Source: Streptomyces sp. SAI-127
GTDB taxonomy: Bacteria; Actinomycetota; Actinomycetes; Streptomycetales; Streptomycetaceae
Reading direction: 5' to 3'
Length of the DNA stretch: 64,000 bases
NCBI RefSeq assembly: GCF_029894425.1
Contig: NZ_JARXYJ010000001.1
Span: 558,001-622,000 of the forward strand
In this document: positions 1-64,000 of the stretch, in pieces
Layout: each line of letters opens with the position of its first letter
How positions within the stretch are numbered: position 1 is the first letter of the stretch
Position numbers and translations under genes: made by a program
The notes under the pieces: generated by a model
Told to the model about the DNA's origin: nothing
Database searches by the model: none
What the model saw: only the letters and a program-made list of their open reading frames with translations

Positions 1-690
1 CGCGTGGGTGGTGACCGGCTGATGGCCGTCGGCACGCGCGATGAAGTGCACATGGGCGGGCCGGTAGGGATGCCGGCCGGTGGCGCGGAGCAGGCTGCCG
101 ACCGGGCCGTCGGTCGGGATCGGGTAGTGCGAGGGGACGACGCTGCGGAACCTGAAGCGGCCCTCGTCGTCCGTACGGAACAGACCGCGCCCGTTGCCCG
201 GTGGCTGGACGTCGGGCTGCTGCACGTCGTAGAAGCCGTCCTCAGTGCACTGCCAGACGTCGAGTTCGGCACCGGGCAGAGGTGTGCCGTCGGAGCTCAT
301 CACCCGGCCGGAGATGACGCATGGGTGGCCGGTGCCCAGCAGGTCGATGGTGTCGCCGAGTTCACGGTGCGGCGAGGCGGTCATGTGGAAGGGGCCCAGG
401 ACGGTGCTCTCGGTGCCGTGCTCGGCCCCGTTCAGGGTTTCGACGAGCATGGAGATCCCCAGGACGTCGGAGAGCAGGACGAACTCCTGGCGGGTGTCGT
501 CGCATGTCTGGCCTACGGCGGTGAGGAACCCGATCGCGGCTTCCCATTCCTCCATCGTGGGTTCGATGTCCCGCACGAAGTCGTGGAGGTGGTGGGTGAG
601 GCTTTCCATGATCTGCCGCAGCCGCTGGTCCTTGGTCTCCCGGAAACTGTCCACCACCGCGTCGGTGGCGGTCTCGACGGTGAAGTCCAC
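1..690 (-). CDS. Intradiol ring-cleavage dioxygenase, hydroxyquinol 1,2-dioxygenase type (3' end outside window)
   Basis: Reading from a GTG at 690, the first 230 residues of an intradiol dioxygenase are visible; the gene continues off the left edge. An in-frame TAG just upstream (the stop of the neighbouring hydrolase) forces the start to this GTG, which has AGGA about 7 nt before it. The N-terminal helical dimerisation domain (about residues 1-100) is followed by the beta-sandwich. The four Fe(III) ligands are present: Tyr154 (in DGFYDVQ), Tyr189 (in SHYPIP), His213 and His215 (in PAHVHF), with spacing close to that known for hydroxyquinol and catechol dioxygenases. It would open a catechol or hydroxyquinol ring to a muconate-type product. 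It is the last visible gene of a three-gene operon. The exact substrate is inferred, not shown. Confidence 0.9.
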   Translation of the reverse strand, partial: MDFTVETATDAVVDSFRETKDQRLRQIMESLTHHLHDFVRDIEPTMEEWEAAIGFLTAVGQTCDDTRQEFVLLSDVLGISMLVETLNGAEHGTESTVLGPFHMTASPHRELGDTIDLLGTGHPCVISGRVMSSDGTPLPGAELDVWQCTEDGFYDVQQPDVQPPGNGRGLFRTDDEGRFRFRSVVPSHYPIPTDGPVGSLLRATGRHPYRPAHVHFIARADGHQPVTTHA

Positions 691-699
691 CTGGCGTTC

Positions 700-1788
700 C
701 TAACTCTCGGAGGTGCCCCGGCCGACGAGGTGGTCGGTGAACCAGTCTCCGGTGAGCGCGTCGCGTTCGGCCGCGTGGTTGTAGAGGGTGTGCTCGCCGT
801 CGGGCCAGATCCGCACCGTGGAGGCGGCGGGGTCGGCGGCGCGCAGGAACGGCTCCTGGTCCTCGTAGCGGGCGAGGGGATCCTGGCCGCCGTGCAGCAG
901 GAGCAGCGGGCAGGTGATGCGGTGCTTGTCCGGGTGAAAGCGCAGGCTGTCCATGACCTCCGTCACCCGGCCCAGGTCGTCCGTGCCGACCACGGCTGAC
1001 AGCTGCTCGCGGGCGGTACGGAATTCCGGGACGGTCGGTACCGCCGGAGCACCGTTGACGACCACCGCGGCGACGCGCGAGTCCGCGGCGGCCAGATGGG
1101 CGGCGAACAGACCGCCGAAACTGATGCCCTGGACGCCGATCGGGCCGCCGAGGCGGGGATCGGCCTCGACCAGGTCGACGAAGCGGGCGAAGCCCTCGAT
1201 GACCTGCTCGTCGACGTACAGCCCGTGGCGCAGCCGTGACTCGCCCTGGCCGGGCCCTTCCACCAGCAGACAGGCCAGGCCGCGCGCGGTGTACGCGTCA
1301 GCCACCGGCAGATACGCCGCTCCCCAGCTGCTGAGCCCACCCCACGCGACCACGGTGGCCCGGGGTGTGCCGGCCGGCAGGCACAGCCAGCCGCCGAGAA
1401 CGCCGTCGCGGTGCGGGATCTCCACGCGCTGCACCTCGGGCGCGAGAGCCGCGACGGCGGCCGTGTGCCGGGCGTACAGCTCCCGTTTCTCCGGGGTGTC
1501 GGTCTGGTACGCCATCTGCGCGAACATCAGGGCCGCGGCGGCGAACCGGTATGCCTGCCGGGCGGTCGTGCGGTGTCCCGACTCCTGTGCGCGTCGGGCT
1601 CGTTCGAGCTGCGCCTCCGCAAGGGCCGCGGCGGCGTCCGGCCACGGGGTCCCGGCCGCGGTGTCGGTCAGCAGGCGGCGGGCGTCGGCGGGATCCATGC
1701 CGCAGTCGGTGAGCCGGGTGAAGGGCATGGCCCGGTGCTGGGCGGCGACCAGCGGCGGCAGCGTCGGTGTTTCCTGCTTCTCGGTCAT
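700..1788 (-). CDS. Alpha/beta hydrolase, 2,6-dihydroxypseudooxynicotine hydrolase-like
   Basis: 362 residues. A helical N-terminal region (about 1-120) precedes an alpha/beta-hydrolase fold with the nucleophile elbow GISFGG (Ser223), an acid in GGQDPL and a His in DGEHTLYNH. The layout, with a helical N-terminal part and the segment VEGPGQGESR after the oxyanion strand, resembles the family of C-C or ester hydrolases that includes 2,6-dihydroxypseudooxynicotine hydrolase and FrsA-like proteins. Its ATG overlaps the stop of the upstream monooxygenase gene by 4 bp (ATGA), and its stop lies 9 bp before the dioxygenase start, so the three are translationally linked. I infer hydrolysis of an aromatic side chain or ring-cleavage product; the substrate is unknown. 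Confidence 0.85.
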   Translation of the reverse strand: MTEKQETPTLPPLVAAQHRAMPFTRLTDCGMDPADARRLLTDTAAGTPWPDAAAALAEAQLERARRAQESGHRTTARQAYRFAAAALMFAQMAYQTDTPEKRELYARHTAAVAALAPEVQRVEIPHRDGVLGGWLCLPAGTPRATVVAWGGLSSWGAAYLPVADAYTARGLACLLVEGPGQGESRLRHGLYVDEQVIEGFARFVDLVEADPRLGGPIGVQGISFGGLFAAHLAAADSRVAAVVVNGAPAVPTVPEFRTAREQLSAVVGTDDLGRVTEVMDSLRFHPDKHRITCPLLLLHGGQDPLARYEDQEPFLRAADPAASTVRIWPDGEHTLYNHAAERDALTGDWFTDHLVGRGTSES

Positions 1789-3341
1789 GCCATCACCTTC
1801 ATGGGTGCGGTCAGCGCGGTGTCGAGGGCGTCGACGAGCGTGCCGATGTCGGTGCTGTCGGCGGCGGTGCCGAACAGGACGAAGTCGGGGCGGGCCAGAT
1901 ACGCGACCGCGCCGAGCAGGTGGAGGTACTCGCGGTGCCGTCCGTCGAGGTCGTCGACCGTGTCGAGGGCGACCACGGCGCAGCCCAGGAGCTCCAGCAG
2001 GGCGAGCCGCTCCGGGCCGAGGGCGGCGGTGGGATCCTCGGCCGTGACCAGGGTGAAGCCGTAGCCGGTCAGGTCGTCGAGGCGCCCGGTGCGCCCGTCG
2101 GGCAGAGCGATACGGCCTTGCGGGGTGAGGGTGCCGGTCGGCGCGTCCGTGCCCGGGCGCAGCACTCCGTGGGCAAGGGACGGGAACGGGGGTGGCGGGG
2201 GCACCTTGCCGGCGAAGAAGGCCGCGTCCCGGGCCGCCGCTGCCTCGACGTCATGCGTGTTGGCGACCTTGCCGAGGCCGATCGCCGCGTGGGTGAGTGC
2301 CGTGACGTGCGGGCGACGCTCGCTCTCGTAGGTGTCCAGGAGCGCGTCCGGTGCCTGGCCGCCGAGCGTCAGGTGCAGTTTCCAGGCGAGGTTGGTGGCG
2401 TCGCGCAGGCCGCTGCACGCCCCCTGGCCGAGATAGGGGGGCATGGTGTGGGCGGCGTCGCCGGCCAGGAAGACCCGGCCCGTCCGCCAGCGGGTGGCGA
2501 TGCGGGCCTCGAAGCCGTAGACCAGCTGCCGGGTGATCCGCACGTCGTCCGGACCCAGGTCGTGGTACTCGTGCAGGAGTCGCCAGGCGGCCTCCGGAGT
2601 GGTCATCTCCTCGCTGGTCTCGCCCGGCAGCAAGGCGAACTCGAAGCGCTGACGCGTGTGACCGATGTTGATGGTCATGTGCCCGCGGGCGGGATCGCAG
2701 TACTGGGTGCCGTACGCGAACTCCGGCGGCTGGGGACGCAGCCACTCGGCGTCGACGTTGACCCACTGCTCGTTGAAGCCGAAGTCCTGCCGCTCCACGC
2801 CCAGCAGTTCGCGTACCCCGCTGCGGCTGCCGTCGGCGGCGATCACATAGCGGGCCCGGACGTCTGCGTGCGGCCCGTCGGCGGTGTACGCGTCGGCGTT
2901 CCAGCCGCGCAGGTGCAAGGTCACGCCGTCGTCGTCCTGGCCGAGGCCGGTGACCGACCAGCCCTGGCGGACGTCGACCGTGCCGTAGCCGCGCAGCCGC
3001 TGGTCGATCGCGCTCTCCACATCCGGCTGGTACATGGAGATGTGATCCGGATACCCCATCGGACCACTGGGGTTCGCCGGGATGTTCACGAGGGTCTCGC
3101 CCTTGCCGTTGACCCACAGGTACTGACACATGGACGAGTCGCGCAGCGCCTCGCCGACATCGCCGGCCGCCTGGATGGTGCGGGCGGTCTCGTCGTCGAT
3201 GTGGGTCAGCCGGGGCAGCCCGTACAGGGTCGGCCAGCGCTCGCACACCACCACCCGGTGGCCGAGCCGACCGAGCAGGGACGCCGCGGCGAGTCCGGTC
3301 GGACCGTAGCCGACGACGGCGATGTCATAGTGCGGAGCCAT
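1785..3341 (-). CDS. FAD-dependent aromatic monooxygenase (MhpA/PheA-TfdB-like)
   Basis: 518 residues from an ATG at 3341 with GGAGG 6 nt upstream; a longer reading frame to 3497 exists but has no ribosome-binding site. The N-terminus carries the FAD Rossmann motif (VVGYGPTGLAAA, about residues 8-20), and the second FAD motif is seen in LAGDAAHTMPPYLGQG. The C-terminal thioredoxin-like extension of about 130 residues is typical of 3-(3-hydroxyphenyl)propionate or resorcinol hydroxylases. It would hydroxylate a phenolic ring using NAD(P)H and O2, giving the dihydroxy or trihydroxy compound cleaved by the downstream dioxygenase. It is the first gene of the operon and is divergent from tetR; its promoter region holds two palindromes. 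Confidence 0.88.
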   Translation of the reverse strand: MAPHYDIAVVGYGPTGLAAASLLGRLGHRVVVCERWPTLYGLPRLTHIDDETARTIQAAGDVGEALRDSSMCQYLWVNGKGETLVNIPANPSGPMGYPDHISMYQPDVESAIDQRLRGYGTVDVRQGWSVTGLGQDDDGVTLHLRGWNADAYTADGPHADVRARYVIAADGSRSGVRELLGVERQDFGFNEQWVNVDAEWLRPQPPEFAYGTQYCDPARGHMTINIGHTRQRFEFALLPGETSEEMTTPEAAWRLLHEYHDLGPDDVRITRQLVYGFEARIATRWRTGRVFLAGDAAHTMPPYLGQGACSGLRDATNLAWKLHLTLGGQAPDALLDTYESERRPHVTALTHAAIGLGKVANTHDVEAAAARDAAFFAGKVPPPPPFPSLAHGVLRPGTDAPTGTLTPQGRIALPDGRTGRLDDLTGYGFTLVTAEDPTAALGPERLALLELLGCAVVALDTVDDLDGRHREYLHLLGAVAYLARPDFVLFGTAADSTDIGTLVDALDTALTAPMKVMA

Positions 3342-3436
3342 CAGACGCCTCCAGAGACAGCCCCGCGCCGTTGCGAGGGGTCGTGGTGGGAAGGGAGAGG
3401 CTGGGGCGCGACCATTTGGTGTCCGCCGCAGCTTGC

Positions 3437-3452
3437 GTGAATCACGATTCAC
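3437..3452. promoter_or_regulatory. Palindromic operator 1 (GTGAATC-n2-GATTCAC)
   Basis: A perfect 16-bp inverted repeat, GTGAATC AC GATTCAC, in the 180-bp region between the divergent monooxygenase and tetR genes. It is a likely binding site for the TetR-family protein encoded next to it. Binding is inferred from position and symmetry. Confidence 0.75.
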
Positions 3453-3457
3453 ACTTG

Positions 3458-3477
3458 GTGTGAAGCGAGATTCACAC
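3458..3477. promoter_or_regulatory. Palindromic operator 2 (imperfect copy)
   Basis: A 20-bp imperfect inverted repeat with half-sites GTGTGAAGCG and AGATTCACAC (8 of 10 positions symmetrical), 5 bp from operator 1 and 44 bp before the tetR start. The same TGTGAA(T/G)C half-site recurs, suggesting tandem dimer sites for the TetR protein. Confidence 0.65.
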
Positions 3478-3521
3478 AATGGCAACATGGACGTCAAGAG
3501 CCCGGCCGATAAACTGCGCAG

Positions 3522-4169
3522 ATGACCGAGTCCCCCACCCGCAGGCCTGCCGCCCTCCGGGAAGGCAGTCGCCGTTCACAGCAGGACCTCATGCAGGCCG
3601 GGTACGCGCTGCTCGAAGAGGGCGGAGTGGACGCGCTGACCGTGGCCGCGGTCGCCGAGCGGGCCGGCATGGCGGTCGGCAGCATTTACCGCCGGTTCGG
3701 CGACAAGGAAGGACTTCTGCTGGCCATCCAGCGCGCCTTCACCGACAACCTCCAGGCCGAGATCATGGAACGGATGTCCCCGGAGCGGCTACGGATCCTG
3801 CGCGATCCGGCCGTGGCCGTCGCCGAGGCGGTCGGTGCGGTCACCGACGCCTTCCAGGCGCATGAAGCCCTGTTGCGCGTCTTCCTGCTGCTCGGCACCC
3901 GGCACGAAGCGGTACGGATCGAGGGCTCCCGCGTCAGCATCGAGGGCAATCGCTACTTCGCCGAGACACTGCGCCACACCCCCATCGCGCATACGGACCC
4001 CGAGGCCGCGCTCGACTTCGCCTACCGCCTGATCTACGCCTCGATCGCGCACCGCGTGACGCAGGGTGAATTCCTGGAGTCCGACCGCCCACTTCCCTGG
4101 AACGCACTGCGGAGCCACCTACAGACAGCGGTCGTCTCCTACCTCCTCGACGCCCCGGAAAACGACTGA
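3522..4169 (+). CDS. TetR/AcrR-family transcriptional regulator
   Basis: 215 residues. The N-terminal helix-turn-helix lies at about residues 25-65, with the usual LTVAAVAERAGMAVGSIYRRFGDK-type pattern (seen as AGMAVGSIYRRFGDKE). The remaining alpha-helical domain would bind a ligand, presumably a substrate or intermediate of the divergent aromatic pathway. There is no clear Shine-Dalgarno before the ATG, so the transcript may be leaderless or weakly translated. Two palindromes lie just upstream and one downstream of the gene, consistent with a local autoregulating repressor. The ligand is unknown. Confidence 0.9.
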   Translation: MTESPTRRPAALREGSRRSQQDLMQAGYALLEEGGVDALTVAAVAERAGMAVGSIYRRFGDKEGLLLAIQRAFTDNLQAEIMERMSPERLRILRDPAVAVAEAVGAVTDAFQAHEALLRVFLLLGTRHEAVRIEGSRVSIEGNRYFAETLRHTPIAHTDPEAALDFAYRLIYASIAHRVTQGEFLESDRPLPWNALRSHLQTAVVSYLLDAPEND

Positions 4170-4249
4170 CGCCTGACTGCCGTCGCAATGAGGTGCGCAC
4201 ACAAGTCCTGGCGAGCGATGGGGCCCATGTGAGCCCCGCCTCGCCTCAA

Positions 4250-4267
4250 TGTGATTGATGATTCACA
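4250..4267. promoter_or_regulatory. Third copy of the TetR-type palindrome
   Basis: An 18-bp imperfect inverted repeat, TGTGATTGA / TGATTCACA (7 of 9 symmetrical pairs), with the same half-site TGTGAATC as operators 1 and 2. It lies 81 bp past the tetR stop and just past the 3' end of the convergent PaaX-like gene, where no promoter is expected. Confidence 0.5.
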
Positions 4268-4314
4268 TCAAGCCCTACGTCGGCACTCCTGCCCGCTGCC
4301 GAAGAAGGGGCGGC

Positions 4315-4902
4315 TCAGCCCTGCGCACCCATCAACTGCAGAAGCTGTTCGTCTGCAAGCGGGCCGAGTCGCGCCTCAAGGCGCTGGAATGTCCGGGCGG
4401 AGCGCTCGGCAGGCCAGACCTCGTCCAGGTAGGCGGCGGGCAGTCCGGGGTCGGTGCGCAACAGTCGTCCCCAGTCGTCGAGAAGCAGGAGGAGCTGGGG
4501 CAGGGCTTCGGCGGACGCCGCGTCCGCGGCTTCCCAGCGGTCGAGGAAGCCGAGGTGCGCCGCACGCAGTGCCTCCAGGTCCCAGGCCGCGCGCAGCAGT
4601 TGTTCAGGGCTGCTGGGTCCCGTGGGGGCACCATGGAACGCCTGCACGAGGCCGAGTGCCTCCGCGGGGAAGACGTCGTCCAGCAGTTCCTCGACGTCGA
4701 TTCGGCCGGGCGCGATCCAGAGGTTGGCCTGGACCGCGCCGAAGCCCGCCCACGTCAGTCGTCCGTGGAGCTGGTAACGCACCTTGCGCAGGTTCTCCGG
4801 AACCGGACAGTTCAAGATCGTCCATACGTCCTCGGAGTGGTCGAACGGCGTGGGCGACACGTCTGGCGTGACGCCGCGGGGGGTGTGCCGAGTCCCGAGC
4901 AC
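4315..4902 (-). CDS. PaaX-like protein lacking the N-terminal winged helix
   Basis: The reading frame encodes the middle and C-terminal parts of a PaaX-family regulator: VWTILNCPVPENLRKVRY, then RLTWAGFGAVQANLWIAP, then a helical C-terminal domain. Full PaaX proteins have about 80-90 more residues carrying a winged helix before this point. Here that place is taken by the end of the MFS gene (stop at 4995), so the DNA-binding domain appears to be missing. The start given is a GTG at 4902 (195 residues); a GTG at 4860 is also possible and neither has a strong ribosome-binding site. It may be a degraded regulator, or a domain-only protein acting by dimerisation. It follows the MFS gene and probably belongs to the same transcript. 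Confidence 0.6.
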   Translation of the reverse strand: MLGTRHTPRGVTPDVSPTPFDHSEDVWTILNCPVPENLRKVRYQLHGRLTWAGFGAVQANLWIAPGRIDVEELLDDVFPAEALGLVQAFHGAPTGPSSPEQLLRAAWDLEALRAAHLGFLDRWEAADAASAEALPQLLLLLDDWGRLLRTDPGLPAAYLDEVWPAERSARTFQRLEARLGPLADEQLLQLMGAQG

Positions 4903-4994
4903 GGGCTCCGCGCGGGCCGCAGGGGTGCCGTCCGGCGAGGCGTGCGATTGCGCCTGCGCCGGTCCAGTACCGGAGGCTGAGCAACACCGCTCGG

Positions 4995-6251
4995 TCAGGG
5001 GGAACCTGTGAGGCTCCCTACGGCCCGTTTCTCGAGCGTCGCCGCCAGGACAGCCGCCGAAATCGCGGCGGCGCCGAGGAGCAGAGGAAGACGGACGTCC
5101 AAACCCGTGAGAGAACCGGCGAGGGCGGTGCCCGCGGACCCCGACGTGATTTTCAGGGCCGCCACCCAGATGAAGACCTGGGCGCGTGCCCCAGCGGGCG
5201 CGTACTCGGTGCGGGCAGCCAGAGTGGAGGCGAAGAACAGGGCGTTGAGAACACCTGTCAGCCCGTACGCCGCCACGGACAGGGGGAAGACGTGGCTCGC
5301 GGCGACCATGCAGAGGCCGACGACGACCCCCAGGGCGAGGCAGCGCATGAGGCGGTCCGGATCGCCGGTGAGCGGGAAGACCATCAGCACCGCCGAGCCG
5401 GCCAGGTTGCCGAGCCCGTAGGCGGCGGTCAGCACCGCCGCGGTGGATGTGGTGACACCCAGGACTTGGGTCATGTGAACTGCGGTGATCGGGAGCGCGG
5501 CAACACCGAGCGCGACGATCATGGTCAGGTAGACGGTGCGCCGCAGTTGGCCGGTGCGAGCCACAAGGGCCAGGGTGGGCCCCGGCTTGAGAACTGCAGC
5601 CTTGTCCCCACCGTGGGCCGCGGGCGCGTAGGGCAGAAGGAGCACGGCACCCGCCGCCACACCGGCGCCGCCCGCCAGAGCGAGAGCGGCAGCGGAGGGA
5701 GAGGCCCAGCCCGACAGGGCCGCCACAAGAGACGGACCGACGGTGCCACCGACGCCGTACGTGGCCACATCCCAGCCCTGTGCCCGCCGCTGAGTACGCG
5801 TCTCCGGTCCGACGATCGCGGGCAGCCGGCTGCTGATGCCGCCGGTCAGCAGAGGGCCGCAGGTACCGGCCATGGCCAGCAGCAGCGCGGTGACCAGGGC
5901 GGGCACACGGGCATACGTCAGGACACCGGTGGCGAGTACGGCGGCGTACAACAAGCAGGCCGACGCGATGACCTTGCGTCCGTCCCGCGCCAGGTCCAGC
6001 GGGCGGGCGACGAACGGGCCGAGCAGGTGTGGTGCGGTGATGCACGCGCCGAGCGCACCTGCGAGCGTCCCCGAGCCGCCCGACGAGGTGACGAGCAGAA
6101 TGACGGCGACGACCGCTCCCCCGTCGGCGGTGCGGGCCAGGGCCGCGGCGACCACGTAGCGCACCAGGCCTCCCCCGCGGCCATCCGTCGGAGTCGACAC
6201 ACTCGTCGCGTTCGCCCCGGCCTCGGTGGTCCGATGGTTCTCGGCGCGCAT
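4995..6251 (-). CDS. MFS transporter
   Basis: 418 residues from an ATG at 6251, which is 2 bp after the stop of the upstream dapA-like gene. About 12 hydrophobic membrane segments are seen, such as VVAVILLVTSSGGSG, ACLLYAAVLATGVLTYARV and AVLTAAYGLGNLAGSAVLMV. The sequence resembles small-molecule efflux or uptake permeases of the major facilitator superfamily; the substrate cannot be told. The gene sits between the DapA-family enzyme and the PaaX-like protein and is probably cotranscribed from the MocR gene downward. It may carry the compound that the aldolase/lyase acts on, but that is inference. Confidence 0.85.
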   Translation of the reverse strand: MRAENHRTTEAGANATSVSTPTDGRGGGLVRYVVAAALARTADGGAVVAVILLVTSSGGSGTLAGALGACITAPHLLGPFVARPLDLARDGRKVIASACLLYAAVLATGVLTYARVPALVTALLLAMAGTCGPLLTGGISSRLPAIVGPETRTQRRAQGWDVATYGVGGTVGPSLVAALSGWASPSAAALALAGGAGVAAGAVLLLPYAPAAHGGDKAAVLKPGPTLALVARTGQLRRTVYLTMIVALGVAALPITAVHMTQVLGVTTSTAAVLTAAYGLGNLAGSAVLMVFPLTGDPDRLMRCLALGVVVGLCMVAASHVFPLSVAAYGLTGVLNALFFASTLAARTEYAPAGARAQVFIWVAALKITSGSAGTALAGSLTGLDVRLPLLLGAAAISAAVLAATLEKRAVGSLTGSP

Positions 6252-6253
6252 GC

Positions 6254-7147
6254 TCAGGCGGTGAGCTTGAGGGCGCTCAGCACGGCGACGACGTCCTGAC
6301 GTGCGGCCTCGTCCAGCCCGCGCAGGGGAAGCGGCAGGTTCGGCTCCCCCGTCAGGCCGAGGTGCGAAGCGGCAGCGGACATGACGCGCAGGCTGCCGTG
6401 GCGGCGGAACAGTGCCCACAGCGGCTCGAGTTCGTCGGACAGGTCCGTCGCCCGATCGGCGTCACCGTTCTGAGCGGCGCGAGTGAGAGCGAGCGCGGTC
6501 TGTGGGAACGTACCGCCGATGACCGAGTACCAGGCGTCGCACCCGGCGTTCAGCCCTCGGGCGGCCGTGTAGTCGCCGCTCACACCGATGGTGACCGTCT
6601 CCGGGATCAGCGTCCGCAGTGCGTCGACCCGGGCCTTGGCCTGCGCCGGGGCGTCGGGCACTCCGGGAATCTTGATCGAGCCGATATTCGGCAACTGGGC
6701 GATCCGGCCGTGCAGTTCGTCGGTGAAGTTCACATGTGTGGTGCCAGGGTTGTCGTACACGCACAGCGGCACGGACAGTTCGCGGGTGACATCCTCGTAC
6801 AGGCCGAACACTTCGTCCTCGGTGAGCGGCTGATACGTCATCGGAGCAAGCAACACACCCGAAGCCCCCGCCTTCTGGGCGTCCTCGGACAGCGCCAGGA
6901 CATGGGCCGTGCGCAGCGCGCCGATACCGACGATGACAGGCACGCCATCAGCGGCCTCGACCGCGATCTTCGCAGCGTGGGCGCGCTGTTCCCGGGTGAG
7001 GTAGGCGTACCCGCCGGTGGAGCCGAGCGCACCGATCGAGTCCACGCCGACGGCGGCGAGGCGAGCGACGAGCGTGGCGTATGCCGTGTCGTCGATGCCG
7101 CGCTCGTCAGTGGGTGTGAGGGGAAAGGCGCTCAGGCCGCGGAACAT
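6254..7147 (-). CDS. Dihydrodipicolinate synthase (DapA/NanA) family aldolase or lyase
   Basis: 297 residues from the ATG at 7147, chosen over an upstream ATG because GAAGGAG lies 5-6 nt before it. The (beta/alpha)8 barrel family signature is complete: the GSTGG loop (residues 42-46), the catalytic Tyr131 in VYDNPGTT and the Schiff-base Lys159 in GSIKIPGVPD. Family members condense or cleave pyruvate-containing compounds (DHDPS, N-acetylneuraminate lyase, 2-keto-3-deoxy-sugar aldolases). It is not next to lysine genes, and its partners are a MocR regulator and an MFS transporter, so a catabolic aldolase is more likely than lysine biosynthesis. Substrate unknown. Confidence 0.88.
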   Translation of the reverse strand: MFRGLSAFPLTPTDERGIDDTAYATLVARLAAVGVDSIGALGSTGGYAYLTREQRAHAAKIAVEAADGVPVIVGIGALRTAHVLALSEDAQKAGASGVLLAPMTYQPLTEDEVFGLYEDVTRELSVPLCVYDNPGTTHVNFTDELHGRIAQLPNIGSIKIPGVPDAPAQAKARVDALRTLIPETVTIGVSGDYTAARGLNAGCDAWYSVIGGTFPQTALALTRAAQNGDADRATDLSDELEPLWALFRRHGSLRVMSAAASHLGLTGEPNLPLPLRGLDEAARQDVVAVLSALKLTA

Positions 7148-7171
7148 GATGACTCCTTCAAGGGATTTCAT

Positions 7172-7200
7172 AGGGCTTCACAGGCTTCACAGGGCTTCAC
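7172..7200. repeat. Short direct repeats of TGTGAAGCC type
   Basis: Three near-identical 9-10 bp units (minus-strand reading GTGAAGCCC, TGTGAAGCC, TGTGAAGCCC) lie back to back in the 74-bp gap between the MocR and dapA-like genes. They overlap the leader of the dapA-like gene and could be a binding site or a slippage product. Confidence 0.5.
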
Positions 7201-7221
7201 GGGAGCAAGCACCGGTCGTGG

Positions 7222-8541
7222 TCAGCTGCCAGTCGTCCGCAGTTCCGTTACGACTGCGGCAAGTTCGGCGGCGAACGCCTCGGCCTGCGGCTCGCTGATC
7301 GTGGAGCTGGTGACCCGGATGGCGCCCTGGTGGGTGGAGGGGTCACGGACGAAGAGGTGGCCGGGCCGGACAGCCCAGCCCCGCTGTGCCAGGGCTCCGA
7401 CCGCCGACCGGCCGTCCACGTCCAGTTCGATCCATACATTCAACCCGTCGGGCCGGTGAGGGACCTCGATGCCATGGGCGTGCAGCCGGTCGACAAGTAG
7501 GCCGCTGCGGTGTGCGTACGCCTCGCGGGCCCGTTCATGGAGTTCAAGGACACCGGGATCGAGCAGCAGTTCGCGGACGATGTGCTGCAGCAGATGGCTG
7601 ACCCATGTGGTGCCGGCGCTCAACCGGGCCTCCAGGCGCACGGCGGTGTCGGCGTCGGTGGCGACGAGAGCGAGACGCAGGTCCGGGCCGAGGAACTTGG
7701 ACACGGACCGCACCAGCGCCCAGCGCGCGGTGGTCGGCGGGGTGATGCGGTGGTACGGCCGTGCGGAGACCGCTGAGAAGTGGTCGTCCTCGATCACCAG
7801 GACCTGAGGGTGGTCGGCCAGGACCGCGCGGATGTCGGCCGCCCGTTCCTCTGTGAGGCTCGCACCGGTCGGGTTGTGGGCGCGGGGCGTGCAGACGACC
7901 GCACGGGCACCGTCCTCCAGTGCGGCCCTCAGGGCGTCGGGACGCATGCCGGCGCCGTCGACCTGGACCGGCGCGGACCGGTAGCCGTTCAACCGCAGCG
8001 TGCCGATGCTCGCCAGGAAGCAGGGGTCCTCGATCGCCACCGTGTCGCCGCGGGTGAGGTGGGCGTTGAGGAGGCGCTCGGTGGCGTCGACCGCTCCGTG
8101 CACCACCAGCGTCCTGAACGGCTGCTCGATGTCCTCGGCGAAGTCGGCGCGGGCCCACTCGGCCAACCCCGCGTCGACCGCGGCCACGCCGTACAGGGGA
8201 TGGCGGTAGTGCCCGCCCCTGGCTGCCGCCAGGATGTCGGGCAGCAGGTCCGGATCGGGATTGCCACTGGCCAGGTCGACCGCGTCGCCCCCGACGCCAA
8301 CGCCTTCACGGGCCAGCTGCGGCACCGCCGCGATCACCGTGCCGCCACGCCCCCGGGTCTCGGCCACCCCGGCTTCAACGAGCCGCCGGTACGCCAGGGC
8401 CACCGTGTTCCGGTTGACCCCCAGCTCGGCGGCGAGCGCCCGCACCGGCGGCAGCACTGCCCGTGGCGCCAGTTCTCCCGCAGCAACCTGGTCCCGGACA
8501 CTGCCTGCGATCTCAGCCGCAGTAGTCCCTCTGATCTGCAC
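7222..8541 (-). CDS. MocR-type regulator (GntR winged helix fused to aminotransferase-like domain)
   Basis: 439 residues from a GTG at 8541 with GGAGG 7 nt upstream. The N-terminal GntR winged helix (about residues 5-70) shows LAAELGVNRNTVALAYRRL and GRGGTVI. The rest is a fold-type I PLP-dependent aminotransferase-like domain with PRAHNPTGASLT and a lysine in RSVSKFLGPDLR that would hold PLP. MocR proteins such as GabR and PdxR usually sense PLP with an amine or amino acid and control a nearby operon. It lies 74 bp before the DapA-family gene on the same strand, so it may both lead and control that operon. Confidence 0.9.
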   Translation of the reverse strand: MQIRGTTAAEIAGSVRDQVAAGELAPRAVLPPVRALAAELGVNRNTVALAYRRLVEAGVAETRGRGGTVIAAVPQLAREGVGVGGDAVDLASGNPDPDLLPDILAAARGGHYRHPLYGVAAVDAGLAEWARADFAEDIEQPFRTLVVHGAVDATERLLNAHLTRGDTVAIEDPCFLASIGTLRLNGYRSAPVQVDGAGMRPDALRAALEDGARAVVCTPRAHNPTGASLTEERAADIRAVLADHPQVLVIEDDHFSAVSARPYHRITPPTTARWALVRSVSKFLGPDLRLALVATDADTAVRLEARLSAGTTWVSHLLQHIVRELLLDPGVLELHERAREAYAHRSGLLVDRLHAHGIEVPHRPDGLNVWIELDVDGRSAVGALAQRGWAVRPGHLFVRDPSTHQGAIRVTSSTISEPQAEAFAAELAAVVTELRTTGS

Positions 8542-8561
8542 GTCGTCACCTCCGTCCACCG

Positions 8562-8590
8562 ACACTAGCATTTTTTGTCCTATGCCAAAA
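8562..8590 (-). promoter_or_regulatory. Probable MocR promoter with TTTTG/CAAAA inverted repeat
   Basis: On the minus strand a TTTGGC (-35 like) and TAGTGT (-10 like) are 16 bp apart, just upstream of the mocR ribosome-binding site. They enclose arms TTTTG and CAAAA 8 bp apart (8573-8577 and 8586-8590). An AT-rich run in this otherwise GC-rich DNA supports a promoter. Autoregulation is inferred. Confidence 0.45.
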
Positions 8591-8975
8591 CACGGATCAT
8601 GACTACGGACCGCCAGGGTCCATGGCCCACTGCGCAGCCACTTGACGTGCCTTCAGCGGCTCAGCTCCACTGCTCACAAGCCGACGCTGACGAGCCCCTC
8701 ATGGCTTCGCACCCGTCCTGACCAGCGACAGCACGCTACGAAGCAGACGCGACCAACCACCCGATGGCCATCTCGACTGAGGGAGGCCCGAGCTGAGCTC
8801 CGACGTCGTGATCCACTCTCACCCTGGGCTTCTCTGCAGCCCCGCGCCGGATTGTGTCGGCGATCTCCTGGCGGTCTCGAATACCACTGATCGTGCAGCC
8901 CCTGACACTCGACCGCCGAGGCGGTGACGATAAACCCGGCGACGTCAGCCCTCATCCCCGGGATACTGGTCGCCC
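8591..8975. other. Intergenic region, no gene seen
   Basis: About 385 bp between the divergent mocR and phosphotransferase genes. The short open frames here lack ribosome-binding sites and recognisable protein features. It must contain the phosphotransferase promoter, but I could not identify it with confidence. Confidence 0.5.
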
Positions 8976-9722
8976 ATGAATGAGGTCAACGTCGTCGTCG
9001 CCCATTCCGAGCGCGCGACTCTGCGCATCGGTGACGTGTTCTTGAAGGTGGACACCGATCAGGCACGCATCGACATCGAGGTCGAGGCTATGGCCCTCGC
9101 GCCGGTACCGACCCCAATGGTCCTGTGGCGCAAGCCGCCCGTGCTCGCGATCACCGCGGTCCCGGGCACGGCGCTCGGCCGCCTGGGCGAGTCGTCGACC
9201 GCGTCGCCGGCGGCGTGGGCCGCGGCGGGCGCCGCCATCCGAAGGCTGCACGACGCACCGTTGCCGCCCTGGCGCGGCCGACGCCGCCGGGATCCCGACG
9301 AGTTGGCGGCGGAACTCGACGGCGAGTGCGAGTTGCTCGTGAAGAACGGCGTCCTGCCCGCCGACCTGGTCACCCGCAACCGCCAGGTCGCCGAGGCCGC
9401 ACTCCGGCCGTGGACGCCGGCGTTCACGCACGGCGACCTGCAGATCGATCACGTCTTCGTCGACGGCGGCGAGGTCACCGGCATCATCGACTGGTCCGAG
9501 GCGGGCCAGGGTGACGCCCTGTTCGACCTCGCCACCTTCACGCTCGGACACGAGGAACACCTCGACGACGTCATCGCCGGCTACGGCACCGACGTCGACC
9601 TCGACCTGATCCGCGCGTGGTGGTCGTTGCGAAGCCTGCTGGGGGTTCGCTGGCTGATCGAGCACGGCTTCGACGCGTTCGCGCCGGGCTGTGAGGTCGA
9701 CGTGCTGAAATCCCGGATGTGA
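8976..9722 (+). CDS. Aminoglycoside phosphotransferase (APH)-family protein
   Basis: 248 residues with the APH/choline kinase-like fold. The catalytic loop is HGDLQIDHVFVD (about residues 150-161) and the metal-binding loop is IIDWSEAGQGD. In the usual HGDxxxxN pattern, Asn is replaced by His (HGDLQIDH), a variant I recall from actinomycete paralogues. Size and motifs suit a small-molecule kinase, but family membership alone does not show antibiotic resistance. The gene stands alone and divergent from mocR. Confidence 0.8.
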   Translation: MNEVNVVVAHSERATLRIGDVFLKVDTDQARIDIEVEAMALAPVPTPMVLWRKPPVLAITAVPGTALGRLGESSTASPAAWAAAGAAIRRLHDAPLPPWRGRRRRDPDELAAELDGECELLVKNGVLPADLVTRNRQVAEAALRPWTPAFTHGDLQIDHVFVDGGEVTGIIDWSEAGQGDALFDLATFTLGHEEHLDDVIAGYGTDVDLDLIRAWWSLRSLLGVRWLIEHGFDAFAPGCEVDVLKSRM

Positions 9723-10110
9723 GGCTGCGCGGCCCCGACTGCTACGAATGCGTTTTGACGCATCGACCAGGCCAAGCCCGGGACGATCGCCCGCCCCTAC
9801 TCTCCACGAAGTGCGGTGCGCAGTCGTCGGCAGATGACGGGGGATCCGAGATCTGTCAGCCCCTCCGGTCCAGGACGGAAGGGTGAGTTCTCCGCCCACC
9901 CGCCTCGCGTCCGCACCGAGGAGTCGGTCCGCCGATGCTTGCCAAACAGTTCTCCGACATCATCAAGCAGAACCGCCATGAGACAGCCGAGGACCCGCTA
10001 CGCCGGTTCGATCCGCCGGCGACCTTCACGTCGGACAAAGGCAAAGAGCCGCACTCTGCCCCTGTCGCGCCCGATGAGACACCGGGTCCCCACTCACCCA
10101 GGAGAAGACG
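9723..10110. other. Intergenic region with no supported gene
   Basis: About 390 bp. An open frame from an ATG at 9934 lacks a ribosome-binding site and has unremarkable composition, so I do not call it. The region leads into a frameshifted gene remnant. Confidence 0.4.
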
Positions 10111-10340
10111 ATGGACGGTGAACTGGCAGCTGTCGCAGCGTCGGGAGCGACCGAACTGGTTGTCCTCATGGTCACCGACTCCTGACACCCGCTCGTCAAG
10201 TCGTCGGACGGTTCGTTGACGCGTACGGGCTCGGACACCGCCGCGATCACCGACTTCGACGACGCAAGCCGGGTCCATCACCAGCGACGACCTAGGCGCC
10301 CAGCTCATCTCGCTGGAACGGCTACCCACGCTGAGTCCAA
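10111..10340 (+). pseudogene. Frameshifted remnant of a small conserved Streptomyces protein
   Basis: An ATG at 10111 with AGGAGA upstream starts MDGELAAVAASGATELVVLM and then VTDS before a TGA. Reading past the stop one base out of frame continues sensibly as TPARQVVGRFVDAYGLG, as if one G of a Trp codon had been deleted. Further on, DTAAITDFDDASR and SITSDDLGAQLISLERLP appear in other frames. This pattern fits a gene of a family I recall as beginning MDGELA..GATTLV, broken by several frameshifts. Function unknown. Confidence 0.5.
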
Positions 10341-10367
10341 GAATGATGTGCAACATCCCACCCCGGT

Positions 10368-11216
10368 TCAGGACTTGCCGAGGAAGTCCAGGAGCATGCT
10401 GTTGAGCGCGGCGGCCCGGGCGAACGGGATGCTGTGGTGCGACAGGCCGGGAAGTACTGCGGTGTCGACGTGTGGCAGGTGCAGCCGCGCCGCAGCCTCG
10501 ACGCGCCGAATGTCATGCGCCCTGCTGTCCCCGGCAAGCAGCACCAGCGTCGGGACCGTCAAGCTCCGCAGTTGCCGGGGCCTCGGGCGTTTGCCCACGA
10601 CGACCTTCGTGCGCGGAAATTCGGCGGCGAACCCGTAGAGGTCCAGCCATGCGGGGTCAACTTCCGCGCCGTGGGTTTCCCAGGCAAGAAACGCGCGGGC
10701 CCGTTGGGCGGTAGGCCGGATCAGCATCGGTAGGGCGCGCAGCAGGTACCCGACCTTGTACCCGGCGAAGCACTGGGTGGGATCGAGGAGAGCGAGCCTG
10801 CGGACCCGCTGCGGCGTACGCAGCGCGTAGGTGAGGGCGATCCATCCGCCATAGGAGTGCCCGCACAGGTCGGCGCACCCCAGGCCCAAACCGTCGAGTA
10901 CGCCGTCCAGCCAGTCGAGAAGGTCGTCGACAGACCGGACCCCGCGGCCCCCGATCAGGCTGCGCCCTGCCTCGCCGATCCGGTCGACAGCGTAGACGCG
11001 CCGAGTGCGGCTCAGGTCGGCCACGTTGGCAAACCACACGGCCGAGGTGGCGCCGCCACCGTGCAGCAGCACCAACGGCTGCCCGTCCACGGGGCCGCAC
11101 GCGGTGATGCGGGTGGTGCCGTACACCGACGTCAAATCCATCAGGTCGACGGGCACGGGCCAGCGGTCCAAGACGGCGTCGTATGCCGCCAGAAAGCGAG
11201 TCGGATCTTCTGCCAT
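10368..11216 (-). CDS. Alpha/beta hydrolase
   Basis: 282 residues. The fold shows the oxyanion segment VLLHGGGATSAVWF, the nucleophile elbow GHSYGG (Ser about residue 120), a late acid in LLAGDSRAHD and a C-terminal His in GLSHHSIPF. This is the usual hydrolase size and it has no signal peptide. It is divergent from a MarR regulator, with a palindromic operator between them, so it is probably induced by a small molecule recognised by that regulator. The substrate cannot be told from sequence. Confidence 0.85.
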   Translation of the reverse strand: MAEDPTRFLAAYDAVLDRWPVPVDLMDLTSVYGTTRITACGPVDGQPLVLLHGGGATSAVWFANVADLSRTRRVYAVDRIGEAGRSLIGGRGVRSVDDLLDWLDGVLDGLGLGCADLCGHSYGGWIALTYALRTPQRVRRLALLDPTQCFAGYKVGYLLRALPMLIRPTAQRARAFLAWETHGAEVDPAWLDLYGFAAEFPRTKVVVGKRPRPRQLRSLTVPTLVLLAGDSRAHDIRRVEAAARLHLPHVDTAVLPGLSHHSIPFARAAALNSMLLDFLGKS

Positions 11217-11250
11217 GGGACGCCCTCAGAAAAATAGGTCACTGAGCAAG

Positions 11251-11269
11251 TATCTCGTCGAGCGAGATA
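11251..11269. promoter_or_regulatory. MarR-type palindromic operator (TATCTCG-n5-CGAGATA)
   Basis: A 19-bp inverted repeat with perfect 7-bp arms TATCTCG and CGAGATA separated by TCGAG, lying between the divergent hydrolase (start 11216) and marR (start 11308). The geometry matches typical MarR-family operators, so binding by the adjacent regulator is likely. Confidence 0.75.
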
Positions 11270-11307
11270 CTATGCACACTGGATCGATCACGGAAGGGCG
11301 CAATGGC

Positions 11308-11766
11308 ATGGACGAAGAAGAGCCTGGACTGCGGGTCGTGCATCAGCTACGGGCCGTCGCCATCGAACTCGACCTGCTCGGAGCCGAGTTCGCGCAACGA
11401 AACAGCCTGCATCCGACCGACCTGCGTGCCCTGATCTGCCTGTTGGATGCCGCTCGGGCGCACACGCTCGCGACGCCCGGCTGGCTCGGGCGTCAGCTCG
11501 GCCTGAACTCCGCGGGCACCACGGCCCTTGTCGACCGGCTCGAGAGGCTCGGCCACGTGCGGCGCACACGAGACAGCCACGACCGACGCCGCGTGCTGCT
11601 CGAGGTTGATGAACGTGCGGTAACCCTCGGACAGTCGTTCTTCGGACCGCTGATCACGGAGGTCGTCGCTGGGACGCGGACCTTCTCCGACACAGAGCTG
11701 GCCACTATCCAGCGCTTTCTACTGAACGTGCACGAGGCCGTCGCCGCACAGCGAGGTCCTCATTGA
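11308..11766 (+). CDS. MarR-family transcriptional regulator
   Basis: 152 residues from the ATG at 11308; GGAAGG lies about 10 nt upstream. An in-frame ATG at 11272 would place the start next to the operator and is less likely. The winged helix spans about residues 30-95, with LGRQLGLNSAGTTALVDRLE as the recognition helix region and DSHDRRRVLLEV as the wing. It is probably an autoregulated repressor that also controls the divergent hydrolase through the palindrome at 11251-11269. Confidence 0.88.
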   Translation: MDEEEPGLRVVHQLRAVAIELDLLGAEFAQRNSLHPTDLRALICLLDAARAHTLATPGWLGRQLGLNSAGTTALVDRLERLGHVRRTRDSHDRRRVLLEVDERAVTLGQSFFGPLITEVVAGTRTFSDTELATIQRFLLNVHEAVAAQRGPH

Positions 11767-11799
11767 TCTCTTTCTGGTTGACGGCCTGCTGACCGACGA

Positions 11800-12036
11800 G
11801 AGCTGCTCAGACGCCCCTTTGGGTCGGCTATGGGCTGCACGTTCATGCCATGCTTCTTGTGTTTTCCCGAGCAGAAGGGACAGTCGGCGGCGATCCGGTC
11901 GATCGGCAGAAGCGTCCCGTCCAGGATCAGATACGCCCTCATCGACGCGGCCCGCATGGCTTCGCGAGCGTCGGCGGGCAAAGAGGAATCGCAGGGCAGA
12001 GCTGGACACGTCGACGCCGGATGGATAGACAAGCAT
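11800..12036 (-). pseudogene. Remnant of an IS5-like (DDE_Tnp_4) transposase
   Basis: From an ATG at 12036 the sequence begins MLVYPSGVDVSSSALRFL, the N-terminus I associate with this actinobacterial transposase family. It then shifts frame and resumes as EAMRAASMRAYLILDGTLL, PIDRIAADCPFCSGKHKKHG and MNVQPIADPKGRL, the start of the DDE nuclease domain. About 60 codons between the two parts and the whole C-terminal half are missing. No inverted repeats or target duplication are visible, so this is a dead insertion-sequence fragment. Confidence 0.75.
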
Positions 12037-12387
12037 ACGAAGCCCAAGGTGGAGACGGTTCTCTCGGTCAAAGCCCAACTACCAGGGGATTCATCCGTCC
12101 GCAGGCCAACTGCCCATCCGACAGGGGAGATTGGCAACGGCTCACGGTACGGCTGACCGCTACCCCGCCCCGCCCCGGCCGGTGGACCTACGTATTCGAT
12201 TACGTAGTTCTACTGGCGCCTCGGGAAGGCAGCGTTGGGAGACTCTCCCCATGAGCTTCCTGGCGGAGCCGTGGGGTCACGCCTGGGAGCTTGCTGCCTC
12301 CCTAGTGGGCAACCGTCGCCAGCTGTCCAACGGGGAGCGAACGCTGTCTGGTCAATACAGCCCGGCTGAACATGGGAGAGTCCTCCG

Positions 12388-12573
12388 TTGGTTTCCAAGA
12401 TTCGTGTCCTTCTGGGCATGCTCGCGCTCCTGGCGCTGGCCCTCGGCGCCATCGCCCTGCTCGCGGCCATGAAAGCCGATGCCACCTGGTTCACGATCGT
12501 TCCTCTCGGCATCCTCCTTATCGGCGCGTCCGTCGTCCAGTCGCTCGGATGGTTCAACAAAAAGGGCGGGTGA
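12388..12573 (+). CDS. Small two-segment membrane protein
   Basis: 61 residues from a TTG at 12388, with GGGAGAG 7 nt upstream. Two hydrophobic stretches (about residues 7-27 and 35-52) are separated by KADATW, and the C-terminus is short and positive (FNKKGG). This is the pattern of a small integral membrane protein. I do not recognise a family and there is no operon partner, so its function is unknown. Confidence 0.5.
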   Translation: MVSKIRVLLGMLALLALALGAIALLAAMKADATWFTIVPLGILLIGASVVQSLGWFNKKGG

Positions 12574-12739
12574 CTGGTCTGGCGGCTCGCCTGCTCTCGG
12601 GGCACGGCAGGCACTTCTGCCCGGCTCATCCGGGTGCCGTCGAGCAGCCAGTCGCAACGTTCCTGCTCAACTGCTCGCGGCCATGGCTGACCGCCGCCGC
12701 CCGTGTCGGACGGCAGTTCACGGGAGGGAGAGGCAGGCG

Positions 12740-13140
12740 CGAGGTGGCGGGACACCGACGAGCTGGATCGGGCGGCACCGAACCGAGTCCGTCTGCTCTG
12801 GTGGGGCGTCGGGGGTGGGCATGTGCCGGTGCTCGCCCTGCTGCTGGTGAAGGGGTACTGGTAACGGGCGCCACCGGGGTGGTCCCGGTGGTCTTCTGAG
12901 CGGTGGCCCCTCTCCTTCCTTCCGGGAGCCGTGGGTGCTTCGGACCCGGGGATCACCGTCGAGGGAGAAGTACAGGGGACCCACTGGCACGTAGGCGGCA
13001 AGCAGTACCACTACTCCTACGCCGACAGTCATGGCGTATGGCGTGAGTGCAAGAGCTCGGCCGGAGATGCCGAGCGGGCCGAGGTCACGTACGCCCCCGC
13101 GAATCCCGATGCCGCCGATGGTCGGTCGCCGTACGACGGG
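12740..13140 (+). pseudogene. Possible frameshifted DUF3592-like membrane protein
   Basis: One frame reads RVRLLWWGVGGGHVP followed by VLALLLVKGYW and a stop at about 12861, like a membrane segment. Another frame, at about 12955-13120, reads GTHWHVGGKQYHYSYADSHG and then AEVTYAPANPDAADG, like the soluble part of DUF3592 proteins. The two parts are out of frame. I read this as a broken gene, with low confidence; a non-coding leader for the sirtuin gene is the alternative. Confidence 0.3.
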
Positions 13141-13227
13141 ACTGATCTTCTGCCAGGAGCCCGCAGCAATGCCCTCCGGACTCTCTGCTGTGGGATGAAG
13201 CGGTCCTGGTTTCGTACCCTGGCACGC

Positions 13228-14139
13228 ATGCGGACGCGTCCCACACTTCACTGGTCCCCTCCCCCGGGCCTGCCGCCGGGCACCTCCGACCTGCAGCCGG
13301 TGGTCGATGCGCTGAGCGCCGGCAGGGTGCTGGTGCTCAGCGGGGCGGGCATGTCCACGGAGTCGGGCATCCCCGCCTACCGGGGCGAAGGCGGCAGTCT
13401 GAGTCGGCACACGCCGATGACGTACCAGGACTTCACCGGCACCGCGCAGGCACGGCGAAGATACTGGGCGCGCAGCCATCTCGGGTGGCGTACCTTCGGC
13501 CGGGCCCGTCCCAATGCCGGGCATCAGGCCGTCGCCACGTTCGCCCAGCAGGGTCTGCTCTCGGGGGTGATCACCCAGAACGTCGACGGCCTGCATCAGG
13601 CTGCCGGCAGCGAAGGGGTCGTGGAACTGCATGGGAGCCTGGCAAGGGTTCGGTGCCTGGCCTGCGATGCCATCACCTCACGCCAGGACCTCTCCGTACG
13701 GCTGGAAGAGGCCAATGCGGCCTTCGCGCCGGTGGCCGCGGGAATCAACCCCGACGGTGACGCCGACCTGTCCGACGAACAGGTCGCCGGCTTTCGTGTC
13801 CTGCCCTGCGCGGACTGCGGCGGCATCCTCAAGCCCGATGTGGTGTTTTTCGGCGAGACCGTGCCCGTGCAACGTATCGAGTACTGCCGCCAGTTGGTCG
13901 GTGAGGCGAGCACGCTGCTGGTTCTGGGCTCCTCGCTCACGGTGATGTCCGGACTCAGGTTCGTCCGCCAAGCCGCTCAGGCGGGCAAACGTGTCCTCAT
14001 CATCAACCGGGATCCCACCCGCGGTGACCAGCTCGCCCATACACGCGTCAGTCTCCCGCTGGGAGCCGCCCTGCACTCCGTCGCTGATGTTCTGGACCTT
14101 CCCGTGGTCGGACGAGTGGCCCTCTGGCCGGAGCCCTGA
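13228..14139 (+). CDS. Sir2-family NAD-dependent protein deacylase (sirtuin)
   Basis: 303 residues from the ATG at 13228. NAD-binding motif GAGMSTESGIPAYRG (residues 39-53), TQNVDGLH (116-123), catalytic His135 in ELHGS, and a zinc ribbon with Cys143, Cys146, Cys194 and Cys197. The GSSLTV and INRDPT motifs finish the Rossmann fold. It would remove acyl groups from lysines, releasing nicotinamide and O-acyl-ADP-ribose. The 35-residue insertion between the two Cys pairs is typical of one bacterial sirtuin subgroup. It stands alone and is convergent with the protease gene. Confidence 0.92.
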   Translation: MRTRPTLHWSPPPGLPPGTSDLQPVVDALSAGRVLVLSGAGMSTESGIPAYRGEGGSLSRHTPMTYQDFTGTAQARRRYWARSHLGWRTFGRARPNAGHQAVATFAQQGLLSGVITQNVDGLHQAAGSEGVVELHGSLARVRCLACDAITSRQDLSVRLEEANAAFAPVAAGINPDGDADLSDEQVAGFRVLPCADCGGILKPDVVFFGETVPVQRIEYCRQLVGEASTLLVLGSSLTVMSGLRFVRQAAQAGKRVLIINRDPTRGDQLAHTRVSLPLGAALHSVADVLDLPVVGRVALWPEP

Positions 14140-14160
14140 CGAACGCGGAACTGTTCGACT

Positions 14161-14194
14161 CCGCCGCCCGGGTGCCGAGAGGCCCGGGCGGCGG
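14161..14194. terminator. Hairpin between convergent sirtuin and protease genes
   Basis: A 12-bp GC-only stem (CCGCCGCCCGGG / CCCGGGCGGCGG) with a 10-nt loop lies in the 73-bp gap between the two convergent stops. There is no U-run, as is common in Streptomyces; it probably terminates both transcripts. Confidence 0.65.
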
Positions 14195-14212
14195 CGTGCC
14201 AGTGGTGCCGGA

Positions 14213-16480
14213 TCAGGGTGTCAGCTGCCAGCGGGCGATGTATCCGACGTCGATGGACGCCCGGTCCTGTACGCGCAGCTTCCACGTGCCGTTGAGCGGC
14301 TGCGTGGAGGCGTCGACCGTGAAGGTCTGGTCGACGTCGTCGGCGGAGCCTCCGCTGCGGTTGAGCAGGGAGTAGACGGTGCCGTCGGGGCCGACGAGAT
14401 CGACGGTCAGGTCACCGCGATAGGTGTGGACGATGTTGACGTAGACCTTGGTGGTCGCGGAGGCGTTGCCGTCGCGGCCGGTGATGGTCACAGGGGACTC
14501 CACGGCGGCCCCGTTGTCGGGGATGTCCACGCGGGAGGCGCTGGCGTAGACGTACGCGATCTGCCAGCTGAAGGTGATCGAGGCGGTCGCTCCCGTGCTG
14601 TCGGTCACCTTGATCGTGACGTCGCCGGTGCCGAGCGTGGTCGGGGTGCCGCTGATCAGGCCGCTCGGGCTGATGGCCAGACCGTCCGGCAGGCCGGAGG
14701 CCTCGTAGGTCAGCGAGGCTCCTGTGTTGGTGGTGTAGGCGTCCAGCTGCAGGCTGACGACCTGGTTGACGCCGCTGATCTGGTCTGTCACCGGCGCGAC
14801 GTTCACGCCGAGGGCGATGCGGTTGCCGACGTTGATCGCGGCCCAGGCGTCGGCGACGGCGAGGTAGGTGGGGCTGTAGGTGCCGAACAGGTCGCCGGCG
14901 GCCGACAGGGTGGCGGTGCGGGCGCCCGCATAGTTCGTTGTCGAGGTCATGTACGTCGTCAGCGCCCGGTACCAGATCGCGGCCGCGTTCTCGATGCCGA
15001 TGCCGCTGACGGCCTGACCGTCGTAGGTCGGGCTGTCGTACGAGACACCGTTGACGGTCTTGGCGCCGCTGCCCTCGGAGAGCAGGTAGAAGAAGTGGTT
15101 CGCCGGCCCGGAGGAGTAGTGGACGTCGACGCTGCCCAGGGTGGAGCTCCAACTGTCGCGGGAGGAGCCGTCCTTGGAGGGCTTGTCCATGTAGCGCAGG
15201 GGGGTGCCGTCGCCGTTGATGTCGATCTTCTCCCCGACGAGGTAGTCACCGGGGTCGCTTGCGAGGTTCGCGTGGAACTCGACGGCCGCCGCGAAGATGT
15301 CGGAGGTCGCCTCGTTCAGGCCGCCGGACTCGCCCGAGTAGACCAGGCCCGCGGTGGCGGCGGTGACGCCGTGGCTCATCTCGTGGGCGGCCACGTCGAG
15401 CGCCGTCAGCGGGTGGGTGTTGCCCGAGCCGTCGCCGTAGGTCATGCAGAAGCAGGAGTCCTGCCAGAAGGCGTTGACGTAGTTGCTGCCGTAGTGGGCG
15501 CGGCTGTAGGCGGCGACCCCGTCGTTGCGGATGCCGTTGCGGCCGTAGGTCTCCTTGTAGAAGTCCCAGGTGGCTGCGGCGCCGAAGGCCACGTCGACAC
15601 CTGCGGTCTGGCGGTTGGACGGCAGACCGTCACCCCAGACATCGTTGTCGTCCGTGAACAGGGTGCCGGTGCCCGAGGTGCCCTGGCCCAGGTCGTACGT
15701 CCGGTGCCCGGCGCGGTCGGGGTCTGCGAGCTGGTACGTCGCCCCGGACAAGGTGCTGCCGAGAGGGACCGTGCCCACGTACTGGCCGGTGCCGGAGCCG
15801 GTGTGCACCTTCTCGGCAGCCAGGAGTTCCTTGCCGGTGGCGGCGTCGGTGACGACCTGGAGTTCGCTGGGCGTGCCGTCCCTCTGGACGCCTTCGACGA
15901 CGGTTTCCCAGGCCAGCACGGGCTTGCCGGTTCCGGCCCAGACGACCAGGCGGGAGGCGTCGGCCACCTTGGCGCCCGTGACCTGGTCCTGTTTCGAGGC
16001 GGTGAGGGCCTTGGCGGTGGCGCCTGCGGTCGTGATCTTCGGGGTGAGCGAGGGCACCGACAGCTGCGCCGCATTGGCCTTGGTGACCGTCGTACGGCCG
16101 CTGTCGGCGTGCACGACCAAGTCGCCGCCCAGGACGGGCAACCCGGCGTAGGTGCGCTCGTAGCGGGTGTGCATGGTGCCGTCGGCGTCCCTGATGACGT
16201 CCTTGACGACGAGCTTCTCCTTGGCGCCGAGGCCGATGCGCTGTGCGGTACCGGCCGCCTCGGACTGGGCGCTCCCGATCAGGGCGGTGCGGCGGGCGGG
16301 AGACAGCGCGGTCTGGGCGGCGTCGGCCCGAGGCGTGGCGGCGATCTTCGTGCGTGCCGGGTGTGCCGGTGCGGCGGTGGCGGAGTCCGGGACGGCCAGG
16401 GCGAGCAGGGAGCCCACGGCCGCCAGAGCGAGGGCGGTGAGGCGTCTGGGGCGCACGAGGGCGTTCTGTCGCAGGGGCAA
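14213..16480 (-). CDS. Secreted M4 (thermolysin-like) metalloprotease with Ig-like and P-domain C-terminus
   Basis: 755 residues from a TTG at 16480, with AAGGAG 7 nt upstream; no ATG fits. A signal peptide (positive RPRR, then LTALALAAVGSLLALAV, cut near ATA-AP) precedes a fungalysin/thermolysin-type propeptide (about 40-230). The mature enzyme has HEMSH (366-370) and Glu390 in GGLNEATSD as zinc ligands, and a later DVHYSSGPANH with the catalytic His. After about residue 540 there is an Ig-like putative domain (SLTYEASGLPDGLAIS), then a proprotein convertase P-domain (VNIVHTYRGDLTVDLVGPDG) at the C-terminus. It would be exported, mature by removal of its propeptide and digest external protein. 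Confidence 0.92.
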   Translation of the reverse strand: MPLRQNALVRPRRLTALALAAVGSLLALAVPDSATAAPAHPARTKIAATPRADAAQTALSPARRTALIGSAQSEAAGTAQRIGLGAKEKLVVKDVIRDADGTMHTRYERTYAGLPVLGGDLVVHADSGRTTVTKANAAQLSVPSLTPKITTAGATAKALTASKQDQVTGAKVADASRLVVWAGTGKPVLAWETVVEGVQRDGTPSELQVVTDAATGKELLAAEKVHTGSGTGQYVGTVPLGSTLSGATYQLADPDRAGHRTYDLGQGTSGTGTLFTDDNDVWGDGLPSNRQTAGVDVAFGAAATWDFYKETYGRNGIRNDGVAAYSRAHYGSNYVNAFWQDSCFCMTYGDGSGNTHPLTALDVAAHEMSHGVTAATAGLVYSGESGGLNEATSDIFAAAVEFHANLASDPGDYLVGEKIDINGDGTPLRYMDKPSKDGSSRDSWSSTLGSVDVHYSSGPANHFFYLLSEGSGAKTVNGVSYDSPTYDGQAVSGIGIENAAAIWYRALTTYMTSTTNYAGARTATLSAAGDLFGTYSPTYLAVADAWAAINVGNRIALGVNVAPVTDQISGVNQVVSLQLDAYTTNTGASLTYEASGLPDGLAISPSGLISGTPTTLGTGDVTIKVTDSTGATASITFSWQIAYVYASASRVDIPDNGAAVESPVTITGRDGNASATTKVYVNIVHTYRGDLTVDLVGPDGTVYSLLNRSGGSADDVDQTFTVDASTQPLNGTWKLRVQDRASIDVGYIARWQLTP

Positions 16481-16978
16481 GGGGGTTCTCCTTCGGTACG
16501 ACGGCCGACCCGTGGTGGGGGCCGTGGACGAGACGGATCGGCGGGGTGGGCCGGTCCGGAGCGCTGCACGGCATGCGGGTGAAGGAGGTGGGGGTGGAGG
16601 AAACGCGACTGAGCCGCGTGATGAACCTGTAAGGGAGCTGTGAATTCCCGGAGCAGAGTGCCACCACGGACGTGTTCTTGTCATGCAAGCCTCAAGGCAA
16701 CGGCTTGAATTGATCACGCAGGTCAGGCAAATCAGTACACGCGGCGCCGGTTTTCGGCCTCCCACGATCGCGGTGCGGCCGCCCCCGCGCCCACGCCCCC
16801 TCTTGGCTGATCCTCGGACACGCGCATCAGGCCGTCCGCGACCTCGGCAGCGACAGACTCCTGCGCACCCGCAACCTCAGCGGCGCCCTCAACAAGTAAC
16901 GGCACGCCGCGTGACCTGTGGCGATGACCTTTCCCTACAAGTTCCCCGCGCCCCTGGCGGTGCGCGCTACCCGCGCCT
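16481..16978. other. Intergenic region, protease promoter plus unexplained sequence
   Basis: About 500 bp between the protease start and the 3' end of the rhamnosidase gene. Near 16820-16910 a plus-strand frame ends with AVRDLGSDRLLRTRNLSG and ALNK before a TAA; it looks like the tail of some gene but I cannot identify it. No other feature is supported. Confidence 0.35.
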
Positions 16979-19645
16979 TCACCGCGCTCCCACGCTCCGT
17001 CGCGCCGTGAACAGGCCCGGGCCCGCCGTCAGTTCCTCCCCGTCAGGGAAGATCACGGTGGCGGTGGAGGCGGGGGGAACGTCGACGGTGATGTGCAGTT
17101 CGTCGCCCTCGGTGCGCCACTCGACCGCGATAGTGCCCCGTGGGCTGTCGAAGGTGCCGCGCGCCCAGTCGACCGATGTATGGCGTACGGGGGCGACGAC
17201 GAACCGTTCCCAGGCCACCGAGCCCTCGGCCTGCCGCAGTCCGAGGGTGTGGGTGTGCAGGAAGTTGACGACGGCGCCCTTGCTGTAGTGGTTGAGCGAG
17301 TCGTGCGCGTCGCCGTTCTCGTCGATGCCCTCCCAGTCCTCCCACATCGTTGTGGCGCCGCGGTCGAGCATGGCGAGCCAGGACGGCGCGGTGCGCTGGA
17401 GCAGCACCTCGTAGGCGAGGTCGGCGTGGCCGGTGTCGGCGAGGAGCGGCAGCAGGTCGGCGGTGGAGAGGAAGCCGGTGCCCAGGTGCGTTCCGGCCGC
17501 GCGGATGAGGACCACCAGACGCTCGACGGCCGCGTCACGCAACTTCTCGGGCACAAGCCCGAAGGTGAGAGCGCGGACGTAGCTCGCCTGGGTGTCGGTG
17601 GTGGTCCGGCCGGTGTCGTCCAGGAACTCGGTGCGCCAGGCGTCCTTGATCTGCTGCGCCGACTTCGTATAACGGGCCGCCTCCACGTCGCGGCCCAGGA
17701 GGATGGCGACCTCGGCGAGGAGGGAGGTGGAGCGGTACAGGAAGGCGGTGCCCACCTCGCCCTTGTCGGTGCTCATCCAGCCGTCCGGGCCGTCCTCCAC
17801 CGGCTCGATCAGTGAGCCGTCCTCGGCGCGGGCTTTCGGCTCGGCCCACTCGCCCCAGTGGAAGGAGCCGTCCCAGACGAACTCCTCGTGGGGCAGGGGC
17901 TGGGCCGAGCGGGCCACTCGGGAGGGGTGGCGGGCGGTGCGGGCGGTGGTCAGTGCCCATTCGACCCAGCGGACCATCGCGTCCCAGTTCTCGGCGAGCA
18001 CCCGGCTGTCGCCGTAGGTCTCGTACAGCACCCAGGGCACCAGCACGATGGCGTCGCCCCAGCCGGCGGAGCCCGTCATCATGTCCAGCCGCCGGTCGGT
18101 GCGGAGCTTGGCGCGCCGTCCGTCGGGGGAGAAGTTGGCGATGCGACCGTCGTCGAGCTGGTCGTCGCGGACCGAGCGGAGCCACTTGCGGCTGAAGCCG
18201 GACACGTCGTAGAGGCGTGCGGCGCTGGGCGCGAAGACCTGGTAGTCACCGGTCCAGCCGATGCACTCGCGGGTGGGGCAGTCGGTGGGCACGTCCACGG
18301 CGTTGCCGCGGAAGCTCCAGCGCACGACCTCGTGCAGGCGGTTGAGGTCCTCGTTGGCGCAGGCGAAGGTGCCGGCGGGCCGCAGGTCGGTGTGGACCAC
18401 CCGCATGGTGAGGCCGGCGGCGTCCAGCGGGACGTCGCCGCGCTCCAACCGGGCGTACCGGAAGCCGTGCACGGTGTGGCGGGGCTCGAAGGTCTCGCCG
18501 GGGGCCCCGGAGGAGACGACCTCGTCGCGCTGCACGAAGACGGTCACCGGATCGCCGGGGCGCTGGATGTCCAGGTGAGTGGTGGTCAGGTTCCCGGTGG
18601 CGGGGTCGAGGTGCTCGCCGTGGTCGATCACGGTCCGGGTGCCGGCCGGGCCGAGGTCGGTGAGGAGGAGCCAGCCGGAGGCGTTCTGGCCGAAGTCGGC
18701 GATCCAGGCGCCGTCCGGCAGGCGGGTGAGCGAGACGACTGGGCGGTCCTCGACGCGGCGCACGGGCGGGGCCGGGGACCAGTCGACCGGGGGCGCAGGG
18801 ACGGCGTCGACGCGGACGGGCCGCTCAGGGCCTCGGGGGGCGAGGAAGTCGGTGATCTGGCCGTCCCTCAGGTCGGCGCGGGTGACGGGGCCCCGGGCGG
18901 AGGTCCAGTGCTCGTCGGTGCGTACGACCCTGCGCGTCCCGTCGGTGTACTCCAGATGCAACTCGAGCCGGGCGGCGAGGAGTTCCCCCCAGCCTGCCGG
19001 TTTACGGAAGGCGCCGACCTGGCCGCGGTACCAGCCGTCGGACAGCACGATCTCGACGGTGTTGACGCCGGGGCGGACGGACGCGGTGACGTCGGCGGCC
19101 TGGGCGTACAGCGTGCGGTCGTAGGAGGTCGAGCCGGGCGCGAGCTCGACGGTGCCCGCGCGCTCGCCGTTGACGAACGCCTCGTACACGCCCAGGGCCG
19201 TGGAGTACAGGCGGGCGCGGACCACCTCTGTGGTGGTGAAGGTGGAGCCCAGGACGTGCGTGGGGCGGGTCCCGGGCTCGCGGCGCGCGTCCTGCGGATC
19301 GTCCGCCGGCGTGATCCAGTGTGCCGTCCAGTCCTCGTCGAGGAGCCCGGCCTCGAAGGCGTGCCACTCGCTCCACTGCGAGATCTCCACGTCCCCGTGT
19401 GCTCGGACGCGCCACCGCACGCGCTCGCCACTGCCCAACGGGCGGGCCGGCCAGTCGACGAACAGGGGGTCGTCGACGTGCGCCGCCTGCGGCGGGCGCC
19501 CGTCGACGTGAATCTCCAACTCGTGGCCGGCACGCGCGGGTATGCCCCCCGGTGGCTTCCACGACAGTCGCGGGCGGCTCCCGGAGACCGGGAACTGGTC
19601 GCCACCGAAGTCGATCGTGAGGTCGTACGGAGCGAGCATGGCCAT
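16979..19645 (-). CDS. GH78 alpha-L-rhamnosidase
   Basis: 888 residues from an ATG at 19645; two other in-frame ATGs lie within 40 bp and the choice between them is open. There is no signal peptide, so the enzyme is probably cytoplasmic. N-terminal beta-sandwich domains (about 1-400, including the segment STALGVYEAFVNGERAG) precede the (alpha/alpha)6 catalytic barrel, seen in DCPTRECIGWTGDYQVF and GSAGWGDAIVLVPW; the DxxxE acidic residues fit the family's general acid. It would release L-rhamnose from glycosides taken in by the nearby ABC transporter. It follows lacI on the same strand with a 157-bp gap. Confidence 0.92.
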   Translation of the reverse strand: MAMLAPYDLTIDFGGDQFPVSGSRPRLSWKPPGGIPARAGHELEIHVDGRPPQAAHVDDPLFVDWPARPLGSGERVRWRVRAHGDVEISQWSEWHAFEAGLLDEDWTAHWITPADDPQDARREPGTRPTHVLGSTFTTTEVVRARLYSTALGVYEAFVNGERAGTVELAPGSTSYDRTLYAQAADVTASVRPGVNTVEIVLSDGWYRGQVGAFRKPAGWGELLAARLELHLEYTDGTRRVVRTDEHWTSARGPVTRADLRDGQITDFLAPRGPERPVRVDAVPAPPVDWSPAPPVRRVEDRPVVSLTRLPDGAWIADFGQNASGWLLLTDLGPAGTRTVIDHGEHLDPATGNLTTTHLDIQRPGDPVTVFVQRDEVVSSGAPGETFEPRHTVHGFRYARLERGDVPLDAAGLTMRVVHTDLRPAGTFACANEDLNRLHEVVRWSFRGNAVDVPTDCPTRECIGWTGDYQVFAPSAARLYDVSGFSRKWLRSVRDDQLDDGRIANFSPDGRRAKLRTDRRLDMMTGSAGWGDAIVLVPWVLYETYGDSRVLAENWDAMVRWVEWALTTARTARHPSRVARSAQPLPHEEFVWDGSFHWGEWAEPKARAEDGSLIEPVEDGPDGWMSTDKGEVGTAFLYRSTSLLAEVAILLGRDVEAARYTKSAQQIKDAWRTEFLDDTGRTTTDTQASYVRALTFGLVPEKLRDAAVERLVVLIRAAGTHLGTGFLSTADLLPLLADTGHADLAYEVLLQRTAPSWLAMLDRGATTMWEDWEGIDENGDAHDSLNHYSKGAVVNFLHTHTLGLRQAEGSVAWERFVVAPVRHTSVDWARGTFDSPRGTIAVEWRTEGDELHITVDVPPASTATVIFPDGEELTAGPGLFTARRSVGAR

Positions 19646-19802
19646 CGACGCCCTCGCCTCCCCTTCCATGTGGGTCAGTCGGTTGTTCCACTGCCGGTGC
19701 CGGACGAGCGTGCGCGGGGCGCTCTGGGCCCGCGAGGGCGTGCGGCAGCCGGGGGCGGCTTGCGCCGCGTCCCGGACGTTCAGGCGTGCGTGAGGTAGGG
19801 GA

Positions 19803-20876
19803 TCAGAAGGCGACAGCGGTTTCGGTCTGCCCGGCGCCGTCGGGGTCGGTATCGGCGGGGACCGGTGCGGTCGAGTCCCGGAGCACCAGCCTCGTGGCCA
19901 GCTCGACGTGGTGGGAATCGATCTCCTCGGCGGAAGCCAGACGAAGAGCGGTCCGCAGGGCAACGCCACCCATTTCGTTGATGGGTTGGTGGACGGTGCT
20001 CAGCGGCGGCGAGGTGACCCGGGCCAGCGGCGTGTCGTCGAAGCCGACGACACTGAGGTCCTCCGGGACACGCAGGCCCCGCAGCCGGGCGGCCTCGATG
20101 ACTCCTGCGGCCAGCTCGTCGCAGGCGGCGAACACCGCGGTGGGCGCGGGGTCGGCGGCCAGCAGCCGCTTGCCGTGCTCGACGCCCTCCGCGGTGTGGA
20201 AACTGCCGGCGTGCCGGACCAGTTCGCCCAGTACGGGTACGCCGGCCGCCTCCATGGCGCTGCGGAATCCGTGCAGTCGGGCCTGGTTGGAGCTGGCGTC
20301 CTCCTTGCCTCCGAGGTAGGCGATGCGGCGGTGGCCGAGGGAGAGCAGATGTGTGGTGGCGGCACGGCCACCGGCGAAGTAGGTCGAACCGACGCTGACG
20401 ATCGAAGGGTCGGGCACCTCCGGGTCGAGCAGCACGAGCGGCAGGCGAACCCGGCTCAGGGCTTCGACCATCGGAGGGGACAAGGTGTTGGCGGTGACGG
20501 CGATGACCGCGCGCCGGCCGGCGGCGGCCAGGTTGTGCGCCCACCCGGCCGGGTCGGCGGCCGGATCACGATCGCCCCGTCTGCTGACCACCACGCCGAC
20601 GCCCTCCCGGACCCCGGCATCCACCACGGCCTGGACCATGGCGGTGCAGTAGATGCTCAACTCCTCGAAGCCGAAGAACAGCTCGACGGTGGGGTGTGAG
20701 CGCAGGTCATCCCGGTTCCCGCCGTAGTTGTGCTGGCGCATCAGCTCCAGTACCGCGTCACGGGTCTGCTGGGCGACATCAGGGCGCCCGTTGACGACCT
20801 TGGAGACGGTGGCGACGGAGACGCCGGCGTACTCGGCGATCTGCGCCAGTGTCACACGGTTGGAAACGGATGCCAT
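19803..20876 (-). CDS. LacI-family transcriptional regulator of the glycoside locus
   Basis: 357 residues. The N-terminal helix-turn-helix (about residues 8-28) reads VTLAQIAEYAGVSVATVSKV, followed by the hinge with NGRPDVA. The periplasmic-binding-protein-like sensor domain shows HLLSLGHRRIAYLGG and VVGFDDTPLARV. It lies between the rhamnosidase (same strand) and the divergent ABC transporter operon and probably represses both until a rhamnoside or galactoside signal binds. Inverted repeats typical of LacI proteins are present in the divergent region. Confidence 0.93.
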   Translation of the reverse strand: MASVSNRVTLAQIAEYAGVSVATVSKVVNGRPDVAQQTRDAVLELMRQHNYGGNRDDLRSHPTVELFFGFEELSIYCTAMVQAVVDAGVREGVGVVVSRRGDRDPAADPAGWAHNLAAAGRRAVIAVTANTLSPPMVEALSRVRLPLVLLDPEVPDPSIVSVGSTYFAGGRAATTHLLSLGHRRIAYLGGKEDASSNQARLHGFRSAMEAAGVPVLGELVRHAGSFHTAEGVEHGKRLLAADPAPTAVFAACDELAAGVIEAARLRGLRVPEDLSVVGFDDTPLARVTSPPLSTVHQPINEMGGVALRTALRLASAEEIDSHHVELATRLVLRDSTAPVPADTDPDGAGQTETAVAF

Positions 20877-20934
20877 GGGTCCCCTTTGGCGACGGTGCCG
20901 GTCTGAGCGTTCCTTGCCCTGAACACACTAGCAC

Positions 20935-20948
20935 CGAAATATTTTTCG
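20935..20948. promoter_or_regulatory. LacI-like operator CGAAA-n4-TTTCG
   Basis: A 14-bp inverted repeat with arms CGAAA and TTTCG, 59 bp upstream of the lacI start. CGAAA/TTTCG half-sites are typical of Streptomyces LacI-family regulators, so autoregulation is plausible. Confidence 0.6.
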
Positions 20949-21007
20949 TAGAGGTTTCGAGCCCTTCAGGCAGTCAAACCCGGCTGAAACAAGGTCGACA
21001 CAAGGGG

Positions 21008-21036
21008 TTGACGAAGGTCATCGACATGCTTAGCGT
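21008..21036 (+). promoter_or_regulatory. Sigma-70-type promoter of the sugar ABC operon
   Basis: TTGACG at 21008-21013 and TAGCGT at 21031-21036 are separated by 17 bp, a good match to the Streptomyces housekeeping (HrdB) consensus. Transcription would begin near 21043, giving a leader of about 245 nt before the binding-protein gene. Confidence 0.7.
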
Positions 21037-21062
21037 TCACGGTCAGCAGGATTCACGGAAAG

Positions 21063-21075
21063 CAATTTCGAATTG
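21063..21075. promoter_or_regulatory. Second candidate LacI operator
   Basis: A 13-bp inverted repeat, CAATT TCG AATTG, begins 27 bp downstream of the -10 box. It sits where a bound LacI protein would block the ABC operon. It also contains a TTTCG half-site. Confidence 0.5.
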
Positions 21076-21288
21076 TCGTGTCACAAATTTTCGGAGTAGT
21101 TGCGACTGACGCGACCCCATTCGAACTTGGGCAGCACGGTGAGCACCTGGCACCCGCCCCGGTCTTCCTCTGCAGCAGCAGCCCGCCCTCTGGTCAGGTC
21201 GCCCTGCTCAAGGACCTGCAGATCCCGCCGGCCTCGATCGTCCGGCGCGTCGACATCATCGTCACCGACCCATGGAGGAGGACTCGCG
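21076..21288 (+). other. Long leader of the ABC operon with an unexplained open segment
   Basis: The leader between promoter and first gene is open in one frame and encodes PSGQVALLKDLQIPPAS followed by IVRRVDIIVTDPW (about 21185-21275). It reads like part of a real protein but has no start signal. It may be the tail of a lost gene left in the leader. No riboswitch was recognised. Confidence 0.35.
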
Positions 21289-22620
21289 ATGAGGCGAGAC
21301 CACACCGCGGAGGCTGTTTCGCCGACCGCCGCCACATTCCTGTCCCGGCGCGGTTTCCTCGGCGCCGTCGGCGGCGGACTGGCCGCCACGACGCTGGCCG
21401 CCTGCGGGTCGGGCGGGGGCAGTACGGGAAGTAGCTCCGAGATCGTGTTCATGAACCAGTCCCGCGGACAGGCGGCAGCGCTCGGACAGCTGGCGCAGAA
21501 GTACACGCGGCAGACCGGCGTGAAGATCAAGGTCGACAACGTCGGACCCGCCGACTTCCTGACCAAGCTCCAGTCGAGCTCCCAGTCCCGCGACATGCCG
21601 GACATCTACTCGGCGATGGACTCGTTCTCCATGGCGCCCTACTACAAGGCCGGTTGGGCCATGGACCTGAGCGACCGGATGAAGGGCAGCTGGGGGGACA
21701 CCTTCCGGCCCACCACGGTCAAGGCGTCGACGTTCGCTGCGGACAATTCGCAGGGCGTGAAGCCGGGCATCTACAGCGCCCACTGGGAGGCCCCGGCCCT
21801 GGGGATCTTCATCAACGCCGCGATGTTCAAGGCCGCCGGCCTCGACCCGGACAAGGCGGCCACCACCATGAGCGAGTTCATCGACCAACTGGTCAAGATC
21901 AAGAGGTCCGGGAAGGACCCCTTCTGGTTCGCGGCCAGCAACTCCAACCAGCTGGTCCAGTCCTACGCCTCCAACTACTTCACCGACGAGGAGCTGAACG
22001 CCACGTTCCTCGGCAAGTCCAGCTGGAAGAGCGACGGCTGGCGCAAGAGCCTGCAGATCCTGGTCGACCTGCGGGACGCCGGTGTGATCTCCACGGGCTC
22101 GATTCCCTCGGGCAACAGCGACAACCCGAACGTGGAGAAGGCCTTCTTCAACACCCAGGGCGTCGCCGCCATCTTCGACGGCACCTCCGCCGTCGGTGTG
22201 GCCCGCGCGACCGCCCCTGACTTCACGGACTTCCGCTCCCTCGCGGTCCCCAAGGCCGACGACGGCACGCAGACGCCGCGCCTGGTGGGCGGCACGGCCA
22301 AGGGGGCCGCGATCAACCCCAGGAGCAAGAACGCGGCCAAGGCCCTCAAGTTCGTCCAGTGGCTGACCGAGCCGGACCAGCAGCAGGTCTTCGCCGAGAA
22401 GGTTCCGCTCATCCCCTCCGCGCGCGCTGTGTCCGAGAAGAACATTCCGCAGCAACTGGCGGGTATCGCCGCGAAGATCTCCGACGTCCAACTCGTCGAG
22501 AACCAGATGAAAGTGCAGGTCATCACCGCCCTGCAGAAGGGCGCTCAGGCCATCGTGCTCAAGGAGCGCACGGTCGACCAGGTGCTCGGTGACCTCGACG
22601 CGGCGCAGCGGAGCGCCTAG
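21289..22620 (+). CDS. Sugar ABC transporter substrate-binding lipoprotein
   Basis: 443 residues from the ATG at 21289, with GGAGGAG upstream. The N-terminus combines a twin-arginine motif (SRRGFLGAVGGG) and a lipobox (TLAAC, Cys about residue 37), so it is probably exported folded by Tat and anchored to the membrane outer face. The rest has the family 1 extracellular solute-binding pattern (for example KALKFVQWLTEPDQQQVF). It is the first gene of a three-gene transporter operon. By context it would bind a rhamnose- or galactose-containing glycoside. Confidence 0.9.
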   Translation: MRRDHTAEAVSPTAATFLSRRGFLGAVGGGLAATTLAACGSGGGSTGSSSEIVFMNQSRGQAAALGQLAQKYTRQTGVKIKVDNVGPADFLTKLQSSSQSRDMPDIYSAMDSFSMAPYYKAGWAMDLSDRMKGSWGDTFRPTTVKASTFAADNSQGVKPGIYSAHWEAPALGIFINAAMFKAAGLDPDKAATTMSEFIDQLVKIKRSGKDPFWFAASNSNQLVQSYASNYFTDEELNATFLGKSSWKSDGWRKSLQILVDLRDAGVISTGSIPSGNSDNPNVEKAFFNTQGVAAIFDGTSAVGVARATAPDFTDFRSLAVPKADDGTQTPRLVGGTAKGAAINPRSKNAAKALKFVQWLTEPDQQQVFAEKVPLIPSARAVSEKNIPQQLAGIAAKISDVQLVENQMKVQVITALQKGAQAIVLKERTVDQVLGDLDAAQRSA

Positions 22621-23525
22621 TGAGGCACCGCACCCGGATGCTGGCCGCCGGCGTCTTCCTGGCGCCGGCGCTGGCCATGATCGCCGTGTTCACGGTCGTC
22701 CCTTTCGTTCAGGGCATCCTGCTGAGCTTCCAGTCCTGGGACGGGGTGAGTCTGGACGCGCCTTACGTCGGGCTCGCCAACTACCGCTTCGTCCTGCACG
22801 ACACCGAGTTCTGGGGCTCGATGAAGAACGCCGTCGTCTTCGGCGTCGTCGGTCTGGTCGTCGCCAACGCGGTGTCGCTGGTCATGGCGCTGGCCGTGCA
22901 CCGCGCCCGCCGCGGGGCGGCGTTCTTCCGCACCGTCTACTACCTGCCCGGGGTGTTCTCCACGGTGGTGGTGGGCGTGATGTTCGCATGGTTCCTCGAC
23001 CCGAAGATCGGGGTCGTCAATCAGGCGCTGAAGGCGACCGGACTCGACGGACTCCAGCACAACTGGCTGGGTGACCCCGAGACGGCCCTGATCGCGGTCG
23101 CCGTCGTGTTCGTCTGGTACCACTGGGGCTTCGGCTTCATCCTCTTCCTCGCCGGCCGGCAGGACGTGCCCCAGGAGCTGTACGAGGCCGCGTCGCTGGA
23201 CGGGGCCCGCGGCTGGGCCCAGTTCCGCTATGTCACCTGGCCCTCGATGTCCCATGTCACCGGCATCGTCAGCGTCCTGACCCTGCTGAGCGGACTGCAG
23301 ATCTTCGGCACCGTCCAGGTGCTGACCAACGGGGGCCCCGCCGGACATACCGAGGTCCCCACTCTCGACATCTACCAACAGGCCTTCCAGTTCAGCGAGT
23401 ACGGTCGCGCGGCCGCGATGTCGGTCATCTTCGGGGTGTGCCTGATCGTCCTCGCCTGCGTCCAGCTGTGGGTCTCCCGCAGGCTCGGTGGAAGCACGGG
23501 CTCGCGGGCGGAGAAGGGAAGTTGA
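22620..23525 (+). CDS. Sugar ABC transporter permease (MalF-like)
   Basis: 301 residues from a GTG that overlaps the stop of the binding-protein gene by one base. Six membrane segments are seen, starting with MLAAGVFLAPALAMIAVFTV. The cytoplasmic EAA loop, which docks the ATPase, is seen as YEAASLDGARGWAQFRYVT. It forms the channel with the next gene's product. Confidence 0.9.
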   Translation: MRHRTRMLAAGVFLAPALAMIAVFTVVPFVQGILLSFQSWDGVSLDAPYVGLANYRFVLHDTEFWGSMKNAVVFGVVGLVVANAVSLVMALAVHRARRGAAFFRTVYYLPGVFSTVVVGVMFAWFLDPKIGVVNQALKATGLDGLQHNWLGDPETALIAVAVVFVWYHWGFGFILFLAGRQDVPQELYEAASLDGARGWAQFRYVTWPSMSHVTGIVSVLTLLSGLQIFGTVQVLTNGGPAGHTEVPTLDIYQQAFQFSEYGRAAAMSVIFGVCLIVLACVQLWVSRRLGGSTGSRAEKGS

Positions 23526-23527
23526 CG

Positions 23528-24424
23528 GTGAACACGCTTGTCGACACGGCACGGGGAACCGAGAGGCCGCCGGTGCCGACGCCCAGCACACGACGCCGTG
23601 GCGCCCGTCTGCGCGGACCACGCATGGCCCTGTACGCCCTGCTGATCGCCGGAGCGCTGGAAGCACTGGTGCCGGTGCTGTGGATACTGAGCGGATCCCT
23701 GCAGAGCGCCGAGCAGCTGTACAAGGGAACTGACCCCATCCCTCACCCCTTCGAATGGGGCAACTTCGCCACCGCGTGGAACGAGGGCGGCTTCAGCCAG
23801 TACCTGCCCAACAGCCTCCTCTACACCGCGGCCTCGGTCGTCGGGATCCTGGTCATCGCGAGCATGGCCGGGTACGCCCTGGCCCGCATCGAGTTCCCCG
23901 GACGAGGTGCCGTGGTGGGCGCCATCCTCGTCATCATGATCATCCCTCTGCCGGCCTCGTTCATCGCCCAGTACAAGCTGCTGATCACGCTCGGGCTCGC
24001 CAACACCCGCGTCGGCTACATCCTCGTACTCATCGCCGGCGGGCTGCCGATCTCCATCCTGATCATGCGCGGGTTCTTCGCCAGCCAGCCCAAGGAACTG
24101 GAGGAAGCCGCCGCCATCGACGGTGCCTCCCTGCTCGGCACCTTCTGGCGGATCATCCTCCCGCTGGCCCGGCCCGGTCTGGTCGCGGTGGCCGTCATCC
24201 AGGCCATGGGGGTCTGGAACGAGTACCTCATGGGACTGGTGCTGTTCAACGACAGTTCGCTGATGCCCGTGCAGCGCGGGCTCACCAACTTCGTCTCGGC
24301 GGAGTCCCCGCAACAACAGATCCTGCTCGCCGCCTCGCTCATCGCGGTGCTGCCGATCGTCGTCTTCTACGCGATCGCACAGCGCCACATCATCAGCGGT
24401 CTTTCGGCCGGAGCGCTCAAGTGA
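23528..24424 (+). CDS. Sugar ABC transporter permease (MalG-like)
   Basis: 298 residues from a GTG at 23528; AAGGGA lies 8 nt upstream, which favours it over a TTG at 23522 that overlaps the previous stop. A positive N-terminal tail is followed by six membrane segments and the EAA loop LEEAAAIDGASLLGTFWRII. No ATP-binding protein gene follows, so the transporter probably uses a shared ATPase encoded elsewhere, as known for MsiK in Streptomyces. The operon ends here, in a patch of broken genes. Confidence 0.9.
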   Translation: MNTLVDTARGTERPPVPTPSTRRRGARLRGPRMALYALLIAGALEALVPVLWILSGSLQSAEQLYKGTDPIPHPFEWGNFATAWNEGGFSQYLPNSLLYTAASVVGILVIASMAGYALARIEFPGRGAVVGAILVIMIIPLPASFIAQYKLLITLGLANTRVGYILVLIAGGLPISILIMRGFFASQPKELEEAAAIDGASLLGTFWRIILPLARPGLVAVAVIQAMGVWNEYLMGLVLFNDSSLMPVQRGLTNFVSAESPQQQILLAASLIAVLPIVVFYAIAQRHIISGLSAGALK

Positions 24425-24464
24425 CCGGGCAGCGACCACCAGTGAGGAAGCCGCAATGATCAAG

Positions 24465-24645
24465 AGCGTCAGGAGTGTGGGGCCAGCCGGCCGGGGAGCC
24501 AGCAGCACGCCGAGCAGGCCGAGGACGGCCGGAACCATCGTCATGCGGACCACGAAGGCGTCCAAGGGTCACGGCGGCCGCCGTCATCATGATGGCCGTC
24601 TTCGCCGGGTTCATCGGGTCCAGCGAGCAGGACGGCGTGCCACCC
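24465..24645. pseudogene. Scrambled MMPL-transporter fragment with an inversion
   Basis: On the plus strand, about 24562-24640 encodes TAAAVIMMAVFAGFIGSSE, a segment near the C-terminus of MMPL/RND permeases. On the minus strand, about 24565 down to 24465 encodes DAFVVRMTMVPAVLGLLG, the segment that normally follows some 20 residues later in the same proteins. The two parts point away from each other, so one has been inverted relative to the other. Nothing else of the roughly 700-residue protein remains. Confidence 0.6.
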
Positions 24646-24649
24646 GGGC

Positions 24650-25030
24650 GAGATGCGCCCCGGCCGTCTTACCGGCCCTCGCCGCAGCCCTGTCCAGCGC
24701 CAGACCCCCGGCCGCCGCCCAGACGTCCACGGCCACGGCCACGCACACGGCGCAGGCCGACCAAGCGCGGGTCGACATCAAGGAACTGCCCGTGCCGCCG
24801 ACCGCCCCGCAGGACGGGGTCCGCACCCATCCCACCGGCTGCGTCTCGGCCGACTGGGGCGGCCTGGGATTCCCCGGCTCCACCAGAGACGCGAAGTTCG
24901 TGTTCCCCGGCATCACCTACGCCGGGGCGCCGGCCTCCCCCTCATGTCGGGGAACGGCGTCCAGGCCGTCGGCACGCTGACCACGAGCATCGACACGACC
25001 ACCTACAGCCAGCCGGCCAACGGCAGCTGA
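24650..25030 (+). pseudogene. Remnants of secreted or surface protein genes
   Basis: An Ala-rich stretch (PAVLPALAAALSSARPPAAA, like a signal peptide) runs into VDIKELPVPPTAPQDGV and FVFPGITYAGAPASP in one frame. The next frame then gives MSGNGVQAVGTLTTSID and TTTYSQPANGS before a stop at 25030. The frames do not join, no start is clear, and no complete domain is visible. I read this as one or two truncated exported-protein genes between the transporter and the beta-galactosidase. Confidence 0.45.
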
Positions 25031-25097
25031 TCCGGGGGCAGCAGGTCTTCCCCGCCGCCCTCCCTGCACCCAACTCTGCCTTCAGGAGGCCCACTTC

Positions 25098-27248
25098 ATG
25101 GCGGACCTGCCCGCCCGCGTTCTCTTCGGTGCCGCGTACTACCACGAGTACCGGCCGCCCTACGGCACCGAACAGGCCGAGGAGCAGCTCAAGAACGACC
25201 TCGACCTGATGGCCGAGGCGCATTTCACCGTCATCCGGGTCGGCGAGTCGGTCTGGTCGACCTGGGAGCCGGAGAACGGAACGTTCGACCTCGACTGGCT
25301 CCAGCCCGTCCTCGACGGCGCCCGGGAGCGCGGGATCTCCGTCATCCTGGGCACACCGACCTACGCGGTCCCGCCGTGGCTGGCCCGGCAGTACCCGGAG
25401 ATCTGCGGCGAACGGGCCACCGGGCAGCGCATCGGCTGGGGAGCGCGTCAGGAGGTCGACTACACCCACCCCGCCTTCCTCTTCCACGCCGAACGCGTCA
25501 TCCGCCGCATCCTCGCCCGTTACGCCCGCCACCCCGCGGTCATCGGCTTCCAGGTGGACAACGAGCCCGGCCTGGAGCTCTTCCACAACCACGGTCTCTT
25601 CCAGCGCTTCACCGACCACCTGCGCCGCAAGTACGGTGACGTGGAGACCCTCAACCGGGAGTGGGGCCTGGTCTACTGGTCGCACCGCCTGACCACGTGG
25701 GCCGACCTGTGGACGCCGGACGGCAACGCCCAGCCGCAGTACGACGTCGCCTGGCGGGAGTTCCAGGCCGGGCAGACCACCGAGTTCATCGCCTGGCAGG
25801 CGGGCATCACCCGCGAGTACGCCCTCCCCGAGCAGTTCGTCACCACCTGCGTCTCCTATCCCCGCCCGGGGGTGGAGGACCATGAGCTCAACGAGGCCCT
25901 GGACATCGCCGCGGGCAACCCGTACTACGCGATGCAGGACGCCCTGCTGCTGCCCGACGAACGCGAGGCCGAGCACGGGAAGACCACCGGCGCCTGGTCG
26001 ATCTCCCAGATCGCGGACCGGATGTACTCCTCCCGCCAGGCCCCGTTCCTGGTCACCGAGACCAACGCGGCCACCATCGGCGGTTGCTGGGACAACCGCC
26101 CCGCCTACGACGGCCAGTGGCGGCAGGCCGCGTGGGCGCTGGTGGCGCGTGGGGCGCGGATGATCGAGTACTGGCACTGGCACACCCTGCACTTCGGGGC
26201 CGAGACGTACGTGGGCGGCATCCTCCCGCACAGCGGCAGGCCGGGCCGTGTGTACGACGAACTGGCCCGCTTGGGAGGCGAGTTCGAAACCGCGGGCCCG
26301 CTGGTCGCCGGCATCGAGCCGGACGCCGACATCACCATGGTGTACTCGACGCCGAGCAAGTGGCTGATGCAGAAGTACCCGCCCCTGGCGAACCAGCACG
26401 GCGGACCCGATCCGGCCGCCTACCACGGCATCTTCGATCCCTTCTACCGCGGCGCCTTCGAGGCGGGCCGACAGGTCCGCATCGTGCACGCCCGCCAGCT
26501 GCACGACCCCCGCGGCGAAGTCCCCGGTCCGAGCCCCGAGGAGGCCGTACGCCTCCATCCGGTCCTGGTCGTTCCGGCGCTGTACGTGACCGACGACGGG
26601 ACACTGGACTGGCTCGCGGCCTACGCCCACGCGGGCGGCCACCTGGTCCTCGGACCGCGGACCGGCTACGCCGACCACGAGGCACGGGCCCGCCAGGAAC
26701 CCGCACCGGCACGACTCACCACGGCCGCCGGAGTCCAGTACGAGGAATTCAGCAACCTGGTGCGGGAAATCCCGCTGCGCGCTGTGCCCGGCAGCCCGCT
26801 GGAGCTGCCGGAGCAGGCGACGGCCACGCGCTGGGTCGACGGACTCACGGCCCTGGACGCCGAGGTGCTCGCCGCGTACGGCCACCCGCACTTCGGACGC
26901 TGGCCCGCCATCACCACCCGCCGCCACGGCGCGGGCCGGGTCACCTGCGTCGGCACTGTTCCCGGCCGCGACCTCGCCAGGGCGCTCGCCGCCTGGCTGG
27001 CACCCGCCCCGAGCAGCGGCTGGCAGAACCTGCCGCCGTCGGTCACCGCCGCCACCGGGACCTCCCCCGACGGCCACCGCGTCCACGTCGTCCACAACTG
27101 GAGCTGGGACCCCACGCACGTCACGGCACCGGTGGCACTCGCCGACGTGCTCGACGGCACCTCCGCACCCGCCGGCACAGCACTGCGCCTCGGCGCCTGG
27201 GACGTACGGATCTTCGTCACCGCGGGCGACGAGACGGCCTCAGCCTGA
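25098..27248 (+). CDS. GH42 beta-galactosidase
   Basis: 716 residues from an ATG with AGGAGG 8 nt upstream. The (beta/alpha)8 catalytic domain occupies about residues 1-390, with the acid/base Glu156 in VDNEPGLE and the nucleophile Glu321 in LVTETNAATIGG. It is followed by the trimerisation domain (about 400-600, class I glutamine amidotransferase-like fold, HPVLVVPALYVTDDG) and a small C-terminal beta domain. There is no signal peptide, so it is cytoplasmic. It would remove beta-galactosyl groups from oligosaccharides taken in by the upstream transporter, working with the rhamnosidase on mixed plant glycans. Confidence 0.92.
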   Translation: MADLPARVLFGAAYYHEYRPPYGTEQAEEQLKNDLDLMAEAHFTVIRVGESVWSTWEPENGTFDLDWLQPVLDGARERGISVILGTPTYAVPPWLARQYPEICGERATGQRIGWGARQEVDYTHPAFLFHAERVIRRILARYARHPAVIGFQVDNEPGLELFHNHGLFQRFTDHLRRKYGDVETLNREWGLVYWSHRLTTWADLWTPDGNAQPQYDVAWREFQAGQTTEFIAWQAGITREYALPEQFVTTCVSYPRPGVEDHELNEALDIAAGNPYYAMQDALLLPDEREAEHGKTTGAWSISQIADRMYSSRQAPFLVTETNAATIGGCWDNRPAYDGQWRQAAWALVARGARMIEYWHWHTLHFGAETYVGGILPHSGRPGRVYDELARLGGEFETAGPLVAGIEPDADITMVYSTPSKWLMQKYPPLANQHGGPDPAAYHGIFDPFYRGAFEAGRQVRIVHARQLHDPRGEVPGPSPEEAVRLHPVLVVPALYVTDDGTLDWLAAYAHAGGHLVLGPRTGYADHEARARQEPAPARLTTAAGVQYEEFSNLVREIPLRAVPGSPLELPEQATATRWVDGLTALDAEVLAAYGHPHFGRWPAITTRRHGAGRVTCVGTVPGRDLARALAAWLAPAPSSGWQNLPPSVTAATGTSPDGHRVHVVHNWSWDPTHVTAPVALADVLDGTSAPAGTALRLGAWDVRIFVTAGDETASA

Positions 27249-27249
27249 G

Positions 27250-27262
27250 GGAGCTGCTCCCC
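27250..27262 (+). terminator. Short hairpin after the beta-galactosidase gene
   Basis: GGGAG CTG CTCCC begins directly after the stop codon. The stem is short and lacks a U-run, so this is only a weak terminator candidate. Confidence 0.35.
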
Positions 27263-27347
27263 CCTGACGCCCTCCCGAGGCGCAGATCATGGTCATCACG
27301 AGTGTCGCGCCCCAGCCTTCACCAACCCACGGGGCGTCGCCAGACAC

Positions 27348-27725
27348 TCAGATTTTCCAGGAGCGAACTTGGTCGGCGACTTCGGGAACCCGCAGGCGGG
27401 CGTCGCGGATTTTCCGTACAAGGTCGGACAGGGCGCCGTAGGGCGGGTCGATGCCCTCGCCGGACTGGTCCATGTACTGGGCCGCGACGAACGCGGCGTA
27501 GAGGCTGTTGCGGTGCGGGAGCGGCTCCAGGCGCACGATGGTGTGCATGAGCGCGGCAGCCCGCCAGGCGGCGTCCGGGTCGGCTGCCTGAAGGGTGGGG
27601 AGTTTGGTCTTGTGCCGGGCCACGGCGGCGACCAGGGCGGAGTAGTCGGCGACGGACATGTCCTCGGAGCCGAGGGCGGTCTCCTGGACGTCGAGGAGCC
27701 AGGAGACGTCGATGTGCAAGTGCAT
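27348..27725 (-). CDS. Fic/Doc-type toxin component of a toxin-antitoxin pair
   Basis: 125 residues; the ATG at 27725 overlaps the antitoxin stop by one base (TGATG). The sequence resembles actinomycete proteins annotated as Fic-family toxin components: an N-terminal LHIDVSWLLDVQE, a central AAWRAAALMHTIVRLEPLP and GIDPPYGALSDLV. Instead of the canonical Fic loop HxFxxGNKR there is PHRNSLYAAFVAAQYM, so the AMPylation or phosphorylation motif is degenerate. It could use a changed chemistry or be weakened. The gene order (antitoxin, then toxin) and coupling are typical of type II systems. Confidence 0.75.
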   Translation of the reverse strand: MHLHIDVSWLLDVQETALGSEDMSVADYSALVAAVARHKTKLPTLQAADPDAAWRAAALMHTIVRLEPLPHRNSLYAAFVAAQYMDQSGEGIDPPYGALSDLVRKIRDARLRVPEVADQVRSWKI

Positions 27726-27964
27726 CAGGCGGCCGCGGCCCCGCCGGGGCGCTCGGCAGGCGGGATTTCGTCGGGGAATGCGTCGTCGAACTCGTCGCGC
27801 AGCCGGTCGGCCCAGGCGCTCGCGCCCGTGATGAACTGCTTGCGCTGCATCTCGCGGACACCGAGGTCGTGCAGGTACTGCTTGAGGCTCTTGCCCTCGG
27901 CGGCCGCGGCCGCACGGACTCCTTCGAGCTCTTCCTCGGTGAACGGCACGTTCAGGGATGGCAT
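27725..27964 (-). CDS. Antitoxin component, ribbon-helix-helix-like
   Basis: 79 residues from the ATG at 27964. The N-terminus, MPSLNVPFTEEELEGVRAAA, and the following AAEGKSLKQYLHDLG match the short beta-strand plus two helices expected of a ribbon-helix-helix DNA-binding antitoxin. The acidic, Pro-rich C-terminus (DDAFPDEIPPAERPGG) would wrap the toxin. The start codon lies 10 bp from a perfect 17-bp palindrome, so it probably represses its own operon. Translation is coupled to the toxin gene. Confidence 0.78.
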   Translation of the reverse strand: MPSLNVPFTEEELEGVRAAAAAEGKSLKQYLHDLGVREMQRKQFITGASAWADRLRDEFDDAFPDEIPPAERPGGAAAA

Positions 27965-27973
27965 ACACCAGAT

Positions 27974-27990
27974 GGTACCTAGTAGGTACC
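27974..27990. promoter_or_regulatory. Toxin-antitoxin operator GGTACCTA-n-TAGGTACC
   Basis: A perfect 17-bp inverted repeat with 8-bp arms around a single base, 10 bp upstream of the antitoxin start. The position suits autorepression by the antitoxin or the toxin-antitoxin complex. Confidence 0.75.
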
Positions 27991-28242
27991 GCGTGTGTGA
28001 ACCGTCAGCGGAACGCCGTACGACGCACCCGTGCCGGTCTCCGCGAACGGGACACAAGAGCTCCGCTCCCCCGCCCTCCCGCTCGGCGCCGGAGCGCGGG
28101 AACGCTGCGTCAACGCTTCCCCAGCTCCAGAGCGGCAGCCCGGTCCGGTTCGCAGCTCATGGGGCTGCCGGCCCGCGAACCCGCGCGCTTTCGGGGCGGT
28201 CGACGCCGTTGCCGGAGCGTGCGGGGTGGGGATATCACCGGA

Positions 28243-29310
28243 TCAGTCGTCCTGGTCGGGCTCCGTCTCCTGGCGGTCGATGCCGGTGGTACGGAACCGG
28301 CTGCGGTAGCCGCCCGGCGAGACGCCGAGGTTGCGGCGGAAGATCCGTCTCATCGTCTCCGGGGAGCCGAAGCCGGCACGCCGTGCGACGGACTCCTGGC
28401 TGTCATCGCCGCTCACCAGGAGAAGCTTGGCCGCCTCCAGCCGGGTCTGCTCCACGTAGCGGGCCGGTGTCACGCCCACCTCGTCGCGGAACATCCGCCC
28501 CAGGTGGCGTTCGCTCACCGCGGCGCGTGCGGCCATCGCGGCAGTCGAGTGGTCCGCCGCCGGATCGAGGACCACTGAGTCCAGGACCTGGCGCAGGCCG
28601 CGCGTGGTGGGGGCGCCCGCCTCGGACCAGACGCTGAACTGGGCCTGGCCGCCCGGGCGTTGCAGGAAGACAACCATCCACCGGGCCACCCTGCGGGCGA
28701 CGTCGGTGCCGTAGTCGTTCTCTACGATGGCCAGGGCCATGTCGGTTCCCGCGCTGATGCCGGCACCGGTGACGAAGGGGCCGTCCTGGACGAAGAGGGC
28801 GTCCAGATCCACCTTGATGCGGGGGTACTCCCGGGCGAGTCGCGCGCAGTGCGCCCAGTGGGTCGTCGCTCGGCGTCCGTCCAACAGCCCGAGGGCCGCC
28901 AGCACGAAGGCGCCGGTACAGACGGAGGCGATTCGCGAGGCCCGGGGCGCCAGCTCCTGGACCATCGCCAGCGCCTCGGGGACCGTGTCCGGGGTCAGCT
29001 CCTCCGGAATGTCGTGCGTGCCCGAAGCGAACGTGAAGTCGGCCGGTACACCTCCCGGCACGAGGAGGGTGTCAATGGAGTCGGGAGCGTCGGTCACGGG
29101 CATGTCCGCGCTCAGCCGCGTGAAGGCGGTGGTCCCGACCGGTTGCCCCGTGGGCGAGACCAGCAGCACGCGGTAGCGGGCCCCGAAGTCGTTGGCCCGG
29201 GCGAAGATCTCCAGCGGCGCCGCCACGTCCTGCAGCGTCACCTTGTCGTACAGGACGAAGACCATGGTCCGCTCGGCGCCGTGGTCCGCGGCCGCGATAC
29301 TCCGGTTCAT
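28243..29310 (-). CDS. GlxA-family regulator (DJ-1/PfpI domain plus AraC helix-turn-helix)
   Basis: 355 residues from an ATG with GGAGG 7 nt upstream. Residues about 15-190 form a DJ-1/PfpI glutamine-amidotransferase-like domain with the nucleophile-elbow Cys in ASVCTGAFVLAALG. The C-terminal part (about 235-330) is an AraC/XylS double helix-turn-helix (VSERHLGRMFRDEVGVTPARYVE shortened: SERHLGRMFRDEVGVTP, and SPETMRRIFRRNLGVSPGGY). Such proteins often activate catabolic or nitrogen-related operons. It is divergent from the nitrile hydratase operon and is the best local candidate for its regulator, although the 640-bp gap leaves this open. Confidence 0.88.
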   Translation of the reverse strand: MNRSIAAADHGAERTMVFVLYDKVTLQDVAAPLEIFARANDFGARYRVLLVSPTGQPVGTTAFTRLSADMPVTDAPDSIDTLLVPGGVPADFTFASGTHDIPEELTPDTVPEALAMVQELAPRASRIASVCTGAFVLAALGLLDGRRATTHWAHCARLAREYPRIKVDLDALFVQDGPFVTGAGISAGTDMALAIVENDYGTDVARRVARWMVVFLQRPGGQAQFSVWSEAGAPTTRGLRQVLDSVVLDPAADHSTAAMAARAAVSERHLGRMFRDEVGVTPARYVEQTRLEAAKLLLVSGDDSQESVARRAGFGSPETMRRIFRRNLGVSPGGYRSRFRTTGIDRQETEPDQDD

Positions 29311-29438
29311 ACTCCGACCTCCTGAGTGGAGCGAGGCTTGCCCTCGTGTCCGAAATCGTGGCTCGTGTGTCCGTTGCAGCCCTTGGCCCCTGTGCCCTCC
29401 AGACGGGAACGTGGAGGCCGAGCAATCACCTGGCCGGC

Positions 29439-29456
29439 TATCCGGGTTCCCGGATA
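29439..29456. promoter_or_regulatory. Perfect 18-bp palindrome upstream of glxA-type gene
   Basis: TATCCGGG TT CCCGGATA lies 129 bp upstream of the glxA-type start, in the region divergent from the nitrile hydratase operon. It may bind a regulator of either unit. Confidence 0.55.
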
Positions 29457-29543
29457 TACCGGGTGAGGAATACTAACCGCACCGAGACCTGATTGGTCCA
29501 GTGCTCATATCGACTTTGCAGCCTCCCATGGCCTCACCGACAG

Positions 29544-29562
29544 GCCGCCTGGGCGGCTTTTT
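29544..29562 (+). terminator. Intrinsic terminator in the glxA-NHase intergenic region
   Basis: GCCGCC TG GGCGGC followed by TTTTT is a classic rho-independent terminator on the plus strand, uncommon in this genome. No plus-strand gene precedes it for 2 kb, so it either ends a small RNA started near 29330-29460 or acts as an attenuator before the nitrile hydratase operon. Confidence 0.65.
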
Positions 29563-29949
29563 CTGCGTTGACACAAAATGCCGCCGCCGTCAATTCAGGA
29601 CATCATTTATTCAGCCATCGTTAACTTTCGTGAAACACGGTAGCCTGAACCTATTGATGTCTCACCGCGCCGTAGCCGACACAATTGGCACCGACGTAAC
29701 CGCGGTCGTCGAGGGGCACCCTGCCAGGACGTATTCGGCAACAGAAGCTGAAGAAGCACGCCCGCCCACGTCCGAATCAAAAAACACGAACCACCGGATT
29801 CGGAACCAGCAAACCGACCCTCTGCGCGACTTCCGCGCCAGGGAGCCCCATTCTCTTCCGCCCCTCAGCGGGCCAATTATCACCTGCCCATGCTCGGGCA
29901 CGAATTCCGCCGGGCCGTGAGAACCCGGCGCCAGAGGAGTGGTTTGGCC
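29563..29949 (+). other. AT-richer leader before the nitrile hydratase operon
   Basis: This stretch is visibly lower in GC than its neighbours. TTGACA at 29568-29573 is a good -35 box but a matching -10 box is weak. TAGCCT, ending about 10 nt before an ATG at 29657, could drive a leaderless 87-codon open frame (MSHRAVADTIGTDVTAVVEG onward) that lacks a ribosome-binding site. I do not call it a gene. Confidence 0.4.
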
Positions 29950-30468
29950 ATGCGCCAGCTAAATGCTCTTTCGATCAGTATCGGCGTGCTCGGCGGAGTC
30001 GCCACGCTGATCACCGCAACCGTCCTGACCGTTCCGGTCTGGGTCATCTTCATTGCCTGGGCCTCCTTCTTCATTCTCGGAGCCGGCACCGACGGCATGG
30101 CGAGGTCGATCGCCTCGAACCTGACCGGCATTGTCATCGCCTCGCTCACACTGCTGGTCATCCACGCGCTGGGCGGTGGCACCGCCATCGCCGCCATCGC
30201 CGTGGGCGTCGGCAGCGCCGCCATGGTGCAGGCGTCGAAGATCCCCCTGCTCTCGAAACTCCCGGCCATCGTGTGGGGATTCGCCTCCACGGTCGGCACC
30301 GTGGCCGCCACCGGCCACGACATCACCACCGCGTCCATCAGCAACCCGGCGCTCGTCGCGGCGCTGTCCATGGTCCTGGGCGCTGTGTTCGGCATCGCCT
30401 CGGAGTACTGGGGAGCCGCGATGACCGCACGCCCGGCCGCCGAGCCGACCCCGGAAGGGCAGTCATGA
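29950..30468 (+). CDS. DUF1097-family membrane protein
   Basis: 172 residues from an ATG at 29950, with GAGGAG about 10 nt upstream. About five hydrophobic segments alternate with short loops (for example VPVWVIFIAWASFFILGAG and GTAIAAIAVGVGSAAMV), matching the DUF1097 inner-membrane family. It overlaps the nitrile hydratase beta gene by 4 bp (ATGA), so it is clearly part of this operon. A role in nitrile or amide uptake, or in metal supply, is possible but not shown. Confidence 0.75.
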   Translation: MRQLNALSISIGVLGGVATLITATVLTVPVWVIFIAWASFFILGAGTDGMARSIASNLTGIVIASLTLLVIHALGGGTAIAAIAVGVGSAAMVQASKIPLLSKLPAIVWGFASTVGTVAATGHDITTASISNPALVAALSMVLGAVFGIASEYWGAAMTARPAAEPTPEGQS

Positions 30469-31217
30469 AACTTCAGCACCATCTCGGAGGCCTGGAAAAC
30501 CTCGGCCCCGTCGCCTACGAGCCCCGTGTCTTCGTCGAGGACTGGGAGCAGCGCATCTTCGGCATCCACGTCGCGATGATGGGCCTGAGCGCCCACCTCG
30601 GCGACGCCGTACCCCAGTACCCGATCGACGACGTACCCACTGCCTTCTCCTCCGTCTGGACCTGGGCGGACCTGCGCAAGGGCGCCGAGGCGATGCACCC
30701 CTTCGCCTACTTCCAGTACCGCTACTACGAGAAGTGGCTCGGCGGCATCGGCGGATTCTTCGTCTCCCAGGGCTACATCACCGCGGAGGAGCTGGACGCG
30801 AAGGCCGCGGAGTACCTCCAGGAGCCGGGACTCGACCTGCCCGAGGGCGGGGACGAACGCATCGACGACCAGGTCGTCCGTTACCTGCGCGAGGGCGACT
30901 CACCCCGCCAGGGTCCGGCCGAATCCCCCGCTTTCGCCGTCGGTGACCGGGTGACCGTCACGGACGTGCCGCCCACCGAACACACCCGGCTGCCGGGCAA
31001 CCTGCGCGGCCGCACCGGCACCGTGGAGCGCGTCTTCGAGGGCAACTACGGCTACTTCTGCTCCACCGGCCCCGACGGCATCGGAGAGCCGATGCCCGTC
31101 TACGCCGTCCGCTTCGAACCGACCGACATCTGGGGAGAACTCGCCGAACCCGGCGCCGTGCTCTACGGCGAGCTCTACCAGGCCTACCTCACCCACGCGA
31201 CGGAGGAACAGCAGTGA
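30465..31217 (+). CDS. nthB: Nitrile hydratase beta subunit
   Basis: 250 residues. The N-terminal GGLENLGPV and the following W-rich helical region (FVEDWEQRIFGIHVAMMG) are typical of the family. The C-terminal SH3-like barrel shows FAVGDRVTVTDVPPTEHTRL, GRTGTVERV and YAVRFEPTDIWG. It pairs with the alpha subunit to form the alpha-beta dimer that hydrates nitriles to amides. The beta-before-alpha order is the one known for cobalt-type enzymes. Its start and stop overlap both neighbours, giving a tightly coupled operon. Confidence 0.93.
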   Translation: MKLQHHLGGLENLGPVAYEPRVFVEDWEQRIFGIHVAMMGLSAHLGDAVPQYPIDDVPTAFSSVWTWADLRKGAEAMHPFAYFQYRYYEKWLGGIGGFFVSQGYITAEELDAKAAEYLQEPGLDLPEGGDERIDDQVVRYLREGDSPRQGPAESPAFAVGDRVTVTDVPPTEHTRLPGNLRGRTGTVERVFEGNYGYFCSTGPDGIGEPMPVYAVRFEPTDIWGELAEPGAVLYGELYQAYLTHATEEQQ

Positions 31218-31840
31218 CCGTTCAGTTCGGCTACCCCGAGGACCGCGAAGCCCACAGCGCCGCCCGCGTGCGGGCGCTGGAAGCCCTGCTCATCGAAAAG
31301 GGCGTGATCACCGACGCCACCGTCGACAAGGTCCTCGGCTACTTCGAGACCGACATGACGCCGCTCAACGGAGCCAAGATCGTCGCCCGCGCCTGGACCG
31401 ACCCGCAGTTCGCGGAACGACTCGTCAAGGACACACCGGCCGCCGTCGCGGAACTCGACCTCCCCATCGGCATGGACGGCGCCGAAGGAGAACACCTGCA
31501 GGCCGTGGCCAACGCCCCCGGCGTGCACAACCTGGTCATCTGCACCCTGTGCTCCTGCTTCCCCTGGCCCGTGCTCGGCCTCCCGCCGTACTGGTACAAG
31601 GACCCGACCTTCCGCGCCCGCGCGGCCCGGGAGCCCCGTGTGGTGCTCAAGGAGACCGGCCTGGACCTCGACCCGTCCGTCGAACTGCGGGTGTGGGACA
31701 GCAGCGGCCATTCCCGCTGGTTCGTCATTCCGCAGCGCCCCTCCGGAACCGACGGCATGACCGAAGAGGAACTCGCCGCCCTGGTCACCACCGAATCGAT
31801 GATCGGCATCGCCGCGGTTCCCTCTCCCGCCGCCGCCTGA
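31214..31840 (+). CDS. nthA: Nitrile hydratase alpha subunit, cobalt type
   Basis: 208 residues from a GTG that overlaps the beta stop. The metal-binding motif is CTLCSC (Cys110, Cys113, Ser114, Cys115). Thr rather than Ser at the second position marks the Co(III) class in the established scheme, where two of the cysteines are oxidised to sulfinic and sulfenic forms. The preceding residue is Ile in place of the usual Val. The following FPWPVLGLPPYWYKD is also typical. It is the catalytic subunit, and the operon's Ni/Co permease supports cobalt use. Confidence 0.95.
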   Translation: MTVQFGYPEDREAHSAARVRALEALLIEKGVITDATVDKVLGYFETDMTPLNGAKIVARAWTDPQFAERLVKDTPAAVAELDLPIGMDGAEGEHLQAVANAPGVHNLVICTLCSCFPWPVLGLPPYWYKDPTFRARAAREPRVVLKETGLDLDPSVELRVWDSSGHSRWFVIPQRPSGTDGMTEEELAALVTTESMIGIAAVPSPAAA

Positions 31841-31872
31841 GCCGCACCCGGACACCACAGAAAGGGAAACCC

Positions 31873-32190
31873 ATGGAGGCCACCGCCACCACCACGCCCG
31901 CCCCGCCCCTGCACGACACCTGCGTCACCGACATGAACGCGCCCACCTTCGACGCCGACTGGCAGCGCCGGGCGTTCGGCGTCGCCGTCGCCCTGTCCGA
32001 GTTCGGCCACTACCCCTGGGACGCGTTCCAGCAGAGACTCATCGCCGCCATCGGCGCATGGGAGGCCACCTCAGCGACCGAACAGGGCAGCTGGCAGTAC
32101 TACGAGCACTGGCTCGCGGCGCTCGAAAGCGTACTGGTCGACCACGACCTGGTCGCCGACGACGAGATGCGTGCCCTGCTCGGGGCGTAA
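31873..32190 (+). CDS. Nitrile hydratase accessory protein (P14K/epsilon-like)
   Basis: 105 residues from an ATG with AAAGGGAAA upstream. The sequence resembles the beta-subunit N-terminal half (FDADWQRRAFGVAVALSEFG, then YYEHWLAALESVL), as is known for NHase activators. Such proteins form a complex with the alpha subunit and deliver cobalt by subunit exchange. It follows nthA by 32 bp and is followed by the cobalt permease. Confidence 0.9.
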   Translation: MEATATTTPAPPLHDTCVTDMNAPTFDADWQRRAFGVAVALSEFGHYPWDAFQQRLIAAIGAWEATSATEQGSWQYYEHWLAALESVLVDHDLVADDEMRALLGA

Positions 32191-32306
32191 CCCGCTCCAA
32201 GGCCTGGACCACCCAGGACGTCCGTTCCCGCCCGTCCTCCAGGGCCGCACCCGCGAAAGGCTCACGACCAGCGGGTGCGGCCCGCCCCCCTCTCACTGCT
32301 GACGAC

Positions 32307-32322
32307 GGCACCGCGCGGTGCC
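32307..32322. promoter_or_regulatory. Perfect 16-bp palindrome before the Ni/Co permease gene
   Basis: GGCACCGC GCGGTGCC lies 20 bp before the permease GTG and just upstream of its AAGGA ribosome-binding site. It could be a protein-binding site or a hairpin affecting translation. It shows no resemblance to a cobalamin riboswitch. Confidence 0.45.
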
Positions 32323-32341
32323 CCTTGCCAAGGATGTGTGT

Positions 32342-33439
32342 GTGACCACAACTACCATCACCGCCGGCCGATGGACCCGCGCCGAACGGCTACGCATCAC
32401 GGGCATCGTCGGCGTCATCGCCGCCCTGCACGTCATCGGATGGAGCCTCTACCTCTTCTACGCCAGCGGTCCGGCCGGTGCCGGGGCCTTCGCCGGAGCC
32501 GGAACCCTCGCCTACACACTCGGCATGCGGCACGCCTTCGACGCGGACCACATCGCCGCCATCGACGACACCACCCGGCTGATGATGCAACGCGGACGCA
32601 GACCCGTCGGCGTGGGCTTCTTCTTCGCCATGGGCCACTCCACCGTGGTCCTCGCGCTCGCTTTCGTCGTCGCCCTCGCCGCGGGCGCCGCCGGTTCGGG
32701 CATCGGCACCTTCCGTCATGTCGGCGGCCTGGTCTCGCAGATCGTGGCCATGGTGTTCCTGCTGCTCGTCGCCGTGCTCAACCTCATGGTGCTGACCGGC
32801 ATCGTCGGCCTGTGGCGGCGCATGGCGTCGGGCCGGCTGGACCAGGGCGAGCTTGATCTGCAACTGCTCAACCGCGGCCTGATGAACCGTATCCTCGGTC
32901 GCCGCGCCCGCGGACTGATCCGTTCGTCATGGCACATGTACCCGGTCGGCATTCTCTTCGGCCTCGGTCTGGAAACCGCCAGCGAGATCACCCTGCTCGC
33001 CCTCTCCGCCAGCGCCGCCGCCCACGGATCCGGCCTGCCGACCCTCGCCGTCCTCTCCCTCCCGCTGCTCTTCGCCGCGGGAATGAGCGCCTTCGACACC
33101 GCCGACAGCATGCTGATGACCCGCCTGTACTCGTGGGCGTACCGCAGCCCCGCACGCAGGCTCTACTACAACATCGCCACGACCGGCATGACCGTGGCCG
33201 TGGCCGCGTTCATCGCCAGCGTCTACGTTGCGGGCCTCGTCGCCGACGCCACCAGAGCCGGGACACTCGTCACGGCCTACGCCTCCCTGGCCGACCACTT
33301 CGAACTGCTCGGCTACATCGTGGTCGCCATCTTCGCGGCCTCCTGGCTCTGCGCCGCCGCCGTCTGGCGCTTCCGCGGACTCGCCGAGAAGTACGGCGAC
33401 CGGCACGGCGCCGCTGATGACGTACCCCAGCGATCCTGA
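32342..33439 (+). CDS. nhlF: Nickel/cobalt permease (NiCoT, HoxN/NhlF family)
   Basis: 365 residues from a GTG at 32342 with AAGGA 6-8 nt upstream; a longer GTG start at 32318 is possible. The NiCoT signature HX4DH is present in membrane segment II as RHAFDADHIAAIDD (His64, Asp69, His70), and LGLETASEITLL is the second family motif. About eight membrane segments are visible. By analogy with NhlF of Rhodococcus rhodochrous J1, it imports Co2+ for the nitrile hydratase encoded just upstream. Confidence 0.92.
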   Translation: MTTTTITAGRWTRAERLRITGIVGVIAALHVIGWSLYLFYASGPAGAGAFAGAGTLAYTLGMRHAFDADHIAAIDDTTRLMMQRGRRPVGVGFFFAMGHSTVVLALAFVVALAAGAAGSGIGTFRHVGGLVSQIVAMVFLLLVAVLNLMVLTGIVGLWRRMASGRLDQGELDLQLLNRGLMNRILGRRARGLIRSSWHMYPVGILFGLGLETASEITLLALSASAAAHGSGLPTLAVLSLPLLFAAGMSAFDTADSMLMTRLYSWAYRSPARRLYYNIATTGMTVAVAAFIASVYVAGLVADATRAGTLVTAYASLADHFELLGYIVVAIFAASWLCAAAVWRFRGLAEKYGDRHGAADDVPQRS

Positions 33440-33678
33440 GCTCCGGTTCCGGCTCACCCCCGAAGTGCCGACGGCGCCGCGAGTCTCCTATCACCAGCCT
33501 TGTTCAGGCCGTCCTCACCCTCCACCTGGCCTGCTCAAATTGAGTGCCGCCGCGCCAGAACGCTCACCCACCGGTCCACACCGGACCACCGGCAGGCGGG
33601 CTGACAGCCACACATGACTGACATGAAGCTGTCACACACACCAGAATGCGGGTTCGCCAGGCATCCGTTCTGACTGGC

Positions 33679-34110
33679 ATGACTGTTGGAGTAGCACTCA
33701 ACGCATCTGACGCACCGAACCAGGTCGACGCCACCGTGCAGCTGGCCCAGGAGGCCGCGGCCGCCGGGCTGCGGTCGGTCTGGTTCGGCCAGACCTTCGG
33801 CGCGGACTCACCCCAACTCGCAGCGATCGTCGGACGCGAGGTGCCCGGACTACAAGTGGGCACCTCCGCGATCCCCGTCTTCGGCCGACACCCGCTGCTG
33901 GTCTCCAGCCAGGCCCAGACAGCCCAGGCCGCGACGCACGGCCGCTACCACCTCGGTCTGGCCCTGGGCACGAAACTGCTGACGGAGACCGGCCTCGGCC
34001 TACCCTTCGAACGCCCCATCGCCCGCTTACGTGAATTCCTCACCGCGCTACGGCAGTTGACCGAAACCGGCACAGCCGACTTCCACGGCGAACTGCTCAC
34101 CGGCGCGCAC
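33679..34110 (+). pseudogene. Truncated F420-dependent LLM-class oxidoreductase
   Basis: An ATG at 33679 starts MTVGVALNASDAPNQVDATV and continues with TVQLAQEAAAAGLRSVWFGQ, IVGREVPGLQVGTSAIPVFG and ATHGRYHLGLALG, the first half of a luciferase-like flavin/F420 oxidoreductase. After DFHGELLTG (about 34107) the family resemblance stops, and the open frame runs on into unrelated, probably opposite-strand coding, sequence. Roughly half of the barrel is missing, so it is presumed inactive. Confidence 0.65.
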
Positions 34111-34610
34111 ACCGGCCCCGACGGGGTCGTGGCAGTCCTCGACGATGGCGAGGAACGGGTCGTCGACGGAACGCCGTTCCGGGGTGAACACCACTTCGGC
34201 GTGCTGCCCGAGCGCGGCGGCGTCGAGGCGGGCTGTGGAGACGGCGTCATCAAGGTCGCCAAGCGCGGCGGCAACGACATCGTGAGTCCCCGGCTCCCTG
34301 ACGCGCCGCTGCGCACGGCCTTAACCGGAACCCCGCCTGCCCGCCCCGCCCGACCCGCGCTCGGCCAGCCATTTGAGTTTCAGACGGGTGTTGTTGCTGT
34401 CGTCGGGCGTAACCTCCGTGCTCATCGCCACGCACACTTACCGTGCCCGCAGCGGGCCGTCGGCCACGGCGAACACCGTCAGCTTCGGGGCTGGCGGCGC
34501 GCGCAGCTCCAGCAGCGTCCCGCGGGTGATGCGGATCTCCTCGACGGCGCGGTGGAACTACTCCAGCGGCGCGGAAATCTGCGCCATCCGCTTCTTGGCC
34601 GTCAGCCCGG
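34111..34610. other. Unidentified minus-strand coding fragments
   Basis: On the minus strand, about 34320 to 34115 reads HDVVAAALGDLDDAVSTARL, then EVVFTPERRSVDDPFLAIVE, with the codon bias of a real gene but no start. Upstream, about 34610-34450 reads AVEEIRITRGTLLELRAPAP and KLTVFAVADGPLRAR, with an in-frame stop before it. I do not recognise these; they look like gene debris. Confidence 0.35.
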
Positions 34611-34826
34611 TCAGTGTTCCCAGACGTCGGGCCCGCCACCGCGCCATTCGATGAGCCCAGATCGGGCCACGTCCATCTCGTCCCAGTCCTGCAAGCCGGC
34701 TTCTTGGAGATAGGCAGCGATGTCGAGGAGCCCGTATGCGATGCCGACGAAGTGGTCGCCGATGCGGACGCGGCGGCCTCCGTCCTCGGTGGGCGGGTAT
34801 ACGACGACGGGGTGATCGGACGCCAT
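34611..34826 (-). CDS. Small conserved hypothetical protein
   Basis: 71 residues from an ATG at 34826. It begins MASDHPVVVYPPTEDGGRRV, then RIGDHFVGIAYGLLDIAAYL, and ends with IEWRGGGPDVW. I associate this pattern with small Streptomyces hypothetical proteins often found beside small regulators. There are no membrane segments. Its function is unknown and its former operon partners seem degraded. Confidence 0.55.
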   Translation of the reverse strand: MASDHPVVVYPPTEDGGRRVRIGDHFVGIAYGLLDIAAYLQEAGLQDWDEMDVARSGLIEWRGGGPDVWEH

Positions 34827-35086
34827 GAGGCCAGCGTGGCGTCGGCGCGGGTGCGGTGCACGGTGCGATGGGCCAGTTGGGTGATGTTCCTGGAGTAGGT
34901 GTTCGGCTGTGCAGGCGGCTGTCTCGGCGCGTTCTTCACGCACTCCGGCCCGGAGAAGTCGTCGAGGGTGGAAGGTTGCGGGTTCGCGGAATCCCGGAGC
35001 AGTCCTTGAGGGAACCCGTGCGCCGGTGAGGAACTGGTGGCCATCCCGATACGGGTTGCGTACCGAGCTTGACGTTCGTGTCGGGT

Positions 35087-35102
35087 CGAAGGTCTACCTT
35101 CG
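35087..35102. promoter_or_regulatory. MerR-type operator with elongated spacer
   Basis: A perfect 16-bp palindrome, CGAAGGT CT ACCTTCG, overlaps a promoter-like pair: TTGACG at 35069-35074 and CTACCT at 35094-35099, 19 bp apart. The long spacer carrying a palindrome is the hallmark of MerR-regulated promoters, and a broken MerR gene follows directly. Confidence 0.55.
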
Positions 35103-35120
35103 GTGGCCTGACGACCTGCC

Positions 35121-35260
35121 TCATCTCGCAGCCGGCCGAGCGCTCCGGTGTCCCCGGCCAAGACAGCCACGGCACTGCGCTTTTATGAGGACGTCGGTTT
35201 GCTGCCTGCGGAGCGCACCCTGGAGAACGCCTGCGCGCAGCAGCTCCATCAGGGCGGCGG
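35121..35260 (+). pseudogene. Truncated, frameshifted MerR-family regulator
   Basis: The first frame reads LISQPAERSGVP, the start of a MerR winged helix. After about 10 disturbed bases a second frame continues with TALRFYEDVGLLPAERT, the second half of the same motif. The sequence then loses resemblance within 15 residues. The effector domain is absent and no start codon is clear. Confidence 0.6.
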
Positions 35261-35277
35261 CACCGTGAGGTTGGCTG

Positions 35278-35520
35278 TCAGTTGCCGAACAGCTGCACGG
35301 CGCTGAGCCAGATTGCCCACGGATGCACCCCCTCGAAGTAGCGCTGCTTCATCCCGTTGAAGAATCCCGCGGGGTTCGTGGACTGCTCAAGGACGACGGC
35401 GCCTGCATCGAGATAGCGCCGGGTTCCTTCGATGTCCGAGGCGGGATTTCCGCGTCGGGTGTCCTTGTGACAGGCCGACACGAACCGTGGCTTCAAGGCG
35501 GCGACTTTGTCGAGGGCCGG
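35278..35520 (-). pseudogene. C-terminal fragment of an MBL-fold metallo-hydrolase
   Basis: The frame reads KVAALKPRFVSACHKDTRRG, then NPASDIEGTRRYLDAGAVVL and HPWAIWLSAVQLFGN before the stop. This matches the tail of metallo-beta-lactamase-fold hydrolases, in which the last zinc ligand lies in a GHKD segment (here CHKD, so the Gly is changed). The N-terminal two thirds, with the HxHxDH motif, is missing. Confidence 0.5.
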
Positions 35521-35683
35521 TGCCACACGTCCAGGCCGCCGTCTCGGCCTTCTCCGAGGTACTGGTGTATCGACGTCACTCAACTATTGCCGCTGCCCGA
35601 CAAGATCGCAGCTGTGACGGGGAAGCACCGCGGCGGCCGTTCGCACGCGGCGCCGTTCTCCGGGTCGCGTTGCGACGCCCTGG

Positions 35684-36436
35684 CTAGCTCTGTGAACCTC
35701 CCGTAACGTCCACCCAGCTCCCCGTCACCCACCGGCCCCCGTCCGACGCCAGGAACGCCACCACATCCGCGACGTCGGCCGTCTCCCCCACCCGGCCCAG
35801 CGCGGACAGCGCCGCCAGCTGCTCCCGCGCGTCCTCGCTCGCGTGCAGCAGTTCATATGTGCCGTCGGTGGCTATGACCCCCGGCGCCACCGAGTTCACG
35901 GTGATGTTCCGAGGGCCCAGCACCTTGGACAGGTACAGGGAGAAGGTGTCCAGAGCGCCCTTCGTCATGGCGTACGCGATGGCGTTCGGCATCTTCGCGC
36001 TCCGGGCCAGCCCCGACGAGACGTTGATGACCCGGCCGCCGTCGCGCAGGCGGGTCATGCCGTGCTTGACGAGGAGGAAGGGCGCCTTCACGTTCACCGC
36101 GAAGACGCTGTCGAACTCCGCCTCGTCGATTTCCTCGATCGACCGGGTGTTGCCGATTCCGGCGTTGTTCACCAGGATGTCCAGCCCGTCCGCGTGCCGG
36201 TCGAACTCCTCCCACAGGGCCTCGGCGTCCCCGGGCGCCCCCAGCTCCACGCCGATCGCGAAGGCCGAGCCACCCGCCGCCTCGATCGCGGCGACCGTCT
36301 CCTTCGCCGCCGCCTCGTTCCTGCCGTAGTGCACCGCGACCCGTGCGCCGTCGCGTCCCAGCCGCTCCGCGATCCCGCGTCCGATGCCCCTGCTCGCCCC
36401 GGTGACCAGAGCCGTCCTGCCCGCAAGCACGCCCAT
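35684..36436 (-). CDS. Short-chain dehydrogenase/reductase (SDR)
   Basis: 250 residues. The NAD(P)-binding TGASRGIG (residues 13-20), NNAGIGN, catalytic Ser in INVSSG, and the Tyr-x3-Lys pair in IAYAMTKGAL are all present, as is the C-terminal VTGSWVDVTGG of classical SDRs. It would be a tetrameric oxidoreductase acting on an alcohol or ketone; the substrate is unknown. A GGAGG ribosome-binding site precedes the ATG. It is the only intact enzyme gene in a region of gene debris. Confidence 0.9.
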   Translation of the reverse strand: MGVLAGRTALVTGASRGIGRGIAERLGRDGARVAVHYGRNEAAAKETVAAIEAAGGSAFAIGVELGAPGDAEALWEEFDRHADGLDILVNNAGIGNTRSIEEIDEAEFDSVFAVNVKAPFLLVKHGMTRLRDGGRVINVSSGLARSAKMPNAIAYAMTKGALDTFSLYLSKVLGPRNITVNSVAPGVIATDGTYELLHASEDAREQLAALSALGRVGETADVADVVAFLASDGGRWVTGSWVDVTGGSQS

Positions 36437-36550
36437 GTCGGCGCCTCCTTCGCAATTCTCTAGCGGTCGCTTGGTGACGACCCTAGAGGGCCTGGCTTTA
36501 AAAATGCAATCCAGCAGGGGTGAGACTTGGGCCCACCTTTCGAGGGAGGC

Positions 36551-37314
36551 GGTGAGTTCGAGGGCGCCAACTGCCGCTGCGCGAGGCCAACGGCTGGCTG
36601 CCCGACCTCGACGAACTCGACCGCCTGGTCTCGGCCGACGCCAAGCTCATCGCCGTCAACAACCCCCACAACCCCAGGGCGGCGCCCTCATCGGCGAAGC
36701 CGGACCGGCCCGTATCGTCAAGATCGCCGAACGGGTGAGGGCATGGGTGCTGTGCGACGAGGTCTACCGGGGCGTCGACCAGGACGGTGACGGCTTCACC
36801 GCCTCAGATCGCCGACCTGTACGAGCGCGGCATCTCCACCGGCAGCATGTCCAAGCCCTACTCCCTGGCCGGGCTGCGCCTGGGCTGGATCGTCGGCCCC
36901 ACCCGCCTCCTCGCCGAGGGAGCCACCCACCGGGACTACACCACCATCAGCGTCGGACGCGTCGACGACCTCCTGGCCTGCGTCGCACTGGAGAACAAGG
37001 ACGCCGTCCTCGCCCGCTCCCACCAGATCACCCGCCCCAATCTCGCCATCCTCGACGAGTGGGTCACCGGCCGTGACGACATCACCTACGTCAAACCGGC
37101 CTCGGGCACCACCGCGCTCCTGCGCTGCAACGCCCCGATCGATTCCTACGAGTTCCGCACCCGCCTCCTCGGCGAGACCGGGGTCATGTTCACCCCCGGC
37201 GCCGCCTTCGACATCGAGCCCACCGTCCGCATCGGCTTCGCCGACGACACCCAGACCCTGTGCACCGGCCTGGAACTGGTCGGCCAGTTCCTCGACCGCC
37301 TCGCCCAGGACTGA
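36551..37314 (+). pseudogene. Frameshifted, N-truncated class I/II aminotransferase
   Basis: Pieces of one PLP-dependent aminotransferase appear in successive frames: LREANGWLPDLDELDRLVSA and LIAVNNPHNP, then EAGPARIVKIAERVRAWVLC with DEVYRGVDQDG, then IADLYERGISTGSMSKPYSL (PLP Lys in SMSK) through to TLCTGLELVGQFLDRLAQD. At least two frameshifts separate them and about 130 N-terminal residues are missing. The last part, from 36787 to 37314, remains open as about 175 codons but cannot be active alone. Confidence 0.75.
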
Positions 37315-37404
37315 CTCGCCGGCAAGAGGTGAAAGGTCCCGAGCCATGGGCCAAGCCACAGCCCGTACGGTGACACGCCTTCAGGGGCACCAGAGCGCTT
37401 GGCG

Positions 37405-37896
37405 CTAACGGCTGTTCCGTTGTTTCCCGAGTCCGGATGGGTTCTGAGGGTCAGGTGCGGCCATCAGCGACACATCGTCCATGGGAACCTCGCGGCCATC
37501 CTCATCGAGGAACCCCACATGGACGGCCCGACCCGTGGATCGGGTCCGCTGGCAAGCGGAGGGACCTGCGGGCCGCGGACGGTGACGGTCGCCCCACTGC
37601 TGCAGCGCACCCAGGACGGGCTGCAGTTCGAGCCCGGCCGGCGTCAGATGGTAGCTCTGCCGGGGCCTGCTGCCCGCCTCCTGGTAGGCCAGTGTCCGCA
37701 GCACTCCGGCGTCGACGAGAACCTTGAGCCGGTCACTGAGCAGGTTCGACGCGATGCCGAGAGCTGACTGAATTTCAGCGAACCGGTGCCTGCCGTAGAG
37801 GACCTCACGCAGCACCAGCAGGGTCCACCGCTCGCCGAGTATCTGCAGGCTCCGCTCCATGGAACAGGCCGGCTCGTCATCCATGGGGCCGGACAC
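37405..37896 (-). CDS. HxlR-family transcriptional regulator
   Basis: 163 residues from a GTG at 37896, with AGGA 6 nt upstream; an internal ATG at 37884 is the alternative. The HxlR winged helix starts with the Cys-containing ACSMERSLQILGERWTLLVL and continues through RFAEIQSALGIASNLLSDRL and YHLTPAGLELQPVLGALQQW. Family members often sense reactive electrophiles or aromatic compounds. A C-terminal tail of about 40 residues is longer than usual. No target gene is adjacent; the neighbouring aminotransferase is dead. Confidence 0.88.
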   Translation of the reverse strand: MSGPMDDEPACSMERSLQILGERWTLLVLREVLYGRHRFAEIQSALGIASNLLSDRLKVLVDAGVLRTLAYQEAGSRPRQSYHLTPAGLELQPVLGALQQWGDRHRPRPAGPSACQRTRSTGRAVHVGFLDEDGREVPMDDVSLMAAPDPQNPSGLGKQRNSR

Positions 37897-39110
37897 GTGC
37901 CTTCCTGATGGCACAGAACTCACCTCCACATCGACGCCGGGTACTCGTTCCGGTGGCCGCGTACACGGCGCGGCCTGCACCGTATACCTGAGTTTACTAT
38001 CACCAGCCAGATGGCACGCATGCCTGCCGGGTGGGAGCAGGCAATTCGGGCAGATCCTGCCACGGGATGACGGTGTGCATCACGATGCAAGATCCTGAAC
38101 AGGCAAAGGGACGCGGCAGGTAAGCGGAATCAATGGTGCATCCCCTCGCAAAGACCGGGCCGATGGGACGCCGCGGCTGCCGGTCTGGCGCATGGGACGG
38201 TGAGACGGACTGCCAGTACGACGGCGAACCAGTGACCGGTCAAGGAGGCGCAGCGGGGGTATCCGCATGCGGACGCCAGACAGGGACTGCGCTGCGGGAA
38301 CAGCGGCCGGCCGACCATGAGGGGCGGCCGCCTGTTCCGGATTGGACGGAGGCCGCAGGGCCAGGCGGCGTTCGTCCACGTCCGGTCGTGGAGCCTGGGA
38401 GGATCGCGTGGAACTGGGAGCTGGGCTACTTCCGGCTTGGGGAGGCACGCTCGGGTTCCGTGCACCCTGCTGCCCCAGACCCCTCACGTAGACGTGCAGC
38501 TGGGTCGGCCCGGGAAGACGGCCTCGGTGCCGGCCCGGATCTCCTCCCGCACCCGCGATTACGTACGGCCGGCCCAGTCCGTCACCGTCCACGGCCCGGT
38601 GCTGCCGCTGCGCCGTCCCCCGGTTCTCCAGCCAGCCATGGCAGCTCCAGCACAGTCCGTACCAGAGACGCGACACGCCCCAGTCCAGCCAGAGCCCACA
38701 CTGCCGCACCACCACCGCAGCCCCACCGTCGGTTCGGCGGCCGCAGCCGGCGGGCCGTCCCGGCGCGGCACCGGCCGCACGGGCCCCGCCTCGCCGCCAA
38801 TCGCCCTTTCCTGCTCCTCCTGGCCTGGCCCCCAGCGGCGGCGACCGGCTGTGCCTCCATCAGGGTCGGCCACCGTGCACCCAGCGCCGCGCAGATCTGG
38901 ATCCGTGGCCCACCGGCCATCGGGTGGCTACCGGTCCTGAGATTCGGCCACGGAATCTCAGCTCCAATCCCGTTCATTCGCCGGTTCGTGTCCGTTGTCA
39001 TGCAACTCGGTCGGCGTGTCATCGAATGCAGTCGAAGGTCCTCTGGGACCTGAGCGTGCCAGGATGCCGAGGGGCACGACCGCCAGCACTCAACGGGGCA
39101 GGAGCCAGCC
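37897..39110. other. 1.2-kb region without a recognisable gene
   Basis: Long open frames exist on both strands because of the GC content, but none has a ribosome-binding site together with a recognisable protein. The hxlR promoter must lie near 37980-38010, where an AT-richer stretch occurs. The rest looks like decayed sequence. Confidence 0.4.
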
Positions 39111-39461
39111 ATGATCAGCGGTGCGCATGTCATCCTCTACAGCCAGGACGCCGAGTCGGACCGGGCCTTTCTCCGTGACGTCCTCGGCTTTCCCGGGGTC
39201 GACGCGGGCGGCGGCTGGCTCATCTTCAAGCTGCCCCCGGCCGAGGTGGCCGTGCACCCGACCGACGGCCCGCCGCAGCACGAGTTCTTCCTGATGTGCG
39301 ACGACCTTGATGCCCAGCTCGGCGAATTCCGCGCACAGGGGGTCGAGATCACCCGCCCGGTCAGCGAGCAGCGCTGGGGCAAGCTGACTGCGATCCGGCT
39401 CCCCAGCGGCGCGGAACTCCCGCTGTACGAACCGCTGCATCCCATCGCCCACAGCCTGTGA
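39111..39461 (+). CDS. Glyoxalase/VOC-family protein
   Basis: 116 residues from an ATG with AGGAG 6 nt upstream. One VOC module of paired beta-alpha-beta-beta-beta units is seen: HVILYSQDAESDRAFLRDVL, GGWLIFKLPPAEVAVHP, EFFLMCDDLDAQLGEFRAQG and ELPLYEPLHPIAH. The Glu/His pattern suits a metal-binding or ligand-sequestering protein of the glyoxalase/bleomycin-resistance superfamily. It stands alone; function unknown. Confidence 0.85.
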   Translation: MISGAHVILYSQDAESDRAFLRDVLGFPGVDAGGGWLIFKLPPAEVAVHPTDGPPQHEFFLMCDDLDAQLGEFRAQGVEITRPVSEQRWGKLTAIRLPSGAELPLYEPLHPIAHSL

Positions 39462-39916
39462 GCCCCACAGCACCCAGCCCAGCCTGACGAGTCTCACAGG
39501 GGTCACGGCGCATCGGCGGCTTCGCCACCAAGTGAGGCCGTCCTCAAAGCAAAGCGCGGTGGCAGCGGTCTCACATCGCGACGCGCTGCACCCGGCTGTC
39601 CCCCCGGCGACAGGACGAGCCCCGCCACCGCCAGCGCGCCATCACGCTTGTTGAGGTGCTCGGATCCAAGCGCCCTTCGGCGGTCCCGCCCTCGATCACG
39701 ATGACGGGCCGGCCCTGGGGCTCCTCCCGGGCCAGCCCGTCTGTCTGCGCACCGGCAGGATTTCGCACCTGCGACGCACACATCAACGTGACGGTTCGAG
39801 CCGCCGAGCCCCCGGACGGCTCCCTCGGTGAGCGCCGTGGGAGATGTCGATCTAGCCTCCGAAATGAGCGCTTGGTGATCTTTGACGGTGCGCTCACTCA
39901 GCTCTAGGAGGAAAGA
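39462..39916. other. Intergenic region, no supported gene
   Basis: About 455 bp. Minus-strand frames near 39600-39760 (for example GRPVIVIEGGTAEGRLDPST) look faintly protein-like but have no start or family I recognise. The promoter of the small secreted protein must lie at its right end. Confidence 0.35.
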
Positions 39917-40168
39917 GTGCGCAAGCTTCACAAGGCCGCTGTCGCGGTCGCCCTCATCAGTGGCTTCAGCCTCATGGGCGCCGGCCCTGCCACCGCCCAG
40001 GCTGCGGGAGGCACGCATGGCGGCGGGTGCAAGTCCCACGACCTGAACATCGACATTCTCGGCGAAGTGGGCATCCTCAACGGCCTCGGCGGCAACCTGC
40101 TCAATGGCGAGGGCAGCCCGGGTGCACAGAGCACCGACATCGGTTCCGACTGCGGTCAGGGCTGGTAA
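39917..40168 (+). CDS. Small secreted protein
   Basis: 83 residues from a GTG at 39917 with AGGAGG 6 nt upstream. A Sec signal peptide (MRKLHKAAVAVALISGFSL, cut near ATAQA-AG) leaves a mature peptide of about 53 residues with two Cys (in GGGCKSHD and SDCGQGW), which could form a disulfide, and a Gly/Asn/Leu-rich core (LNGLGGNLLNGEGSPGAQ). I recall related short exported proteins in other Streptomyces. It is not a chaplin or rodlin by its sequence. Function unknown. Confidence 0.75.
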   Translation: MRKLHKAAVAVALISGFSLMGAGPATAQAAGGTHGGGCKSHDLNIDILGEVGILNGLGGNLLNGEGSPGAQSTDIGSDCGQGW

Positions 40169-40299
40169 TCCCATCCCGTGACGCACTGAACCGGCTCCCG
40201 CCGCCGGGCCCGGAACCCCTGCACCGGCCCGGCCGTCAGTGGTTGCTTGCGTTCATCCCGAGGTGAGGCTAGAGGCCCCGGAACGCGATCGGTCCTCCG

Positions 40300-40794
40300 G
40301 TGACGATCGGTCCGGGGCCCTCTGCCCGTCGGCCCGGCGAGGACGTCGTCTCCGTCCACGAACTGTTCGCGCGGATGCTCTCGCTGCCGGTCATCACCGT
40401 GACCGCGCTGCAGGGGCACACCTTCGCCGCCGGTGCGATGTTCTCCCTCGCCCACGACTTCCGCGTGATGCGCGCCGACCGCGGCTACCGGTGCCTTCCC
40501 GAGGCAGACATCAACATCCCCTTCACCCCCGGCATGTCGGCCCTCATCCAGTCCCGCCTGGCGCCGCAGAGCGCGCACGAGGCCATGCTCACCGCCCGAC
40601 GCTACGGCGGCTCAGACGCCGCGGCCGTCGGCGTCGTCGACCAGCCGGTCGGCGAGGACGCCGTACGCTCGACCGCCGTTGAGATCGCCCGGGCACAGGT
40701 GGCCAAGGCCGGCGACACCCTCGGCACCATCAAGGCCCGCATGTATGCCCCGGCTCTGGCCACCCTGCGCGACACCGACAATCCACTCGGCTGA
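40300..40794 (+). pseudogene. N-truncated enoyl-CoA hydratase/isomerase
   Basis: The frame joins crotonase-fold sequence at VHELFARMLSLPVITVTALQ and continues with GHTFAAGAMFSLAHDFRVMR, INIPFTPGMSALIQSRLAP and ARRYGGSDAAAVGVVDQPVG to a normal-looking C-terminus. The first 60-70 residues, with half of the oxyanion hole and the acyl-CoA site, are missing. A GTG at 40300 could start a 164-residue product, but it would not be a functional hydratase. Confidence 0.65.
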
Positions 40795-41035
40795 GCCCGC
40801 ACCTCACCGACCGCATCACCCCGTGCTCCGGGGCGCCTGCTGCCGCAGCCGCATGAGGAGACAGAGCCGATGACCGCGGACCCCCCGCCCTCCGCACGTG
40901 GTCGGCGCGTAGGCTGGCCCCGCACTCGATGATCACGTGCCTGGAGGCTCCTGCCGTCCGACGACCGAGAGACCCGTGGCCCAGGTTCGCCGGTGAAGGC
41001 GGCCGGCCGGATGACGAGCAAGGAGGCGGCGTCGG

Positions 41036-41638
41036 ATGGGCGGACATGCTCTGCGCTGGAACGAGTACCGCAGCGTGCCGTGGAAGAACGGCGGCGGCAT
41101 GACCCGACAGGTCGCGTCGGGCACCCTGCAAGCGCCCATGGCCTCGGCGGAGATCACGGACGGCTTCGACTGGCGGGTGAGCGTCGCGGACGTAGACGCG
41201 GAGGGCCCCTTCTCCACCTTTCCGGGGATCGACCGCGTGATCACCCTCGTCGAGGGCGAGGGCATGGTGCTGACTGTGGACGGGACACCGCATCCGGTCG
41301 GGCCGTTGAGTCCCTTCGCCTTCTCCGGCGACGCTGCGACGGACTGTCGGCTGGAGGCGGGCGCGGTCCGCAATGTGAATGTGATGACCCGCAGGAGCCG
41401 GGCGACGGCAACGGTGCGGATCGTCACCGTCGCTGTCGCACGGGAAGCAGAGATGGCGTGCGCCGCGGGCGAGACCCTACTCGTCATGGCCGTCACGGAG
41501 GGGACCGCCATCGGCGGACCGGACGGCCGGGAGACCACGCTCGGCCGTCTCGACTGCGTGCGTCACGAAGGCCCGGCGGCGCTGACTCTGCGGGGCGACG
41601 GCATGGTGACCGAATTGAGGATCACCGCGGCGGGCTGA
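41036..41638 (+). CDS. HutD-family protein
   Basis: 200 residues from an ATG with AAGGAGG 9 nt upstream. The HutD cupin-like fold is recognised from WNEYRSVPWKNGGGMTRQVA near the N-terminus and WRVSVADVDAEGPFSTFPG, the most conserved motifs of the family. HutD proteins are linked to histidine utilisation in Pseudomonas, where they are thought to limit the pathway by binding an intermediate. No other hut gene is in the window, so its role here is unclear. Confidence 0.9.
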   Translation: MGGHALRWNEYRSVPWKNGGGMTRQVASGTLQAPMASAEITDGFDWRVSVADVDAEGPFSTFPGIDRVITLVEGEGMVLTVDGTPHPVGPLSPFAFSGDAATDCRLEAGAVRNVNVMTRRSRATATVRIVTVAVAREAEMACAAGETLLVMAVTEGTAIGGPDGRETTLGRLDCVRHEGPAALTLRGDGMVTELRITAAG

Positions 41639-41758
41639 CGGCCTGTAGGACCGGCAGTGTCCGCGTGAGGGATACCGACCCCTAGGGAAGGCGGCCGCCT
41701 CCGCGCCACAGAGTGCTGTCGACTCCGAAGGAGACGACCGCCGTTCAAGATGCCGCCG

Positions 41759-42109
41759 CTACGACGGCGGTTTCCCCTCGGCCTGGGCCGCTTGCAGGTC
41801 AGCGAGCAGCTCGGCCTGACCGGCCAGCACACCCGACAGGATCGTGCGGGCCACCCGCAGCAGCTCCGCCACGTACGGGCTGGTCAGCGAGTAGTAGACC
41901 GTCGAGCCCTCTTTTCGGGTCACGACCAGGTTCGCCCGGCGCAGCACGGCCAGTTGCTGCGAGAGGTGCGCCGGCTCGATCCCCACCTCGGGCAGCATCT
42001 CCGCGACCGCGTGCTCGCGTTCGCTCAGCAGCTCCAGGACGCGGATACGGGCCGGGTGGCCGAGGGTTTTGAAGAACTCGGCCTTGAGCTGGTACAGCGG
42101 CGTACTCAC
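41759..42109 (-). CDS. ArsR-family repressor (paralogue 1)
   Basis: 116 residues from a GTG. It shows the ArsR winged helix: YQLKAEFFKTLGHPARIRVL, LLSEREHAVAEMLPEVGIEP, HLSQQLAVLRRANLVVTRKE and GSTVYYSL. It has no ELCVCDL-type Cys metal site, so it probably senses something other than arsenic. It is about half identical in the aligned core to the ArsR at 45640-45981, and both have a TTGCTAA-type palindrome upstream. It is divergent from the zinc-ribbon and ComB-like genes, which it probably controls. Confidence 0.92.
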   Translation of the reverse strand: MSTPLYQLKAEFFKTLGHPARIRVLELLSEREHAVAEMLPEVGIEPAHLSQQLAVLRRANLVVTRKEGSTVYYSLTSPYVAELLRVARTILSGVLAGQAELLADLQAAQAEGKPPS

Positions 42110-42272
42110 GGTGCCGTCCCCTCCGCCCTACGGCAACACGGCCCCACCGGCCGGGCCTTGGCGCATCGCGTCCACCCACTCGTCAAGAACATGCGGCCCA
42201 TCCTCGCGTGCGGCACCGGCCAGGCCGAATCCGCACGGGGGACGAGAGCCGGCCGAATCCAGCAGTGACAGT

Positions 42273-42304
42273 CTCAGTAATTGCTAATATTAGCAATTAC
42301 TGAG
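42273..42304. promoter_or_regulatory. Perfect 32-bp palindrome, ArsR operator
   Basis: Two exact 16-bp arms with half-site CTCAGTAATTGCTAAT and no spacer, in the 214-bp gap between the divergent arsR (start 42109) and the zinc-ribbon gene (start 42324). The AT-rich core is striking against the GC background and probably also contains the promoter elements. It resembles the palindrome upstream of the second arsR. Confidence 0.85.
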
Positions 42305-42323
42305 GTACGTGAGGGAGGTTCGC

Positions 42324-42533
42324 GTGAGGATCACGCCGCTGCGCGGTTCGGGCGTCACCTGGCTCCAGTGCCCCGCCTGCCGCCTGAAGTGCCGCCCCGC
42401 GGCCGTCGGTCCGGACGGTGCCTGCCCGCGCTGCGGCACTGCCCGCCTGCTGAAGTTGTCCCTCGGTGGCCGTCCCGACAAGCCCACCCCGGGCACCGAC
42501 CGCCGCTGGCCCATGCACGGCACACAGACCTGA
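42324..42533 (+). CDS. Small zinc-ribbon protein
   Basis: 69 residues from a GTG with GGGAGG 5-6 nt upstream, beginning 20 bp after the 32-bp palindrome. Two Cys pairs, CPAC and CPRC (about residues 17-20 and 36-39), form a rubredoxin-like zinc ribbon; the tail is polar (RPDKPTPGTDRRWPMHG). It could be a zinc- or nucleic-acid-binding protein. It precedes the ComB-like gene by 10 bp and is surely cotranscribed. I do not recognise a named family. Confidence 0.65.
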   Translation: MRITPLRGSGVTWLQCPACRLKCRPAAVGPDGACPRCGTARLLKLSLGGRPDKPTPGTDRRWPMHGTQT

Positions 42534-42543
42534 TAGGGGTGCA

Positions 42544-43338
42544 ATGGGTGGCTGGGAGGTCCAGTCCGGGAGCGGAGTGCGCTTCGAATGGGGGCCCGCG
42601 GGTGCGAGCCGGCTCGCGAGCGCGACGGCCTGCCTTGTCGCCGTCGACGTACTGTCGTTCACCACAGCGGTGAGCGTCGCCGTCGACAGGGGCATCCGCG
42701 TCCTTCCCTTCCGGTGGCCGGGCGGCCCCGTGTCCGAGGCGGAACGGAGCGGCGCCGCGCAGGCCGCCACGGCGTACGCGCGCCAGTCGGGTGCCCGGCT
42801 GGCCTCCCACCGCCACACCGTCACACCGGAAACGCCCTGGTCGCTGTCGCCCGCCCACCTGCGGGCCGCGCCCTTCGTGGCCCGCCTGGTGCTGCCGTCA
42901 CCGAACGGCGCCGCGATCGCAACCGCCGCGCCGCCCGGCGTGCGGGTGGTCGCCGCCTGCCTGCGCAACATCACCGCGGTCGGCACCTGGCTCACCTCCC
43001 ACGACTACGGCACCCCCGAACATCCCGTCGCCGTGATCGCCGCCGGCGAGCTGTGGCCGGACGGCAGCCTGCGCCCCGCGTTGGAAGACCTGCTCGGCGC
43101 CGGAGCCCTCGTCAGCGCCCTGTGCTCCCAGGGCGCGGGCCCGCTCTCCCCGGAGGCCGCCGCCGCGAAGGCGAACTACGAAGGCACCGCCGACCTCGCC
43201 CACACGGTCGCCACCAGCGCCTCCGGCCGTCAGCTGGCCGCGATGGGATTCGTCGAGGACGTGGCGATCGCCACCGAAGAGGACGCATCCGCCCTCGTCC
43301 CGGTACGGGACGGCGACGGTTCCTTCGTCTCGGGTTGA
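42544..43338 (+). CDS. 2-phosphosulfolactate phosphatase (ComB)-family protein
   Basis: 264 residues. The ComB signature is clear: CLVAVDVLSFTTAVSVAVDR near residue 30, VLPSPNGAAIATAA in the middle and VAVIAAGELWPDGSLRPALE later. ComB removes phosphate from 2-phosphosulfolactate in coenzyme M synthesis; bacteria that do not make coenzyme M also carry homologues, often of unknown role. Here it sits beside a SulP anion transporter and ArsR repressors, which suggests sulfonate or sulfate chemistry but does not prove it. Confidence 0.88.
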   Translation: MGGWEVQSGSGVRFEWGPAGASRLASATACLVAVDVLSFTTAVSVAVDRGIRVLPFRWPGGPVSEAERSGAAQAATAYARQSGARLASHRHTVTPETPWSLSPAHLRAAPFVARLVLPSPNGAAIATAAPPGVRVVAACLRNITAVGTWLTSHDYGTPEHPVAVIAAGELWPDGSLRPALEDLLGAGALVSALCSQGAGPLSPEAAAAKANYEGTADLAHTVATSASGRQLAAMGFVEDVAIATEEDASALVPVRDGDGSFVSG

Positions 43339-43350
43339 GAGCCGGCGAGG

Positions 43351-43584
43351 TCAGCCGACCGGCCACCCCGTGGTGTTCGGGGACACGACGGCGGCGTGGC
43401 GCACGCTGTTGGTGACCAGCTCGCTGACGATCAGCAGGGCCGGGTTCACGGTGGGGTGGCGCAGGCTGATCCCCCACTCCACCAGTGCCTGTTCGGCGGT
43501 CTCCCGTGCTATCCGGACGGCGGACGGCTCGGCGGGCAGCGTGAGCACGTGTCGGTGGGGCAGGGCTTCGAGCCGCGTGGACAT
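43351..43584 (-). CDS. Short RsbW-like anti-sigma/ATPase fragment
   Basis: 77 residues. The sequence starts like Streptomyces RsbW-type histidine-kinase-like ATPases: ALPHRHVLTLPAEPSAVRIA, then PALLIVSELVTNSVRHA, which is the N-box helix. It ends 14 residues later. The G1 and G2 boxes, about 50 further residues, are missing, so it cannot bind ATP in the usual way. It overlaps the upstream gene by ATGA. It is either a truncated gene or a peptide that keeps only the protein-binding half. Confidence 0.6.
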   Translation of the reverse strand: MSTRLEALPHRHVLTLPAEPSAVRIARETAEQALVEWGISLRHPTVNPALLIVSELVTNSVRHAAVVSPNTTGWPVG

Positions 43585-43922
43585 CAGCCCTCCGTGGCCC
43601 GCGCGCAGCGGAGGCCGGTCGCAGTCTGTGTGCGGATGCGCACGAGTGGGTGGTGCGGAGCCTGCACCCGGCCGGGCAGGGGGCGCTGGTAGTGGGCGGC
43701 CTGGTCCCGGTCGGTGATCATGTCGGCGGGGCGGGTCGCGGTCACCGTCCCGCCGGTGTCGGTCGCGGCGCCCGCGTCGTCCACCGGGGACGTCGCTGAC
43801 AACAGCACCGGATCAGGCGGGGTCGGGGTGCGGACGATCAGGCGGCCGAACTCCCACACGTGCCGGGTGGGACGTGCAGCCTGCTCCCGATGCTGCTGCA
43901 GTACGGCGGGACGCGTACTCAT
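43584..43922 (-). CDS. Hypothetical protein coupled to sulP
   Basis: 112 residues. It overlaps the sulP stop by 4 bp at its start (ATGA) and the RsbW-like gene at its end, so it is probably a true member of this operon. The sequence is hydrophilic and rich in Arg, Thr and Pro (for example RPTRHVWEFGRLIVRTPTPP) with no membrane segment and no domain I recognise. Confidence 0.5.
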   Translation of the reverse strand: MSTRPAVLQQHREQAARPTRHVWEFGRLIVRTPTPPDPVLLSATSPVDDAGAATDTGGTVTATRPADMITDRDQAAHYQRPLPGRVQAPHHPLVRIRTQTATGLRCARATEG

Positions 43923-45643
43923 CCGACTGCTTCCTCGCTGGTGGCGGCGGTCGGCTGGGCCGGGCCGGTCGACAGGACACCGGACTTCTCCAGGTGATCG
44001 CGCGCACCGCGGATCGCCTCGGGTGTGGAGGCGTACTCCCGCCCCTCGTGGCGCAGCAGGTCCAGCGCGCCGACGGAGGCCAGGACCTGAACCTGGCTGG
44101 TGCGTATCCCGGAGGCGAGGACGAGGATGCCACGCCGCTTCAGCTTCTCGACGGCGTCTTTCAGGACTAGGGCCCCGGTCGCGTCCATCGTGGAGATGCG
44201 CGACATGCGCAGGATGACGACACGGACGTCGGCCACGTCGGTCAGCTCCAGCAGGAAGCGGTGCGCGGCGGCGAAGAACAGCGGGCCGTCGATGCGGTAC
44301 GCCACGATGTGCTCGGCCAGCAGGGCGTGTTCCTCCACGCTGTGGTCGCCGCGGTCCAGCGGTACCTGGTCGAGACGTGCCTGTTTGGCCACGGCACGCA
44401 GAGCCAGGGCGCCCGCCACGACCAGGCCGATGATCACGGCGTACACGAGGTCGAGTGCGAGCGTGGCGACGCCGGTGAGGACGAGGATCAGCGCGTCGGA
44501 GCGGGTGGCCTTGGCCATGGCCCGCAGCGAGCCGACCTCGACCATCCGGATCGCCGTGGCCAGCAGGACGCCCGACAGGGCGGCCAGCGGAATCTTCGAG
44601 ACGAGAGGCGCCGCCGCGAAGACGATCACGGCCAGGACCGCGGCATGAGTCAGGGCTGCCAATCGTGAGCTCGCGCCGGTGCGGACGTTGACCGCGGTGC
44701 GGGCGATCGCTCCGGTCGCCGGGACACCGCCGAACAGCGGGGCGGCGATGTTCGCGATGCCCTGCCCGAACAGCTCCCGGTCCGGGTCGTGCTGCTGGCC
44801 CACGGTCATGCCGTCGGCCACCGACGCCGACAGCAGCGACTCCAGGGCGGCCAGAGCGGCGACGGCCACGGCCGGCGCGAGCAGCGTCCCGAGCGAGCCG
44901 AGGTCCAGGAAGGACAACGACGGTACGGGCAGTCCGGAGGGCAGGTCACCGATCGGCTTTGCCTCGTCCAGGTGGGCGAGCTGTGCCACGGCCGTAGCGG
45001 CGATCACGGCCAGGATGGAGAACGGGACGGTCGGCAGCCGGCGGGCACCGAGCAACATGACCGCGGCCACGGCGATCGCGAAGCCGACGGCCGTCCAGTT
45101 CGGGGCCTTGGCGAACTCCTCGAGGGCGCGCCAGGTCACCACCAGGACGCGGTCGCCGTCGGGCTTGGGCACGCCGAGGGCGCTCGGGACCTGCTGCAGA
45201 CCGATCACGCAGGCGATGCCGAGGGTGAAGCCCTCGACGACCGGGGCGGGTACGTACTGCATGTACTTGCCGGCCCGCAGCGCGGCCAGGCCGACGAGCA
45301 TGACGCCCGCCATCAAGCCGACGGTGAGCACTCCGCTCGCCCCGTACTGGCCCACGATCGGCACGAGGACCACCGTCATCGCACCGGTCGGGCCGGACAC
45401 CTGCAGGTTCGACCCGCCGAAGACCGCGGCGAGCGCACCCGCGACAACGGCGGTCGCCAGGCCCGCCTGAGCGCCGAGCCCCGAAGAAACACCGAAGCCC
45501 AGCGCGAGCGGCAGCGCGACGATCGCCACGGTCAGACCCGCGAGCAGATCCCGTCGTGGGTCCCGCCGCATCTGAGCCAGATCGTCCCGCCTGGGCAGTA
45601 GCGCGGCGATCCGGTTCCCCACCCGGCCGAGTGCCGTGGTCAT
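43919..45643 (-). CDS. SulP-family anion transporter with STAS domain
   Basis: 574 residues. About 10-12 membrane segments fill residues 30-430, with the SulP signatures LLAGLTVAIVALPLALGFGV and NLQVSGPTGAMTVVLVPIVG. The cytoplasmic STAS domain (about 440-555) shows DVRVVILRMSRISTMDATGA. Members carry sulfate, bicarbonate or other anions. It follows the second arsR gene, overlapping it by 4 bp (ATGA), so its expression should depend on that repressor. The anion carried cannot be told. Confidence 0.92.
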   Translation of the reverse strand: MTTALGRVGNRIAALLPRRDDLAQMRRDPRRDLLAGLTVAIVALPLALGFGVSSGLGAQAGLATAVVAGALAAVFGGSNLQVSGPTGAMTVVLVPIVGQYGASGVLTVGLMAGVMLVGLAALRAGKYMQYVPAPVVEGFTLGIACVIGLQQVPSALGVPKPDGDRVLVVTWRALEEFAKAPNWTAVGFAIAVAAVMLLGARRLPTVPFSILAVIAATAVAQLAHLDEAKPIGDLPSGLPVPSLSFLDLGSLGTLLAPAVAVAALAALESLLSASVADGMTVGQQHDPDRELFGQGIANIAAPLFGGVPATGAIARTAVNVRTGASSRLAALTHAAVLAVIVFAAAPLVSKIPLAALSGVLLATAIRMVEVGSLRAMAKATRSDALILVLTGVATLALDLVYAVIIGLVVAGALALRAVAKQARLDQVPLDRGDHSVEEHALLAEHIVAYRIDGPLFFAAAHRFLLELTDVADVRVVILRMSRISTMDATGALVLKDAVEKLKRRGILVLASGIRTSQVQVLASVGALDLLRHEGREYASTPEAIRGARDHLEKSGVLSTGPAQPTAATSEEAVG

Positions 45644-45981
45644 CGCGCGACGACCTCGGCTTCCCGCAGCTCGGCCAGCAACTCGTTCCGCCCGGCCAGC
45701 ACGTCGGTCAGAATCCGCCGGGCCGCCTTCAACAGGTCGGCCACATCCCCGCCGGCCAGCGCGTAGACAACGGTCGAGCCTTCCCGCGTCGCGGTGACGA
45801 TTCCGGAGCGGCGCAGCACCGCCAGCTGCTGCGACAGGGCGGAGGGCTCCACCTCGATCGCCGCGAGCAGGTCCCGTACCGGCAACGGCCCGTCCTGCAG
45901 CAACTCCAGCACCCGTATCCGTACGGGATGCCCCAGCATCCGGAAGAACTCGGCCTTGGCCTGATACAGCGGAACGGACAC
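45640..45981 (-). CDS. ArsR-family repressor (paralogue 2)
   Basis: 113 residues from a GTG at 45981, chosen because it aligns with the start of paralogue 1 (both begin with a short tag and then LYQ.KAEFF); an open frame to 46056 also exists. The winged helix includes AKAEFFRMLGHPVRIRVLEL, PSALSQQLAVLRRSGIVTAT and REGSTVVYALAGG. No Cys metal site is present. It is the first gene of the sulP operon, with a related palindrome 95 bp upstream. Confidence 0.9.
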   Translation of the reverse strand: MSVPLYQAKAEFFRMLGHPVRIRVLELLQDGPLPVRDLLAAIEVEPSALSQQLAVLRRSGIVTATREGSTVVYALAGGDVADLLKAARRILTDVLAGRNELLAELREAEVVAR

Positions 45982-46076
45982 GGTCCCTCGGCTTCCTTCG
46001 AAGACCCCACCTCGGGTCAGACGGGGAAGGCTGCGTACGCGACTACCTGCGATCACAGCTAATACAGCATCTAACC

Positions 46077-46096
46077 AATTGCGAAATTTAGCAATT
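46077..46096. promoter_or_regulatory. ArsR operator upstream of the sulP operon
   Basis: A 20-bp imperfect inverted repeat with 6-bp ends AATTGC and GCAATT. Its right half (TTTAGCAATTAC) almost repeats the right half of the 32-bp palindrome at 42273-42304 (ATTAGCAATTAC). This suggests that the two ArsR paralogues recognise the same or overlapping sites. Confidence 0.7.
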
Positions 46097-46646
46097 ACCT
46101 ATCAGATTGACGCCCACGGGATTCGTGCCTGCGCTAGGTCGGTGGGGTCGGGCCTCTCGCCGGCGTGGTCGAGCTGTCCGAGGCGTCTGACGGATCCATG
46201 CACACGACCTGCCGGCCGTGGCCGTCGAGGTCGAAGAAGCTGCGTGTGGCGCCCTTCCGGCGTGCACCCGCCGCCGGAGCCCTACCGAAGGTCCAGGATC
46301 TCGGCTTGTCCCATGGCGACGCACCGGGGCGACTTGGGATCCCGACCCCCGGCCGCCAGCCCCATGCCCACCGGCCCAACCGCGAGGGGGCGGCCGACCC
46401 CACCACCTGCCCCGGCTCGGCCCTGTACCAGCAAGCAGCCCCAAGGCAGCCTGGGCACGACCACTCCTCCACAGGACCAATGCCACGACCGTGACCTCCA
46501 GGTGGACACACCGCCACCTGGGCCCACCTGATCGGCAAAGGGGACGCGGTTCTGGACGCCTGCGACCACCGGTTCGACACCGGCCCGCACAGCTTCCGCG
46601 TAGGGCGGGGTCACCGGCCCCGCCCAACCTTCTGCGGTGCCCGTGA
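46097..46646. other. Intergenic region, no supported gene
   Basis: About 550 bp between the arsR-sulP promoter and the 3' end of the flavohaemoprotein gene. Open frames on both strands lack starts and family features. One minus-strand frame (ATRSFFDLDGHGRQVVCMDP) has a faintly protein-like tail. Probably decayed sequence. Confidence 0.35.
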
Positions 46647-47852
46647 TCAGCCTTCCGCGTGGGCCAGCCACAGGTCGGGGCCGAAGACCTCGTAACGGAT
46701 GTGGCGGGCGGGGATACCGGCCTGCAGCAGCTGGGCCCGCACGGACCGCATGAAGGGCAGTGCGCCGCACAGGTAGACGTCGGCGTCGGCGGGCAGGTCC
46801 AGTCCGTCGAGATCCATCAGACCGGTGCGGGCGCCGGGCTCGGCGGCGGCATCCTGTTCGTACCAGAACTCGGCCCGGGCGCCGGGCAGTTGGCCGACGA
46901 GGCGGCGGGTGTCCGCGCGCAGGGCGTGGTCGGCCGGGGAACGGTCGGCGTGCAGCAGCGTGACCGGGCGGGCGGCTCCGGTCGCCGCGAGGTGTTCGAG
47001 CATGCCGACCATCGGGGTGCAGCCGATGCCGGCCGAGACCAGCAGCAGCGGGCTGTCGGCTTCGTCGAGGACCACGTCGCCGAACGGCGCGGACAGGGTG
47101 AGTTCGTCGCCGGCCCGGACGGTGCGGTGCAGCTGATTGGACACCTCGCCCTCGGGGGCGTCGGCCACGCTCGCGACCCGTTTGACGGTGATACGGCGCA
47201 GCTGGTCGCCAGGGGCGCCGGAGAGGCTGTACTGGCGCAACTGGTGTATGCCGTCGGGCATCTTCACGCGGACGCTGACGTACTGGCCGGCCCTGCCGGA
47301 GGGGAGCGGGGCGTCGTCGGCCGGGCGCAGCAGGAAGGACACCGCGTCGGGGGTCTCCTCCCGCCGCTCCACGACCGTCCACTGCCGCCACGGATGACGG
47401 GGATCGACCTGCGCCTCCTGGTACAGGCGGGCCTCCCGGGCGATGAGCGCGCCGGCCATCAGCCAGTACACCTCGTCCCACGCGCCGGCGACCTCCGGCG
47501 TGACCGCCTCGCCGAGGACGTCGGCAATGGCCCCGAACAGGTACTTGTGGACGATCGTGTACTGGTCCTCGGTGACACCAAGTGCGGCGTGCTTGTGGGC
47601 GATCCGCGACAGCAGCGCGTCCGGGCGGGCGTCGGGGTCGGCGAGCAGTGCCTGTGCGAAGCCTGCGATGGACCCGGCCAGCGCACGGCGCTGTTGTCCG
47701 CTGGCCTGGTTGCCGCGGTTGAACAGCCCGTCCAGCAGCTCTGGCTGTTCGGCGAACATCGTGTCGTAGAACCGGGCCGTGATCTCGTCCAGAGCTCCGC
47801 CGACGGCGGGAAGGGTGGCACGGACGACGGTGGCCGACTCGGGCGAAAGCAT
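46647..47852 (-). CDS. hmp: Flavohaemoprotein (nitric oxide dioxygenase)
   Basis: 401 residues from an ATG with GAGGAGA upstream. The globin domain (about 1-140) has the proximal His88 in RIAHKHAALG and TVVHKYLFGAI-type helix residues (IVHKYLFGAIADVLG). The FAD-binding domain shows LRQYSLSG and the NAD domain LVSAGIGCTPMVGML, ending in the FAD-contact segment YEVFGPD. It oxidises nitric oxide to nitrate using NAD(P)H and O2. Two palindromes of the GGGCCGNNCGGCCC type lie 75-110 bp upstream. Confidence 0.95.
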   Translation of the reverse strand: MLSPESATVVRATLPAVGGALDEITARFYDTMFAEQPELLDGLFNRGNQASGQQRRALAGSIAGFAQALLADPDARPDALLSRIAHKHAALGVTEDQYTIVHKYLFGAIADVLGEAVTPEVAGAWDEVYWLMAGALIAREARLYQEAQVDPRHPWRQWTVVERREETPDAVSFLLRPADDAPLPSGRAGQYVSVRVKMPDGIHQLRQYSLSGAPGDQLRRITVKRVASVADAPEGEVSNQLHRTVRAGDELTLSAPFGDVVLDEADSPLLLVSAGIGCTPMVGMLEHLAATGAARPVTLLHADRSPADHALRADTRRLVGQLPGARAEFWYEQDAAAEPGARTGLMDLDGLDLPADADVYLCGALPFMRSVRAQLLQAGIPARHIRYEVFGPDLWLAHAEG

Positions 47853-47926
47853 GGGTCTCCTCAGCAGTGCGGGTGTGCAGGGGGATGGCGCTCACCATCG
47901 TGGCTCGATCCACGTGCGGGGGCCGA

Positions 47927-47940
47927 GGGCCGAATGGCCT
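47927..47940. promoter_or_regulatory. DevR-like box upstream of hmp (1)
   Basis: GGGCCGAATGGCCT, 12 of 14 positions matching the inferred consensus GGGCCGNNCGGCCC (two mismatches), 75 bp before the hmp start codon. It pairs with the box at 47949. Confidence 0.6.
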
Positions 47941-47948
47941 TCTCTATG

Positions 47949-47962
47949 AGGCCGATCGGCTC
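47949..47962. promoter_or_regulatory. DevR-like box upstream of hmp (2)
   Basis: AGGCCGATCGGCTC, two mismatches to the inferred consensus, 97 bp before the hmp start. The centre-to-centre distance to the first box is 22 bp, which would put two dimers on about the same DNA face. Confidence 0.6.
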
Positions 47963-48173
47963 ACGTGGATGCGGACACCCCCACCGGACCCGTCGGCGGC
48001 AACAGTGCCCCCGGCCACCCCTCGGTCCGAACGGGCCACGCAGTCGCGCCTGGTTTCCGTGCGGGTCTCCAGCGACCGGACGCGCCAAACACACCAAGGA
48101 CAAGCGACAGCGGAGCGAACACTCACAGCTGCGAACGATCGCAAGGCCCGGTCAGACGGAAGCGGTCTTGCGG

Positions 48174-49166
48174 CTACACGATGTCGAGAACGTCACTGAC
48201 CGGGCGGCGGGGCGTGGCCGGACCTCGCGGGCCGTAGCCGAGACGCAGCACCATCTGCACCTGCCCCGTGCCCGATCCCGGGTCGCGGACCAGCAGGCGC
48301 AGTTCGGGGGTCTCCAGCGCGTGGGAGGTGAGGGAGGTGGCCAGGTCGGCCAGGGTTGCCTCCAGGAGCACGCGTTCCAGGGCCTGACCGGCGCGCAGCC
48401 AGTCGGCGGGCCCGTCGCCGGGAGTGCTCAGCAGGGCCAGGTGCGGGGTGTACTCGAAGGTGGTGGTGCCGCGGTCGGCCACCGGTCGGCGCCCGGAGAA
48501 GTCCCGTACCGGAGCCTTGCCGTCCCGCTTGCGCGGCCCGAAGGCGTACTCGGGGACACCGTCGACGGCGCTGTCCGCCTCCGGGCCGAGCCGGGTCCAG
48601 CGGACGAGGTCCTCGCGGGCGCCGGAGTCCATGACATCGCGGCTCTCCGCGTCGCGGACCAGGTCGAGCACCGTCTCGGCATGCCAGGGGCCGGGGAAGA
48701 GCAGGGCGGCCGACTCGCGTGCCGCAGCTTCTTGCAGCGTGGTCCGGATGTCCTCGGGGATGTCCTTCTCCGCGAAAGGATGGCGGCTGGTGTGGCGCTG
48801 CCGGATCACCGCATGCAGCCGGGCCAGCTCGTCGTCCGGCGCGCGCCCGGCCTCCCCGGTCAGATGGACGGCGGCGAGCAGCTGCGGATCCTGCGGCTCG
48901 GGCAGCAGCCGTACCTCCGGGTTGAGGCCCGCATGCGCGGCGGAGACGCGCAGGTTGAAGAGTGCCGCTCCGCAGCCGATGTGCAGCGCCCGGTTGCCCT
49001 GATCGGAGCGCGGCATGGCCCGCTCGAGGTCGGCGTACAGCAGCAGAAGACGGTCAGCGGCCAGGAAGCGGAAACGCCATGGCTGAGCGTTGTGCATGGA
49101 CGGCGCCGCGGTGGCCTCGGCGACCAAAGTGGTCACCGTCTTCTCATCGAGCTGTCGCAATGCCAT
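48174..49166 (-). CDS. Acg-type nitroreductase-like flavoprotein
   Basis: 330 residues from an ATG at 49166 with GAGGAGG 5-6 nt upstream. The fold is a duplicated nitroreductase: VAEATAAPSMHNAQPWRFRF near the N-terminus and RHTSRHPFAEKDIPEDIRT in the middle. It resembles mycobacterial Acg (Rv2032) and relatives, which belong to the DevR dormancy regulon and are thought to bind FMN without ordinary nitroreductase activity. I did not find a convincing DevR-like box upstream, so it may have its own promoter. Confidence 0.85.
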   Translation of the reverse strand: MALRQLDEKTVTTLVAEATAAPSMHNAQPWRFRFLAADRLLLLYADLERAMPRSDQGNRALHIGCGAALFNLRVSAAHAGLNPEVRLLPEPQDPQLLAAVHLTGEAGRAPDDELARLHAVIRQRHTSRHPFAEKDIPEDIRTTLQEAAARESAALLFPGPWHAETVLDLVRDAESRDVMDSGAREDLVRWTRLGPEADSAVDGVPEYAFGPRKRDGKAPVRDFSGRRPVADRGTTTFEYTPHLALLSTPGDGPADWLRAGQALERVLLEATLADLATSLTSHALETPELRLLVRDPGSGTGQVQMVLRLGYGPRGPATPRRPVSDVLDIV

Positions 49167-49241
49167 GGCATCCTCCTCGCACGCGCCCGCCGGGACGTGG
49201 ACCCCGCTGACCGGGTACCCCACTGACGGCTCGGCGGACAC

Positions 49242-49538
49242 GCCACACGGCTGTGGCGGTCAGCCCGCATCCGGCCGGCTGATCCCAGTGTCCGCCTCAT
49301 GGGACCTGCCGGGCGTGCGAAACCGAAACCCCGAATGCCGCCCATGCGTCTGCGCGACGCCCCAGTACGTCGAGTGATCATTGAGTTCCAGGCTCTGCGG
49401 CCGGAATCTTATGGGCGCGCAGGCGCCCGGGGCCGGGGTGGGTGCCGTCGCAGAGCCCATCGCCGGGTTGCCACCGCATCGGGTACGGAAACCTCCCCGA
49501 TTCCGAACGGCAGAGCCATCCACGCTGGGTCCGGCGCC
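49242..49538. other. Intergenic region between nitroreductase and ldh genes
   Basis: About 300 bp (370 bp counted from the chosen nitroreductase start) holding the nitroreductase promoter, which I could not define. Nothing else is supported. Confidence 0.35.
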
Positions 49539-50552
49539 TCAGGCGGCGGGCGACCGGACGAGCGTGTTGTCGCCGGTTCGGCCGGCGAAGTAGTCCGCGA
49601 CATTGGCCACCGTCGTCTCGGCGATCTGGCCGACGGCGTCCCGGGTGAAGTACGCCTGGTGCGAGGTGACCAGGACGTTGTTGAAGGTCATCAGCCGCGC
49701 GAGGCGTTCGTCGGTCATCACTTCCAGGGACTTGTCGAGGAAGAACACTCCGGCCTCCTCCTCGTACACGTCCAGGCCGACGCCGCTGAGCCGCCCCGCG
49801 CGCAGGGTTTCCAGCAGGGCGTCGGTGTCCACGAGGCCGCCGCGGCTGGAGTTGACCAGAAGCGCGTCGTCCTTCATCAGCCCCAGGGCACGCGCGTCGA
49901 GGAGGTGGTGGGTGTCCGGCAACAGTGGCACGTGCAGGCTGACCAGGTCCGCCTCGGCGAACAGCCGCTCCCGCTCGACGTACTGCATGCCCAGGGCCAG
50001 GCAGTCCGGGTTTTCGGCGAGGTCCCAGCCCAGCAGCCGCATCCCGAAGCCGTGGGCGATGCGCGCGAACGCGGCCCCGATCTTGCCGGTGCCCACCACA
50101 CCGGCCGTTCGGCCGTGCAGGTCGCGGCCCATCAGCCCGTCGAGTCGGAAGTCGAACTCCCGGGTGCGGTGCGCGGCGCGAACGATCCGCCGGTCGACGG
50201 CGAGCGCCAGGGCCCAGGCGAACTCGGCGACCGAGTAGGGCGAGTAGGACGACACCCGGGCCACCGTCAGGCCGATTTCCCCGGCCACGGTCAGGTCGAT
50301 GTTGTTGTAGCCGGTGGCCCGCTGGGCGATCATCTTCGTGCCGCCCGTGGCCAGGGCGCGCAGGACCTCGGCGTCGAGGGTGTCGTTGACGCTGGTGAGC
50401 ACGATCTCGTGCCCGGCTGCGGTGGGGGCCGTGTCGCGATTGAGGAAGAGTCCCAGACAGCGCAGTTCATGCCGGCCCGCGAACTCGCGTGTGAATGCGC
50501 CGTGCAGCAGCGGCTCCTCGTCCGCGAGGACGCCGTATGCGATGGCCTCCAC
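49539..50552 (-). CDS. ldhA: D-2-hydroxyacid dehydrogenase (fermentative D-lactate dehydrogenase-like)
   Basis: 337 residues from a GTG at 50552, with AAGGAGAG 6 nt upstream. The NAD-binding motif GTGKIGAAFARIAHGFGMRL (about 153-172), the substrate Arg in NSSRGGLVD, Glu in the YEEEAGVFF region and His in VTSHQAYFT are in the order known for D-lactate dehydrogenases (LdhA). It would reduce pyruvate to D-lactate and re-oxidise NADH when respiration is limited. It lies 19 bp after the DUF1003 gene and should share its DevR-like box. Confidence 0.9.
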   Translation of the reverse strand: MEAIAYGVLADEEPLLHGAFTREFAGRHELRCLGLFLNRDTAPTAAGHEIVLTSVNDTLDAEVLRALATGGTKMIAQRATGYNNIDLTVAGEIGLTVARVSSYSPYSVAEFAWALALAVDRRIVRAAHRTREFDFRLDGLMGRDLHGRTAGVVGTGKIGAAFARIAHGFGMRLLGWDLAENPDCLALGMQYVERERLFAEADLVSLHVPLLPDTHHLLDARALGLMKDDALLVNSSRGGLVDTDALLETLRAGRLSGVGLDVYEEEAGVFFLDKSLEVMTDERLARLMTFNNVLVTSHQAYFTRDAVGQIAETTVANVADYFAGRTGDNTLVRSPAA

Positions 50553-50571
50553 GTGTTCTCTCCTTCTGGAA

Positions 50572-51111
50572 TCAGAGGTCCTGGGGGTCGACCGGCGTCC
50601 CACGCTGCTCGAGGTCCATGCCCGCCTTGCTCTGCGCGATGATCTCCTGCACGTGCTGCTCGATCTGCTGAGGGTCGAGGCCCAGTGCCTTTCCTATATG
50701 AACCGACCACACCTCGGAGCGCAGGTTGGTCTCGAAGTCCAGATCGGCGCGTACGTTCTCGCGTGCCGCCTGCCGGTTCTGGCTGACCATGACGAACGTC
50801 GACAGGAAAATCGCTTCCAAGCTCACGATCATGGTGAGCAGCCCAAAGGGATACGGGTCGAAGATCTCTGCTTTCCCGAGCAGGCCCTCGTTCAGCACGA
50901 TCCAAACCGTGAACCAGAGAGCGTGCAGGTAGACGAATCGCATCGTCCCCGCGAACGAGGTGATCGCGTCGGCGACACGGTCCTGCGAGGTGCGCATCCG
51001 TGCCTGCCGGACACGCTCGTGGGGAACGCGGACGGCAGCGCGCCGAGGACGGCTCCGGCCCGCGGAAGCGGGGCTGCTCTCACCGGCGGAGCCCGGCTTC
51101 ACGCCCTCCAT
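50572..51111 (-). CDS. DUF1003-family membrane protein
   Basis: 179 residues from an ATG at 51111, with AAAGGA 7 nt upstream. Two membrane segments (VYLHALWFTVWIVLNEGLLG and PFGLLTMIVSLEAIFLSTFV) are followed by the family's QNRQAARENVRADLDFETN motif. The Arg/Ser-rich first 50 residues are likely disordered and cytoplasmic. The role of the family is unknown. It leads the operon with ldhA, and a DevR-like box lies 102 bp upstream. Confidence 0.88.
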   Translation of the reverse strand: MEGVKPGSAGESSPASAGRSRPRRAAVRVPHERVRQARMRTSQDRVADAITSFAGTMRFVYLHALWFTVWIVLNEGLLGKAEIFDPYPFGLLTMIVSLEAIFLSTFVMVSQNRQAARENVRADLDFETNLRSEVWSVHIGKALGLDPQQIEQHVQEIIAQSKAGMDLEQRGTPVDPQDL

Positions 51112-51212
51112 CCGTCGTCCTTTCGATCGGTGCCCGGTGGTTTGGTGACCGGGGTCCGCTCCCAGCGTGACAGCAGGGAAGCATGTCATGCGGGCCGCAT
51201 CGGGACGGCACG

Positions 51213-51226
51213 GGGACGTTCGGCCC
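51213..51226. promoter_or_regulatory. DevR-like box upstream of DUF1003-ldhA
   Basis: GGGACGTTCGGCCC, one mismatch to GGGCCGNNCGGCCC, 102 bp before the DUF1003 start codon. Confidence 0.65.
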
Positions 51227-51506
51227 AGCCGGCTCCCGCGAAGAGCGCCGGCTCAGTGGCGCGCACGGGGCGGGCAGACGGGCGGGCAGGTGAATCCGAC
51301 TCCCGAGCGTGGCGTCGGTCTTCTCGTCGCCGCTCCGAGGTGAAGTGGCTGCCGGAGCCGCACGAACGCGGCCTGCCGGCAACCGTCCGGCTGACCGGTC
51401 CGCTCGCCGCGGACGAAGGGCAGCGGCCCTGAGGGGCTGCCGGGACCGGGTCTGCCCGCGGGCGCTGAACCCGGTCGGCGCCCGGTCGGCGGCCGGCGGG
51501 AGCGGG

Positions 51507-52517
51507 TCACGTCTCGAAGACGATGCGTGCCTTGATCTGTCCGTCGAGGACTTCGGCGATGGAGTCGTTGACGGTGTGCAGCGGCCGGGTTTCGTAGATG
51601 ACCTTGGTGCGTCCGGCGGCGTGGAGCTGGAAGACCTCGTCGAGGTCCTGGCGAGTGCCGACGATGGAGCCGATGACGGAGGTGCCGTTCAGAACGGTGT
51701 CGAAGATCGGCAACTGGATGGTTCCGCCGGCGGGCAGCGCGACCATGACCAGTTTGCCGCCGCGCCGCAGTCCGCCGTAGACGGAGGCGAACGCCTGCTC
51801 GTTGACGGCGAGCGCGATGGCGGCGTGGGCACCGCCGTGCTGCTTGAGCACCTTCGCCGGGTCTTCCTTGCGGGCGTCGATGAGGATGTCGGCGCCGAGC
51901 TCGCGGGCGAGGTCGAGCTTGTCGTCGGTGACGTCGATCGCGGCGACGGTGGCGCCGGCGATCTTCGCGTACTGCACGGCCAGGTGGCCGAGCCCGCCGA
52001 TGCCGGAGATCGCCACCAGCTGGGTGGGACGGACACCGGCGACCTTGAGGGCCTTGTACGTGGTCACGCCGGCGCAGGTCAGCGGGGCGGCGTCGCGCGG
52101 GTCGATGCCGTCGGGGACCAGAGCGGCGAAGTCGGCCGGGGCGAGCATCTTCTCGGCGTAGCCGCCGTCCACGCCGTAGCCGGTGTTGATCTGCTGCTCG
52201 CACAGGGTCTCCCAGCCGGACAGGCAGTGCTCGCACCGCCCGCAGGCCCAGCCCAGCCAGGGCACGGCCACCCGCTGTCCGATCTCCAGGTGGGTCACGC
52301 CCTCGCCGAGGGCCTCGACGAGGCCGACGCCCTCATGGCCGGGCACGAAGGGCGGGGTGGGCTTGACAGGCCAGTCGCCGTGCGCGGCGTGGATGTCGGT
52401 GTGGCACAGCCCGGACGCCTCCACGCGGATGCGGACCTGGCCGGGGCCGGGCTCCGGATCCGGCCGTTCCTCGATCACCAGCGGCTGGCCGAAGGATCGG
52501 ACGACTGCTGCCTTCAT
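51507..52517 (-). CDS. adhP: Zinc-dependent alcohol dehydrogenase (AdhP-type)
   Basis: 336 residues from the ATG at 52517; GAGGAG 6 nt upstream favours it over the adjacent GTG. Catalytic zinc ligands are Cys38 (GLCHTD), His61 (PGHEGVG) and a Cys in PLTCAGVT; the structural zinc has Cys92, Cys95, Cys98 and Cys106 (CGRCEHC and C later). The Rossmann motif is ISGIGGLGHLAVQYAK. It would reduce acetaldehyde to ethanol or the reverse, serving redox balance. A perfect DevR-like box lies 106 bp upstream. Confidence 0.93.
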   Translation of the reverse strand: MKAAVVRSFGQPLVIEERPDPEPGPGQVRIRVEASGLCHTDIHAAHGDWPVKPTPPFVPGHEGVGLVEALGEGVTHLEIGQRVAVPWLGWACGRCEHCLSGWETLCEQQINTGYGVDGGYAEKMLAPADFAALVPDGIDPRDAAPLTCAGVTTYKALKVAGVRPTQLVAISGIGGLGHLAVQYAKIAGATVAAIDVTDDKLDLARELGADILIDARKEDPAKVLKQHGGAHAAIALAVNEQAFASVYGGLRRGGKLVMVALPAGGTIQLPIFDTVLNGTSVIGSIVGTRQDLDEVFQLHAAGRTKVIYETRPLHTVNDSIAEVLDGQIKARIVFET

Positions 52518-52622
52518 CACATGCTCCTCAAGGGCTGACTGTGCGGTGCAGTGCGGTGCGGTGCGAATTCAGCGTCGGCTCCGTCCCGGCGCGGCGGCAG
52601 GTCCTGGACGTCCTCGGAGAGG

Positions 52623-52636
52623 GGGCCGATCGGCCC
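52623..52636. promoter_or_regulatory. DevR-like box upstream of adhP
   Basis: GGGCCGATCGGCCC, an exact match to the inferred consensus and part of a 16-bp perfect palindrome (52622-52637), 106 bp before the adhP start. Confidence 0.75.
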
Positions 52637-52970
52637 CGAGCAACGCGGAGACGGACCCCTTGAGCCGAGCGGGGCGCGCCGACGCGGGATGCCTCCTGCT
52701 GATCCGACGCCATCTGGGACGGCCGCGCGGGCCGGGAACACGGGAGAGCGCCCGGCGTCGCCGACCACCACACCACGCCCGCCTCTCGCGGCGGTCGGTG
52801 CGACGTCGGAGGCGTGCCCCCAGGCCGACCACGCGCATGACCGAGACCTGGAGATGTTGCCCGCTCCCATGGATTCGAGCCTGCCGAGCAGATCCACTGC
52901 CCGGCCGCTGCCGGTCCGCGTAGGCGATCCGCTCGGGCCCCCGGGGGAAGGCGGGGCGCAGAAGTCGGTA

Positions 52971-52984
52971 GGGCCGAACGGCCC
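52971..52984. promoter_or_regulatory. DevR-like box upstream of the response regulator (1)
   Basis: GGGCCGAACGGCCC, an exact match to the consensus. It directly abuts a second, weaker box, and the pair lies 109-136 bp before the response-regulator start, suggesting autoregulation. Confidence 0.75.
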
Positions 52985-52998
52985 TGGCCCTTTGGCCC
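52985..52998. promoter_or_regulatory. DevR-like box upstream of the response regulator (2)
   Basis: TGGCCCTTTGGCCC, with both GGCC cores kept in the right register. It touches the first box end to end, 14 bp centre to centre. Confidence 0.5.
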
Positions 52999-53106
52999 CG
53001 GATCGCGCAAGATCTGCAATAGGCAAGGACTGGTTACACCCCGTGGGCGACAGCCCGGTGCAGAACCCGGTGCAGGATTCAGACAGCGCAGAACAAGGAG
53101 CATCCA

Positions 53107-53805
53107 ATGGCGGACGGCGCGCAGCCCGGCCCGGACAACCCGATCCGGGTCTTCCTGCTGGACGACCACGAGGTGGTACGGCGCGGGGTGCACGACCTGC
53201 TGAACGACGAGCCGGACATCACCGTCGTCGGCGAGGCCGCCACTGTCGAGCAGGCCCTGATCCGCGTGCCCGCGCTGCGCCCGCAGGTGGCCGTGCTCGA
53301 CGTCCGCCTGCCCGACGGCGACGGCGTGACCGTGTGCCGCGAACTGCGCTCGCAGATGCCGGAGTTGGCCTGCCTGATGCTGACCTCGTTCGACGACGAG
53401 GAAGCCCTGCTGGACTCGATCATGGCGGGGGCGTCCGGGTACGTCCTGAAGCAGATCAAGGGCTCGGACCTTGTCTCGGCCGTCCGCACGGTCGCCGCCG
53501 GCCAGTCCCTGCTCGACCCCAGCGCCACCGCCAGGCTGATGGCCCGGCTGCGCCAGGGCCAGGAGCCGGAACCCGAGCCCGACGCCCTCCCCGGTCTGAC
53601 GGACCGGGAGCGGGAGATCCTGGCCCTGATCGGCGAGGGACTGACCAACCGCCAGATCGGCCAGCGGCTCTACCTCGCGGAGAAGACGGTGAAGAACCAC
53701 ATCTCCCGGCTGCTGGCCAAGCTCGGTGTGGAGCGGCGCATCCAGGCCGCGGTCATCGCCACCCAGGCCCAGGCCCAGGACCGGGCCAAGCCACAGGGGC
53801 GCTGA
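53107..53805 (+). CDS. NarL/FixJ-family response regulator, DevR/OsdR-like
   Basis: 232 residues. The receiver domain (about 13-130) has the acidic pair Asp19-Asp20, phospho-acceptor Asp65 in [13 protein letters not shown], Thr93 and Lys115 in [10 protein letters not shown]. After a Glu/Pro-rich linker, the LuxR-type helix-turn-helix (about 160-225) shows [20 protein letters not shown] and [16 protein letters not shown]. The sequence is close in layout to DevR/DosR and OsdR. No sensor kinase gene is adjacent; the next gene is GAPDH. Two DevR-like boxes lie upstream, and I infer that this protein reads the repeated boxes through the whole 46-64 kb region. Confidence 0.92.
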
Positions 53806-54960
<1,155 letters not shown>

Positions 54961-55104
54961 CCGACGAGTGCTGATCACGGGGGCGTCGTCGCTGCTCCGG
55001 GCAGCGGGTGCGGGCCCTCACACGGCGGGGCGGCAGTGCCCATGAGAAGCGGCCGGATGGCCGCCCCGTCGCACCATCCGTCGCTCTGACGGAACGAAGC
55101 CGAC

Positions 55105-55442
55105 TTCGACCTCGGTGTCCTGCGCGGGAGTTGGCGCGTCGCCTACTACTCGTACGGCGCCCTGGGCACCGACCGCTACCCGCGCCCTTCAGCCTGGGCG
55201 AGGAACCCGACTACCCGGCCCGGCTGGACATCGACCACCCCACACACCTCTCTCGCGGCCTGGTGCTGGTGAAGTGGTGGCTGCCGGCCACCAGCTGGTG
55301 GCCCACCGCGGCTCTGGTCGGGGCCGCAAGTGGGCTTGTTCTCAAGGCGATCTGGTTCGACGCATGGCTCAGTGTCGGCGTGCTGTTGGATGTCGGCGTC
55401 CTCGTGGCCGTGCCCTGTACTTGGCCGGCATCCCGGTACTGA
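55105..55442 (+). pseudogene. Frameshifted fragment of a DUF4389-like membrane protein
   Basis: One frame reads [20 protein letters not shown] and GTDRYPRP; one base out of register it continues as [38 protein letters not shown] and a membrane segment up to 55442. The two halves make one continuous protein if a single base is restored. The sequence resembles the DUF4389 domain found near stress proteins in actinomycetes, with both ends missing. Confidence 0.55.
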
Positions 55443-55454
55443 GCACGTGCAGCA

Positions 55455-55470
55455 GCCCGGGGTTCCGGGC
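55455..55470. terminator. Hairpin at the 3' end of pflA
   Basis: GCCCGG GGTT CCGGGC, a 6-bp stem with 4-nt loop, 12 bp past the convergent pflA stop. No U-run. Probably ends the pfl operon transcript. Confidence 0.45.
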
Positions 55471-55481
55471 CGCTCAGCGCG

Positions 55482-56231
55482 TCACACCGCCCGCAGGCAG
55501 TGCTCACGGAACTGCTCGCGCACCCGCTCCGTCAGGTCCGGATCCGGCGTGGGTGTGTCGCGCAGCGGGAAGGGGATGCCGAGCGCGTCGTACTTGTGGG
55601 CGCCTAGCTTGTGGAACGGCAGGACGTCCACCCGGTCGACGTTGCCCAGCCCGGCGAGGAACCCGGCGAGGCCGTCGACGGCCGCCGGGTCGTCGGTCCA
55701 GCCGGGCACGAGGACGTAGCGAATCCACACCGGGACGCCGAGCCGGTCCAGGCGGGTGGCGAAGTCGAGGGTCGGGGAAAGGTCGCCGCCGGTCAGCCTC
55801 CGGTAGGTCCGGCCGTCGAAGGACTTGATGTCCAGCAGGACCAGGTCGGTGTCGGCGAGCAGCTCGTCGGTGGCGCGGGCGCCGAGGAAACCGGAGGTGT
55901 CCAGGGCGGTGTGCAGACCGAGTTCCTTGCAGCGGCGGAAGACCGAGGCCGTGAACTCGGGCTGCAGCAGGGCCTCGCCGCCGGTGAGCGTCACTCCCCC
56001 CCCGCCGGCGACGGTGATGAAGGGCCGGTACTTCTCGATCTCGGCCATCACCTCGTCGACCGTGGTCTGTTTCCCGTCGCGCATGTGCCAGGTGTCGGGG
56101 TTGGCGCAGTACAGGCAGCGCAGGGGGCAGCCGCTGAGGAACAGCACGAACCGGGTCCCGGGACCGTCCACTCCCGTGGACAGGTCCCAGGAGTGGATCC
56201 GGCCCGTCACCGGTGCGACCGAGGTGCTCAC
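55482..56231 (-). CDS. pflA: Pyruvate formate-lyase activating enzyme (radical SAM)
   Basis: 249 residues from a GTG that overlaps the pflB stop (GTGA). The radical-SAM [4Fe-4S] motif is CPLRCLYC (Cys-x3-Cys-x2-Cys, residues about 35-42), followed by the SAM-binding [14 protein letters not shown]. The short N-terminal [20 protein letters not shown] is the PflA signature, without the extra ferredoxin domain of other activases. It places the glycyl radical on PflB under anaerobic conditions, and its coupling to pflB supports that. Confidence 0.93.
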
Positions 56232-58489
56232 AGCGATCCGTGGAAGGTACGGCTGATCACGTCGAGCTGCTGCTCGCGGGTCAGGCGGACGAAGTTGACG
56301 GCGTACCCCGAGACCCGGATCGTCAACTCCGGGTACTTCTCCGGGTGTTCCATGGCGTCCTCCAGGGTCGCCCGGTCCAGGACGTTGACGTTCATGTGGA
56401 AGCCGCCCGAGGCCGTATAGGCGTCGAGGATGCCCACCAGGTGGCCCGGCCGCTCGTCGGGGTGGTGCCCCAGCCCCTCCGGGGTGATCGTCGTGGTCAG
56501 CGAGATGCCGTCCCGGGCCTCCTCGTAGGGCAGCTTCGCCACCGACAGCGCGGAGGCGGCCACTCCGTGCCGGTCACGGCCGTTCATCGGGTTGGCGCCG
56601 GGCGCGAAGGGCTGTCCGGCACGCCGGCCGTCGGGGGTGTTGCCCGTGTGCTTGCCGTACACCACGTTGGAGGTGATGGTCAGCACCGACTGGGTGTGCT
56701 CGGCGTTACGGTAGGTGGGGTGGCAACGGACCTTCGCCATGAAGGACTTCACGAGGTCGACGGCGATGGAGTCGACACGGTCGTCGTTGTTGCCGTACGC
56801 CGGGAAGTCGCCCTCGATCTCGTAGTCGACGGCCAGGCCCGTGTCGTCCCGGATCACCTTCACCCGGCCGTACTTGACGGCGGAGAGGCTGTCGGCGGCC
56901 ACCGAGAGTCCGGCGATACCGCAGGCCATGTAGCGATACACCGGGTGGTTGTGCAGCGCCATCTCGATGCGTTCGTAGGCGTACTTGTCGTGCATGTAGT
57001 GGATGACGTTGAGGGTGTTGACGTAGGTGGCCGCCAGCCAGTCCAGCATGCGGTCGTACGCGGCCGACAGCTCCCCGTACTCCAGGTACTCACCGGTCAG
57101 CGCGGGCGCCTCGGGCGCGATCTGCTCGCCGGTCATCTCGTCGCGGCCGCCGTTGATCGCGTACAGCAGCGCCTTGGCGAGGTTGACGCGGGCCCCGAAG
57201 AACTGCATCTGCCGGCCCACCGTCATCGCCGAGACGCAGCAGGCGATCGCGGTGTCGTCGCCGGTGCGCGGGCGCATCAGGTCGTCGGACTCGTACTGCA
57301 CGGCGCTGGTGTCGATGGACACCCGGGCGCAGAACTCCTTGAAGCCGTAGGGCAGTTGGGGTGACCACAGCACGGTCAGGTTGGGCTCGGGGGCCGGGCC
57401 GAGGTTGTACAGCGTCTGCAGGAAGCGGAAGGACGTGCGGGTGACGAGTGTGCGCCCGTCACCTCCCATGCCGCCGATGGACTCGGTCACCCAGGTCGGG
57501 TCGCCGGAGAACAGCGCGTCGTACTCCGGGGTGCGCAGGAACCGTACGATCCGCAGCTTGATCACGAAGTCGTCGATCAGCTCCTGGGCGCGGGTCTCGT
57601 CGAGGGTCCCCTCGTCCAGGTCCCGCTGCACGTAGACGTCCAGGAACGTGGAGGTGCGGCCAAGCGACATCGCGGCGCCGTTCTGCTCCTTCACCGCCGC
57701 CAGGAAGCCGAGGTAGAGCCACTGCACGGCCTCGTGGGCGGTGACGGCCGGGCGGGAGACGTCGCAGCCGTACGAGGCCGCCATCGCCGTCAGTTCGCCC
57801 AGCGCCCGGATCTGCTCGGCCAGTTCCTCACGGTCGCGGATGACGTCCGGGCTGGAGAGCCGCGCGTCCAGCAGGGCGCGCTCGGCCCGCTTGGACTCGA
57901 TCAGCCGGTCCGTGCCGTACAGCGCGACCCGACGGTAGTCGCCGATGATCCGGCCGCGGCCGTAGGCGTCCGGCAGGCCGGTGATGATCCCGGCCTTGCG
58001 GGCCGCACGCATCTCAGGCGTGTAGGCGTCGAAGACACCGTCGTTGTGGGTCTTGCGGTAGGTGCCGAAGACACGGGTGACGAAGGGGTCGGCCCGGTAG
58101 CCGTACGCCTTCAGACTGTTCTCGACCATCCGCAGACCGCCGTTGGGCATGATGGCCCGCCGCAGCGGGGCATCGGTCTGCAGGCCGACGATCAGCTCCC
58201 GGTCGCGGTCGATGTAGCCCGGCCGGTGCGAGGTGATGGTGGACGGGTGGCCCGGGTCGACGTCGAGGATTCCCTTGCGCCGCTCCTCGGGGAACAGACG
58301 AGCGACCTTGTGCCAGACGGCGAGGGTGCGTTCGGTCGGACCGACCAGGAACGTCGAGTCGCCCTCGTACGGCGTGTAGTTGGCCTGGATGAAGTCGCGT
58401 ACGTCGATGCGGTCGCGCCAGCGCAAGCCGGCGAAGCCGCGCCATGCCTCGGTTGCCGCCCGGGCACCAGTTGTCGCCGTTGCCGTCAT
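56228..58489 (-). CDS. pflB: Formate C-acetyltransferase (pyruvate formate-lyase)
   Basis: 753 residues from an ATG with GAGGGAGAG 7 nt upstream; the length is close to E. coli PflB. The adjacent catalytic cysteines Cys417-Cys418 are in [14 protein letters not shown] and the glycyl-radical site is Gly728 in RVSGYAVNF near the C-terminus. All elements of an active enzyme are present. It splits pyruvate with CoA into acetyl-CoA and formate without making NADH, and is destroyed by O2 once activated. No formate transporter or dehydrogenase is nearby. A DevR-like box lies 121 bp upstream. Confidence 0.95.
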
Positions 58490-58609
58490 CGCCGGTCTCT
58501 CCCTCGCTCTGCACGTGGAACTTCTTCGCTTTTGATGCTCGTCGCTCGCGATGCCTACGAGGAGGGCCTGTCGGAGTTCCTGGGGCTCGCCATCGGTCCC
58601 TCGTCTGCT

Positions 58610-58623
58610 GGGCCGTTGGGCCC
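58610..58623. promoter_or_regulatory. DevR-like box upstream of pflB
   Basis: GGGCCGTTGGGCCC, one mismatch to the consensus, 121 bp before the pflB start. Confidence 0.65.
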
Positions 58624-58720
58624 GGTCGGGCCCCCGGCATCGCCCGGCTGCCTGAAAACGAACGACCGGGGCACCTCCGCCCGTCGGCGGAGGTGCCCCG
58701 CTCCTGTGAGCGCGCGGCCC

Positions 58721-59341
58721 TCAGAGCAGCCAGCGGTTACGGCTGACCAACGGCAGCCGCGCCCACGCCTTGCCCAGTCCCCAGGTGGCGCCTGCGCCCG
58801 CGACCGCCAGCGCGATCAGGACGATGGCGTAGATGAGGTGGTAGTCGGCGAACGGGTTGGTCGACATGCTCACCGAGCCGTCGGACAGGTGCTTGGCCGG
58901 CGGCCACTCGGCGATCCACATCAGCGCCATCATGCCGGTGCCGGCGACCGCGGCGAGCCGCAGCGCGATGCCGGAGACGAGGGCGAGGCCAATGCCGAGC
59001 AGGCCGAGCATGAACAGCCAGTCCGCCCAGGCGGCCCCGGCCCAGTCGTGGAAGGTGGACTCCATCGGGCCGGCGGCGACCCCGCCGAGGAAGCCCTTGG
59101 TGGGCGAGCCGCCGTCGATCCAGCTTTTGCCGGAACCGGTGGCGTAACCGAGGCCGAAGGTCTTGTCCAGGAACGCCCACAGGAAGACGAACCCGGTCAG
59201 GATCCGGAGCCCGGCGAACATGTACGCCCGGGTCGCCGTCGCGGTGGCGGTCGTCTCGCCGGCGGCGGGAGCCGTCCCGGCCCTGCGCAGGGACGGGAAG
59301 CGGAATCCCGTATGACGCTGGGGGTGGTCGTGCACTGTCAT
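58721..59341 (-). CDS. DoxX-family membrane protein
   Basis: 206 residues from the second ATG at 59341, with AAAGGGA 8 nt upstream. After a polar tail of about 45 residues come four membrane segments, including AGLRILTGFVFLWAFLDKTF and LFMLGLLGIGLALVSGIAL, matching the DoxX/quinol-oxidase-subunit-like family. Mycobacterial DoxX acts with superoxide dismutase and a thiol protein in oxidative defence; the role here is unknown. The best DevR-like box in the window (18-bp perfect palindrome) lies 114 bp upstream. Confidence 0.85.
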   Translation of the reverse strand: MTVHDHPQRHTGFRFPSLRRAGTAPAAGETTATATATRAYMFAGLRILTGFVFLWAFLDKTFGLGYATGSGKSWIDGGSPTKGFLGGVAAGPMESTFHDWAGAAWADWLFMLGLLGIGLALVSGIALRLAAVAGTGMMALMWIAEWPPAKHLSDGSVSMSTNPFADYHLIYAIVLIALAVAGAGATWGLGKAWARLPLVSRNRWLL

Positions 59342-59454
59342 GATGCTCATCCCTTTCGAGGGGTATGACGCGCAGGATGTCGGGCGACTCTCGTCGCACC
59401 TTCAATGTCCCGCGTCGTCGACGCCCGTCGGAGGGGCTGCAGGGCCCGGACCGC

Positions 59455-59468
59455 GGGCCGAACGGCCC
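59455..59468. promoter_or_regulatory. DevR-like box upstream of doxX
   Basis: GGGCCGAACGGCCC within an 18-bp near-perfect palindrome (59453-59470, only the central dinucleotide is asymmetric), 114 bp before the DoxX start. Confidence 0.75.
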
Positions 59469-59630
59469 GCTGTCCGGGCCCCATTGGCATCGGTCAGCCG
59501 TCCCAGGACAGTCGGCGACCTCAGGCAGGTCGGTGCCGTGGACGCTTGCGGGTCGGGGTTCGGTCTGAGGTGCACGCGGGGCCGTACCTCCCCACACTCA
59601 CCCGCCCCGGCGGATCCACTGTGCCTGTCT

Positions 59631-60461
59631 TCAGGTCGTCGGCACCAGCACCACAGGGCAGTGGGAGTGGTGCAGAAGGACATGCCCGACCGGGCCGAGT
59701 GGTGGACCGGGCCGGCCCGCGCGCCGGTGTGTGCCGATGACCACGACGTCCGCCTCGCGGGTGCCCGCCAGCAGGGCGTGGGCCGGGCCGGTGCGGACCG
59801 TGCAGCTGTCGACCTCGACCCCGGGGTACTCCTCCCGCAGCCGGGCGATACCCAAGCGCGGCACGGCTTCTTCCGCACGGTCGCTTTGGGCCTGGCGTTG
59901 CCGGCCAGGACTCGTCGCGGCCACCAGCGAGGCCAGTTCCGGCGAGGTGTGCCGGTGTGTCGCGCAGTGCACGACACGCAGCCGGGCCCCACGCCGGGAC
60001 GCCTCCTGGAAGGCATAGGCAGCAGCGGCCTCATCGGCGTCGCTCTCCAGGCCGAGCAGCACCGCGCGCCCCTCGTCGTGAGGGTGATCCCCGCGGGCGA
60101 CCAGCAGCGGACCGTGCACGTGCCCGGTCAGGCGCCGGCTCACGGATCCGGCCAGCAGGCCGGAGACACCGCCGAACCCCCGGGTGCCCACGACGGTGAG
60201 GGCCGCACTCTCGCTTTCCCGTGCCAGCGCCCGCACGGCGCCGCCCTCCACGGCCCTGGTCTCCACCAGCAGACCGGCATGGCGCTCGTGGACCCGCGAG
60301 GCGGCCGATGCCAGAACCGGCCCCGCCTCGTCCCGGTCGGCCACGGCGTACACGATGCGCAACGCGGCGCCGCGGCGCACCGCCTCCTCGGCAGCCCGGT
60401 CCAAGGCCAGTACGGCGACCAATGAGCCGTCCACTCCAACAGCCACATGATGCTCAGTCAT
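59631..60461 (-). CDS. Universal stress protein, tandem USP domains (1)
   Basis: 276 residues from an ATG at 60461, with AAGGGA 8 nt upstream. Two UspA domains follow each other. The first has VAVGVDGSLVAVLALDRAAE and the ATP-binding VVGTRGFGGVSGLLAGSVSR (Gly-x2-Gly-x9-Gly-Ser). The second ends in VVIGTHRRAGRPGPPLGPVG with HCPVVLVP. Tandem USPs are typical members of DevR regulons. A DevR-like box lies 102 bp upstream. Confidence 0.92.
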   Translation of the reverse strand: MTEHHVAVGVDGSLVAVLALDRAAEEAVRRGAALRIVYAVADRDEAGPVLASAASRVHERHAGLLVETRAVEGGAVRALARESESAALTVVGTRGFGGVSGLLAGSVSRRLTGHVHGPLLVARGDHPHDEGRAVLLGLESDADEAAAAYAFQEASRRGARLRVVHCATHRHTSPELASLVAATSPGRQRQAQSDRAEEAVPRLGIARLREEYPGVEVDSCTVRTGPAHALLAGTREADVVVIGTHRRAGRPGPPLGPVGHVLLHHSHCPVVLVPTT

Positions 60462-60562
60462 TGTCCTGTTCCCTTCTGCTCCACGGAGATGCTCGTCGTC
60501 CGCGGACGCCGCGGGCAGAGGCCGCCGGAACCCGGCGGCGTGCCGTATGGCCCCATCTCGTC

Positions 60563-60576
60563 GGGCCGTACGGCTC
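60563..60576. promoter_or_regulatory. DevR-like box upstream of USP 1
   Basis: GGGCCGTACGGCTC, one mismatch to the consensus, 102 bp before the USP start and in the gap after the PNPOx-like gene. Confidence 0.65.
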
Positions 60577-60614
60577 CGGCCGACGAGAAGCAACAGGAAA
60601 AGGGAGGAGGACCT

Positions 60615-61055
60615 TCAGGCGGGGAGATCTACCCCGTACAGGGTTCGTCCGGCGACGAGCTCCCGTCCGGTGACCAGTTCGGCCTCGATGCGGACGAAGA
60701 CCTCCTGCGGCGCGGGTACCCAGGAGGCCGGGCCGGTGCGGGCCAGGCGTTCATGCTCGGCCGGGTCGGTCACCACTGTGGCCGTGCCCGTGACGACAAC
60801 GCTCCAGCCGGAGTGGCGGGCCACATCGACGTCGTCGGCCTCGAAGGCGACCACCGTGTCGTCGATCGCGCGGACCAGTTCCGAGGCTGCGGAGGTACGC
60901 AGCAGGACCGTGCCGTCGCCGTCCAGGGTGAAGTTGATCGGCAGCACGGCGGGCAGGGCGCGGCGCGTGTAGACAATGCGGCCGATGGACGCCTTGGCCA
61001 TCAGCCGCAGGCACTCCTGCCGCCCGAGTTCGCGGAAACCGTCATTGGGGTCCAT
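60615..61055 (-). CDS. Pyridoxamine 5'-phosphate oxidase-like (split-barrel flavin) protein
   Basis: 146 residues. The split beta-barrel is recognised from ECLRLMAKASIGRIVYTRRA, PAVLPINFTLDGDGTVLLRT and HSGWSVVVTGTATVVTDPAE. Such proteins bind FMN, F420 or haem and several are DevR-regulated in mycobacteria. It lacks the residues of true PdxH. A candidate box, GGGCCATGGGTCCC, is 76 bp upstream. Confidence 0.85.
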   Translation of the reverse strand: MDPNDGFRELGRQECLRLMAKASIGRIVYTRRALPAVLPINFTLDGDGTVLLRTSAASELVRAIDDTVVAFEADDVDVARHSGWSVVVTGTATVVTDPAEHERLARTGPASWVPAPQEVFVRIEAELVTGRELVAGRTLYGVDLPA

Positions 61056-61130
61056 CAGCCAGCCCGTCTCTCACCTGGTACAGCGGCATTGCGTTCCTCC
61101 ACCCTGCGCCGGACGAGGCCCGAGGATGAG

Positions 61131-61144
61131 GGGCCATGGGTCCC
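61131..61144. promoter_or_regulatory. DevR-like box upstream of the PNPOx-like gene
   Basis: GGGCCATGGGTCCC keeps both outer half-sites with one change in GGCCC (plus the centre), 76 bp before the start codon at 61055. Confidence 0.5.
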
Positions 61145-61270
61145 TGCCGAGACGGAGAACGACCCGCGCAGCACCACGGTCGATGGGCCGCACGGCCGGC
61201 CTGTCCGCGGTGTTCGGGGAATGCTCGGCCGCGTCGCTACGCCTGACGGGCCTCGCGGGACCGGGCGGGT

Positions 61271-61284
61271 GGGCCGATCGGCCC
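61271..61284. promoter_or_regulatory. DevR-like box between the PNPOx-like gene and the STAS pseudogene
   Basis: GGGCCGATCGGCCC at the centre of a perfect 20-bp palindrome (61268-61287). It is 216 bp from the PNPOx-like start, farther than other boxes, and 51 bp before the broken STAS gene on the plus strand, which it may once have served. Confidence 0.7.
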
Positions 61285-61334
61285 ACCCGCGGCGCGCCTT
61301 GCCTGTCTCCTCGGACCAGGTCCGGTTCGCGTCG

Positions 61335-61500
61335 GTGAAACCACCGTCGTGGAGCTGGGTGGGCGAGATCGACATCTTCACTGCGCCGTCCCTCAGGGCC
61401 CGGCTGGAGGACCTCGCCGCCGGCCGGCACCCGATCCGGTCCTGGACTTGCGTACCACGGCCTTCATCGACCGCACCTGCTTGGCGTCGCCAGTCCGCTG
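61335..61500 (+). pseudogene. Frameshifted STAS-domain (anti-sigma antagonist) fragment
   Basis: The pieces GETTVVEL, then VGEIDIFTAPSLRARLEDLA with AGRH, then DPVLDLRTTAFIDRTCLA lie in three successive frames. Together they form the first half of a STAS domain, with the conserved Asp-x-Ser/Thr switch area (FIDRTCLA in place of FIDSTGL). At least two single-base changes break the frame and the second half is not recognisable. Confidence 0.6.
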
Positions 61501-61829
61501 GACAGACGCCGACGAGACCCCGTCGAGCCGCCGACTCCCACGGAAGCGCCCGTCGGAGCCGGCGCCCTGGCCACCGGGGCCGCGCACGCCTTCGGCGCCG
61601 GAGCCCTCGCGCGGTAGGACTCGACCGGCGGCGTATCGGGCAGTGGGGCAGGGCGTGGGACCTGGCCAGCCCGCAGCGGGGACACAGGACCGGTTGATCC
61701 ACGCTGAGCCACGGAAACTCAGACAGGCCGTACGGGCACACGAGTGGCCCGCCTCCGTAGTAACCCCGATCGCTGCGAAGGCGGGGGGAAGAACCGTTCC
61801 GGCGCCCCACCCCTTCGCGTCGGCGGCTC

Positions 61830-62753
61830 TCAGCCGACGGCCAGGTCAGAGCGCACGAGGGTCCCCGACCGCCCGTGGACGATCTCGTACGCGGCGTCGA
61901 GGGCGCCGATGGCGGCCAGCCCGCCCGTGCGTTCGACGAACCGGGCGGCGGCCTCCGTCTTGGGGCCCATCGAGTCCTCGGGGAAGGGGCCGCGCCGCAG
62001 ATCGTCGGGGGTGACGTCGAGGACGGACTGCTGGTGCCGGGTGCCGTAGTCGGCGTAGACGTTCGGTACGTCGGTGAGGATGAGCAGGAAGTCGGCCTTG
62101 AGTTCCTCGGCGAGCAGGGCGGCCGTGAGGTCCTTGTCGACGACCGCCTCGACCCCGGTCAGCGCGCCGGTGTCGTGGTCGGCGGTGACGGGAACGCCTC
62201 CGCCGCCGGCGCAGATGACCAGCGCGCCGCAGGTGAGCAGGTCATGGATGGTCTCGGTCTCCACGATCCCCTCAGGCGTGGGTGAGGCGACGACCTGACG
62301 CCACCCGGTGGCGTCCTTGGCGATGTGCCAGCCCCGCCTTCGCGCGAGGGAGTGGGCGACGTCCCGGGGATACACGGGGCCGACGCGCTTCGTGGGCCGC
62401 GCGAACGCCGGATCGTCGCCCCGTACCAGGGTGTGGGTGACGAGTGCGGCGATCTTGCGTCCGGGAAGCGTGTCGTGCAGGGCCCGGACCAGAAGCGAGC
62501 CGATCAGGCCCTCGGTCTGGGCGCCGAGCAGGTCGAGCGGGAAGGGAGCGGTCAGGACCGGGTCGGCCGCGCTCTCCATGGCGAGCAGGCCGATCTGCGG
62601 CTCGTTGCCATGGGTGATGACGATCTCGTGTTCGAGGGCGAGGGCGGCGACGGCAGTGGCCACCCGGTCGACGTTCGCCTGCTGTATGGCCGCGTCGGGG
62701 CGATCACCCCGGCGCAGCAGGGCGTTGCCGCCGAGGGCGATGACGATGCGCAC
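61830..62753 (-). CDS. arcC: Carbamate kinase
   Basis: 307 residues from a GTG at 62753. Signatures of the amino-acid kinase fold are present: IVIALGGNALLRRGD at the N-terminus, ITHGNEPQIGLLAME, VICAGGGGVPV and AVVDKDLTAALLAEELKADF. It makes ATP from carbamoyl phosphate and ADP in the arginine deiminase pathway, a fermentative energy source. The gene starts 3 bp after the stop of an ornithine carbamoyltransferase remnant, as in an arcBC operon. No arginine deiminase gene is in the window. Confidence 0.93.
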   Translation of the reverse strand: MRIVIALGGNALLRRGDRPDAAIQQANVDRVATAVAALALEHEIVITHGNEPQIGLLAMESAADPVLTAPFPLDLLGAQTEGLIGSLLVRALHDTLPGRKIAALVTHTLVRGDDPAFARPTKRVGPVYPRDVAHSLARRRGWHIAKDATGWRQVVASPTPEGIVETETIHDLLTCGALVICAGGGGVPVTADHDTGALTGVEAVVDKDLTAALLAEELKADFLLILTDVPNVYADYGTRHQQSVLDVTPDDLRRGPFPEDSMGPKTEAAARFVERTGGLAAIGALDAAYEIVHGRSGTLVRSDLAVG

Positions 62754-62756
62754 GGT

Positions 62757-62860
62757 TCAGTCCTCCAGTGTGGCGACCAGCACGGCCTTGGTGGTGTGCA
62801 TTCCGTTGTCGGTGAGCTCCGGCCCGTCGAGGCCGCAGGTGTCGAGCAGTTCACGGTCCG
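62757..62860 (-). pseudogene. C-terminal remnant of ornithine carbamoyltransferase
   Basis: The last about 25 codons before the stop read LDGPELTDNGMHTTKAVLVA and TLED, resembling the C-terminus of ornithine carbamoyltransferases (the NRMHTIKAVLVATL-type end). Upstream of about 62860 the resemblance stops, and 50 bp later the USP gene ends. The rest of arcB appears deleted. Confidence 0.6.
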
Positions 62861-62908
62861 GGCGTGCGGTGGTCGGGCGGCGCCGATGGGGGCATCGTGG
62901 GGACCGGT

Positions 62909-63817
62909 TCAGGTGTGCGGTACGACGGCGACGGGGCAGCGGACATGGTGCAGCGCCGCGTGCGTCACGGGACCGATGTGCGTGCCGAGGTGGCCGTCCC
63001 GGATGCGGCGCCCCACGACGACGAGGGAGGCACCGGACGACGCGCGCACCAGCGCGGTGGCCGCCCTGTCTTCGGAGACGGTCTCGGTCACGGAGACCTC
63101 GGGGAACTTCTCGCACCACGGACGCAGCGTCGCGACGACGGCGCGTTCCTGCACCGCCAGAAACTCCGGCCCTGCCCCTGTGACCGCGTGCAGGTCGGCG
63201 CCGTCGGATGACGGAACGCTGAAGGCGTGGATCACGCGCAGTGCGGCGCCGTAGCGCCCGGCGAACTCGAAGGCGAACTCGATCAGCTCGTCGCAGGGGC
63301 GCCGGGTGTCCAGCCCCAGGACGACATCGCGGTACGGGGTTCCGGGAATCTCCTCCGGCGAGACGCCGTCGGACACCGGAAGGTGTTCGTCGGCGGCGGC
63401 CTCGCCCGCCCGGACGAGCACCACCGGGCGCACCGACCTGGCCACGACCCGCTGGGACACGGATCCGACCAGGAAGCCCGCGACACCGCCGAGCCCGCGG
63501 GAGCCCAGCACCAGCAACCGTGCCTCCTCGGGCGCAGCGAGCAGGGCGTCGACCGCTGAGCCGGACACCAACTGCTCGACGATCCGCAGCCCCGGGTGTG
63601 CGGCCCGGACGCTGCCGGACGCTCGGTCCAGGGTCTGCTGGGCCCATTCGCGCTCGCTCGTGCCCATGGGTACGGCGGCGGCCGGGCGGGGATGCCAGGC
63701 CCACGCGTGCACCAGCCTCAACGGGGCTCCGCGACGCAGGGCCTCCCGGGCCGCCCAGTGTGCGGCCGCCAGGCTCTCGGTGGAACCGTCGACTCCTGCG
63801 GTGACGTGCTGAAGCAT
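62909..63817 (-). CDS. Universal stress protein, tandem USP domains (2)
   Basis: 302 residues from an ATG with GGAGGAGG 8-9 nt upstream. The first UspA domain has VTAGVDGSTESLAAAHWAAR and VLGSRGLGGVAGFLVGSVSQ. The second has VVLGLDTRRPCDELIEFAFE and VVVGRRIRDGHLGTHIGPVT, ending CPVAVVPHT. It is a paralogue of the USP at 59631-60461 and presumably a stress-survival protein. A degenerate DevR-like box may lie 109 bp upstream. Confidence 0.92.
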   Translation of the reverse strand: MLQHVTAGVDGSTESLAAAHWAAREALRRGAPLRLVHAWAWHPRPAAAVPMGTSEREWAQQTLDRASGSVRAAHPGLRIVEQLVSGSAVDALLAAPEEARLLVLGSRGLGGVAGFLVGSVSQRVVARSVRPVVLVRAGEAAADEHLPVSDGVSPEEIPGTPYRDVVLGLDTRRPCDELIEFAFEFAGRYGAALRVIHAFSVPSSDGADLHAVTGAGPEFLAVQERAVVATLRPWCEKFPEVSVTETVSEDRAATALVRASSGASLVVVGRRIRDGHLGTHIGPVTHAALHHVRCPVAVVPHT

Positions 63818-63925
63818 GCTGCCTGCCTCCTCCGTTTGAGCCTGTGTGCTCTTCTGGGTCGAGCGTTGTCCAGGAACGGCCTTGTGCGGCGCTTCTCCGG
63901 TTCAGTGCCGTACCAGGCTCCGGAC

Positions 63926-63939
63926 GGGTCCGTGGGACG
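63926..63939. promoter_or_regulatory. Weak DevR-like box upstream of USP 2
   Basis: GGGTCCGTGGGACG keeps 7 of 10 outer positions of GGGCC-n4-GGCCC and sits 109 bp before the USP start, the usual distance. Alone it would not be called. Confidence 0.3.
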
Positions 63940-64000
63940 CCTCGCTCATCCGCGTGGTCGTCGGCCGGTGCCCGATGTCGCGCCGCTGGGCCCGTAGCGT

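Follow-up and report, generated by a model that had tools for sequence, protein, structure and literature searches.

Introduction

The closest described system is OsdR-OsdK (SCO0204-SCO0203) of Streptomyces coelicolor and S. lividans. The consensus of the OsdR box in S. coelicolor is AGGGCCGATCGGCCCT, and binding of OsdR to this box was determined by EMSA, with the osdR and uspA promoters being assayed (PMC5069765). In S. lividans, pfl, ppdk, adh, usp, PNPOx and Gap3 are co-expressed with osdR, and hmp, the D-LDH-like gene and DUF1003 are not among the co-expressed genes described in the available part of that source (PMC6302529). Two related regulators of S. coelicolor, SCO0204 and SCO3818, are phosphorylated by OsdK (PMC3881020), and SCO3818 is described as an orphan response regulator (PMC3881020, PMC9739842), so that two OsdR-like regulators under a single OsdK-type kinase are not without precedent. 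At the DevR promoters of M. tuberculosis, the box proximal to the transcription start overlaps the -35 element and adjacent boxes act cooperatively (PMC3029386).

The window, i.e. the whole 64,000-nt stretch of Streptomyces sp. SAI-127 DNA analysed here, shares with OsdR-OsdK the 16-bp palindrome and a regulator of the same class with an upstream box, and its gene kinds overlap with those given for that regulon in the available parts of the sources (universal stress protein (USP), alcohol dehydrogenase, PNPOx, PFL and GAPDH; PMC5069765, PMC6302529). It differs in that osdK is not beside the regulator, gap follows the regulator, and the boxes and genes are divided among three loci that together hold two regulators and two kinases. 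A full-length pflA is present here, whereas the gene is a fragment and putative pseudogene in the S. lividans table of PMC6302529. The adjacent boxes and the box over -35 described for DevR in the available part of PMC3029386 resemble the pooled promoters analysed below. Further likeness to DevR/DosR lies in the nearest solved structure of the regulator and in a GAF-GAF kinase with an aligned heme-ligand His; the Streptomyces operator core is GGGCCGNNCGGCCC, and there are two regulators here versus one in M. tuberculosis. Compared with the DevR regulon, the gene set here is partly different and more fermentative.

Results

Twelve sites of a palindrome had been listed in a preliminary description as a DevR/OsdR-like motif, and all 12 strings were found in the DNA. 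The palindrome was the same as the published OsdR consensus (PMC5069765), which supports the proposed kind of motif. The weight matrix used for scoring was derived from 25 OsdR sites published for S. coelicolor, with none from the studied genome. The listed sites scored 15.0 (47927), 7.0 (47949), 15.3 (51213), 18.8 (52623), 22.0 (52971), 2.1 (52985), 11.4 (53824), 11.4 (58610), 15.3 (59455), 9.1 (60563), 3.9 (61131) and 15.5 bits (61271), respectively, so that nine of the 12 reached at least 9 bits and stood as boxes. The sites at 52985 and 61131 were rejected by the same matrix. The site at 47949 is weak alone, and lies 22 bp from a 15-bit box, at the spacing preferred by partner boxes in relatives (20-23 bp). 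Three sites were absent from the original list, namely 59578 (12.1 bits), 58618 (9.5 bits, overlapping 58609) and 50101 (10.1 bits, inside the D-LDH-like gene). At a threshold of at least 10 bits, 10 sites were found in the window by the matrix scan, nine of them intergenic and all after base 47,500, i.e. in the last 16.5 kb (island A).

For the placement of the boxes, distances were taken from box centre to start, and longer starts than those of the gene finder were used for DUF1003, USP and PNPOx. The flavohaemoglobin gene hmp (46647..47852, minus strand; globin and FAD/NAD reductase domains by Pfam, NCBIfam NF009805 below cut-off) has the box AGGGCCGAATGGCCTT (47926..47941, 15.0 bits) 82 bp upstream and the weak partner box GAGGCCGATCGGCTCA (47948..47963, 7.0 bits) 22 bp distal to the latter. 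The gene of a DUF1003 protein (50572..51111, minus strand; Pfam PF06210) is preceded by GGGGACGTTCGGCCCA (51212..51227, 15.3 bits), 108 bp upstream of its ATG at 51111 or 222 bp if the shorter start of the gene finder is taken, and is followed by a gene for a D-2-hydroxyacid (D-lactate-like) dehydrogenase (49539..50552, minus strand; Pfam), for which the best NCBIfam models were D-lactate dehydrogenases, all below cut-off. The zinc alcohol dehydrogenase gene adhP (51507..52517, minus strand; Pfam; NCBIfam NF006940 AdhP, 350.6 bits against a cut-off of 344) has GGGGCCGATCGGCCCC (52622..52637, 18.8 bits) 112 bp upstream. The putatively autoregulatory box AGGGCCGAACGGCCCT (52970..52985, 22.0 bits) lies 130 bp upstream of the gene of the response regulator RR-A (53107..53805, plus strand), and TGGACCGAACGTCCCC (53823..53838, 11.4 bits) lies 102 bp upstream of gap for type I glyceraldehyde-3-phosphate dehydrogenase (53932..54960, plus strand; Pfam, TIGR01534 above cut-off). 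pflB, for a full-length pyruvate formate-lyase with the glycyl-radical domain (56228..58489, minus strand; Pfam; TIGR01255, 1151 bits against a cut-off of 994), has TGGGCCGTTGGGCCCG (58609..58624, 11.4 bits), with which the 9.5-bit site at 58618 overlaps, 128 bp upstream, and pflA (55482..56231, minus strand) encodes a full-length PFL-activating radical SAM enzyme (Pfam, TIGR02493 above cut-off).

Beyond pflB, the protein encoded at 58721..59350 (minus strand), named DoxX in the preliminary description, has a paralogue in island B (73%) and gave no Pfam or NCBIfam match at E 1e-3 (58721-59341 scanned); its gene has CGGGCCGAACGGCCCG (59454..59469, 15.3 bits) and the OsdR-like box GGGGCCGTACCTCCCC (59578..59593, 12.1 bits) 112 and 236 bp upstream, respectively. 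A universal stress protein with two Usp stretches (59631..60461, minus strand; Pfam) has the OsdR-like box CGGGCCGTACGGCTCC (60562..60577, 9.1 bits) 108 bp upstream of its ATG at 60461, or 148 bp with the shorter start, and a second weak site nearby at 60539 (8.2 bits). The pyridoxamine 5'-phosphate oxidase-like (PNPOx) gene (60615..61055, minus strand; Pfam PF12900) has TGGGCCGATCGGCCCA (61270..61285, 15.5 bits) 223 bp upstream of its start at 61055, or 276 bp with the shorter one. Between the carbamate kinase-like gene (61830..62753, minus strand; domain and NCBIfam scan) and the next gene, no box of at least 9 bits was found; another universal stress protein is encoded at 62909..63817 (minus strand; Pfam). 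Island A runs past the window end with genes for a Crp-like protein, flavodoxin, two USPs and SulP, and with boxes of 17.2, 13.0 and 9.7 bits. Boxes matching AGGGCCGATCGGCCCT thus precede usp, adh, PNPOx and further hypoxia genes, and the earlier placement of the sites at 75-135 bp upstream held for eight of nine promoters with the longer starts, and for only six of nine with the gene finder's shorter ones.

The possibility was considered that the palindromes arose by chance in DNA of 70% GC, or that they are stems of intrinsic terminators, as the plain counts might be taken to suggest. Matches to the loose string with at most three mismatches were at chance level in the window (291 versus 293 expected), the whole-genome string search with two mismatches was uninformative (7317 versus 7906 control matches), and the strict form GGGMCGNNCGKCCC, with 48 sites versus 57 for its reversed control, was not over-represented genome-wide. 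The departure from chance is in the clustering and place of the sites, not in their overall count. Three islands (70 kb in total) held 15 of the 48 strict sites, with 0.3 expected, and all 15 were intergenic versus 7 of 33 elsewhere. At 12 bits or more, the islands had 23 intergenic sites and no coding one, about 43 times the background intergenic density (about 41-fold for island A alone), and the background sample of 55 stretches (1.10 Mb) had 7 intergenic sites in 213 kb and 11 coding sites in 887 kb; at 10 bits or more, the intergenic and coding sites were 29 and 3 in the islands and 18 and 44 in the background, respectively. The cluster P values are not clean because the island limits were drawn after the sites had been seen, and the intergenic/coding contrast is less affected by this. 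Equal frequency of the motif inside genes and upstream of them, which would speak against the regulon as first proposed, was not found in the islands, the 1.10-Mb background or the 48 strict sites. Together with the preferred spacing of the boxes to a -10-like element, their recurrence in front of the regulator orthologues of other species, and a 2-nt loop that would make a poor RNA stem, these data make an origin by chance or as terminators very improbable.

Elsewhere in the genome, a cytochrome b gene, putatively of fumarate reductase/succinate dehydrogenase (Pfam Sdh_cyt with 22.4 bits against a cut-off of 25.8), has a box upstream of it at C1:1615818, and FAD_binding_2 is found in the next gene. 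Among the best 30 of 58 genomes with the gene, the own one included, a box of at least 10 bits was found at the cytochrome b gene in 8 of 19 with an A/B-type regulator versus 2 of 11 without, the latter including G032, which has a partial B-type match; the control inside the gene gave 1 of 30. With a Fisher P of 0.25, this box is a lead only.

In 208 pooled promoters, mostly from relatives, the A..T pair of a -10-like element was found at +31/+35 in 49 and at +32/+36 in 39, versus a mean of 4.8 per offset, so that the spacing from box to -10-like element is clearly preferred in the pool, with single window promoters not being decisive. By a lenient rule (2/3 positions), hmp, DUF1003, RR-A and gap in the window had -10-like hexamers at the 'near' distance and pflB had none, and single window promoters were mostly without a convincing -10. 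The pooled promoters of relatives suggest that the box overlies the -35 region and that a partner box at a distance of 20-23 bp is frequent.

RR-A (232 aa) is an OsdR/DevR-type response regulator of NarL-type architecture, with receiver PF00072 and LuxR/GerE HTH PF00196 by Pfam, and its nearest solved relative is M. tuberculosis DevR (PDB 3c3w, best chain, E 1.7e-79). By eye, in the DevR alignment, D65, K115, K193, K196 and N197 are kept, the DevR counterparts of which are the phospho-acceptor Asp, the conserved Lys and, in DevR numbering, the DNA-contact residues Lys179, Lys182 and Asn183. DevR Lys182 appears as a DNA-contact residue in literature listings and references. The gene order suggests that RR-A is the orthologue of SCO0204. 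Membership of this regulator in its own regulon, as had been proposed, agrees with the 22.0-bit box upstream of it and with a box of at least 10 bits in front of the regulator gene at 69 of the 79 loci from relatives (0 of 80 for control stretches inside the gene); no such box was found within 320 bp upstream in the other 10.

The three box islands of the genome are A (in the window), B (on the other chromosome arm) and a third on a 384-kb contig. Island B holds a second OsdR paralogue, RR-B, 71-75% identical to RR-A, and an OsdK-like kinase, and the third island holds a second such kinase. By genome search, OsdK-like kinases were found only at C1:9513271 and C2:33411, and none is beside RR-A; no third match to the regulator was found in the genome at E<=1e-70. 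Both kinases are GAF-GAF-HisKA_3-HATPase, with the DevS heme-ligand His context HPPM at residue 142 in each. They fall in a 22-tip group (0.992, FastTree, 47 rows), mostly of kinases adjoining A-type regulators, and their place inside it is weakly supported. A more distant GAF kinase at C1:8083443-8084576 (42% and 31%, in two pieces) adjoins a 41% regulator. Many Streptomyces genomes have a regulator of a third type, with about 66% identity to RR-A, which may be SCO3818.

Binding of these boxes by the regulator at 53107, as claimed earlier, may be an incomplete account, because RR-B is by sequence an equally good candidate binder. RR-B keeps the recognition helix of RR-A, with the same recognition residues, so the occupant of the window boxes cannot be assigned from sequence, and comparison of the promoter boxes of A-type and B-type regulators gave no feature separating the two specificities. 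RR-B might thus mainly occupy the window boxes, with RR-A being a diverged or silent copy; in agreement with this, RR-A is without an adjacent OsdK-type kinase, while 38 of 63 relatives' loci labelled A-type have one within 2.6 kb of the regulator. Such a main role for RR-B is rather unlikely, as RR-A is a full-length protein in which Asp65, Lys115 and the Lys/Lys/Asn of the recognition helix are kept, has the best box of the window upstream of its gene, and belongs, with support of 100/98, to a group of 61 A-type rows in an 85-row tree. In this tree the bootstrap is not fully settled, and the A/B identity labels do not strictly correspond to clades, with 7 of the rows lying outside the two core groups (61 and 17 rows). 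Another candidate reader is the Crp-like protein of 153-154 aa with a cNMP-binding domain encoded in islands A, B and C, relatives of which are near the regulator in many of 80 loci. Pfam shows the cNMP domain only, with no HTH, and EMSA has shown OsdR binding to this box (PMC5069765), so reading of the boxes by such a protein or any other regulator outside the OsdR type has very little probability.

Discussion

The preliminary observation is partly confirmed and holds after pruning. With a probability of roughly 0.9, the palindromes are predicted to be OsdR-type operators read by OsdR-type regulators, a figure that does not extend to the kinase wiring. Full-length pflBA, gap, the D-LDH-like gene and the flavohaemoglobin gene are likely direct targets.

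A scheme may be proposed on the computed motif identity, the position, clustering and conservation of the boxes, the homology of the regulators and kinases, and the -10 and partner spacing in relatives. Low oxygen or NO, as the predicted signal, would lead an OsdK/DevS-type heme-GAF sensor kinase to phosphorylate the regulator, the phosphorylated dimer of which would bind the palindrome over -35, about 42 bp upstream of the transcription start, often joined by a second box 20-23 bp away. The bound regulator would then activate pfl, adh, gap, the D-LDH-like gene, hmp, usp and its own gene. RR-A would take its input from the kinases in island B and on the 384-kb contig, and the operators would be common to RR-A and RR-B.

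It is tentatively suggested, at somewhat less than even odds, that the one low-oxygen regulon is a distributed circuit, in which two OsdR paralogues on opposite chromosome arms share an operator code, and RR-A has lost its neighbouring kinase and responds to heme sensors encoded elsewhere, including one on the plasmid-like 384-kb contig. If so, the oxygen sensing of a fermentation island on the chromosome would come from an accessory replicon.

The published regulon is hereby confirmed from raw sequence in another Streptomyces, and a promoter rule is proposed for finding OsdR targets, with the box about 42 bp upstream of the start and an optional partner 20-23 bp away. The OsdR system can be duplicated and split, with regulator and sensor apart, and this genome offers a direct comparison of two paralogous dormancy regulators with one operator type.

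Distribution and placement of OsdR-type boxes

The genome searched comprised 10.72 Mb in three contigs, including C1, of which the window is 558001-622000, and C2, and the GC content of the window was 70%. All matrix scans used a symmetrised matrix derived from 25 S. coelicolor OsdR sites taken from the literature (PMC5069765, Table 1), so the motif was independent of the SAI-127 genome, and covered the window together with about 1.33 Mb. The OsdR consensus AGGGCCGATCGGCCCT is backed by EMSA, and the uspA site was tested by mutation (excerpted text of PMC5069765). The palindrome of the preliminary description agrees with this published motif, the best window box (16 bp, at 52970) differing from AGGGCCGATCGGCCCT at one base.

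Ten window sites reached at least 10 bits, all within 47,500-64,000 and thus in island A, and positions 1-46,599 held none at this threshold and two sites of at least 8 bits, both coding. Nine of the 12 sites originally listed by eye reached 9 bits; the one at 47949 was weak, and those at 52985 and 61131 were unsupported by the matrix. A 10.1-bit box at 50101-50116, within the D-LDH-like gene, is probably due to chance. The loose motif string showed no excess over chance in the window, and the strict string GGGMCGNNCGKCCC occurred 48 times genome-wide versus 57 times for its reversed control. The informative features are the clustering and the position of the sites.

Gene calls came from a simple codon-usage finder made for this analysis. 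The finder is crude: at least one island B gene for a USP escaped it, and it gave shorter starts for three window genes. The islands A, B (other arm of C1) and C (contig C2) together contained 16.4 kb intergenic and 53.6 kb coding DNA, and 55 other 20-kb stretches (213 kb intergenic, 887 kb coding) were used as the background. The possibility that the motif is as frequent inside genes as upstream of them was not borne out: at 12 bits or more, 23 intergenic and no coding sites were found in the islands versus 7 and 11, respectively, in the background. At 10 bits or more, the respective counts were 29 and 3 versus 18 and 44. For the 48 strict sites, 15/15 within the islands and 7/33 outside were intergenic (Fisher P 1.6e-7). 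P values for the clustering are optimistic because the island limits were chosen with the sites already known; the contrast between intergenic and coding sites suffers less from this choice. Two strong boxes, at C1:8358953 (L181, 18.7 bits) and C2:376013 (L186, 19.5 bits), lay inside called genes no more than 250 bp from the 3' end and, given the crude gene calls, could be intergenic.

Regulator RR-A and the genes of island A

RR-A, the 232-aa product of the gene at 53107, is a regulator of the receiver-LuxR type, to which DevR is the nearest solved protein. The neighbours of its gene are hmp, a nitroreductase-like gene, a D-2-hydroxyacid dehydrogenase gene, DUF1003, adhP, gap, pflA and pflB, together with genes for a protein earlier named DoxX, which gave no match in the family search, USP, PNPOx, carbamate kinase and another USP. 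No box of at least 9 bits was found upstream of the nitroreductase-like gene. PFL, PPDK, ADH, USPs, PNPOx, nitroreductase and Gap3 rise with OsdR in S. lividans (PMC6302529), so that a large part of the genes in the window agrees with the known regulon; hmp, the D-LDH-like gene and DUF1003 are not among the co-expressed genes named in the excerpted text of that source.

Second regulator and divided kinases

With 150 of 185 candidates scored, two OsdR-type regulators were found in the genome, the next best reaching 43% identity. The second, RR-B at C1:9,485,536, is 75% identical to RR-A over the matched part and 71% over the whole alignment. It belongs to island B (C1:9,485,000 to about 9,522,000; stretches L035 and L036), which has boxes of up to 20.7 bits and contains pflB, pflA, gap, ADH, USPs, phosphoketolase, PPDK, PNPOx, HSP20 and a GAF-GAF histidine kinase. 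Cluster C (C2:15,281-35,135 of 383,814 bp; stretches L056 and L057) has four boxes, scoring 15.7-20.2 bits, which lie at USP-ADH-USP, at PNPOx and at another kinase, 85% identical to that of island B. The genome search found no OsdK-like kinase near RR-A. A more distant GAF kinase at C1:8083443-8085198 (42%/31%, in two pieces) adjoins a 41%-identical regulator.

Proteins of islands A and B with near-full-length matches were 47-87% identical, which argues for old divergence or separate acquisition rather than fresh duplication. For hmp, D-LDH-like, DUF1003, carbamate kinase and flavodoxin, none of the four 20-kb stretches compared from islands B and C gave a match (E 1e-20). A doxX-like fragment in cluster C (L056, 14994-15224; 37% coverage) appears decayed, and island B has a short sulP-like fragment (L035, 9091-9333; 23% coverage), SulP of island A being full-length.

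The histidine aligned with the DevS heme ligand, His149, was kept in both OsdK-like kinases, and its HPPM context was present in 44 of the 47 kinases compared. In S. coelicolor, OsdK transfers phosphate to two regulators that are related to each other (PMC3881020 and PMC9739842, in excerpt), so that sharing of a kinase between RR-A and RR-B is plausible. OsdR is also phosphorylated in vitro by acetyl phosphate (excerpt of PMC5069765), and it may be speculated that the phosphoketolase of island B, an enzyme that makes acetyl phosphate, provides a metabolic input.

Relatives and plasmid records

Streptomyces was named in 72 of the best 80 regulator relatives listed, and 80 of the 497 confirmed relatives' loci were used. 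Among these 80, with the A or B label taken from the best hit, a kinase lay no more than 2.6 kb from the regulator in 38/63 A-type and 1/17 B-type loci, and a box lay upstream of the regulator in 53/62 and 16/17, respectively, one locus without upstream sequence being dropped. In a midpoint-rooted tree of 85 rows, RR-A fell within a group of 61 (100/98) and RR-B within one of 17 (100/97). The order pflB-pflA-regulator-kinase was found in loci L112 and L115, and pflB-pflA-regulator-gap-kinase in L105, the same order as SCO0206 (PFL), SCO0204 (OsdR) and SCO0203 (OsdK) in the S. coelicolor numbering (PMC6302529). This common gene order suggests that RR-A is probably the SCO0204 orthologue, its former neighbour kinase having been lost.

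Across 81 Streptomyces genomes, SAI-127 included, strict A types (at least 80% to RR-A) were present in 22, strict B types (at least 87% to RR-B) in 13 and both in four (G000, G002, G006 and G077, SAI-127 among them), the cut-offs having been set where the listings showed a gap. PFL matches (E<=1e-70) occurred in 32 and OsdK-like kinases (E<=1e-120) in 63 of the 81. A third OsdR-like type, about 66% identical to RR-A and possibly the SCO3818 orphan regulator, occurred in many of these genomes, often mid-contig in complete chromosomes, and was not seen in the SAI-127 genome.

Plasmid records, some of them chromosome-sized and including Rhodococcus and Streptomyces clavuligerus, matched at E<=1e-60 in 34 cases for regulators (mostly below 80% identity) and 37 for kinases (mostly below 60%). 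The C2 stretches matched Streptomyces plasmids partially, over 28% and 43% of the query at best.

Promoter architecture

Promoters were collected if they had a box of at least 12 bits and if the genes downstream of it were confined to one strand, giving 208 (211 minus near-copies), 19 of them from SAI-127 and the whole set phylogenetically non-independent. Counted from the box centre, A at -10 position 2 with T at position 6 peaked at +31/+35 (49) and at +32/+36 (39), against a mean of 4.8 per offset, and a second -10-like peak was found at +52 to +54 (21, 17 and 25). The first peak was present in 87 promoters, the second alone in 56 and neither in 65. In promoters with the second alone, a weaker partner box (at least 4 bits) lay 19-24 bp gene-proximal in 38%, versus 1% in the control. 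Near 335 strong boxes, partners of at least 6 bits favoured a spacing of 20-23 bp: 74 lay 19-24 bp away, compared with 1.7 for each distance between 30 and 119 bp, pairs of two strong boxes being counted twice. The -10-like peaks and the partner spacing would together place the centre of the proximal box about 42 bp upstream of the transcription start, over the -35 region. The predicted layout is the same as in DevR promoters, where the proximal box lies over -35 and adjacent boxes are bound cooperatively (PMC3029386, in excerpt).

Outside the islands, a 20.1-bit box at C1:1615818 (L162) has a LysR-type gene on one side and, on the other, a putative fumarate reductase/succinate dehydrogenase cytochrome b gene, whose promoter had a box of at least 10 bits in 10 of the 30 genomes tested. 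In S. lividans, the SCO0922-0924 operon, a suggested fumarate reductase, shows co-expression with OsdR (excerpt of PMC6302529).

Known and new elements

Two OsdR regulators with split kinases in one genome were not described in the titles and abstract openings of the literature matches listed, and since these are mostly the basis, the novelty of such a genome is weakly supported. Previous papers already cover the motif, the type of regulator and many of the genes; the SAI-127 genome carries a member of this known kind of system in an unusual, split arrangement.
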